Under the pieces are notes generated by a model that saw only the letters and a program-made list of their open reading frames with translations, was not told the origin of the DNA and ran no database searches. This document shows positions 1 through 32,479 of a stretch of 32,479 bases of DNA, piece by piece. Each line of letters begins with the position of its first letter. Positions within the stretch are counted from its first letter, which is position 1. The stretch comes from an archaeon (lineage in GTDB: Archaea > Nanobdellota > Nanobdellia > Pacearchaeales > GW2011-AR1). A program made the position numbers and the translations under genes. The stretch is from NCBI GenBank assembly GCA_021107855.1, contig JAIORZ010000006.1, forward strand, positions 1-32,479, written 5' to 3'.

Positions 1-1
1 T

Positions 2-334
2 ACTGTTTATGTTTATCCTAATGTTTATAGTTCTGGTGCTGGGCAACAATTTGACCAGGATGGTGCCGTGATGTATCTCTCAGAGAGGACAAAGGATTCG
101 TTGGTGGCTAAATTATATTTGATGAATGACGTTGAAAATGAATATGAAGAGTTGGATTTGGTTTATGATGAATTTGATTATCCGTTTCCTTTTTATTATG
201 GGGGATTTAGAGGTCCAATTAAAATTTTTAGGGTTAATACCGACGAGATGGACAATGTTTTGGTGTATGATGAATTTAGGCTACCAAATGCGGAGTTTGG
301 GTTGTTGGATGATTTTGAGTTTATTAAGGAATGA
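2..334 (+). CDS. C-terminal end of a probable STT3/AglB oligosaccharyltransferase (5' end outside window)
   Basis: The reading frame is open from the window edge, so this is the last ~110 residues of a longer protein; the internal GTG/ATG at 68-73 is unlikely to be the true start. The tail contains a DSLVAKLYL stretch, then LVYDEF, then GPIKIFRV. This order resembles the C-terminal globular end of archaeal STT3/AglB proteins (a 'SKLYL...FKLVY...YVKIFEV' pattern). AglB transfers lipid-linked glycans to asparagines of exported proteins at the outer face of the membrane. The membrane part and the WWDxG catalytic motif would lie upstream, out of view, so the assignment rests on a short resemblance and on the neighbouring glycan genes. 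Its stop overlaps the next start (ATGA), which suggests a shared transcript. Confidence 0.5.
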   Translation, partial: TVYVYPNVYSSGAGQQFDQDGAVMYLSERTKDSLVAKLYLMNDVENEYEELDLVYDEFDYPFPFYYGGFRGPIKIFRVNTDEMDNVLVYDEFRLPNAEFGLLDDFEFIKE

Positions 335-1263
335 GAATGAAAAAGAAATGTTTCATTTGTAAGAATTCTAAGGTTGGGTTTTTGTTAAGAAAAAATGGTT
401 ACGATTTGTGGCATTGTGAGAAGTGTAAGTTGAATTTTATCTATCCTCAACCGACAGATAAAGAATTGCAAAAAGTTTATTCTTTGGATGGAGGCTATTC
501 TCATTCTAGTAAAGGTTTTGATGGGGACGCTGTTTCTGCGGAATATGAGAAGCGTATTGATTTTTTTGTGGAGAATGGTGTGAAGCGAGTTTTGGACGTT
601 GGATGTGCTAGTGGCGCGTTTGTTTATTCTGTGAAGAGGAGGGGGCTTGATGTTGTTGGTATTGATTTGGATAAGGATTCGATAAAGTTTGGGAAGAAGA
701 AAGGATTGGATTTGAGATATGGGGGGTTGGAGGATATGGGGTTTAAGGCTGGTTCGTTTGATGCGGTTAATCTGGGGGACATTATAGAGCACGTGAAGGC
801 TCCTGAGAGGTTTTTGGGGGAGTGTTTGAGGGTTTTGAAGGGGAATGGGGTTTTGGTTGTCTCTACGCCTAATACTAATTCATTGTTTCCTAAGATGACG
901 AAATGGGTTTATGATAAGTTTGGTTTGATGTGGTCGCATCCTGCACCGCCTTATCATCTTTTTGATTTTTCGGATGAAAATTTGGTTAGGTTTTTGAAGA
1001 AGAATGGGGTTGAGGTTTTGGGAGTTAGTTATTCTCGGATACCTTTAATGTATTCTATTTATCATACTGGTTATTTTGATGAGATGAGGGGGAAGATGAG
1101 GAGGGTTTCTTTTGGAGGTATATTTGGGGCTTTGACTAAAAGTTTTGGTCGTGATATTTTTCAGCAGGTTATGGTGAGTTTTATTTATGTGGTCTTATTT
1201 TATATAGATAAATTATTTGAGAAAAAGGGAGACCAAATGATTATCTATGCTGTCAAAAAATGA
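331..1263 (+). CDS. SAM-dependent class I methyltransferase with N-terminal zinc finger
   Basis: This 310-residue protein begins with a four-cysteine knuckle (C7, C10, C29, C32). A Rossmann methyltransferase domain follows, with motif I VLDVGCASG at 87-95, an acidic end of strand 2 (GIDLD) and a DIIEH motif near residue 150. The layout matches the Methyltransf_23 family found in glycan clusters, where members methylate sugars or lipid-linked glycans; the substrate cannot be read from the sequence. The C-terminal ~40 residues are hydrophobic and may associate with the membrane. It overlaps both neighbours through ATGA junctions. Its codons are G-richer (many TTG, GGG, GAG) than those of the genes that follow, a style shared with secF and secD at the other end of the cluster. 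Confidence 0.8.
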   Translation: MRMKKKCFICKNSKVGFLLRKNGYDLWHCEKCKLNFIYPQPTDKELQKVYSLDGGYSHSSKGFDGDAVSAEYEKRIDFFVENGVKRVLDVGCASGAFVYSVKRRGLDVVGIDLDKDSIKFGKKKGLDLRYGGLEDMGFKAGSFDAVNLGDIIEHVKAPERFLGECLRVLKGNGVLVVSTPNTNSLFPKMTKWVYDKFGLMWSHPAPPYHLFDFSDENLVRFLKKNGVEVLGVSYSRIPLMYSIYHTGYFDEMRGKMRRVSFGGIFGALTKSFGRDIFQQVMVSFIYVVLFYIDKLFEKKGDQMIIYAVKK

Positions 1264-2393
1264 AAAAGAAACTTAGAGTGAACGTGAATAAAAAAATTAA
1301 GGTGTACATGCAATTCCCGTGGAGATTTTGTGATTCAAACTATTACAAGCATTTGTTAGATTGTCCTCCAGAAGGGATCCAATATTTTAGTAAGGTCAAA
1401 AGTCCGGGGAACACTATAAATCTTGGGAAATTGAAAATAAATAATTGGATAAAACATAATGTAAAAAAAATTATTAAGAAAATTGATGCATCTCTACCGA
1501 ATGCACACTTGACAAGAGCTTCTCAAAAATATGATTTGATACATTGTGCACATTGCTTGTCTCTTAATAGGGTACCTTGGATTGCAGACATAGAACATGT
1601 AGGGCAATTTTGGGCGGCCCCTTCAAAAAAAAATCTTAACAAAAAAAGGATTAGAAAAATTTTGAATAGTCCTTATTGTAAAAAGATTCTTGTGTGGTCG
1701 GAGTGGGGGAAAAATAAAACGTTGAAATCTTTTCCAGAATTAAAATCAAAAATTGATGTTCTTCATTATGCCATTCCTCCTCAAGAAAGAAAGAAAGGGG
1801 GGGGGGATAAGATTATTATAACATTTATTTCTAGGAGGTTTTATTTTAAGGGGGGGCTGCACGCTGTAGAAATAATGGATAGATTAACAAAAAAATATTC
1901 TAATGTTGAGGGCCTGGTGGTTTCCGATACTCCAAAAAAGGTGCTAGACAGGTATGTGAAAAATAAAAAGATAATTTTTTCTGGATTGCAACCCTATGAT
2001 AAAATAATGAAGGATGTTTTCCCGAAAACGAATATTTTTCTTTATCCTTCATATACGGATACTTATGGATTTTTAATGGTGGAATCTCTTGCCTTTGGAG
2101 TTCCGGTAGTGACGGTAGAAGGACAATGTAGAAGAGAAATTATCAATGATGGCAAAACAGGATATGTTGTTCCTCTCCCAGAGAATTGGAATTGTGATTT
2201 AATGTATAAATTTGAGGGTAGCTCTGTCGTTTTGGGGGAGATGGAGAAAAGGGTTGAAGTATTAATAAAAAATAAGAAATTGTTGAAGATGATGTCCAGA
2301 GAAGGGATAAGGGAAATTAAAGAAGGTAAATTTTCTCTTAAAAATAATAATAAAAAACTTACTAGAATATATGAGGAAGCGCTGGGGAGATAG
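1260..2393 (+). CDS. GT4-type glycosyltransferase (GT-B fold)
   Basis: This 377-residue protein has a C-terminal GT-B nucleotide-sugar domain. It reads FISRRFYFKG (around residue 185), then FLYPSYTDTYGFLMVESLAFGVPVV (about 260-284, with the family E-x7-E region represented by D/E around G-F and VES), then EIINDGKTGYVV. These are standard GT4 signatures. The enzyme would add a sugar to a lipid-linked glycan on the cytoplasmic side. The start is the ATGA overlap with the methyltransferase; an in-frame ATG at 1308 (MQFPWRF) is an alternative. The frame runs through a G10 tract (1797-1806) and a G7 tract (1850-1856), so one-base slippage would abolish the C-terminal domain. Donor and acceptor are unknown. 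Confidence 0.8.
   Translation: MKKKLRVNVNKKIKVYMQFPWRFCDSNYYKHLLDCPPEGIQYFSKVKSPGNTINLGKLKINNWIKHNVKKIIKKIDASLPNAHLTRASQKYDLIHCAHCLSLNRVPWIADIEHVGQFWAAPSKKNLNKKRIRKILNSPYCKKILVWSEWGKNKTLKSFPELKSKIDVLHYAIPPQERKKGGGDKIIITFISRRFYFKGGLHAVEIMDRLTKKYSNVEGLVVSDTPKKVLDRYVKNKKIIFSGLQPYDKIMKDVFPKTNIFLYPSYTDTYGFLMVESLAFGVPVVTVEGQCRREIINDGKTGYVVPLPENWNCDLMYKFEGSSVVLGEMEKRVEVLIKNKKLLKMMSREGIREIKEGKFSLKNNNKKLTRIYEEALGR
1797..1806 (+). repeat. Homopolymeric G10 tract inside a glycosyltransferase gene
   Basis: Ten consecutive G bases encode a Gly-Gly-Gly run plus the first base of an Asp codon, near residue 180 of the GT4 enzyme. The surroundings are strongly AT-rich. Runs of this length in glycan genes of host-associated bacteria are known slipped-strand phase-variation switches. 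Confidence 0.9.
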
Positions 2394-2402
2394 GCGAAAG
2401 AC

Positions 2403-3188
2403 TTAGTTGGGTAAATTATTTGTCAAAATTATGTCAAAATTATTCTTATTAATTAAAGATTTTTCTATATAATCTACGTCTATTTCTTTAAGATTTGTGT
2501 TTAATTTGTATTTGAAATTTTTAGAAAAATTAACAATTACTTTTGCGTCTTCTTTTAAATTTTCGAAAAGGCCAGGATGCAATGAAATTATTATGCTTTT
2601 ATTTGATTTTTTAAAAAAATTCTTCATCCCGGTAAGAACAATAGACTCAGCCCCTTCGATATCCATTTTTATAAAATTGCAATTATTAATTTTATGTTTT
2701 TTTATTAGATCTGAGAATGTGATTGCCTTAACTTTTAATGAATTTGTTTTGCCTTTTGACCTCATAACTGATGACATACTGTCCCCTAGTTTGTCCCCAC
2801 CAATATCTATATCGCATTTTTTGTCCATAATACATTTGCTTATCACTGTGACATTTTTTATTTTTGGATTCTTTTTTAAATTTTTAATAAGAATTTTTCT
2901 CGCTACTGGGTCTGGCTCTATGGCGTAACAATGTTTTGACTTCTGAGCTCCATACAGCACTGTTGGGCCAATCCATGCGCCGATATCAATATAAGAGTGA
3001 TCTTTGTCTAAAAATTTATGCAATATATGGTAAGTTTCATTCTCCCATCTATTTTGCTTATTGCTCTTCCAAAATAATGTATGTGAGAAACTGGATCTGA
3101 TATTTTTTAATGCTTTTATTGGAGAATAGAATAAATCATCAAGAATTGTGTTAACTTTGAAATAAGTTTTTCCCTTTTTAATTTTCAT
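2403..3188 (-). CDS. FkbM-family SAM-dependent methyltransferase
   Basis: This 261-residue protein has motif I YIDIGAWIGPTVLYGA, the acidic strand YAIEPDP, and the family-specific FIKMDIEGAESIVLTGM segment (about 170-186). Together these define the FkbM family of O-methyltransferases that act on sugars, polyketides or glycan termini. It lies convergent to the GT4 gene (9 nt apart) and divergent from the next glycosyltransferase. The ATG at 3188 has a TATA-like TTTTAAATAT about 27 nt upstream (3211-3220), consistent with a leaderless message and its own promoter. Methylation of a surface glycan is the likely role; the acceptor is unknown. Confidence 0.85.
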   Translation of the reverse strand: MKIKKGKTYFKVNTILDDLFYSPIKALKNIRSSFSHTLFWKSNKQNRWENETYHILHKFLDKDHSYIDIGAWIGPTVLYGAQKSKHCYAIEPDPVARKILIKNLKKNPKIKNVTVISKCIMDKKCDIDIGGDKLGDSMSSVMRSKGKTNSLKVKAITFSDLIKKHKINNCNFIKMDIEGAESIVLTGMKNFFKKSNKSIIISLHPGLFENLKEDAKVIVNFSKNFKYKLNTNLKEIDVDYIEKSLINKNNFDIILTNNLPN

Positions 3189-3202
3189 GGGATAAAAATG
3201 GC

Positions 3203-3265
3203 GATATACTTTTTAAATATTGCTGGGTTGTATCTTTGAGTAGTGTTTGCATAAATATAAAAAAA
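3203..3265. promoter_or_regulatory. Divergent TATA-like promoter pair
   Basis: TTTTAAATAT at 3211-3220 is centred ~27 nt before the FkbM start (3188, minus strand). ATAAATATAAAA beginning at 3251 is centred ~28 nt before the ATG at 3286 (plus strand). Both spacings fit archaeal leaderless transcription. The second box would be coding if the upstream TTG (3247) were the start, which argues for the ATG. Confidence 0.5.
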
Positions 3266-3285
3266 GGGGCTGGCTTGTTCCTTTT

Positions 3286-4182
3286 ATGAAAACCCAATTT
3301 AAAACTCCTATTCTTTATCTTGTATTTAATAGATTTGATGTTGTAAAAAAAACATTTCCTTTGATCGCAAAGCAAAGGCCTAAAAAATTATTTGTTGCAG
3401 CCGATGGCCCCCGAACAAAAAAGGAGAAGGAGGAAACGGATGCTGTTAGAAAATATATTTTAGAAAATATAAATTGGGACTGCAAAATCCAGACTAGGTT
3501 TTTGGATAAAAATTTAGGGTGTAAGGATGGAGTTTCTTCGGCGGTAGACTGGTTTTTTAAAAATGTAAAAAAGGGAATCATTTTAGAGGATGACTGTGTG
3601 CCAAGTAAAAGTTTTTTTAGGTTTTCGGAAAAAATGCTGAACAGGTATGAAAAGGATATTAGGGTGATTAGTATAAATGGCTATAATTTTTTAGAAAAAT
3701 TAAAGGTGGACGAATCTTATTATTTTTCGAAATACTTTAATCCTCTTGGGTGGTCATCCTGGAGAGACAGGTGGTTTGCCCAAGATAAAACAATGAAGGG
3801 TTATTTAGATGATCTAAAAACTGGAAAATTTAAAAAGATTATTAAAAATCCCCTTGAGAGAATTTGGATTAAACATGCATTTAAAAATGGACTCCAAAAC
3901 AAAATAGGGGCTTGGGATCATCCTTTTGGGTATTTACATTTCAGAAATAAGGGTTTATGTATAAAACCTCGGGTTAATCTTGTGGGAAATATTGGCTTTA
4001 TGGAGGACTCTACACATACTTCTGGAAATTTCATAGATAATAAGTTTTATTGCCTGAAGAAGTATGAATTAGAATTTCCATTAATATGTCCAAAGAAAAT
4101 TCAAATAAATCTAACTGATTCTAGAATGTTTTTTAATAAAATATTATTAAAGATATTTCTAAAGAAAATATTCTTTTTTTAG
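3286..4182 (+). CDS. GT-A fold glycosyltransferase (nucleotide-diphospho-sugar transferase)
   Basis: This 298-residue protein opens with TPILYLVFNRFDVVKKT, a GT-A N-terminal strand. It carries LFVAADGPR and a GIILEDDCVPS segment (about residues 100-110) whose EDD/DxD acidic cluster would bind the metal and sugar nucleotide. LGWSSWRDRW and a WDHPFGY segment follow, as seen in GNT-I-like glycosyltransferases of glycan clusters. The start at ATG 3286 is preferred over the TTG at 3247 because a TATA-like element sits at the leaderless distance. The next gene begins 7 nt downstream, so the two form an operon. Donor and linkage are unknown. Confidence 0.75.
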   Translation: MKTQFKTPILYLVFNRFDVVKKTFPLIAKQRPKKLFVAADGPRTKKEKEETDAVRKYILENINWDCKIQTRFLDKNLGCKDGVSSAVDWFFKNVKKGIILEDDCVPSKSFFRFSEKMLNRYEKDIRVISINGYNFLEKLKVDESYYFSKYFNPLGWSSWRDRWFAQDKTMKGYLDDLKTGKFKKIIKNPLERIWIKHAFKNGLQNKIGAWDHPFGYLHFRNKGLCIKPRVNLVGNIGFMEDSTHTSGNFIDNKFYCLKKYELEFPLICPKKIQINLTDSRMFFNKILLKIFLKKIFFF

Positions 4183-4189
4183 GTGTCAA

Positions 4190-5119
4190 ATGAAGACCTT
4201 GTCAAAATGCAATTTATGCAACAAAAAGAACAAATTGTTTTTATTTGAACAAAAAGATCGCATGTACAACATCTCTGGAAGGTTTAGACTGTATAAGTGT
4301 GAGGGTTGCGGTCTAATTTCGTTGGATCCTCAACCTTCAAATTTAACTCTTGATAAACATTATCCTTCGGAAAACTACTATTCTCTTAAAGACTCCTCTG
4401 AAAGCAACGTTAGAAAATTGGCCTATAAATCATATAATAGGAAGAGTAATATTTTAATAAAACTCTTGAGGCCATTTTTTAGATCAACTAAGATTGTTGA
4501 AGAGGGAAATTTATTAGATATAGGTTGTGGGGCAGGGACTTTTCTGAAATCTATGAAAAACTTGAATATGAATGTTTGCGGAATTGAACCCAGCTCATAT
4601 AATAAAGAGGTTGCAAGGAAAAATAAATTAGAAATTTTTAATGGCACTCTTTTTCAAGCCAAATATAAGGATGAACTGTTTGATGTAGTTACTATGAATC
4701 ATGTTTTTGAGCATGTAAGAAATCCGACTGAAACCATTGTAGAGATAAGTAGGATAATGAAGAAAGGGGGTCATTTGATAATCGGAGTTCCTAACTCTGA
4801 TTCATGGGTATTCAAATTATTGGGGGGAAATTGGATATCTATAGATTCTCCAAGACACTTGTTTTTATATAATAAAAGAATTTTGGAACTATATGCGAAA
4901 AAGGCAGATCTAGCAGTTATTAAAACTAGATGTTTTGGCAATTCAACCTTTTTGGAGAGTTTGAAAATAGCCTTGTCAGAAAATAAGAATAAGAATGCAA
5001 TGAAAAAGAATACTATTTTTGATAATAGGTTTTCACATTACCTTATTCTACCTATTTCTCTACTTTTTAATATTTTTAGCAAGGGAGATACTATAGAAAT
5101 AACACTGGAAAAGTCGTGA
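4190..5119 (+). CDS. SAM-dependent class I methyltransferase with N-terminal zinc finger
   Basis: This 309-residue protein has the same architecture as the gene at 331: a cysteine knuckle (C7, C10, C37, C40), a LDPQP linker, then motif I LLDIGCGAGTF (about 107-117). CGIEPS and NHVFEHVRNP follow, and then IIGVPNSDSW. It belongs to Methyltransf_23. It follows the GT-A gene by 7 nt, with AGGTG just upstream acting as a weak Shine-Dalgarno site, so it is probably co-transcribed. The two enzymes share architecture but are divergent in sequence, suggesting methylation of different positions or sugars. Confidence 0.8.
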   Translation: MKTLSKCNLCNKKNKLFLFEQKDRMYNISGRFRLYKCEGCGLISLDPQPSNLTLDKHYPSENYYSLKDSSESNVRKLAYKSYNRKSNILIKLLRPFFRSTKIVEEGNLLDIGCGAGTFLKSMKNLNMNVCGIEPSSYNKEVARKNKLEIFNGTLFQAKYKDELFDVVTMNHVFEHVRNPTETIVEISRIMKKGGHLIIGVPNSDSWVFKLLGGNWISIDSPRHLFLYNKRILELYAKKADLAVIKTRCFGNSTFLESLKIALSENKNKNAMKKNTIFDNRFSHYLILPISLLFNIFSKGDTIEITLEKS

Positions 5120-5186
5120 TGTCTGGCTTGTATAGGATAATTTTTAGAAAATGAGAAATTAAGAATTGCTATATCCCATAATAGAA

Positions 5187-5198
5187 ATTATTTTAAAT
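5187..5198 (+). promoter_or_regulatory. TATA-like box for the 421-residue gene
   Basis: ATTATTTTAAAT is centred about 26 nt upstream of the ATG at 5219. The 96-bp gap 5120-5215 contains nothing else recognisable. Confidence 0.45.
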
Positions 5199-5218
5199 GG
5201 TATTATTTACTGATTGTG

Positions 5219-6481
5219 ATGATATTGTATTTTGATAACTTAATAACCAATATACCTGCACACCCTGGAGTATATTTGGATATAGATAAAATTAGAGATT
5301 CTTGTAAAGCATATTCTACTAAAGATAGATACAACGTTACTTTGTATACCTTATTGAGTTATGCTGAATTAGATTGGGACGAGGTGGTTATTGTATATGA
5401 ATTTGGGGGAGATATGGTGGAGAGGAAAAAGGAATTTGAAAAGTTTGTTAGAGATCTTTGGCCCAAGGCCCATATTTTTTATGGGAGGAGTGATAATCAA
5501 AAAAAGTTTCAAAAAAGATTGAAATTTGTTAATGATTTAGAAGGTGATCTTGTTTTTTATGCAGGTAATAATGACCATCCCTTTATTGCCCCAGATAAAG
5601 AAACTATTAATTCATGTATAAGGAAAATTAAGAAAATGAATGAAAAATGGGACTATGTTTCAATTCTTTATTCTCATTTCCTTGAAGGATATAGAATGGG
5701 AAATAAAAAATCTCCATACCGCAAATATGTATCTTCTTGCCCAAAAATTTTAGAAGAATCCAAAAATTATTTTACAGTTCTGTTCCCAGAAGTTTGGGGA
5801 CATTCAATCCAGATATTTAATAAAAAACTGATTAATCATATAGTGTTCTCAGAAAAGTTTGGCGGAGAAATTTTTAGAAGAATTGAAAGTATATGGAGGC
5901 ACGAAAGGATGTTGAATAAAAGAGTGGACCAGCTCACGATAATCCCTAAAAATCCTGTTTGTGGTCATTTTGACGGATATAGTCATCTTAAGCATGGAGA
6001 ATATCCAATTTCTGAAGAAATCTTCCCTCCTTTTTTTATCCCAAGGGGATTTTTTGAAAATAAGATAAAAATTCGTTATGGGTATGAGAATTATAAGGAA
6101 GGTTGGGTGAATATCAATCCCATGAAGGCAAAACACGCATTCCATGATAAAAATGGTACGGATATGAAAATTTCTCTTGAGGATATCCCATTGTTTTGGA
6201 AGAAAAGAATCTCTAAAATTGATATTAATCCTAAATTGAATAAATCTCATCTCAGGAAGAGCATTGGGGATCTTCATAGAAAAATGAGATTTCCCCATGA
6301 ACCCATTGAGGATAAAGATTTTTTGTATCGCTTCAAGGCAAGAATTATCGCTGCAAATTATCTACCTTATTGGCTGAAAAGACTTTTGAGGAATAATCAC
6401 TTAATAAAGAAGTTGCGTGCAAAAATATTTTTTAAGCTAAGGGATGAATTTACTCTTGAAGAGAAAAAAATTAATGATTGA
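5219..6481 (+). CDS. Unrecognised glycan-cluster protein, possible glycosyltransferase-like
   Basis: I do not recognise this 420-residue protein. The N-terminal half alternates predicted strands and helices (ILYFDNLITNIP, EVVIVYEFGGD, DLVFYAGNNDHPFI). The last of these sits where a GT-A fold would carry its DxD, but no clear DxD is seen. The middle has PFFIPRGFFENKIKIRYGYE and GWVNINPMKAKHAFHD. The C-terminus is basic and helical (MRFPHEPIEDKDFLYRFKAR...). A second, decayed copy of this C-terminus lies at 8651-8899, and a possible smaller one directly downstream. A GTG at 5216 is also possible; the ATG at 5219 fits the TATA spacing. Its setting among glycosyltransferases and methyltransferases suggests a role in glycan assembly, but that is inference. 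Confidence 0.6.
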   Translation: MILYFDNLITNIPAHPGVYLDIDKIRDSCKAYSTKDRYNVTLYTLLSYAELDWDEVVIVYEFGGDMVERKKEFEKFVRDLWPKAHIFYGRSDNQKKFQKRLKFVNDLEGDLVFYAGNNDHPFIAPDKETINSCIRKIKKMNEKWDYVSILYSHFLEGYRMGNKKSPYRKYVSSCPKILEESKNYFTVLFPEVWGHSIQIFNKKLINHIVFSEKFGGEIFRRIESIWRHERMLNKRVDQLTIIPKNPVCGHFDGYSHLKHGEYPISEEIFPPFFIPRGFFENKIKIRYGYENYKEGWVNINPMKAKHAFHDKNGTDMKISLEDIPLFWKKRISKIDINPKLNKSHLRKSIGDLHRKMRFPHEPIEDKDFLYRFKARIIAANYLPYWLKRLLRNNHLIKKLRAKIFFKLRDEFTLEEKKIND

Positions 6482-6575
6482 CTGCAAAAATATTTTTGAG
6501 GAATAGTTTTATTAAAAGACATTCTTGATGAGGGTCGGGGGGATAAAGAAGATATTTAAAAAAAACTTTGAGAAA
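6482..6575 (+). other. Possible degraded fragment of the upstream gene's 3' end
   Basis: TGCAAAAATATTTTT occurs near the end of the 5219 gene (about 6418-6432) and again just after its stop. TTTTGAGGAATA also recurs (about 6385 and 6494). Translated, the spacer gives short pieces such as LRNSFIKRH, resembling LRNNHLIKKL in the gene. This looks like a decayed partial tandem copy; the pieces are short and AT-rich, so the case is weak. Confidence 0.3.
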
Positions 6576-7394
6576 TTATTTTTTAATCATTATGCCTATA
6601 CGGTCATTATTTATCACTGTTCCTTCCTCGGGCTTATCCTTTAGAAAATCTATGCATGCCTCTTCTACTCCTGGCAAGAATTTCCATTGGTAATCATGAA
6701 TTGTAATCCGGGAATTAGGAACCATTTTTGGATAAACTTTATCAAAACTATCCATAATTGAACTATAAAAATCCCCGTCAAAAAAGGCAAAAGCTATTTT
6801 CTTTGGATATTCTTCATCAGGTATTTTTCCAAACCACCCAGTGTGGATTGTTGGTAGCTTTAATTTTGCCTTCCTAAAATTATTAATAAGCTCCTCTTTT
6901 TTTGTCTTACAAGATCCTTTTTGGTAATTTTTGGATCTAGGTTTGCCTCGGCTCTTGAGATTAATCTTATCTTGAGCTTTCACTTCTGGCAGTCCCTCAA
7001 ATGAATCGTAAATGTGGAAGACCTTGCCTGAGCCATAGTGCTTTAGTAATTTCTGAATAAATAAGGATGTTGTTCCAACATTACATCCTAATTCGACGAT
7101 ATCCCCTTCAACCCCCTCATCTAACACTTTCTTTAAATTTCTAAGAACAACCCTTACATGATTTTCTGTAACCATTCCGGATAAAATCATGGGATAATCT
7201 AATAGCAGTTTCTCGACAATATCTTGATCCCCCTTTAATTTGAACCTTATCTTTTTTGGAAGATTTTCTATCTTCTTTAATCCTAAATAACTCTCTATAT
7301 AAGTTGCCTTAACAACTCTAAATATCCCGGGATATTGTTTTAAAAAATTAATTAACCTTTTATTCAAAAGTATATTCATCATTATAGTGGACAT
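6576..7394 (-). CDS. TylF/MycF-family O-methyltransferase
   Basis: This ~272-residue protein has DIVELGCNVGTTSLFIQKLL (motif I, about 95-115), YDSFEGLPEV, and AFAFFDGDFYSSIMDSFD. The last is the metal-binding acidic segment typical of the TylF family, macrocin O-methyltransferases that methylate deoxysugar hydroxyls with Mg2+. A conserved HDYQW...GVEEA tail follows. The start is uncertain: TTG 7397, ATG 7394 and ATG 7382/7379 are all in frame. A TATA-like TTTATAAATA at 7401-7410 favours 7382 or 7379 for a leaderless message. It points away from the GT2 gene at 7540 and likely methylates a sugar of the surface glycan. Confidence 0.85.
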   Translation of the reverse strand: MSTIMMNILLNKRLINFLKQYPGIFRVVKATYIESYLGLKKIENLPKKIRFKLKGDQDIVEKLLLDYPMILSGMVTENHVRVVLRNLKKVLDEGVEGDIVELGCNVGTTSLFIQKLLKHYGSGKVFHIYDSFEGLPEVKAQDKINLKSRGKPRSKNYQKGSCKTKKEELINNFRKAKLKLPTIHTGWFGKIPDEEYPKKIAFAFFDGDFYSSIMDSFDKVYPKMVPNSRITIHDYQWKFLPGVEEACIDFLKDKPEEGTVINNDRIGIMIKK

Positions 7395-7400
7395 CAACTA

Positions 7401-7520
7401 TTTATAAATATGATTATTCCCTAATTAATTATTCTTAATTTTTGTAGATTTAATCTTTTAGCAATCTTAAATGACCTATATTTGAGAGTATGGAGGAGTG
7501 AATCTATATATTTAAAAATA
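7401..7520. promoter_or_regulatory. Divergent promoter region between TylF-like and GT2 genes
   Basis: TTTATAAATA at 7401-7410 faces the TylF-like gene. TTTAAAAATA at 7511-7520 is centred about 25 nt before the GT2 ATG at 7540. The 90 bp between the two boxes shows no other clear signal. Confidence 0.45.
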
Positions 7521-7539
7521 ACTCCCTCATTTAAGGAAG

Positions 7540-8475
7540 ATGAACAAAAAAATAGCAATAATAATCTTAAATTGGAATGGAACAGAAGATACAATTGAAT
7601 GTTTAAATAGTATAGAAAAAAACCATTTTAAAAATTATAAAATATTTTTAGTGGATAATGGTTCTAGTTATGAATCTGTTAAAAAACTTAAAAAACTTAA
7701 AAGTAAAAAGATTGAGCTTGTTATAAATAAAAATAATTTAGGATTTGCTAAGGGAAACAACCGAGTAATTAAAAAGGTCTTAGATTTAGGATTTGATTAT
7801 TTCATGATCTTGAATAATGATGTAGTTGTCGGGGAAAAATTTTTATCCAAGCTATTTGATATAATGAAACGTGATGATAATGTTGGAGTAGTTTCTCCAA
7901 TAGTTTTTAATTATGACAATAAAAATATTTTGATGAAGACGAATTCTCCAGGAAGATTTAATTTGAGAAAGGGAGGGGGGGAGCCTTGGGAATCCGATTT
8001 ACATCAAATCAAATTGAGAAAGAGAGAATTTTTTGTAGATTATACTTCGGCATGCTGTTGGTTAGTTAGGTCAAGTATGGTTAAGAAAACTGGAGGTTTT
8101 AATGAACGATTTTTTGCATATGGGGAGGAGATAGAATTAGCATTTAGGATAAAAAAAGCAGGATATAAATTCCTAATTAACCCTGCGGCTAAAATTTGGC
8201 ATAAGGGGGCCGCATCCTCTGGAAGGATAAGTGGGTTTAAAATATACCATTCAACTAGGAATATGATTTGGTTAGAAAGGATACATGCGACAAGAGGAGA
8301 ATTCTTGCTTTTCTTGATGAATTTATTTTTTATTAAATCTCCAAAGAATGTCATTATCTCATTGATTCAATCTAATAAATTTTTAGTTCTAATAAGTTAT
8401 TTTAGAGGGCTAATTGAAGGATTGTTTACTAGAAATAATGAATTTAATAATTCTAAATACTACAAAATTAAATAG
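7540..8475 (+). CDS. GT2 family glycosyltransferase (rhamnosyltransferase-like)
   Basis: This 311-residue protein has the full GT2 pattern: IAIIILNWNGTEDTIECL at the N-terminus, FLVDNGS, NNLGFAKGNN, and FMILNNDVVVGEKFL (NND in the DxD position, about residue 95). FFAYGEEIELAFRIKKAGY (the ExxDxxxR-like region) and KIWHKGAASSG follow. It groups by pattern with WbbL-like enzymes adding deoxyhexoses to lipid-linked glycans in the cytoplasm. The tail (about 255-300) is hydrophobic and may attach to the membrane. A G7 run (7975-7981) encodes Gly-Gly-Gly-Glu in the middle of the gene. It is preceded by its own TATA-like box. Confidence 0.85.
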   Translation: MNKKIAIIILNWNGTEDTIECLNSIEKNHFKNYKIFLVDNGSSYESVKKLKKLKSKKIELVINKNNLGFAKGNNRVIKKVLDLGFDYFMILNNDVVVGEKFLSKLFDIMKRDDNVGVVSPIVFNYDNKNILMKTNSPGRFNLRKGGGEPWESDLHQIKLRKREFFVDYTSACCWLVRSSMVKKTGGFNERFFAYGEEIELAFRIKKAGYKFLINPAAKIWHKGAASSGRISGFKIYHSTRNMIWLERIHATRGEFLLFLMNLFFIKSPKNVIISLIQSNKFLVLISYFRGLIEGLFTRNNEFNNSKYYKIK

Positions 8476-8650
8476 GTTTAGTATCTCTCGCAGGATTCAT
8501 CGAAGTTTTAAGCATTTTCCAAAAAATGTTGATTGGAGTATTAAAGATAACCGTAGATGGTCGTAATCAATTGAATTTGGATGGAAATAAATATGCAACC
8601 TTAAAATTCCTTTTTCTTATTTTAATTATGTGTGGAATAAATGGATTTAA

Positions 8651-8899
8651 TTATTTGAATGGGTCTATTTCGAAAAAAATGCGATAGCTAGGGAAATAAA
8701 AAAGATAGATAAGGACATGAGAACACCGCATGAAAAGATTGAAGATAAAAGTAGCTGGTATAGATTTAAAACCAGATTAGTATCGGAAAACTATCTTCTT
8801 TATAATGTAATGAGGTTTTTGGGTAGAAGTAAATATCTTTTGGAGATATGTAGGTTGTTTTTCTTTAATTTAAAAGAAGAATTTTTAAGAAGGAATTAA
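8651..8899 (+). pseudogene. Decayed C-terminal copy of the 421-residue protein
   Basis: The frame from 8651 to 8899 contains MRTPHEKIEDKSSWYRFKTR, followed by LVSENYLLYNVMRFLGRS. These match MRFPHEPIEDKDFLYRFKAR and IIAANYLPYWLKRLLRNN at the C-terminus of the gene at 5219. A TAA at 8648 closes the frame upstream, and no long matching N-terminal part is visible in 8476-8650. This is therefore a truncated relic of a paralogue rather than a 60-residue gene, although an ATG at 8717 would permit a short peptide. The stretch 8476-8650 holds no other recognisable gene. Confidence 0.75.
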
Positions 8900-8906
8900 T
8901 AGGGCA

Positions 8907-10067
8907 TCATAAAAAGATGCATTCTGTCCTTGGGTCTAATTGCTTGATTTGATTATATACTTCTTTATTGAATTGTCCGACATTTAAAAAAATTCTTAGG
9001 GCTTTTTCTTTGTTAATAATTTCTTCTGGTTTTCTACATATTAAATCGGTTCCATAAAGCCTTTTGTTTTGTTTCGGTGAGCTGTTGTCTAGAACCCCCT
9101 TGAATATTTTTTCGTCTATCCCATACGCGAATAAAGGATGTGCAAAAAGACTTGCCCCAAATAACCAGTTTTCTTTATCTGGTTTTGCAAATTCTTCTAC
9201 TTTTCTCATTCTTTCTTTAAGGCTTCTTCCATATTGTTCTATCATTTTTAAAGTATAATCTTTCATGTTGCTGATTTTGTAAGAAGGTGGGTTGTCTACT
9301 TTTTCTGCTACAATTTGAATTGAATAATCTATGTAAAAAGAAATTTCTTTTATTTTGAAACCGTGTTTCATGTGTAAGTCCGCCCAGTGAAAATTAGTGC
9401 AAACAGATGTGTGCTCAAAATTTAAAACATTGGCCAGTCCTTTTGAAAAATTATACTCTTGGTTTGGGATTGTCGTAATCAATAGCCCTCCTTTTTTTAG
9501 TGCTCTCCAGGAGTTTTCAAAGTATTCTCCAAACTTAAGGAAATGTTCGAGGGTGTGGCAGGAAATAATAGTATCAAATTCTCCTTCTAATTCTTTTGCA
9601 GTTTCTTTAGAAAAAAGTTTTTCATGAACAGTAACGCCTTCTCTTGGCCCAAAATATAGTGGGTCAAAAACCTCGATCCCGGAATTATAATGACTCAATA
9701 ATAAAGAAACTACTTTTCCTGGTCCAGCTCCAATTTCTAATAATCTTCCTCCTTTGTGGTGCCTTTTGATTAGTTCAAAAAGATGTTGATATTGGCCTGC
9801 CCAAAGTTTTCCGATTCCATCGGCATGAAAGGTTTCATATAGTACTTCTGGGTCTATTATATCTTTTAGTGTTATGAGTCCGCAATCTTCACAAATGCAG
9901 ATGTTGATGGGCGCGAAGTCGTCATCTTCTCTTGGGGTCTCTACACATATTGGTAAAACGGGCATTCTTATATTTACATGAGGTGGGATGCTCTCTGAAA
10001 GATTTTTTGAAGAACAGGCTGGACATTCGGTTCTTCTGGATATGTGTTTTGAGATGTCTCTTTTCAT
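8907..10067 (-). CDS. Sugar C-methyltransferase-like protein (zinc-binding N-term, SAM domain, C-terminal Methyltransf_14-like domain)
   Basis: The 386 residues show three modules. The first is a cysteine pair module (C15, C18, C59, C62). The second is a class I methyltransferase core with motif I RLLEIGAGPGKV (about 107-118), SCHTLEHF and ITTIPNQEYN. The third is a C-terminal part with WLFGASLFAHPLFAY, VLDNSSPKQNKRLYGTDL and RKPEEI. That last pattern (GAS...LDNSPxKQ...G) is the C-terminal domain of NDP-deoxysugar C-methyltransferases such as the TylC3/NovU group, of similar length (~400). These methylate a keto-sugar nucleotide. It is convergent to the relic at 8651 and has a TATA-like CTTTATAAG 25 nt upstream (10088-10096). 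It fits the nucleotide-sugar genes that follow. Confidence 0.8.
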   Translation of the reverse strand: MKRDISKHISRRTECPACSSKNLSESIPPHVNIRMPVLPICVETPREDDDFAPINICICEDCGLITLKDIIDPEVLYETFHADGIGKLWAGQYQHLFELIKRHHKGGRLLEIGAGPGKVVSLLLSHYNSGIEVFDPLYFGPREGVTVHEKLFSKETAKELEGEFDTIISCHTLEHFLKFGEYFENSWRALKKGGLLITTIPNQEYNFSKGLANVLNFEHTSVCTNFHWADLHMKHGFKIKEISFYIDYSIQIVAEKVDNPPSYKISNMKDYTLKMIEQYGRSLKERMRKVEEFAKPDKENWLFGASLFAHPLFAYGIDEKIFKGVLDNSSPKQNKRLYGTDLICRKPEEIINKEKALRIFLNVGQFNKEVYNQIKQLDPRTECIFL

Positions 10068-10087
10068 ATCTCTAGTATTTTCCTTTT

Positions 10088-10143
10088 CTTTATAAGCTTA
10101 ACTATGATAATTTAGTTAGAATAGCATAGCTTTTTAAAATATA
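10088..10143. promoter_or_regulatory. Divergent TATA-like promoters
   Basis: CTTTATAAG at 10088-10096 lies 25 nt before the C-methyltransferase start on the minus strand. TTTTTAAAATATA at 10131-10143 lies about 24 nt before the SDR start on the plus strand. Confidence 0.5.
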
Positions 10144-10159
10144 ATCTTTTTTTATAAAA

Positions 10160-10891
10160 ATGGCTCAAGCTAACTTCCTATCTGGTAAAATAATTCTTAT
10201 TACAGGTTCGGCCAGAGGAATTGGAGCTGCAACTGCTAAGGTTGCGAAGAAATACGGAGCTGAGGTGATTTTGCATGGCAAAAGTGAGTCAGAGAATTTA
10301 AAAAAATTGGCCGTAGAATTAAATTCTAAATATATTTTTTGTGACATAACTAATGAATTACAAGTGAGAAAGTCCGTAGAAAAATTTCAGAAAATAGATG
10401 TTTTGATAAATTCCGCAGGCATCAATATTTCAAAATCTTTTGAGGATTTAACGAATGAAGATTGGTTAAATGTTTTTAAGGCGAATGTTCTTGGGACCGT
10501 AAATTTTTCTAATGCTGTAATACCTAAGATGCGAGATGCAAAATTTGGGAAAATAGTTAACATCTCTTCCGCAAAGGGTTATTTGAGTGCTTCTGGGAGA
10601 GCAGCTTATTCTTCTTCAAAAGCAGCTGTAATAAATTTAACAGCTAGTATGGCCAAAGAACTTTCTCCTGAAATTATTGTTAATGGGATTGCCCCTGGGT
10701 TTACAAATACTGAAATGACTGCTGGGACTTGGTCTCCTAGAGTAAGAGAGCATATTGATAAAACACTTTTGAAAAGAATGGCAAAACCAGAAGAGATAGC
10801 TGAAGCAATTTTGTTTTTAGCTAGTGATAGATCAAATTATATCGCTGGGCAGACTATTCTTGTAGATGGCGGATTTACGATAGGAATTTAA
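10160..10891 (+). CDS. Short-chain dehydrogenase/reductase (FabG-like)
   Basis: This 243-residue classical SDR has the cofactor motif TGSARGIGAA (about 15-24), NSAGIN (NNAG equivalent, about 86-91), catalytic Ser in VNISSAKG, and catalytic YSSSK (YxxxK). The C-terminal IAGQTILVDGG is typical of the family. The absence of an Arg pair after strand 2 is not diagnostic, so NAD versus NADP is open. FabG-like enzymes usually serve fatty-acid synthesis. Here the gene sits between a sugar C-methyltransferase and a sugar nucleotidyltransferase, so reduction of a keto-sugar is a reasonable but unproven role. It converges on the nucleotidyltransferase with an 11-nt gap. Confidence 0.85.
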   Translation: MAQANFLSGKIILITGSARGIGAATAKVAKKYGAEVILHGKSESENLKKLAVELNSKYIFCDITNELQVRKSVEKFQKIDVLINSAGINISKSFEDLTNEDWLNVFKANVLGTVNFSNAVIPKMRDAKFGKIVNISSAKGYLSASGRAAYSSSKAAVINLTASMAKELSPEIIVNGIAPGFTNTEMTAGTWSPRVREHIDKTLLKRMAKPEEIAEAILFLASDRSNYIAGQTILVDGGFTIGI

Positions 10892-10901
10892 AGACCGATA
10901 A

Positions 10902-11603
10902 TTATTCTCCAGAATATCCTTTGCCATGTGGATAATTTTCGCAAGCATATTTGTATGAACTTGGAACCCCTGTGTCAAACCAGGTAAAGGACTTTATTGA
11001 AAGATTCTTTTTCAAGAGGGCATTTATTCCGTGTGAAACTTGAACTTCTCCTTCGATTGTTTCTGAGTTGTTTGCTAAAGATTCCCAAAACGCTTCCCAG
11101 TCATAAACTCCGATTAACCCTATGTATGCATGTTTGTTGTCTGTCTTTATTTTGTCATCAAGTCTAACGACTTTGTCTCCCTCTACTTTTGCAGAGCAAA
11201 ATCTTCTGGTGTCTTCAACTTCTGCTACGCCTAGCCAATTAGAGTTTGGTGATGATATTTTTTCTGTTACTAAGGTATCTCCTGCGATGTGTATAAACGG
11301 GCATTGAAGATGTTCTTTGCATGCAAATAGAGAGTACCCTGGGCCAGAGCCTTTTCCGAAATATTTGTCAACCACTACAAAAGTTAGTTTACGATTGGGA
11401 TATGCTTTTTCAAGATAACAAATAAGTGAATTTCTTTTATGCCCCACTGCAATTATTATTTCTACTTCTTTAGGAAATTTTTCTATTATGTGGCAGATTA
11501 CGGGCTTGCCTTTTAGTGGCAACAAAACCTTGTTTAAATGTTCGCTAAATTCGCTCATTCTGCTCCCTATCCCCGCTGCGAGGATACATACTTTATACTC
11601 CAT
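10902..11603 (-). CDS. Sugar-phosphate nucleotidyltransferase
   Basis: This 233-residue protein begins MEYKVCILAAGIGSR, the intact G-x-G-x-R nucleotide-binding signature (G11, G13, R15), with the downstream catalytic lysine in NKVLLPL (K25). IIAVGHK, a GSGPGYSL segment, IAGDTLV (GD metal site) and a FDTGVPSSY end follow. It would join NTP and a sugar 1-phosphate. The nucleotide and sugar cannot be told from sequence. The ATG at 11603 is chosen over the upstream 11642 start because TTTTAAAAA (11624-11632) lies 25 nt upstream and the paralogue at 12857 starts with the same MEYKVCILAAG. It is a clear paralogue of the N-terminal half of the fusion at 12857. Confidence 0.85.
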   Translation of the reverse strand: MEYKVCILAAGIGSRMSEFSEHLNKVLLPLKGKPVICHIIEKFPKEVEIIIAVGHKRNSLICYLEKAYPNRKLTFVVVDKYFGKGSGPGYSLFACKEHLQCPFIHIAGDTLVTEKISSPNSNWLGVAEVEDTRRFCSAKVEGDKVVRLDDKIKTDNKHAYIGLIGVYDWEAFWESLANNSETIEGEVQVSHGINALLKKNLSIKSFTWFDTGVPSSYKYACENYPHGKGYSGE

Positions 11604-11623
11604 AATATTCTTTGTTTGTTTTG

Positions 11624-11690
11624 TTTTAAAAAGGTTTCTCAAATTTACAGATTTTATTAATATACAATTTGTTATATAAATATTTATAAA
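11624..11690. promoter_or_regulatory. Divergent TATA-like promoters
   Basis: TTTTAAAAA at 11624-11632 serves the nucleotidyltransferase (25 nt to ATG 11603). TATTTATAAA at 11681-11690 is 26 nt from the ATG at 11712. Confidence 0.5.
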
Positions 11691-11711
11691 GGTTCTATTT
11701 TTTGGAACGCC

Positions 11712-12449
11712 ATGAGCCCGGGAAAGTTTAAGGTAAGCCCATCTTGTAATTATGATGATGCAGTTTCTTCTTTGTCTTCATATTTAGTGGATTTAAAAAA
11801 TGAAATACGTCCGCGTCAGGCTATGGTCGTTGGAATTTCGGGACTATCTCAATCTGGTAAAACAAGAACTGCCACTTCCTTAACTGGGATGGTTGGAGAG
11901 TCTTTTTTTGTTGAAGGAGATAAATATCAGCCAGGTAGAGAAACTGGGATGACTGTTTACAAAGAAGTTTTGGAAGACCTTAGGGCAGGAAGACCTTTTG
12001 ATTTAAATTTTCATCATCGAGTATGGAACTATGCTGCGATGATGGGACAAATCTTAGAGCCAATAAGTGCCTTTAACGCTTCTGGCGAACATAGTAGAAG
12101 TCTTCAATTAAAGAGCGTAGTGAATCCAAATACTAAGCGAGAAGACTCTATGCATGATGAAGAATACACCATAACTAGAGATACTACAATTCTAATTCCT
12201 TGCATGTATCTCAGACATATGACGAATTATTTTGATCAGATGATACACTTGGATATTAGTCCAGAAACTTCGGTAAATAGGAAAATGGAAACGAGTTTAC
12301 GAAAGGGTGTTGAAAGAAGTCGCAAGCTGACAGAGGAGATGGTTCTACGGGTGGAACATCCGGCTATGATACATCAAGAAAATATTTATGACACTACTAG
12401 TGAAATTTCTTTGGATGTAGATGATTTTGGGAAGGTTTTTACTCTTTAA
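11712..12449 (+). CDS. P-loop kinase, nucleoside/sugar kinase-like
   Basis: This 245-residue protein has Walker A GLSQSGKT (G44-T51) after an N-terminal helix. VEGDKYQPG follows, at the place where uridine kinase-like enzymes carry the substrate-binding Asp. Further on are a helical lid region with RKMETSLRKGVERSRK and a C-terminal helix. It resembles the uridine kinase/phosphoribulokinase group of small-molecule kinases rather than an ATPase. The substrate is unknown; phosphorylation of a sugar in the surrounding nucleotide-sugar pathway is inference. It converges on a small zinc-HTH gene 2 nt away, and is likely leaderless. Confidence 0.65.
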   Translation: MSPGKFKVSPSCNYDDAVSSLSSYLVDLKNEIRPRQAMVVGISGLSQSGKTRTATSLTGMVGESFFVEGDKYQPGRETGMTVYKEVLEDLRAGRPFDLNFHHRVWNYAAMMGQILEPISAFNASGEHSRSLQLKSVVNPNTKREDSMHDEEYTITRDTTILIPCMYLRHMTNYFDQMIHLDISPETSVNRKMETSLRKGVERSRKLTEEMVLRVEHPAMIHQENIYDTTSEISLDVDDFGKVFTL

Positions 12450-12451
12450 GA

Positions 12452-12763
12452 TTAATTTAAAAATTTTCTTTTCCAATCAAGAATTGTTTTTCGGGAAACT
12501 CTTATGTTGAAATTTTGATTTAAACTTTGGACAATTTGTCCAAGGCTTTGGTTATTTTTTATAGCCCTCATAGCGGCTTTTATAACGAATGGAGGATGCC
12601 TAAACCCCTTAAACCCGTCATTGGGTGTAAATTTTCTGTTACAAATTTCGCAATAATATATATTTTTGTTTGTCGATTTATTTTTTCTTAGTTGTACAAA
12701 AAAAACCTCTTTAGACGCACAGTAAACACATTCTTCGTTATCTGAATTTAAGTTATTATTCAT
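12452..12763 (-). CDS. Small zinc-ribbon HTH protein, transposase-derived
   Basis: This 103-residue protein has a zinc ribbon (CVYC near 12-15, CEIC near 38-41, then NRKFTPNDGF). A helix-turn-helix follows: VIKAAMRAIKNNQSLGQIV, then VSRKTILDWKRKF. The pattern is the N-terminal DNA-binding part of IS6/IS1-like transposases, but no DDE catalytic domain follows, and neighbouring frames show none. It is therefore probably a domesticated DNA-binding protein. It is transcribed divergently from the five-gene sugar operon at 12857 across a 93-bp gap, the usual position of a local regulator. Regulation of that operon is inference. Confidence 0.6.
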   Translation of the reverse strand: MNNNLNSDNEECVYCASKEVFFVQLRKNKSTNKNIYYCEICNRKFTPNDGFKGFRHPPFVIKAAMRAIKNNQSLGQIVQSLNQNFNIRVSRKTILDWKRKFLN

Positions 12764-12783
12764 ATAAGGGAAAAATAACTAAA

Positions 12784-12835
12784 GTTTATAAAATTATCGT
12801 TAACTAAACAGCAAGTTTAAATAGTAAATAAATTA
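12784..12835. promoter_or_regulatory. Divergent promoter region before the sugar operon
   Basis: GTTTATAAAA at 12784-12793 is 25 nt from the zinc-HTH start (minus strand). GTTTAAATAG (12815-12824) and AAATAAATTA (about 12826-12835) precede the operon ATG at 12857; the second has the leaderless spacing. Confidence 0.5.
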
Positions 12836-12856
12836 CTTGACTGGTAAGTTAAGAAA

Positions 12857-14488
12857 ATGGAATATAAAGTATGTATTTTGGCGGCGGGGAAAAATGAAAA
12901 GGTGAGTTACGCTAAAGATTTCCCAGCTACGCTTCTTCCTATTGGAACTGCTTCTGCTATAAGTAAAATTATAGAAAAATTCCCGTATGAAATTGAAATC
13001 GTGATTGCTGTCGGATATAAATCTAATTTGGTAAGAGACTTTCTAAAAATTGCGCATTCTGATCGGAAAATAACTATTGTAGATGTTTTGGATTATTCAG
13101 GCCAGGGATCTGGTCCGGGCAAATCTCTTTTAATGTGCAAGGATCATTTGAAATGCCCTTTTATTTTTACTTCTGGGGATATAATTGTCTCGGGACCTGT
13201 TCCAGAGCCAACAAAAAATTGGGTGGGAGTAACCACGGTTTCAGATTCGACCAATTACTGTATGGCGGAAGTAGAAAATGAAGAAATAGTTAAATTTTAT
13301 GACAAGGTACCTATGCCAACACTTCTTAAAACTTGTAAGAACTATAAGACCATTTTTAACAATGCGTTTATTGGTATGGCGGGAGTTTTAGATTATGAAG
13401 AATTCTGGAAGGGTTTTGAAAAAGACCGCAATCTAATAGAGAAAAAATTACAAGTTTCTAACGGTCTTTCAAATTTAATTGGCCGTAAAGTGGAGCCCTT
13501 GCCCTTTTTTAATTCGTTTAATATAGGTACTGAAGCTGGATATAACCTTGCTAATAGATTTTTCGGAAAAAATAGGATTATAGTAAAGCCTGACGAATAT
13601 ATTTATTTTGAAAATGGAAGTGTAATAAAATATTTTAAGGATCAGGGGATTGTAAGACAGCGAGTAGAAAGGTCCAAGAAACTCAAGGGTATTGTTCCAG
13701 ATTTGGTTGACATTACCCCCAATTTTTATTCATACGATTTTATTGAAGGAAAAACTCATGCCAAAATAAATGATGTTTCAATTTTTAGAGAGTTGTTGGA
13801 TACATGCAAAAATGGGATATGGAGTCCGATAGAGATAGGGACTGATAAGAAAAATTTTAAAGACATTTGCAAAAAATTCTATAAGGATAAAACATACGAA
13901 AGAGTAGAAATGTTTTATAAAAAGGATGGAGAGGTTGACAGGGAAAATATAATCAATGGGGAGAAAGTTCCTTCTTTAAAAAGCATGTTATCTGAAATTG
14001 ATTGGGATAAATTATCTGAAGGAATTCCTGTAAGGTTTCATGGAGATTTTCAGCCGGAAAATATTTTAATATGCAACAAGGGTTTCCAGTTAATTGACTG
14101 GAGGCATAATTTTGGGGGGAACGTTGACTATGGAGATATATATTATGATTTTGCAAAGTTACATCATGCATTAATAGTTACTCATGAAATTATCCGAAAT
14201 AATCAATTTGAGATAAAGGAAGACAGGGGAGTTGTAACTTATGACTTTTTATTAAAAAGTAATTTGGTGGAATATAAAAATTTGCTTGAAAAATTTATCC
14301 TAGATAATAATTATGATTTAGATAAGTTGAAAATGTTAAGTGCTTTAACTTTTTTAAATATTGCACCACTTCACCATTCTCCTTATGACCGATTTCTATA
14401 TTATTTAGGCAAGCATAGATTGTTTAAGGAATTAGAGAACAATAATTTTTATAAACTGAAGAAAGCCAATACTATAGAAAATGAATAG
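12857..14488 (+). CDS. Fusion: degenerate nucleotidyltransferase domain plus aminoglycoside/choline kinase-like phosphotransferase
   Basis: This is a 543-residue two-domain protein. Residues 1-~235 are a clear paralogue of the nucleotidyltransferase at 10902 (MEYKVCILAAG, IIEKFP, GSGPGKSL, CPFIF..GD). However, the G-x-G-x-R signature has become K12-N13-E14-K15 and the catalytic lysine position is T25, so this half may not catalyse nucleotidyl transfer. Residues ~245-540 are an APH/choline kinase-like fold with the Brenner motif HGDFQPEN (H395-N402; catalytic D397) and the metal-binding LIDWRH (D414). The fusion may phosphorylate a sugar and retain the first half as a binding or scaffold domain. 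It is first in an operon with overlapping genes. Confidence 0.75.
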   Translation: MEYKVCILAAGKNEKVSYAKDFPATLLPIGTASAISKIIEKFPYEIEIVIAVGYKSNLVRDFLKIAHSDRKITIVDVLDYSGQGSGPGKSLLMCKDHLKCPFIFTSGDIIVSGPVPEPTKNWVGVTTVSDSTNYCMAEVENEEIVKFYDKVPMPTLLKTCKNYKTIFNNAFIGMAGVLDYEEFWKGFEKDRNLIEKKLQVSNGLSNLIGRKVEPLPFFNSFNIGTEAGYNLANRFFGKNRIIVKPDEYIYFENGSVIKYFKDQGIVRQRVERSKKLKGIVPDLVDITPNFYSYDFIEGKTHAKINDVSIFRELLDTCKNGIWSPIEIGTDKKNFKDICKKFYKDKTYERVEMFYKKDGEVDRENIINGEKVPSLKSMLSEIDWDKLSEGIPVRFHGDFQPENILICNKGFQLIDWRHNFGGNVDYGDIYYDFAKLHHALIVTHEIIRNNQFEIKEDRGVVTYDFLLKSNLVEYKNLLEKFILDNNYDLDKLKMLSALTFLNIAPLHHSPYDRFLYYLGKHRLFKELENNNFYKLKKANTIENE

Positions 14489-15272
14489 AAAATTAATTGA
14501 TAAAACATCTCGATACTGCTTCGAGAAACTTGTAGGAACTGGATATGACCATGGCCCGCTAGAAATGGCGAAGGATCTTTCTACGACTTTTGTGCATAGT
14601 GGTGAAGCGGTTCTTTCTTTGGAATCAAAGGGAAATTTGGAGAATATTAAAATTCGTGAGGGGCAAGGATTTATTATATCTCCGGGAATTTTGTATAACT
14701 TTAATCCAAATAATGGAGCGGTTGCTTATTCCGTTTCTTCAGAAATCGGTGGAGAATCCCCGATAATTGAAATTATAGATGACCAAAAAGGGAAAAGAGA
14801 GGTTGTATTGGAAGATTGGAAGATTATAAAAAATCCGAAGAGGGTAAGCAAACCGTGGGGTCACGAATTGTGGATTAGTTGGTTTAGGGATTATCATGTG
14901 CTAAAACAAATAGGAATGAATAAGGGGAATCAATCTAGCCTGCAATTTCATAGAGAAAAATTAGAAACGAATTATTTGGAATCTGGACATGCCGATGTGA
15001 TTGATGGCTATAAACTTGATCCTCAAACTTCGGAGCAAGAAGTCCAGGCATCTTCCAAGGGAGTTGATTTTGATAAATTTAGGATAAGTATGTCTCCGGG
15101 GGATCATTGGACATCTGATGCTGGAGTTGTACACAGAGTAATTGCGACTGAGAACTATTTAGCTTATGAGACTTCAACTCCAGAATTGGATGATGTAATA
15201 AGAATTTCCGATGTCACCGGGAGAGGATCTGGCAGGATAAAAGAAGAGCACAAAACAGGGAGGAAAAAATAA
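14481..15272 (+). CDS. Two-cupin sugar isomerase-like protein (mannose-6-phosphate isomerase type II-like)
   Basis: This 263-residue protein contains two cupin units. The N-terminal one (about 30-95) has GEAVLSLESKG and EGQGFIISPG. The C-terminal one (about 125-245) begins SKPWGHELWI, a mannose-6-phosphate isomerase type II signature, and continues SSLQFHREKLETNYLESG (cupin motif 1, H...E) and PGDHWTSDAGVVHRV (motif 2). Such proteins bind a divalent metal and isomerise or epimerise phosphosugars. It overlaps the fusion gene by 8 nt and ends in a TAATG overlap with the SIS gene, so production is tightly coupled. Whether it is an isomerase, an epimerase or a binding protein is open. Confidence 0.65.
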   Translation: MNRKLIDKTSRYCFEKLVGTGYDHGPLEMAKDLSTTFVHSGEAVLSLESKGNLENIKIREGQGFIISPGILYNFNPNNGAVAYSVSSEIGGESPIIEIIDDQKGKREVVLEDWKIIKNPKRVSKPWGHELWISWFRDYHVLKQIGMNKGNQSSLQFHREKLETNYLESGHADVIDGYKLDPQTSEQEVQASSKGVDFDKFRISMSPGDHWTSDAGVVHRVIATENYLAYETSTPELDDVIRISDVTGRGSGRIKEEHKTGRKK

Positions 15273-15925
15273 TGGATGAAGAACATACAAAGAATTTAGT
15301 TAAATTGTATTTGAAGGAGAAGACTGAAATTTTAAAGGAATTTCCCGTGGACGATGTAGTAAAAGTGGCCGATGTAGTTTGGGATACGTATAATCGAGGT
15401 GGAACCGTATATGCTTGTGGGAATGGTGGGAATGCTGCATATGTTTCTAATATGCTCACAGATTTTTCTATGCATCCATTTGTTTCAGACGATAAATCAA
15501 AGCCCATCAGTTCAAATGTTCCGCGCTTAAAAGTATATCATATGGTAAATGAGGGGAGTACCTTAACCGCTCTTTTGAATGATATCGGACCAGAATACAT
15601 CTTTAGCCACCAGCTTATTAATAATTCTGCTCAAGAAGGAGATATTTTATTTGGGTTTAGTGGTAGCGGGAATTCTGGTAATGTTCTTGAGGCATTTAAG
15701 ATTGCTAAAGAACGAGGCATAGAAACTGTAGCTATAACTCGTGGCAATGGTGGGAAATCGAAAGACCTTGCTGATTACTGCATTGTTATACCTGGGGCGT
15801 CTACCTTTCCAGGACAAGTAGGCGGGAATGATAATAATTTTCATTTTGAAGACGCTCTTTCGTCAATACCTCATATTATCACAGGAATATTAAGGGAGAG
15901 AATTACAAAGCAATATGGCAGATAA
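15272..15925 (+). CDS. SIS-domain phosphosugar isomerase, GmhA-like
   Basis: This 217-residue single SIS domain has GNGGNAAYVSN (about 50-60; the family reads GNGGSAADA), TALLNDIG, and GFSGSGNSGNVLEAF (about 128-142). The stretch VAITRGNGGKSKDLADYCIVIPG is typical of sedoheptulose-7-phosphate isomerases (GmhA, ~195 aa). The C-terminal zinc-ligand region differs: instead of the usual Q-E-x-H arrangement there is FHFEDAL, so the metal site may be altered. GmhA converts sedoheptulose 7-phosphate to D-glycero-D-manno-heptose 7-phosphate. Transketolase, whose two halves follow immediately, makes sedoheptulose 7-phosphate, which supports a related reaction here. Confidence 0.8.
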   Translation: MDEEHTKNLVKLYLKEKTEILKEFPVDDVVKVADVVWDTYNRGGTVYACGNGGNAAYVSNMLTDFSMHPFVSDDKSKPISSNVPRLKVYHMVNEGSTLTALLNDIGPEYIFSHQLINNSAQEGDILFGFSGSGNSGNVLEAFKIAKERGIETVAITRGNGGKSKDLADYCIVIPGASTFPGQVGGNDNNFHFEDALSSIPHIITGILRERITKQYGR

Positions 15926-16742
15926 TGAAATAGAACTTGGAGCAAAGTCAAAAGAGCTTAGGAAGACAATACTAAAAATGGTTTATGAATCTGGAGCTGG
16001 GCATTTGGGAGGATCTCTTTCTTGGGCAGATATAGGAACAGTTCTTTTTTTTGATCAAATGAATTTTGAAAATCCTAACAGAGACCTCTTCATTCTTTCG
16101 AAGGGGCACTCTGTTCCAACATTATATGCACTTTTGGCTATGAAAGATGAAATTGACCCAAATTCTTTGAAAACTCTAAGGCAACTAGGTAGTCCCCTTC
16201 AGGGCCACCCAGTAGTGGGTACTCATTCAGAAATTCATGCTAGTACTGGCGCACTTGGGCAGGGACTTTCCATGGGAGTGGGATATGCTTTTGCAAATCA
16301 TGCAAAAAAAGACTCGAGTAGGACATATGTTTTACTTGGAGATGGAGAGTGTCAGGAGGGTCAGGTTTGGGAGGCTGCTATGTCTGCTTCAGCTCTGGCG
16401 ACAAAGGGGAGAATAGCTGGCTTAACTGCAATCGTCGATTACAATGGTGCCCAAGGTGACAATACATTAGATGAGACAATGCCCTCTATGAAGCCCCTGG
16501 CGGATAAGTGGGAGAGTTTTGGCTGGTACGTTCAAGAAGTTGATGGGCACGATATCGGTCAAATAAAGAAAGCATATAAATCCTCAGCGAATAGATTAGA
16601 CAAGCCTTCTATTGTTATCGCCCACACAAAAAAGGGAAGTGGAGTTTCCTTTATGGAAGCTGAGCCGCTCAAATGGCATGGCGGAAGTTTAGACTCTCGA
16701 TTATATGAAGCTGCATTAAAAGACTTGGAGGGCAAAAAATGA
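15915..16742 (+). CDS. Transketolase N-terminal (TPP-binding) subunit
   Basis: This 275-residue protein contains GHLGGSLSWADI (H30), SKGH (H65), and GALGQGLSMGVGYA. The TPP/Mg motif starts GDGECQEGQ (142-150) and ends VDYNGAQ (N177). This is the first half of transketolase as a separate subunit, the usual archaeal arrangement, of about the usual length. It transfers two-carbon units between ketose and aldose phosphates in the cytoplasm, together with the next gene. It overlaps the SIS gene by 11 nt and the C-subunit by an ATGA junction. In this operon it probably supplies a seven- or five-carbon ketose phosphate for sugar activation, rather than general metabolism (inference). Confidence 0.93.
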   Translation: MADNEIELGAKSKELRKTILKMVYESGAGHLGGSLSWADIGTVLFFDQMNFENPNRDLFILSKGHSVPTLYALLAMKDEIDPNSLKTLRQLGSPLQGHPVVGTHSEIHASTGALGQGLSMGVGYAFANHAKKDSSRTYVLLGDGECQEGQVWEAAMSASALATKGRIAGLTAIVDYNGAQGDNTLDETMPSMKPLADKWESFGWYVQEVDGHDIGQIKKAYKSSANRLDKPSIVIAHTKKGSGVSFMEAEPLKWHGGSLDSRLYEAALKDLEGKK

Positions 16743-17686
16743 ATGGCAAACTAAAATCTCAGAGAGAATCTTTTGGAGAAGCAATACTTGAAGCTGGAAG
16801 GAAAAATGATAATATTTATGTATTTACCTCGGATTTGGGGGGACCTACGAAAGTAAAAGAATTTGCAAAAGAATTTCCTGAAAGATTTGGGGATTTGGGG
16901 ATTGCGGAACAACATGCAATTTCCTTTGTAGGCGGAGCAGCATTAGCGGGGCTGAGGCCATTTTATACGACCTTCGGGGTATTTGCTGCCTCTAATTATG
17001 GACAGATAAGACAATCAATTGCATATAGTAAAGCTCCTGTAGTAATAGTCGGCACCCACGCCGGCTTAATAGGGAAAGACGGTGCTTCCCATCAGGCATT
17101 AGAAGAAATTGCCCTAATGTCTTCCTTGCCAGGGATGAATGTACTTCAGCCGGCAGACGATATTGAAACAAAACAAATTGTGAATTTTTTAGCTAATAAC
17201 AACATGACGGCTTACTTGAGACTTTCAAGGCACCCTCAAGAAAATGTCCACGATGAAAACTATCAATTTGGATTTAACAAGGCAACAAAATTAATGGAAA
17301 GCCCAGAGCCCAAAATAGCTATTTTCTCTACGGGATATATGTCTACGCATGCTCTGGATGCCGCTAAAAAATTATCTAAAGAAGGCATCTCTATAGAAGT
17401 TGTAAATTTTTCAACGTTAAACCCGATAGACAAGGAGATGGTGAATGGTTACAAGGATAAAGGCATCGAAAGAATTTATACGCTTGAAGATCACAACATC
17501 AACGGTGGCTTGGGATCTAGAATTTGTGAAATTGTTGCAGAAGATGGCATTGCGACAAAGGTGACTAGGCTTGGAATGAATACTTTTGGGACGAGTGGGA
17601 GTCCAAACGACCTCTATAAAAAATTTGGTTTGGATGTTGAGAGTATTGCTAACAAAATATCTGAAGATTTGAAACCGGATCTGTAA
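16739..17686 (+). CDS. Transketolase C-terminal subunit
   Basis: This 315-residue protein has the pyrimidine-binding domain (GDLGIAEQHAI, with E57 the likely TPP-activating glutamate; FYTTFGVFAA; GTHAGLIGKDGASHQALEE). A C-terminal transketolase domain follows (IAIFSTGYMSTHALDAAKKL, TLEDHNINGGLGSRI). Length and order match the archaeal split C-subunit. Translation is coupled to the N-subunit by ATGA, as expected for a 1:1 complex. It is the last gene of the operon. The 106 bp after it (17687-17792) contain no gene and lead to a convergent HAD gene. Confidence 0.93.
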   Translation: MNGKLKSQRESFGEAILEAGRKNDNIYVFTSDLGGPTKVKEFAKEFPERFGDLGIAEQHAISFVGGAALAGLRPFYTTFGVFAASNYGQIRQSIAYSKAPVVIVGTHAGLIGKDGASHQALEEIALMSSLPGMNVLQPADDIETKQIVNFLANNNMTAYLRLSRHPQENVHDENYQFGFNKATKLMESPEPKIAIFSTGYMSTHALDAAKKLSKEGISIEVVNFSTLNPIDKEMVNGYKDKGIERIYTLEDHNINGGLGSRICEIVAEDGIATKVTRLGMNTFGTSGSPNDLYKKFGLDVESIANKISEDLKPDL

Positions 17687-17792
17687 TTATAATTTAAAAC
17701 ATTTAGAGTGAAACTTGTTGACTTTCTACTCGTTCTGGTAGTGTTGTATGAATAGTTTGTATTGCGCGTTAATTATTTGGAGGTTTGTTTCT

Positions 17793-18473
17793 TCAGGACT
17801 TATTGCTTTTAATAATTTTTGAGATTTCGCTTATATTAGTTAAAATATAATCAACTTCGGTTTTTTTGGGGGCAAAGACCTTGCCTCTTCCCCAGGGAAT
17901 CCAGGCAGTTTTCATTCCCAAATTGCTTGCCGGGATTAAATCCGTCTTATACCTATCTCCGACAACTAAAACTTCTTTTGGAGAATACTGAAACTCATTT
18001 AAGGCTTTTTTATATGGCGCTGTTTTATTATAATCGGTAACTGCAAAAATCTTTCTAAATTTATTAATGTTAATTCCGGCATCCTTTATTTTTTTTATTT
18101 GTCTTCCTTCCTCTCCGCTTGTTACAATTGCAAGATCAATTGCTGATTCATTAAGTTTTCTGATTGTTTCTAGTGCCTTGGGTAATGGCTTTATTTTTCC
18201 TTCTAAATTAAAAAAGTGTATAGCTTTTTTTCCATGCTTCATGTATTTGCTAACACTCTCACTTATTTCGTTTAGGTATTTCGTGATTGCTTCGGCGGAA
18301 TTTTTTGATGTGTTATTAATTTCGTTTAATCTCTCAACCGCTTTATTGAAATCTTCTACCTTCAATCCTTTATTGACCATTGCTTGTACGGCGCTATTAA
18401 TGGATTCTGGGAAAGAAGCACTCCAACTGTCAATCAAACAGTCATCTAAATCAAAAATAACTAATTTATACAT
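17793..18473 (-). CDS. HAD-superfamily phosphatase
   Basis: This 226-residue protein has HAD motif I FDLDDCLID (nucleophile D8, general acid D10), a helical cap from about 15 to 95, motif II IVTSG, a lysine in the TAPYKKAL region (motif III), and motif IV VVGDRYKTDL. The cap makes it a subfamily I enzyme like phosphoglycolate phosphatase rather than capless GmhB. It is convergent to the transketolase operon and has its own TATA-like box. A sugar phosphatase step is needed in heptose activation, and this enzyme is positioned to supply it, but its substrate is not readable. Confidence 0.85.
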   Translation of the reverse strand: MYKLVIFDLDDCLIDSWSASFPESINSAVQAMVNKGLKVEDFNKAVERLNEINNTSKNSAEAITKYLNEISESVSKYMKHGKKAIHFFNLEGKIKPLPKALETIRKLNESAIDLAIVTSGEEGRQIKKIKDAGININKFRKIFAVTDYNKTAPYKKALNEFQYSPKEVLVVGDRYKTDLIPASNLGMKTAWIPWGRGKVFAPKKTEVDYILTNISEISKIIKSNKS

Positions 18474-18494
18474 GCAATTTTAATTTGAAACGGA

Positions 18495-18502
18495 CTTATA
18501 AG
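18495..18502 (-). promoter_or_regulatory. TATA-like box for HAD phosphatase
   Basis: CTTATAAG is centred 25 nt upstream of the ATG at 18473 on the minus strand, fitting a leaderless transcript. Confidence 0.45.
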
Positions 18503-18523
18503 CTTTCTCTTAATATCCTAAAT

Positions 18524-19618
18524 TTATTTGAATAGTTTTAAGAAATTTGTTTTGTATTTATGAAAAACGAATTCTCTCAAAAAAAGAATTCTTGCATTTT
18601 TTCCCAGCTGTTCCCAGTTAGTTTTTCTTAGAACGATTGAGGCAATCTCCTTGGGAGTATTTTTCTTCAGTAGAAACCCCGTTTTGCCATGTTCCACGAT
18701 AGATGGAATTGATCCTTCTTTGTTCGCGATAACGGGGACCCCATACATATATGCTTCTATCAAAACTCTTCCAAAGGTGTCTCTTTCTGTTGGATAGATT
18801 AAAACATTTGCATTATCTAAAAACTTTAGCCATTCTTTCCCGAGTTTTTTCCCGTGTGCAAAAACTTTTTTTTCTAATTTGTTTTTTTTAATAAATTTTT
18901 CAAAATACTCTTTATCTTCTTTATTCCACCAGCCTCCTACAAAATCACATTTAAAATTAAAATTTTTTTTATCTAGTATTTTGCATGTATCCAGAAGTTT
19001 TGGCCAGCCCTTTCTTCTGTCCATATTTGACAAAAATAAAATGTTAAATTGTTTATTCTCTTTTCTTTTTTTGATAATCTCTTTTATGTTTTTGTTAGAA
19101 ATTTCATTTTTGATAGCATTTGGCAGGATAAAAATATCTTTCTTCTGAATCATTTCTCTTAAATCTCTAATTAGTTCTTTTCCTAGAATGATTGCCCTAT
19201 TACCCGTATACATGTTTTTTAATATCCTTTTCCCAAAAAAACTATTCCAAGTTTTATTTAAAATCCTACTTCTAATATGAAATAAAATTTGACCTTTCCA
19301 ATATCTTTTAATTTCTCGGACAAATAACCAGTCCCGGATTAATCCCAATGAATATGTTGCGGGAACAAAGTAAATTAAATCTGGTTTGAAGTTTTGAGTT
19401 TGTTTTTTAATTTGTTTTTTTACATAGAAAATACCTTTAATTTTATCTAAATTTATTTTCCCAATATCGCTCATCTCTTTGGAATAATTTAATTTAATGT
19501 TTTGAATTTTGAATTTTTTGGAATCTTTTAATATTTTTAAGCACATTTGGCTTGATGCTGCACTTCCGTAGTGAGGTGGTGGTAGCGGACTCAAAAATAA
19601 TATTTTTTTCAATTTCAT
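18524..19618 (-). CDS. GT4 family glycosyltransferase
   Basis: This 364-residue GT-B protein begins ILFLSPLPPPHYGSA, a typical N-domain nucleotide loop. The C-domain shows ILFLSNMDRRKGW, CDFVGGWW, VFAHGKKLGKEW, VLIYPTERDTFGRVLIEAY (E-x7-E) and GSIPSIVEHGKTGFLL. It would add a sugar to a lipid-linked intermediate at the cytoplasmic face. Its start overlaps the WecG-like gene by 4 nt, so the two are co-translated. It is the last gene of the leftward cluster. Confidence 0.88.
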   Translation of the reverse strand: MKLKKILFLSPLPPPHYGSAASSQMCLKILKDSKKFKIQNIKLNYSKEMSDIGKINLDKIKGIFYVKKQIKKQTQNFKPDLIYFVPATYSLGLIRDWLFVREIKRYWKGQILFHIRSRILNKTWNSFFGKRILKNMYTGNRAIILGKELIRDLREMIQKKDIFILPNAIKNEISNKNIKEIIKKRKENKQFNILFLSNMDRRKGWPKLLDTCKILDKKNFNFKCDFVGGWWNKEDKEYFEKFIKKNKLEKKVFAHGKKLGKEWLKFLDNANVLIYPTERDTFGRVLIEAYMYGVPVIANKEGSIPSIVEHGKTGFLLKKNTPKEIASIVLRKTNWEQLGKNARILFLREFVFHKYKTNFLKLFK

Positions 19619-20334
19619 TTTTCAATTTTGATGTTTTTCAAATGTTTTAGTGCAGCAAAACTTTTTAGAATTTTTTCCTTAGAATATTTAAAATCAGTAA
19701 CGCCACGATAAATCCATTCAGCCCCTAATTTATTAAAAATAATTGGGGCTTCTTTTTTTTTCCCAATCAAAAAATCGAATGCTGCCCCAACGGTAAAAAA
19801 ATATCTGACAGAGGTTTTTTCAAATAAGTCCTGGGCTAAAAAATGTTGTTTTGGGCTGGAAATTCCTAGCCATACGAAATCAGGTTTAAAATCGTTGATT
19901 AGTTTAGATATTTTTTTAATTTCTTTTTTTGAAAATTTGGTTTCTTTAATGAATGTTGGATAGTGGTACTTTAATAATTTTTTATTTAAGTGCTGAAGTT
20001 TTTTGTGGGGCAATTCTCCAGATGCAATAATAAAAAAGTGTTTTTTGTTTTTTGTTTTTTTTGGATTAGATAGAAATTCTTTAGTAAATGTGGGTCCGCG
20101 ATTTTTTGGGATTTTTTTAAAATTCATTAGTGATAAAAAAAGTGTTATTGTTGTGCCATCTATAAAATTAAGATGGTTTTTGGAGTTTAATAAATTTTTA
20201 TACTCTTTGTTGGTTGAAAAATCGTATAAACTTTCGAGATTGAGAAAATTGATGATTTTTCTATTTTTATTTTTAGAGATAAATTCTGTTAATTGTTTTT
20301 TGTTTTTTGTTTGGAATTTTAATTTGTTTTTCAT
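19615..20334 (-). CDS. WecG/TagA/CpsF-family glycosyltransferase (GT26)
   Basis: This 239-residue protein has NFLNLESLYDF, FIDGTTITLF (conserved Asp in the D-G motif), FVWLGISSPKQHFLAQDL (family P-K-Q-E site, here P-K-Q-H), VGAAFDFLIGKKKEAP and LGAEWIYRG. These are the hallmarks of GT26 enzymes, which add N-acetylmannosaminuronic acid, ManNAc or similar to a membrane-lipid-linked GlcNAc. The His in place of the usual Glu after PKQ is worth noting. A TATA-like GTTATAAAAAG (20354-20364) upstream suggests its own promoter, although it lies only 53 nt behind the flippase gene. Confidence 0.88.
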   Translation of the reverse strand: MKNKLKFQTKNKKQLTEFISKNKNRKIINFLNLESLYDFSTNKEYKNLLNSKNHLNFIDGTTITLFLSLMNFKKIPKNRGPTFTKEFLSNPKKTKNKKHFFIIASGELPHKKLQHLNKKLLKYHYPTFIKETKFSKKEIKKISKLINDFKPDFVWLGISSPKQHFLAQDLFEKTSVRYFFTVGAAFDFLIGKKKEAPIIFNKLGAEWIYRGVTDFKYSKEKILKSFAALKHLKNIKIEK

Positions 20335-20353
20335 GTTATCTTTTGGATAATAA

Positions 20354-20364
20354 GTTATAAAAAG
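20354..20364 (-). promoter_or_regulatory. TATA-like box for the WecG-GT4 pair
   Basis: GTTATAAAAAG is centred 25 nt upstream of the ATG at 20334 on the minus strand. Confidence 0.45.
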
Positions 20365-20387
20365 TTAATTGTATGTTTAAAATAAAG

Positions 20388-21752
20388 CTATATTTTTCTC
20401 TTTGATAAGATTAATCCGCCTAAGTAAAATATTCTGGAACAAATTGTGGCGATACATGCTCCGATAACTCCTTCCATCATCCCAAATTGTAGTCCATAGG
20501 AGATAAACCAGATGTTTAGAATTATATTTACAATTGTTGATGTGATTAATAATTTGGCTATTAGTCTTGTTTTTTTAAGAGATACAAAGTAGGAGATGTA
20601 AATCCCTGATAAAGGTAATGTTATTAATAATATTGAAAATAATTTTAGGATGATAGTCGCTGGAAGGAATCTTCCTCCGTAAATCATTAATATATATTCG
20701 GCCATAAAATAGGTAAAGATCATTGTGGCGGCTCCTATTGATAATGTAAAGTTTTTTGTTTTTTCGAAAATTTTCTCTAACAATTTTCCTTGTAGTCTCG
20801 AAAAAACCGGGAGAACCGACGCGGCAATAAAGCCTATAATCAATCCAGCTGATCCTATAAGCCCGAATGCTGCTCCATAATATCCAATATAGGTTGCGTC
20901 ACTAATATAATGCCCAAGCATCAATGTGTCAATATACCCAAAAAATGTTCCAGAAAGTAGGGTAAAAGAAAGTGGTAATATAAATTTTTTTAATTCTTGT
21001 TTTTCCTGTTTTTTTAATCCACTTGCTTTTTTTCTTAAATATAATATTTGTTTTTTGGAGATTATTCTTAGATACAAAAAAGAGATAAAATGACAGAATA
21101 CTAGAATTAAAATTATTCCAGTAATAATCATTGACCCTCCTAAGTTTATTTTTAAGAAATATAACAGCCCCAACGGAATTAATATAAATCTTGATATCTG
21201 AAAAATTATTTCTTTTGCCATCCCGGCTTTAAAATTATTCCCTGCCTGAAAGGCTGTGTTAATATATTCTGCTAATATGGACATTGGGATATAAAGTCCA
21301 CCCGCTAAAAGCGCATAAAATATTGGTTTATTATACCAGTAATTTGATATAAGATAAGCTGATAACATTAGGGTACCCGAAGAAATAATTAGTAAATATA
21401 TTTTATATTTCAACAGTCCTTTAAAATATGTTTTTGCCTTTTCTGGATTATTTTTTCCTAGTGTTTTAGACACAAATATTAGCATTGTTGTTGAAATTCC
21501 TAAATCTGAAAATGTGGAAAACAAGAGTATTGTTGAGAGAGTTAATGTATAAAGTCCAAAAAATTCTGGCGCTAACATTCTCGCAATTATAATCATGAAA
21601 ATTAAGCTTCCGAATTTTGCAATTAAATTTGTTATTAACTTATATGTCGAATTTTTTACTACTTGTCCTGTTGGACCTGAAAAATCTCTTTTTTTAAATC
21701 TACTAAATATATTTTTTATATCTCCAGCCTCTTCTTCTATGATATGATTCAT
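20388..21752 (-). CDS. Wzx-like polysaccharide flippase (MOP superfamily)
   Basis: This 454-residue polytopic membrane protein has about 12-14 hydrophobic segments. The N-terminal LITNLIAKFGSLIFMIIIAR, then MLAPEFFGLYTL, is the classic Wzx/RfbX start. TLMLGHYISDATYIGYYGAA is the conserved middle. Such proteins flip lipid-linked oligosaccharides across the membrane. It follows secD by 44 nt, with a weak TATA-like stretch near 21773-21783. Together with the AglB-like tail at the left edge and the glycosyltransferases, it would complete an assemble-flip-transfer route. Confidence 0.9.
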   Translation of the reverse strand: MNHIIEEEAGDIKNIFSRFKKRDFSGPTGQVVKNSTYKLITNLIAKFGSLIFMIIIARMLAPEFFGLYTLTLSTILLFSTFSDLGISTTMLIFVSKTLGKNNPEKAKTYFKGLLKYKIYLLIISSGTLMLSAYLISNYWYNKPIFYALLAGGLYIPMSILAEYINTAFQAGNNFKAGMAKEIIFQISRFILIPLGLLYFLKINLGGSMIITGIILILVFCHFISFLYLRIISKKQILYLRKKASGLKKQEKQELKKFILPLSFTLLSGTFFGYIDTLMLGHYISDATYIGYYGAAFGLIGSAGLIIGFIAASVLPVFSRLQGKLLEKIFEKTKNFTLSIGAATMIFTYFMAEYILMIYGGRFLPATIILKLFSILLITLPLSGIYISYFVSLKKTRLIAKLLITSTIVNIILNIWFISYGLQFGMMEGVIGACIATICSRIFYLGGLILSKRKI

Positions 21753-21796
21753 AATTTTTGAAAGTTTTCGTCGTTTTTATTTCTTCGTGTAAGTAT

Positions 21797-23338
21797 CTAT
21801 TCTTCCAGCTGCCGTGCAATATCTGCAAACGCCGGTCGAGAAATTAAAACCCCTGTTGTAATTCCAATCAATGTTGTAACTGCGAATCCTTTCAGAAGTC
21901 CTGCTGAAGCCGCTCCGATGCCCATGAAGCCGAGAAATCCTGTTAGTGGTATCATCGCTACGAATGTTGTTGTGAATGCTGTGACGATGATGAAGAGAGC
22001 TTTCTTGATTCGTTGTGTTATTGATTGGTTTTTGTCCTGGGATTCGTCTAGGATTATTAGTTGTGAGTCTATTCCTGTTCCTATCGCGGCTATGATCCCG
22101 GCTATGGATGGTAGGTCGAGGTTCCAGCTTATTAGGGACGCTGTTCCGAGGATTATTAGGACTTCGGAGAGCGAGACTGTTACCAGGGCTATGGATGCTT
22201 TTATTTTTCTGTATCTGACGAAGACGATTATGGAGACCGCTGCTATTGCGAAGAGTCCGGCTAGTAGAAGTTGTTTTGTGAATTGCTCTCCGAGATTTGG
22301 CGAGATTTTGTCGATTTTTACAATTTCTAATTGGAATGGGAGGGAGCCTGTGATTAGGATTGTTTGTAGTTGTTTCATTTCTTCTTTCGCTGCTTCAATT
22401 GCTTCGTTTCTATCTACGCCTTGACCGGAACCTGATATTGAAATTTGTGTTGTTACGGAGCCTTTTAGTGACGTTCCGATGTTTAGGGATTGTGTTAATT
22501 TGTCGTCGATAAAGAAGTCGAGTTTTTTGCTTAGGTAGGAGCCGTTGATTGATAGTTTGTCTGTGATGTCGGCGTGTCGTTGTGCTGCTTCTTCAGATAG
22601 GAATATTGTGAATTGGAAGTTGCAGGCTTCTCCTCCTTGGATTGCAAAGCATTCTGTTATTATCGCGTCGGAGCCTGTTCTGCCTACGTGAGTTATGTCT
22701 TCCTCTCCGCCTATGAAAACTGTGTCGTTTCCTATTTTCGCCTCGAAGTGTCCTTGTTTTGCGATTAATTCTTCTAGGTCTTCTGGGCTTGAGCCCGCGA
22801 TTTCTATTCCCATTAAGTTATCTCCTGAGGATGTTTTTACTTTGAAGAATTTGACGTCGGAGAGACCGTATACGTTGAGTCGTTGTTCGGAAACTGCGAT
22901 TAGGTCGTTTAGTTGTGCGTCATTTAGTGGGACATCCGCTTTGATGAATGCTCGAGCTCCTCCTCTTAGGTCTAATCCGGTTTTTATTTTTGTTAGGGAT
23001 ATTTTTTCTAGTGCTATTGATTCTACTGCCGTTTTATCGTAGAGGTTTATGACTTCGAGTTTGTCTGTTAATATTTCGAGCTTGGCTGTTTGGTTTTCTT
23101 CTAAATTTGTGATTATTGACATTGCTTGTGCATACTCTTCCATGGATGTTATTTCTTGTTCATTAATTGATTGTAATATCATTCCTTCGCGGAGGCCGTC
23201 TTGGAATAGTGTTGAGTTTGGGTTTACTGATGTTATTAGGAGTCCTTTTTGTAGAACTTGTGGTGGGATTCCGAAAACTGAGATAAGGGATAAGAGAACT
23301 ACCACGATTAGTATCCATATTCTGAATGTTATTCTCAT
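21797..23338 (-). CDS. secD: Protein-export membrane protein SecD
   Basis: The 513 residues begin with a transmembrane helix (about 8-25) and an extracytoplasmic region. Near 35-85 lies a stretch reading LITSVNPNSTLFQDGLREGM, then ILQSINEQEITS, which looks PDZ-like. The SecD signature GLDLRGGARAFIKAD follows at about 120. Five C-terminal membrane segments include GIIAAIGTGIDSQLIILDES, the conserved RND-type helix. With SecF it helps protein export using the proton gradient. secF lies immediately upstream (1-nt gap), so secF-secD are co-transcribed leftwards. Codon use is G-richer than in the glycan genes. Confidence 0.95.
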   Translation of the reverse strand: MRITFRIWILIVVVLLSLISVFGIPPQVLQKGLLITSVNPNSTLFQDGLREGMILQSINEQEITSMEEYAQAMSIITNLEENQTAKLEILTDKLEVINLYDKTAVESIALEKISLTKIKTGLDLRGGARAFIKADVPLNDAQLNDLIAVSEQRLNVYGLSDVKFFKVKTSSGDNLMGIEIAGSSPEDLEELIAKQGHFEAKIGNDTVFIGGEEDITHVGRTGSDAIITECFAIQGGEACNFQFTIFLSEEAAQRHADITDKLSINGSYLSKKLDFFIDDKLTQSLNIGTSLKGSVTTQISISGSGQGVDRNEAIEAAKEEMKQLQTILITGSLPFQLEIVKIDKISPNLGEQFTKQLLLAGLFAIAAVSIIVFVRYRKIKASIALVTVSLSEVLIILGTASLISWNLDLPSIAGIIAAIGTGIDSQLIILDESQDKNQSITQRIKKALFIIVTAFTTTFVAMIPLTGFLGFMGIGAASAGLLKGFAVTTLIGITTGVLISRPAFADIARQLEE

Positions 23339-23339
23339 T

Positions 23340-24353
23340 TTATTTGTTTTGGACGTACCATTTAATTATTGAGGCGTTTGTTATCCATGTGTTGAATAGG
23401 TCGAAGCCGAGTCCGATTAGTAGGATTGTGAAGATTTGGTTTAGGACGGATTCGAATGAGGCGATTGCGATTAGGGCGGTTGTGATTGCGATGATTGAGG
23501 TGATTGTCATTGTTGTTCCGGTTCTGAATGCGCTGAGGAGGGATTTGTTGACGCTTTCTTTTCTTTTGAGGAGTCTTGTTGTTAGAAGGATGTCGGTGTC
23601 GACGGAGTAACCGATTAGCATTAGAAATGCGACGATTCCGGCTGTTGAGAGTTCGATTCCGATGAAGTTGACTAGAGCTAGTGTCATCGTGATGTTTGCG
23701 AAGGCGGAGAGCATTACCGCGAAAGCTGGGACGGATTTTTTGATGTAGATTCTTACTAGGAAAATTAGGAATGTGGCGAAGATTATACCGGAGATGATTG
23801 GGTTGGTTTTTAGGAAGAAGTTGCCTAGGAAGAAGCCGAATAGGATGTTTATGATTACTACTTGGGATTTTGCTTTGATTCCTTTTGAGAAGATGATGAA
23901 GACGACTGCGGACATCCAGAAGAATGCGAGGATTATTGCTACGATTAGTTGTTTGTAGAAATCTTCTGACAGCGACGCTGATGTTGTTTCTGTTGATGAG
24001 TTTTCGGAAGTTAGTTCGTAGCCGAGGAATTCTTCTAGAGATGATTTTAGTGATGAGGCGGCTTGGTCTTTCGCCATTATTATAAGTTCGATTTGTGTTC
24101 CGGTGTTGTCGGAGATTGTTTTGATTTCGAAGTCTTGGATTGTTTTAGAGAGATGTGCTTCGAGTTCTTGGGGTGATTCTTGGGTTAGTACTGTTATTGC
24201 AGTTCCGCCTGTTAGGGTCACGTCTTTGTGGATTATGTCTCCGGTTTGAGCGTAGAAGAATATTAGGTAGAGGAGAGATAGGGTGAGGACTATTGTCGGG
24301 ATGATTAGGATTTTTTTGTAGTTGATGTTGTACCAGTTTTCGAATTTTTTCAT
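23340..24353 (-). CDS. secF: Protein-export membrane protein SecF
   Basis: This 337-residue protein has an N-terminal transmembrane helix (ILIIPTIVLTLSLLYLIFFY), the SecF motif DVTLTGGTAI near 40, a periplasmic-type loop, and then five membrane segments. These include LMLIGYSVDTDILLTTRLLK, the conserved SecF helix-4 motif. It partners with SecD in preprotein translocation. It is the first gene of the leftward unit, with TATA-like GTTTTAAAG (24375-24383) 26 nt upstream. It is a standard core gene and anchors the window as chromosomal. Confidence 0.95.
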   Translation of the reverse strand: MKKFENWYNINYKKILIIPTIVLTLSLLYLIFFYAQTGDIIHKDVTLTGGTAITVLTQESPQELEAHLSKTIQDFEIKTISDNTGTQIELIIMAKDQAASSLKSSLEEFLGYELTSENSSTETTSASLSEDFYKQLIVAIILAFFWMSAVVFIIFSKGIKAKSQVVIINILFGFFLGNFFLKTNPIISGIIFATFLIFLVRIYIKKSVPAFAVMLSAFANITMTLALVNFIGIELSTAGIVAFLMLIGYSVDTDILLTTRLLKRKESVNKSLLSAFRTGTTMTITSIIAITTALIAIASFESVLNQIFTILLIGLGFDLFNTWITNASIIKWYVQNK

Positions 24354-24374
24354 GTAATGTTTAGATTGGTTTGG

Positions 24375-24414
24375 GTTTTAAAGGTATTGTTATGGTTTAC
24401 AAACTTTTATATAG
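24375..24414. promoter_or_regulatory. Divergent TATA-like promoters (secF and HNH gene)
   Basis: GTTTTAAAG at 24375-24383 is 26 nt from the secF start (minus). CTTTTATATAG around 24404-24414 is about 26 nt from the ATG at 24435 (plus), supporting that start for the HNH gene rather than 24357. Confidence 0.5.
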
Positions 24415-24434
24415 GTTGGTTGCCCCGAGTTTTT

Positions 24435-24767
24435 ATGCCATATAAGGATATCGAGAAAAGGAGGGCTTGTAGGCGGAAGTGGTATGCTGAAAATAGCGAG
24501 TCTGAGAAAGCACATATTAAGAAGCGGAAATTGGAAATTCGGAAATGGTTTTGGAAATATAAATCTGGACTTAAATGTGTGAAGTGTGGAGAGAACCATG
24601 TTGCTACTATTGATTTTCATCATAGGATTGGAAAGAAGGAGAATGGTGTTTCGAAAATGGTTGCGGATGGATATTCGATTGAGAGAATTCTTAAAGAATT
24701 GAAAAAATGCGAAGTTTTGTGTTCGAATTGTCACCGGAAAATTCATTTTAGAAACAATAAAGTTTAA
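24435..24767 (+). CDS. Small HNH endonuclease-like protein
   Basis: This 110-residue protein has a basic N-terminal helix (MPYKDIEKRRACRRKWY) followed by an HNH core: CVKCGE, TIDFHHR (central His), and CEVLCSNCHRKIHF. The cysteine pairs (CxxC and CxxC) and the HH...N...H pattern match stand-alone HNH nucleases common in viruses and group I introns, and also in chromosomes. A longer frame begins at 24357, but the TATA-like box and the basic start favour 24435. It sits next to the tRNA cluster and may be a stray mobile gene; substrate and function are unknown. Confidence 0.75.
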   Translation: MPYKDIEKRRACRRKWYAENSESEKAHIKKRKLEIRKWFWKYKSGLKCVKCGENHVATIDFHHRIGKKENGVSKMVADGYSIERILKELKKCEVLCSNCHRKIHFRNNKV

Positions 24768-24793
24768 AATGCTAAATTTGGTGTTTATTTTAT

Positions 24794-24880
24794 GCGTGGG
24801 TAGTTTAGTGGCAGAATAACTGGCTTCCAATATTGGTTAGAAGAAACCAGTTGACCGGGGTTCGAGTCCCCGCCTGCGCA
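24794..24880 (+). tRNA. tRNA-Gly(UCC) with a 16-nt intron
   Basis: Acceptor GCGTGGG pairs with CCTGCGC (two G-U wobbles), discriminator A at 24880. The D-arm is GTTT/GAAT, anticodon stem ACTGG/CCAGT, loop C-T-TCC-A-A with anticodon TCC at 24826-24828, and T-arm CGGGG/CCCCG around TTCGAGT. No CCA is encoded. The anticodon loop is interrupted after position 37. Confidence 0.95.
24830..24845 (+). other. Archaeal tRNA intron with bulge-helix-bulge
   Basis: In the precursor, outer helix ACTGG/CCAGT and inner 4-bp helix CTTC/GAAG (24824-24827 with 24840-24843) are separated by 3-nt bulges CAA (24828-24830) and AAA (24844-24846). Cutting between bulge nucleotides 2 and 3 removes exactly 24830-24845 at the canonical 37/38 site. 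Confidence 0.85.
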
Positions 24881-24882
24881 TT

Positions 24883-24965
24883 GAGGGAATGCCTGCACTG
24901 CTCGCATTTCACTCTTGATGTATCTTGACTTAGATCAAGAGCAAAAAGCTCGGTCAAACGTTTGA
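24883..24965 (+). repeat. Broken copy of the tRNA-Leu 5' end with inverted repeats
   Basis: GAGGGAATGCC at 24883-24893 is identical to the first 11 nt of the tRNA-Leu at 24974. CGGTCAAACG at 24951-24960 matches its D-arm (24989-24998). They are in the same order but separated by ~57 nt instead of 4. Between them lie CTCTTGAT (24912-24919) and ATCAAGAG (24934-24941), an 8-bp inverted repeat. TCAAACGTTTGA (24954-24965) is a perfect palindrome. Confidence 0.7.
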
Positions 24966-24973
24966 TCGATAAC

Positions 24974-25056
24974 GAGGGAATGCCGGAGCGGTCAAACGGG
25001 GCAGACTCAAGATCTGTTGGCTTATGCCTACGGGGGTTCGAATCCTCCTTCCCTCA
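24974..25056 (+). tRNA. tRNA-Leu(CAA)
   Basis: This 83-nt class II tRNA has acceptor GAGGGAA/TTCCCTC, D-stem CCG/CGG, anticodon stem GCAGA/TCTGT with loop CTCAAGA (anticodon CAA), a long variable arm around TTGGCTTATGCC, and T-arm GGGGG/CCTCC with TTCGAAT. The discriminator is A and no CCA is encoded. No intron is seen. Confidence 0.94.
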
Positions 25057-25084
25057 TTTTTTGTTCGGGCGGATTCGAACGAGT

Positions 25085-25117
25085 GTTTTGACTTGCTCTT
25101 TGTTCGCAAATCAAAAC
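25085..25117 (+). other. Strong stem-loop between tRNA-Leu and tRNA-Arg
   Basis: GTTTTGACTTGC and GCAAATCAAAAC pair over 12 positions with one C-A mismatch, closing a 9-nt loop. It could be a processing or termination structure, or a small RNA. No T-run follows directly, so a simple intrinsic terminator is not obvious. Confidence 0.5.
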
Positions 25118-25147
25118 TGCTTACTCATTTTATTCACAAGCAATTCC

Positions 25148-25159
25148 CCTTCCCTCATT
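25148..25159 (+). repeat. Direct repeat of the tRNA-Leu 3' end
   Basis: CCTTCCCTCATT is identical to 25047-25058, the acceptor end of tRNA-Leu plus two flanking bases, about 100 nt downstream. It has no T-arm before it, so it is not a second tRNA. It could be an old attachment-site copy or part of a nested duplication. Confidence 0.6.
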
Positions 25160-25193
25160 AACTTTTTATATTCGAATTTTCTTGTCATTTTAG

Positions 25194-25268
25194 GCTCTCG
25201 TAACTCAGCCTGGATAGAGTGCTTCCCTCCTAAGGAAGAAGTCGCAAGTTCAAATCTTGCCGAGAGCG
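25194..25268 (+). tRNA. tRNA-Arg(CCU), likely integration target
   Basis: Acceptor GCTCTCG/CGAGAGC, discriminator G at 25268, D-stem ACTC/GAGT, anticodon stem CTTCC/GGAAG with loop CTCCTAA (anticodon CCT), T-arm GCAAG/CTTGC around TTCAAAT. The integrase gene starts 67 bp after its 3' end, the standard arrangement of elements inserted at tRNA 3' halves. Confidence 0.94.
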
Positions 25269-25306
25269 TGGGAAAATAGTTCGACTCTCTTTCTGCCCAA
25301 CACTAT

Positions 25307-25315
25307 GATATATAG
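25307..25315 (+). promoter_or_regulatory. TATA-like box for the integrase
   Basis: GATATATAG is centred about 25 nt upstream of the integrase ATG at 25336. Confidence 0.5.
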
Positions 25316-25335
25316 TAATTTTGGGATAAAATAAT

Positions 25336-26610
25336 ATGAAGAAGGAAATAAGAGTTAAGCGGGGGACAAAAATAGACGTTTTATTGAAAGGCATTCCTCA
25401 GTCCGAAATAGATTTAATAGATAGTGTTCTGGTCGAAATCAAAGAGGAGGTTATGAGAGAGCAAACAGTGAGGGATAAATATAGAACCCCACTTATAACT
25501 TTGCGCTACGCTTTAGACAAAAACTTCCTAGACTCACAAAACAAAAAGGATGCTAAGGCCCTTAACAATTGGATAGCAAATACAACTTATTCTGTAGGTA
25601 AAAAGGGGCAATTTAGAACGGCTATTAAGTATGCATATAGAGTTTGGCTGGGGCTAGATGAGGATGACGATGAGCCAGATTTTTTCAAATACTATAAGCA
25701 AAAAAAGAAGGAAAAGAAATTGGCTAAAGGGAAAAAGACCTATATGCCAAAGTTAAGCAATCTAATTAAGACTAATGAGGATATGGATGCCAAGATAATA
25801 TGCAATCTAAAAACAAACAGAGACAAGCTTTATTTCTCAAAAAAATGGGATGATGGCGCAAGAGATACTGAATCAAGATTTACTAAGTGGGATGACATAT
25901 TCACAGACATAAATGGACATACTAAAATTAAGATACAGACAGCCAAATATTCCGGAGATAGTGAAACTAGGGAATTGATGCTGTTTTATTGCTTACCATT
26001 CTTGCATAGGTGGAAGAAAGAATACATGGAAATTTTTGGTATTGAAAATGAAAAGGAATTAAGTGGATTATACATTTTCAGAAAGGCAACAAACAAAGAC
26101 AATACGCCACTTTGCCATGGTCATTATGTCAAACTTTGTAAAAACATGCGAGAACCATCAGGCATTCCAGACCTATCTCCTAAGATGTTTAGAAAATATG
26201 CCATTAGTCAGTGGGAGAGGGAAGGAATACCAGAGCCAATAATAAGAAAGATGTCAGGACACTGTAAAACATCAGACGCCATTGCACATTATTCGTATCA
26301 TAATCAAGAAGACATGGATAAAAACATGGCAAAACTTAATGGTATAGAAATAAGAAAGCATGAGATTTCCTCTGTTGTCCCTGCAGTCATTGATTGTCGT
26401 CGTTGCGAACGCCCCAACAGAGGGATAAATAAACATTGCGAAAGTTGTGGATTTCCACTTTCAAAAGAAGCCATAAATACTTTCTCTATTCAAAAACAAG
26501 AAGCAAATGTGACTGAGATGCTAATTGCAAAAAATCCCAAGTTAAAAGAAGAGTTTATTTCTCTACTGAAAGAGCAAATTAAGGCAGAGATATTGAAAGA
26601 GATTGCTTGA
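25336..26610 (+). CDS. Tyrosine recombinase (integrase) with C-terminal zinc ribbon
   Basis: This 424-residue protein has an N-terminal SAM-like core-binding region (about 40-130) and a catalytic domain. The domain shows R176 (GARDTESRF), K in KIQTAKYSGDS, K283-M-F-R286 replacing the usual HxxR, G-H309 (MSGHCKTSD), and the tyrosine within AHYSYHNQED (Y319 or Y321). KxxR in box II is known from archaeal integrases such as that of SSV1. After the tyrosine there is a four-cysteine ribbon (CRRC...CESC, about residues 353-375) and a helical tail, an extension that may contact DNA or partners. It would integrate and excise the element at tRNA-Arg. Confidence 0.92.
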   Translation: MKKEIRVKRGTKIDVLLKGIPQSEIDLIDSVLVEIKEEVMREQTVRDKYRTPLITLRYALDKNFLDSQNKKDAKALNNWIANTTYSVGKKGQFRTAIKYAYRVWLGLDEDDDEPDFFKYYKQKKKEKKLAKGKKTYMPKLSNLIKTNEDMDAKIICNLKTNRDKLYFSKKWDDGARDTESRFTKWDDIFTDINGHTKIKIQTAKYSGDSETRELMLFYCLPFLHRWKKEYMEIFGIENEKELSGLYIFRKATNKDNTPLCHGHYVKLCKNMREPSGIPDLSPKMFRKYAISQWEREGIPEPIIRKMSGHCKTSDAIAHYSYHNQEDMDKNMAKLNGIEIRKHEISSVVPAVIDCRRCERPNRGINKHCESCGFPLSKEAINTFSIQKQEANVTEMLIAKNPKLKEEFISLLKEQIKAEILKEIA

Positions 26611-26647
26611 AAGATGTTGTCGAATGTATAGTTTAGAGTATCTAATT

Positions 26648-26665
26648 TGTTAAGAAGAGGTTTTT
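26648..26665 (+). repeat. 18-bp pre-gene motif, copy 1
   Basis: TGTTAAGAAGAGGTTTTT lies immediately before the ATG at 26666. A 16/18 match, TGTTAAGAGTAGGTTTTT, precedes the small gene at 27424. It includes AAGAGG, a plausible ribosome-binding site. Confidence 0.5.
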
Positions 26666-27358
26666 ATGTTTTTATGTATAATGAAAATCAAAAATCATAG
26701 GTATTCGTCGAAAACAATAAGGCATCTTGCAGCAATTAGAACAGTAAATCTTGACCCAGATTCCCCGGAATTATCTTTTGCAGAAAAGTTTTTTTATTTA
26801 ACTTCCGGAGAAGCTAAGACGTATAAAGAATTAAGAGAAGACAAAAGTTTCTTCTGGAAGATGCAGGAGAAGGCACGAAGCGCCCACAAGCAAATTAAAA
26901 GATATGTAGATTCTGGATTAATTGAAAAGTCGGGGAATATGTATGAATTAACTCCTGCTGGGATTGAGCTCATGACAGAAGAAGCATATAAATCAGTAAA
27001 AAACCCAACAGAAAAATGGGATATTCAAGTGCTTGAAAAACCCGGTACATGGAAAAGCGCAAAACATTTTTACAAAGATGTATTAAAAATTTTAAAAACA
27101 GGATATATAGGAAACAAAATAAAAAATTTGGTAAAAAAACGAAATACTGAGGTGCTTGAATCTGAGTCTTGGACTCCAGAAGCAAAAGATTATTTTGAAG
27201 AAATGAGAAAAGAGCTTAATAGAATAGTAGAGTTTAGCAAAACAGAACACGAATTTAAGAAAAATCCTGATTCTAAAAAATTATTAGAAATAAGGAAGTA
27301 TCTAATAAATGGCGGGATGTCTGGATTGGATTTCTTTTCTTTGGCAACAATCCGTTAA
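26666..27358 (+). CDS. Putative winged-helix DNA-binding protein
   Basis: I do not recognise a named family for this 230-residue protein. Residues ~15-115 look like a winged helix: helices RYSSKTIRHLAAIR and YKELREDKSFFWKMQEKAR, a recognition-like helix HKQIKRYVDSGLIEKSG, and a wing MYELTPAGIELM, a phrasing common in MarR/PadR-like regulators. The C-terminal half is charged and helical. It lies directly after the integrase, where element regulators or excision factors usually sit. AAGAGG five nt before the ATG supports this start; ATG 26681 is an alternative. Confidence 0.5.
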   Translation: MFLCIMKIKNHRYSSKTIRHLAAIRTVNLDPDSPELSFAEKFFYLTSGEAKTYKELREDKSFFWKMQEKARSAHKQIKRYVDSGLIEKSGNMYELTPAGIELMTEEAYKSVKNPTEKWDIQVLEKPGTWKSAKHFYKDVLKILKTGYIGNKIKNLVKKRNTEVLESESWTPEAKDYFEEMRKELNRIVEFSKTEHEFKKNPDSKKLLEIRKYLINGGMSGLDFFSLATIR

Positions 27359-27393
27359 GAAATTTTTTCTGGTTGATTTTCTGCCCAACAACA

Positions 27394-27411
27394 TGTTAAG
27401 AGTAGGTTTTT
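27394..27411 (+). repeat. 18-bp pre-gene motif, copy 2
   Basis: TGTTAAGAGTAGGTTTTT lies 12 nt before the ATG at 27424 and differs at two positions from the copy at 26648. Just upstream, TTTCTGCCCAACA (27378-27390) is also found before the integrase (25290-25302), so the two leader regions share further sequence. Confidence 0.5.
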
Positions 27412-27423
27412 CTATTCTAAGGT

Positions 27424-27570
27424 ATGAGAGTTAAAAATGAAGTGCTAGATAGTACAAATAAAAGTTCTAAACCCAAGAAACAAGAAAATTTTTTGGAAGT
27501 TGACGACTTTAAATCCGGTAAAATTAAGATAGTGCCTATTTTATATGCCGAGGAGGAGGAGAATGAGTAA
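27424..27570 (+). CDS. Small acidic hypothetical protein (48 aa)
   Basis: The frame encodes 48 residues with a lysine-rich first half and an acidic end (FLEVDDFKSGKIKIVPILYA, then EEEENE). No family is recognised. It begins 12 nt after the second copy of the 18-bp motif, and its 3' end contains the Shine-Dalgarno site and overlaps the start of the next gene by 8 nt, which supports real translation. Confidence 0.45.
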   Translation: MRVKNEVLDSTNKSSKPKKQENFLEVDDFKSGKIKIVPILYAEEEENE

Positions 27571-27694
27571 TTATCTCGAAGCTAGAAGGTTAGCAATAAA
27601 AGAATTGAAATCAGAACTTACAGAAAGTGATAATTTTGAGGCATTGGTTAAGTTAAAAAAAATAATGCAAAGGGAGAAACAAGCCCAGGCTTGA
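27563..27694 (+). CDS. Small helical hypothetical protein (43 aa)
   Basis: ATG at 27563 follows AGGAGGAGGA (27551-27560), a very strong Shine-Dalgarno site. The 43-residue product (starting MSNYLEARRLAIKELKSELT) is predicted all-helical and charged; no family recognised. It overlaps the preceding gene and is followed after 10 nt by the LSm-like gene. Confidence 0.5.
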   Translation: MSNYLEARRLAIKELKSELTESDNFEALVKLKKIMQREKQAQA

Positions 27695-27704
27695 CATTTA
27701 TTTC

Positions 27705-27890
27705 ATGGATTTTCAGTCAATCAAGAGTTATGAAGGTCAGCCTGTCAAACTCACTTTAGTAAACAATTTCTGGTATCGATGCAAAATACTTTCTGTTTCT
27801 AAGACATCAGTTGAGGCTATTGAGGAAAATGGCAAAAAATTAACAGTAACTCCGGAAGCTGTTCTTATGATTATAGGAGGTGGAGCTTAA
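27705..27890 (+). CDS. LSm/Sm-like small protein (61 aa)
   Basis: The 61-residue sequence fits a short Sm fold: N-terminal helix (FQSIKSYEG), then strands QPVKLTLVNNFWYRCKILSV, TSVEAIEENG, KKLTVTPEAVLMII. The pattern G-x-x-V-x-L-x-L-x-N...Y-x-x-x-I matches short LSm-like proteins common in archaea. Such proteins form rings that bind RNA. It lies in an operon-like row of small element genes, so it may act on element transcripts or replication RNA (inference). Confidence 0.55.
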   Translation: MDFQSIKSYEGQPVKLTLVNNFWYRCKILSVSKTSVEAIEENGKKLTVTPEAVLMIIGGGA

Positions 27891-28039
27891 TGGGGAAAAC
27901 CTCACCCGTAAAGGAAAAATCTCTTCTCACAATGGATTTAACATGTTCTATTGAGCAGGTTGATACCGGAAAAACAATTAAATTATGTGCAAACGAGCCT
28001 ACTCAACTACTCAACTCACCTACTCACCTGCTCAAATAG
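27890..28039 (+). CDS. Small hypothetical protein (49 aa)
   Basis: ATG at 27890 overlaps the LSm-like stop and follows AGGAGG (27875-27880) at good spacing. The product has 49 residues (starting MGKTSPVKEKSLLTMDLTCS). Its 3' end is built from the CTACTCA iterons, so the last residues (PTQLLNSPTHLLK) reflect DNA repeats rather than protein constraint. No family is recognised. Confidence 0.4.
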   Translation: MGKTSPVKEKSLLTMDLTCSIEQVDTGKTIKLCANEPTQLLNSPTHLLK

Positions 28040-28099
28040 CAACCTACCCATCTACTCTACTCATACCCCCTCTAAGGGTATGAGTAGCGAGTAGGTGAG
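27999..28099. repeat. Iteron and hairpin region, candidate replication origin or operator
   Basis: CTACTCA occurs at 27999-28005, 28007-28013, 28020-28026 and 28057-28063, with variants CTGCTCA (28028-28034) and CTACCCA (28044-28050). A perfect 12-bp inverted repeat, CTACTCATACCC (28057-28068) and GGGTATGAGTAG (28076-28087), encloses a 7-nt loop. A further 11-bp pair, CTCACCTACTC (28015-28025) and GAGTAGGTGAG (28089-28099), encloses that hairpin. The region ends at the PrimPol-helicase start. Iterons plus cruciform next to a replication gene are typical of plasmid origins and Rep autoregulation sites. Confidence 0.65.
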
Positions 28100-28112
28100 A
28101 AACCTAAAAAAT

Positions 28113-29990
28113 ATGGAAATACCAAAACAGCTAAGGAAAAAAGAATTTAGATTTATATTATTGAAGCCTGATAAAAAAGAACCTTCAGAAACAGGATGGC
28201 AAGTTAATGAAGAATTTTACGAAAAAGATGAAAATCAGGTTTGGAGAAATAAAATAACCGGAGAAACAAAACATAAAGGCGAACTCCGTTCTTATGAGTA
28301 CGATGACAAAAAGATACTAGAATGGCTAAAAGACGGCAATAACGTGGGTATTCTGGGAGGTTGTGGCGGATTGGTTGTCGTGGATTGTGATAATCCAAAG
28401 ATAAGAAATAAGCTATTTTCTATAATGCCAAAGACATTTACAGGGTTAAGTATCAATAGAAAACTACCTCATTTCTATTATCAGATAGATAAGGTTTTGG
28501 AAAAACATTCTATTAAGGATTCAAATAATGAACATCTTATGGATATTCTAGGATTGGGAGGGCAGGTCGTGTGTTGTGGCTCGGAATTTGAAGACAAAAA
28601 ATCAGAAATACTAATCGACCATGAAGTATCTTCAATATCAGCAAGCCAACTGAAATCCATATTATATCAATTCTATACTAGAAAGAAAGCGAAAGAACCA
28701 ATACGAGAAGAAGATATTAACTCAAATGACGATTTCATAAAAAAATTATGTGAGAAGGTAAACATAAAAGACGTTTTAGATGAACTGGGAATTGACACCT
28801 CAAAAAATCCAACAGACTGCCCCCTACATAGCTCTAAGGGGCATAAATGCTTTAGTTATCGTAAGAATGTAGCACACTGTTTTAATTGTGAAGGGGATTT
28901 CAATATTATTTCACTAACAAAACAATCTAAGAAATTAGAAAGTGAAGAAGCAATAGACTGGCTATCAGGAATAGGAGGACTCTCTTTAGAAAGACAGCAG
29001 GATAAGAGAAATTGGCACGAAGGAAATATTGATGCCTTACCCGAATTAGAAGTTTTAGACCTCAAAGCTATACTAAGCCACAAGCCATCGAAAAAATTTA
29101 TCATAAAAGACTTTATTTATCCTAGTGAAATATGTATGAAGTTTGGAGAGTCTGGAGATTTCAAATCTATGATTTGTTTAAACCAGTGTCTATGCATTGC
29201 CTCTGGGAAAAAGTTTTTAGGTAAATTTCAAACAAAAAAACAACCAGTTTTATATCTTAGTGCAGAAAATCATTACGACATAGACTGCGAAAGAACAAGG
29301 AAAATGATGAGGGGTCTCAAAATTAGAAGTCGCAAATTCCCATTCCATTTGATAAGAAGAGGTGAATGCGGAGATTTAATGGATAGCAGTTTTTTTGAAA
29401 GACTAGCTTATAAGATAAGGGAATTAAAGATTGGGATTGTTTATCTTGATACCATAAATCCACTTACAGGTTCCCTTGATGACAACTCTGCCAGAGACGT
29501 TACAAGCCTATTCAATAAAGTTCTAAAAAGATTGGCAGATGATTTGAAAGTTTCAGTTATTTTTTTACACCATACAGATAAGCATGGCAGGGGTTTTTTG
29601 GGCTCTACAAAGTGGTTTGGAAATTCTGATGCAGTTTGGAGAATCAGGAGAGAGAAAGGTACTAGTAGGGTTTCTATGTATAACGACAAAGATAGGGGCG
29701 GAGAAAAATCTTCGAAAAAGATTGAGATTGTTTTTGAAGAGAAGTCCATATCCCTTAATTTTGTGGGAGAAGAAGTTGCCACCAAATATACAAAAAAGAA
29801 AAAAGTCTCTCGAAATAATTTACTAGTAAAAAAGATGTTCGAACTAAATATAGGCGCAGATTGGGATAAACGAAAAATTTACGAAGCACTTAGTGAGGCT
29901 GGAATTAATCTGACAATCAATAACAATACGAATAAGGATAGTACTTGCGATAGGGCAATTAAAGAATACAAAGAGAAGGTGGCCTTATGA
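28113..29990 (+). CDS. PrimPol - CHC2-like zinc finger - RepA/DnaB-like helicase fusion (replication protein)
   Basis: The 625 residues carry three modules. At ~10-180 is a PrimPol-type archaeo-eukaryotic primase fold with GNNVGILGG and the catalytic D-x-D in VVVDCD (D91, D93), then LPHFYYQ. At ~215-285 is a zinc finger of the DnaG CHC2 style (C236-P-L-H239, C256-F-N-C259). At ~325-560 is a RecA-like ATPase with Walker A GESGDFKS (G345-S352), Walker B IGIVYLDTINP and VIFLHHTDKHG as the helicase motif-3 region, then a C-terminal winged-helix-like tail. It would prime and unwind element DNA. A GTG at 28095 is an alternative start. The adjoining iterons support a role as initiator. Confidence 0.85.
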   Translation: MEIPKQLRKKEFRFILLKPDKKEPSETGWQVNEEFYEKDENQVWRNKITGETKHKGELRSYEYDDKKILEWLKDGNNVGILGGCGGLVVVDCDNPKIRNKLFSIMPKTFTGLSINRKLPHFYYQIDKVLEKHSIKDSNNEHLMDILGLGGQVVCCGSEFEDKKSEILIDHEVSSISASQLKSILYQFYTRKKAKEPIREEDINSNDDFIKKLCEKVNIKDVLDELGIDTSKNPTDCPLHSSKGHKCFSYRKNVAHCFNCEGDFNIISLTKQSKKLESEEAIDWLSGIGGLSLERQQDKRNWHEGNIDALPELEVLDLKAILSHKPSKKFIIKDFIYPSEICMKFGESGDFKSMICLNQCLCIASGKKFLGKFQTKKQPVLYLSAENHYDIDCERTRKMMRGLKIRSRKFPFHLIRRGECGDLMDSSFFERLAYKIRELKIGIVYLDTINPLTGSLDDNSARDVTSLFNKVLKRLADDLKVSVIFLHHTDKHGRGFLGSTKWFGNSDAVWRIRREKGTSRVSMYNDKDRGGEKSSKKIEIVFEEKSISLNFVGEEVATKYTKKKKVSRNNLLVKKMFELNIGADWDKRKIYEALSEAGINLTINNNTNKDSTCDRAIKEYKEKVAL

Positions 29991-30199
29991 AAAACGAGAA
30001 ATGTTACAATGACCACTTCCTAAGGGATAATATTCACATCTTAAATTGTAAAAAATGCAAAGCAAAAACAAAGCAGTCCATCTATCATCAATCTAGGTCA
30101 AAAGGGGTCAAGCTATTTTGCCTTGTGTGTTGCACAAAGTGGAAACGTTATCATAATTTACAAAATTTGAAAGGAGGTCAGAAAATAAAATGGCAATGA
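29987..30199 (+). CDS. Small zinc-ribbon protein (70 aa)
   Basis: The 70 residues contain CKKC and CLVC pairs about 24 residues apart (residues ~21-24 and ~45-48), with a lysine-rich tail (KIKWQ). This is a probable zinc ribbon binding nucleic acid. The start overlaps the helicase stop (ATGA), so it is co-translated. No named family. Confidence 0.55.
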   Translation: MKNEKCYNDHFLRDNIHILNCKKCKAKTKQSIYHQSRSKGVKLFCLVCCTKWKRYHNLQNLKGGQKIKWQ

Positions 30200-30378
30200 T
30201 TTGTGATATGTGTTCAAAGGACATAACTTCAATAGATGGAAGAGAACAAGAAGACGCTAGATTCGTACAAACAAATTCAGGAAAACTTTGCTGTTGCATA
30301 GATTGTTCTCATGCAATAGGTAGCTGGATAACAAGTGAAGCATGCAAGAAGTTTTGCAAGAAATTTTTAGAATACTAG
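30190..30378 (+). CDS. Small zinc-binding protein (62 aa)
   Basis: The 62 residues contain CDMC near the start and CCCIDC further on, plus a C-terminal helix with two more cysteines (EACKKFCKKF). A zinc-finger fold is likely. A strong Shine-Dalgarno AGGAGGT (30172-30178) precedes the ATG, and the start overlaps the previous gene by 10 nt. Function unknown. Confidence 0.55.
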   Translation: MAMICDMCSKDITSIDGREQEDARFVQTNSGKLCCCIDCSHAIGSWITSEACKKFCKKFLEY

Positions 30379-30382
30379 TAAA

Positions 30383-30853
30383 ATGGAAGGAGAACAATTT
30401 ATCGGAAACAAAAAAGATGGAACAGAATTTAGAGAGATAGTATTACAACATCTAAAAAGAATATTAGAAATCTCATCAAGTGAACTAAGGCAGATGAAGA
30501 AAGTTTCTCTTATAGCTCACGGAGAAAGCGTGGTATATGAGGAAGACACTAGAGAAAGCTATATTCAGGCGGTAGAAGCTTTGGCAATTGTTCTCCTCCC
30601 ATACTTTGACAAAGAGATGATGGAAGAATATGACACATGTAGCGAAGTAATGAGTAGTTGGAATTTTGAATTAAAGGAAAAACTTGGAAATAAATTTGAG
30701 GAAATTAGGAAGAAGTTTTCCTTAGGAGAAATTCCAAGCGATTACTACAGCAAAATAAAAGTTAATCATGCCAAGCGACTTTTCAGGGAACTAAATTTAC
30801 TTTTGAAAAGGCAGGATTATCTCAAGGGGTCAATTTTTGGAGAAAGAGAATAA
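30383..30853 (+). CDS. Hypothetical helical protein (156 aa)
   Basis: I do not recognise this 156-residue protein. It is mostly helical, with regular hydrophobic spacing (EIVLQHLKRILEISSSELRQ; YIQAVEALAIVLLPYFDKEM; a C-terminal AKRLFRELNLLLKRQ). There is no signal peptide or clear membrane helix. It starts 4 nt after the previous stop, and its stop overlaps the ATPase start by one base. It is probably a soluble partner in the same process as the ATPase. Confidence 0.5.
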   Translation: MEGEQFIGNKKDGTEFREIVLQHLKRILEISSSELRQMKKVSLIAHGESVVYEEDTRESYIQAVEALAIVLLPYFDKEMMEEYDTCSEVMSSWNFELKEKLGNKFEEIRKKFSLGEIPSDYYSKIKVNHAKRLFRELNLLLKRQDYLKGSIFGERE

Positions 30854-31782
30854 TGCAAAATATAATATTGAAACGCGAAGGAGAATTTGCCTGGATTAGT
30901 TGGATTAAAAAGAGGATAAAGAATAACCTAAATTTTCTAGCTGGCTTTTTTGGCCCTACTGGGTCTGGAAAGACTTGGACTACTCTGAGTGTGGCCTACA
31001 TGTTAGACCCAGAGTTTGACCCGAGAGAACAATTGTCCTTTAATTTTAGCGGTCTTATGAACTCTATTAACAAGTGTAATGATAAGGAAAGTTTTTTGGG
31101 TAAGAAAAAATACAAGGTCTTGATATTCGATGAGGCTCAAACTTCTGTTAATAAGAGGGATTGGCAGAGTAGAATAAATAAACTCTTTCTCTATTTGCTA
31201 TCAACCTTTAGACATCAGAATATCATAATTTTGTTCAATAGTCCTTACTCTGATTTTTTGGATAGCGCTACTACAAAACTCATGCATGCTAAGTTTGAGC
31301 TAAAGGGTTGGAGCAGAAAAACAAAAGAAGCTCATGTTAACCCCAAACTTTTACAGTATAATGGAAATTTGAAGAAATTTTATGAACATAGGTTATATGT
31401 GATGCACAAAGGTGAAAGGGGTGCGAAAAAATTAACATACTGGATGGTTCCGTCTCCTCCCGAACACATAGTAGCTCCCTATGAGGACATGAAGACGGCT
31501 TTTACATCTAAATTAAATGAGCAAATAACAAGAGAACTGAAGGCTTTGGCCCAACAAGAAGAGGCCTCCCTAATAGACACGCCTACAAAAGAATTGAATC
31601 CAGAAAGCATGCAGCCTGACGTATGGGAAGAAGCTGGTCTTGGATACAGGACACAAGAAGAACTTAGGCAGAGGATGACTGAGAGATTGGGCAAGATGGT
31701 TAGCTTTAGTTTGCTTAATCGAAACATACAGAGCATGAGGAAAAAAGGTTGGGATATTAGAAAGTACAAAATTCATTCCTGA
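30853..31782 (+). CDS. Zot-like P-loop ATPase
   Basis: This 309-residue protein has Walker A GPTGSGKT (G34-T41), Walker B VLIFDEAQ (D93, E94), and a LYLLSTFRHQNIIILFNSP segment. The DEA-plus-RH-plus-polar-sensor arrangement resembles the Zot/gpI group of the FtsK-HerA superfamily. A charged C-terminal region (about 215-309) includes a possible winged helix (RTQEELRQRM...). Zot-like proteins drive extrusion or packaging of filamentous virus DNA or conjugative transfer. No N-terminal membrane helix is evident, unlike bacterial Zot, so a packaging or DNA-pumping role is inference. Confidence 0.65.
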   Translation: MQNIILKREGEFAWISWIKKRIKNNLNFLAGFFGPTGSGKTWTTLSVAYMLDPEFDPREQLSFNFSGLMNSINKCNDKESFLGKKKYKVLIFDEAQTSVNKRDWQSRINKLFLYLLSTFRHQNIIILFNSPYSDFLDSATTKLMHAKFELKGWSRKTKEAHVNPKLLQYNGNLKKFYEHRLYVMHKGERGAKKLTYWMVPSPPEHIVAPYEDMKTAFTSKLNEQITRELKALAQQEEASLIDTPTKELNPESMQPDVWEEAGLGYRTQEELRQRMTERLGKMVSFSLLNRNIQSMRKKGWDIRKYKIHS

Positions 31783-31802
31783 GAAACTGCGTATAACCCA
31801 GA

Positions 31803-31823
31803 ATCACCCCATATAACGGTGAT
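31803..31823 (+). other. Short stem-loop after the ATPase gene
   Basis: ATCACC (31803-31808) and GGTGAT (31818-31823) pair around a 9-nt AT-rich loop in the 94-bp spacer before the next gene. It may be a processing or termination structure. Confidence 0.3.
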
Positions 31824-31876
31824 AACTCGCCATGCCAAATTAAGCTTGGACAGGCTGGAAGAAACCAAATAATAAA

Positions 31877-32056
31877 ATGAAAAAGAAGAAAGAAACAATG
31901 TCGGAAGTATTAGAGATAGAAACTCCTAATGGGATTGAAGTTAGGCTTGGTAGTTCCGAAAAAGGTATAGATGAGTTATGTGAAAAGGCTATGGGATTAA
32001 TCTCCTTTGTAGAAGGGTTTCGTGGAGACACCAAGAAAAGGAGCTATCTAGGATAA
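31877..32056 (+). CDS. Small hypothetical protein (59 aa)
   Basis: The frame encodes 59 residues: a lysine-rich start (MKKKKETMSEVLEIETPNG), a central strand EVRLGSS, then a helix (GIDELCEKAMGLISFVEGF). It resembles the small amphipathic proteins often encoded in archaeal elements, but no family is recognised. Its last base overlaps the next start. Confidence 0.4.
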   Translation: MKKKKETMSEVLEIETPNGIEVRLGSSEKGIDELCEKAMGLISFVEGFRGDTKKRSYLG

Positions 32057-32133
32057 TGAAATTCAAAACTAAACTAATATTGGTTGAACTAACCCTTTTA
32101 ATTTATTTCACAATTAGTATTATGATAAAATGA
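32056..32133 (+). CDS. Possible 25-residue membrane peptide
   Basis: ATG overlaps the preceding TAA, and its TGA overlaps the recombinase ATG (ATGA). The product starts MKFKTKLILVELTLLIYFTI: a short basic start then a single hydrophobic helix. Tight overlaps on both sides favour translation, but a frame this short may be chance. Confidence 0.3.
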   Translation: MKFKTKLILVELTLLIYFTISIMIK

Positions 32134-32479
32134 AAACCGCCTTATATCTAAGAGTCTCAACGGCAGACCAAACAACTCTTAATCAAGAGATAGAACTAAA
32201 GAAGTATTGTGAGCTAAACCAATTAGAAATTTATAGCATATACAAAGACGAAGGGGTCTCGGGTTCCAAAACAACAAGGCCAGAATTAGATAAAATGTTA
32301 CAAGATATGAGAAGAGGCTGCTTCAGCTCTATTGTTGTTTGGAAGTTTGATAGACTAGGAAGGTCAACTTCTCATTTATTACAAGTCTTAGAGGAATTAA
32401 AGAACAAGAAGGTTAGACTCATAGCAACATCCCAGAACATAGACACCTCTACTCCTATGGGAAAATTCTTCTTCACTAT
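32130..32479 (+). CDS. Serine recombinase (resolvase/invertase), 3' end outside window
   Basis: The first ~116 residues show the resolvase catalytic domain: YLRVSTADQ with nucleophile S10 and R8, YKDEGVSGSK, RPELDKML, IVVWKFDRLGRS, and ATSQNIDTSTPMGKFF. The C-terminal part, which would tell a small resolvase from a large integrase or an IS607-type protein, is out of view. It could resolve multimers, invert DNA or mobilise a nested element. It is unusual alongside a tyrosine integrase in the same element, though not unprecedented. Confidence 0.9.
   Translation, partial: MKTALYLRVSTADQTTLNQEIELKKYCELNQLEIYSIYKDEGVSGSKTTRPELDKMLQDMRRGCFSSIVVWKFDRLGRSTSHLLQVLEELKNKKVRLIATSQNIDTSTPMGKFFFT

Follow-up and report, generated by a model that had tools for sequence, protein, structure and literature searches.

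The window considered here is a stretch of 32,479 nucleotides from an archaeon of the Pacearchaeales (contig JAIORZ010000006.1), and its central part carries a group of genes for sugar metabolism. Five genes on the plus strand overlap one after another (12857-17686), by 8, 1, 11 and 4 bases in gene order. They encode a pseudo-nucleotidyltransferase fused to an APH-type kinase (12857-14488), a bicupin that is a candidate sugar isomerase or epimerase (14481-15272), a SIS-domain isomerase (15272-15925), and a transketolase divided into an N half with the thiamine diphosphate domain (15915-16742) and a C half with the pyrimidine and C-terminal domains (16739-17686). Directly upstream are an SDR oxidoreductase of 243 amino acids (10160-10891, plus strand), a separate nucleotidyltransferase (NT) of the sugar-1-phosphate type that is predicted to be active (10902-11642, minus strand), and a P-loop kinase-like gene divergent from it (11712-12449, plus strand). 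A small zinc-ribbon/HTH-like protein, whose domains were read by eye and which is a possible regulator, is encoded at 12452-12763 on the minus strand; a 55% identical copy adjoins the cassette in a related cluster, L002. A HAD phosphatase, TIGR02253-like by profile match, lies downstream on the minus strand, convergent with the run (17793-18473). All these enzyme genes had been named in the original prediction, and their reading frames and family matches agree with it. The prediction also treated the locus as one operon, which applies only to the five-gene run, since the NT and zinc-ribbon/HTH genes are on the minus strand and the HAD gene is convergent. Among the proposed tailoring genes, the SDR and cupin genes lie in the interval as described; the methyltransferase gene (8907-10067, minus strand) is outside it. 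Similarly, the reported overlap of the isomerase with the transketolase involves the N half, by 11 bases, and not the C half.

The split transketolase looks intact at its key positions. In E. coli TktA numbering, the pair keeps the whole thiamine diphosphate/Mg2+ and catalytic set (H26, H66, H100, D155, N185, H261, E411 and H473), and four of the five phosphate and sugar contacts (R358, H461, D469 and R520); the fifth, S385, is replaced by P. The halves score 253.8 and 232.7 against an NCBIfam cut-off of 488, which is set for the whole single-chain protein. This is the sole transketolase found in the genome (85% complete), in which RpiA, RpiB, Rpe, transaldolase and HPS were not detected. Because it is the only copy found and no other tested enzyme of pentose-phosphate metabolism accompanies it, the transketolase is probably dedicated to the sugar cluster.

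The kinase and nucleotidyltransferase functions are distributed in an unusual manner. The kinase half of the fusion has an intact HGD...N...DWR motif, and the residues H395, G396, D397, N402 and D414 (HGDxxxxN plus the downstream D) are invariant in 89 relatives. The N-terminal half has the nucleotidyltransferase fold, to which all matches listed in a PDB search with the fusion belonged, but its GxGxR...K catalytic motif has been lost. This motif is kept in 86 of 89 NT-APH relatives, and it is present in the separate NT of the window (GxGSRM...NK). Three of the five clusters with a separate NT have the decayed form, as against 0 of the 84 that lack one (Fisher p = 9e-5). In the window, the separate NT is probably the substitute for this domain of the fusion. 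The divergent pair of P-loop kinase and NT genes is also found in L053 and L055.

As for the remaining enzymes, the C-terminal domain of the bicupin is of the mannose-6-phosphate-isomerase-like type (KPWGxE...STPExDDVIR). The cupin of cluster L052 passes the Pfam model of type II phosphomannose isomerase (PF01050; 33.7 vs. 23.6 bits); the Pfam search gave no PF01050 match in the window cupin, and a fold search returned generic bicupins only. Related clusters carry a KdsC-like or small HAD phosphatase, and in L051 the KdsC-like protein is fused to the NT, which ties the phosphatase to the nucleotidyltransferase. Neither type occurs in the window cluster, and a search of the incomplete genome gave no KdsC relative. 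The HAD phosphatase on the opposite strand may stand in for them. The window SDR is 57-61% identical to SDRs within three related archaeal clusters, where it occupies the place of an AroE-like dehydrogenase. Among eight archaeal clusters, the two types never occur together.

The same combination of SIS isomerase, transketolase pair and cupin was found in another Pacearchaeota genome, in six actinobacterial loci, which share these four genes of the block, and in nearly all of 21 viral contigs. In L002, the block recurs as a unit. In the viral contigs the order is nearly fixed, that is, cupin, NT-APH, SIS, transketolase N half, transketolase C half and AroE-like gene, together with a small HAD gene. 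Such recurrence in another archaeal genome, six actinobacterial loci and 21 viral contigs indicates that the block is more than a chance assembly. The original prediction of a dedicated transketolase in a conserved sugar-activation cluster with isomerase, kinase, nucleotidyltransferase and tailoring genes is supported. Its description as an archaeal pathway is too narrow, since most known copies reside in viral contigs and the four-gene front end is present in actinobacteria. The viral NT-APH relatives were found with an alignment query; a single archaeal query gave none in viral contigs. Brucella and Cohaesibacter loci were also considered as close relatives and set aside, since key residues are lost in their transketolase-like pair.

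The front end of the cluster appears to be exchangeable. Several archaea and viral contigs in the hundreds, beyond those above, carry the core of cupin, HAD and NT-APH with a GatZ-like ketose-phosphate epimerase in place of the transketolase and SIS isomerase. This protein is a distant relative of GatZ/KbaZ (approximately 330 vs. 420 amino acids), far under the family cut-off, and by motif it retains Asp-His, Glu and His residues that are candidates for catalysis. Rpe rarely takes the same place, in clusters that have no cupin. In the NT-APH tree, transketolase-type proteins group together with support of 99/95. From raw identities, the window and L002 had seemed to combine an archaeal GatZ-type NT-APH core with a transferred front end, which was rejected because the tree places both with the viral transketolase type. 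Only L057 and L070, where a viral-type transketolase and SIS isomerase are joined to another NT-APH clade, suggest such a swap.

From these observations, we somewhat favor the view that this locus represents the transketolase form of a modular pathway, whose product would be an unusual activated sugar destined for surface glycans. First, the split transketolase would shift a two-carbon unit between sugar phosphates, for which fructose 6-phosphate is the simplest donor here, and the dedicated SIS isomerase would interconvert ketose and aldose to give a particular sugar phosphate. The cupin would then isomerize or epimerize it. The terminal phosphate would be removed by the HAD phosphatase, the anomeric carbon would be phosphorylated by the APH-type kinase, and the nucleotidyltransferase would produce the NDP-sugar, which would be tailored by the SDR here and by the AroE-like enzyme in other clusters. 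We infer each reaction, the order of the steps, the nucleotide and the sugar (of five to eight carbons) from the observed genes, their conserved linkage, the intact catalytic residues of transketolase, kinase and separate NT, and the replacement of front ends. A heptose is a possible product. Several points weigh against this view: the window cluster contains neither a KdsC-like nor a small HAD, the fold search with the cupin was unspecific, the best structural matches of the NT profile extend to enzymes of non-sugar phosphates (see below), L057 and L070 pair the viral-type front end with another NT-APH clade, and the Rpe-type clusters have no cupin.

The original prediction went further and proposed a true NDP-heptose pathway, in which sedoheptulose 7-phosphate from the transketolase is converted into heptose 7-phosphate by the SIS isomerase, and then into NDP-heptose by kinase, phosphatase and nucleotidyltransferase. 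In its favor, sedoheptulose 7-phosphate is within the reach of a transketolase, the SIS protein has GmhA-type families as its closest named relatives and retains the serines of the phosphate loop as well as the acid/base pair (D at 65 and H at 180), and HddC is among the weak matches of the NT. However, the window SIS scores 84.6 bits, far below the cut-off of 209.45 of the NCBIfam equivalog for GmhA (TIGR00441). The GmhA active-site residues S55, H61, E65, R69, Q172 and H180 (E. coli numbering) correspond to N, N, D, H, E and H. Four of the six inspected contacts (S55, H61, R69 and Q172) are thus changed. N55, D65, H69, E172 and H180 are found throughout the transketolase-linked subfamily, as is an insertion, FPGQxGxNDNNFHxED. 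On these contact residues and the insertion, a simple GmhA identity is rejected; by sequence, the SIS isomerase is no GmhA orthologue and belongs to a distinct subfamily. The heptose reading therefore falls back wholly on what a transketolase could make. In addition, no HldE/HddA-type (GHMP or PfkB) kinase and no match to GmhB was recognized among the cluster proteins. RpiA, RpiB and Rpe as a source of ribose 5-phosphate were not found in the genome, and the existence of this core with a GatZ-like front end points to sugars other than heptose. A true NDP-heptose pathway is therefore unlikely.

An activated polyol or another alcohol, such as a CDP-alditol, is a rather improbable product; it would be made by reduction of a ketose phosphate by the SDR or AroE-like enzyme and activation of the alcohol by the kinase and a LicC-like NT. 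A reductase-type gene is present in eight of nine archaeal clusters, and the best solved-structure matches of the NT family profile include LicC, PntC and inositol-1-phosphate cytidylyltransferases, whose substrates are not sugar phosphates. Yet the profile matches RmlA and GalU too, there would be no need for a phosphatase and then a kinase if an alditol phosphate were used directly, and the phosphomannose-isomerase-like cupin and the SIS isomerase indicate aldose/ketose chemistry. The transketolase could also be a mere neighbor of the cluster, with a role in the general pentose-phosphate metabolism of this reduced archaeon, which would fit its being the only copy found. A sole copy, together with an unconserved gene order, had been named beforehand as evidence against the pathway, but the order is strongly conserved, no other tested enzyme of the pentose-phosphate or RuMP routes was found, and the transketolase genes overlap the SIS gene, through the N half, in a linkage shared with viruses and actinobacteria, so that this role is very improbable. 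An aminocyclitol route like those to AHBA or validamycin was rejected, as no DAHP-synthase- or dehydroquinate-synthase-like gene was recognized in the clusters.

Returning to the modular sugar pathway, it may tentatively be extended to a widespread, mostly viral "plug-in" system, in which a core of cupin, HAD phosphatase, kinase-NT fusion and SDR or AroE-like enzyme combines with exchangeable front ends (transketolase and SIS, GatZ-like or Rpe) to give a family of undescribed nucleotide sugars, with modules exchanged among viruses, DPANN archaea and actinobacteria. No description of this cassette was found in the papers searched. If the proposal holds, a dedicated transketolase builds nucleotide-sugar backbones in viruses and their possible hosts, and the cassette offers a genetic handle on viral and archaeal glycans yet to be known. 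Many annotations of "transketolase," "phosphoheptose isomerase" and "tagatose aldolase" in viral contigs would then belong to one pathway, and caution would be required for heptose readings of GmhA-like genes at such loci. The natural module swaps open the substrate logic to tests with few enzymes.

Parts of this scheme resemble known systems. Bacterial NDP-heptose synthesis (GmhA, HldE or HddA, GmhB and HddC) has the same order of functions, i.e., isomerase, kinase, phosphatase and nucleotidyltransferase. Its isomerase differs from the cassette SIS in the residues and insertion described above, its kinase is of the GHMP or PfkB type instead of the APH type, and its phosphatase is GmhB-like, whereas that of the better preserved clusters is KdsC-like or a small HAD; the cassette further adds the dedicated transketolase and cupin. 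For the alternative front end, E. coli GatZ/KbaZ epimerize fructose 6-phosphate at C4 (PMC11907403). The distant relative, which is absent from the window, sits in NDP-sugar clusters and not in galactitol catabolism. In the lincosamide pathway, LmbN is an isomerase and LmbP is a GHMP kinase. This route to GDP-octose also employs the transaldolase LmbR, the phosphatase LmbK and the nucleotidyltransferase LmbO (PMC12945683). Again, a phosphatase and a nucleotidyltransferase share a sugar-activation cluster with a dedicated C-C bond enzyme of the central-carbon type; however, this enzyme is a transaldolase and not a transketolase, there is no cupin, and the pathway has not been found in viruses. 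The last three activation steps proposed here, from phosphatase to nucleotidyltransferase, would match the logic of MupP, AmgK and MurU, a HAD phosphatase, an anomeric sugar kinase of the APH type and a nucleotidyltransferase. Their anabolic recycling pathway in Pseudomonas provides a precedent (PMC5371407), with which the genes present in sister clusters are consistent. There the sugar is salvaged MurNAc. The cassette instead has a kinase-nucleotidyltransferase fusion, and its sugar would come from de novo synthesis through the transketolase and SIS isomerase or the GatZ-like enzyme.

The genes named in the original prediction of an archaeal NDP-heptose-like pathway with built-in transketolase (10160-18473) are all present where it placed them, and its claim of an operon holds for five overlapping genes at 12857-17686. 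These encode a nucleotidyltransferase-fold domain fused to an APH-type kinase (NT-APH, 12857-14488), a cupin, an isomerase-fold protein (SIS), and the N- and C-terminal halves of a transketolase (TKN and TKC). The claim does not extend to the rest, which lie in mixed orientation or outside the interval. Upstream of the run are an SDR gene (+), a separate nucleotidyltransferase gene (NT, 10902-11642, -), a P-loop kinase gene (+) and a zinc-ribbon/HTH gene (-), and the HAD gene is convergent with the run. The C-methyltransferase gene is on the minus strand, outside the interval. The source genome is small and of the DPANN type (936 kb, 14 contigs, 85% complete), and the nearest relative of the cassette is on a Candidatus Pacearchaeota contig. 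Elsewhere in the window, 24793-32477 looks like an integrated element: it carries tRNA genes for Trp, Leu and Arg and, after them, integrase-, primase- and resolvase-like ORFs.

Alignment of the split transketolase to E. coli TktA shows that the residues for thiamine diphosphate/Mg2+ are retained, as are the catalytic Glu and His and the contacts to phosphate at R358, H461 and R520; S385 is substituted (TktA numbering). Because most of these residues are kept, the enzyme is a credible transketolase acting on phosphorylated sugars. This 85% complete genome has no other Transketolase_N match. RpiA, Rpe, RpiB, transaldolase and OMP-decarboxylase/HPS families gave no match there, while control genomes did match. 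Each absence alone is weak at this completeness; jointly, the five render a housekeeping function in pentose-phosphate metabolism unlikely, and no source is then obvious for the ribose 5-phosphate that sedoheptulose 7-phosphate would require.

A heptose product had been argued from the resemblance of SIS to GmhA, the sedoheptulose 7-phosphate isomerase. Indeed, the top named matches of SIS are GmhA, with scores far under the cut-off. When aligned with GmhA of E. coli and with GmhA-like archaeal controls, the SIS subfamily stands apart from both. All members have N, H and E at the positions equivalent to S55, R69 and Q172; E65 is replaced by D, H180 is retained, and the H61 position is N in archaeal and H in actinobacterial members. 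An insertion of about 12 residues ahead of the last helix bears FPGQxGxNDNNFHxED. Among 371 genomes of the phylum, the subfamily was found only in the window's genome (370 bits) and one other, G427 (329 bits), the next-best proteins scoring at most 122 bits. On these alignments the GmhA-based argument fails. Heptose is a possible, though not the likely, product.

The search for the gene set in other archaea and bacteria was positive. With the window SIS as query, a named genome collection yielded the Pacearchaeota locus L002, whose NT, zinc-ribbon, NT-APH, cupin, SIS and transketolase genes are 54-71% identical to those of the window. The same query also yielded six actinobacterial loci with four of the genes (TKN, TKC, cupin and SIS), four of which (Actinomadura, Actinoallomurus) adjoin polyketide synthase and GT20 glycosyltransferase genes. 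In L003-L007, at about 1000-10600, an uncharacterised actinobacterial cluster combines an iterative-type PKS, KAS III, split transketolase, GT20 (OtsA-like), cupin and SIS; it probably makes a polyketide that carries an unusual sugar. The SIS alignment also matched 21 IMG/VR viral contigs, 16 of which have the same set in the nearly fixed order cupin, NT-APH, SIS, TKN, TKC, AroE-like, and a small HAD gene either before or after these; as far as their sequence reaches, truncated contigs agree. Phage-type genes (QueE-like, thymidylate synthase) adjoin the cassette in at least L076 and L077, and the viral status of the other contigs is the IMG/VR assignment. Separately, locus L080 of Enterococcus phage 9183 (MT939241) has a small HAD gene and an NT-APH fusion (24% identity) at 8651-10626, beside thymidylate synthase, dUTPase and 'nucleotide sugar synthetase-like' genes, which suggests sugar modification of phage DNA.

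The enzymes that would make the starting sugar phosphate, here called the front end, are exchangeable. Seven further archaeal genomes from the phylum have sister clusters with NT-APH relatives (39-44% identity), where the front end is GatZ-like in five, Rpe in one and transketolase with SIS in one (L057); a cupin and a KdsC-like phosphatase are present in most of these clusters too. Across eight archaeal clusters SDR and AroE-like genes are mutually exclusive, suggesting that two families serve a single role. Among the best 80 viral NT-APH loci, 58 have a GatZ-like front end and 16 transketolase with SIS, one locus being counted under both types. Seven loci have neither; Rpe is present in three of them, and another holds a transketolase pair but no SIS. 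Conversely, a GatZ-like alignment matched 362 viral stretches, and the best 80 include NT-APH in 62, cupin in 57, KdsC-like phosphatase in 50 and small HAD in 14. All these front-end enzymes are of types known to act on ketose phosphates. E. coli GatZ and KbaZ, for example, catalyse C4 epimerisation of fructose 6-phosphate (PMC11907403).

In the NT-APH tree, the sister group of the window plus L002 consists of 18 viral transketolase-type proteins (99/95 support), and the GatZ types lie apart. The tree of SIS, TKN and TKC has three clades, actinobacteria, window plus L002, and viruses; archaeal L057 is nested deep within the viral clade (100/98), and its NT-APH does not follow. The trees thus indicate that front ends mostly travel with their own NT-APH; one exchange, involving an archaeon and a virus-type lineage, is clear.

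Of 89 NT-APH fusions, 86 retain the GxGxR...K motif in the NT half. It is lost in those of the window, L002 and L051, and each of these clusters has a separate NT gene with the motif intact. Such a gene is present in only five clusters, and its association with motif loss gives Fisher p = 9e-5, counting the related window and L002 as independent. Because loss and separate gene coincide, the divergently transcribed NT (10902-11642) is very probably a pathway member. A divergent NT/P-loop kinase pair is also found in L053 and L055, and L051:6837-8006 encodes a KdsC-like phosphatase-nucleotidyltransferase fusion, a rare architecture tying both steps.

Transketolase-like pairs also occur in L009 and L010 (Cohaesibacter, Brucella endophytica), beside GmhA-like SIS, NT and B12-radical SAM genes, joined in L010 by GHMP kinase and DegT. 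The equivalents of H26, H100, H461 and R520 are lost in the L010 pair, which makes it unlikely to be a canonical transketolase. The pairing seen in L010 recurs at L057:4753-8132 and L063:16348-18609, where a B12-radical SAM protein lies next to a second transketolase-like pair or half, possibly another sugar-modifying module.

As a system type, the cassette is best read as NDP-sugar biosynthesis. The front end would generate a sugar phosphate, the PMI-like cupin and SIS would interconvert aldose and ketose, HAD would remove the terminal phosphate, the APH kinase would form the 1-phosphate, NT would activate it, and an SDR or AroE-like enzyme would tailor the product. A literature search with partial coverage of papers found no description of such a cassette, whose viral abundance, dedicated transketolase and swappable front ends are surprising. 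The phosphatase-kinase-NT logic proposed here has a precedent in MupP-AmgK-MurU (PMC5371407). Likewise, a dedicated central-carbon-type enzyme within an NDP-sugar cluster has a precedent in lincosamide biosynthesis, where it is the transaldolase LmbR (PMC12945683).
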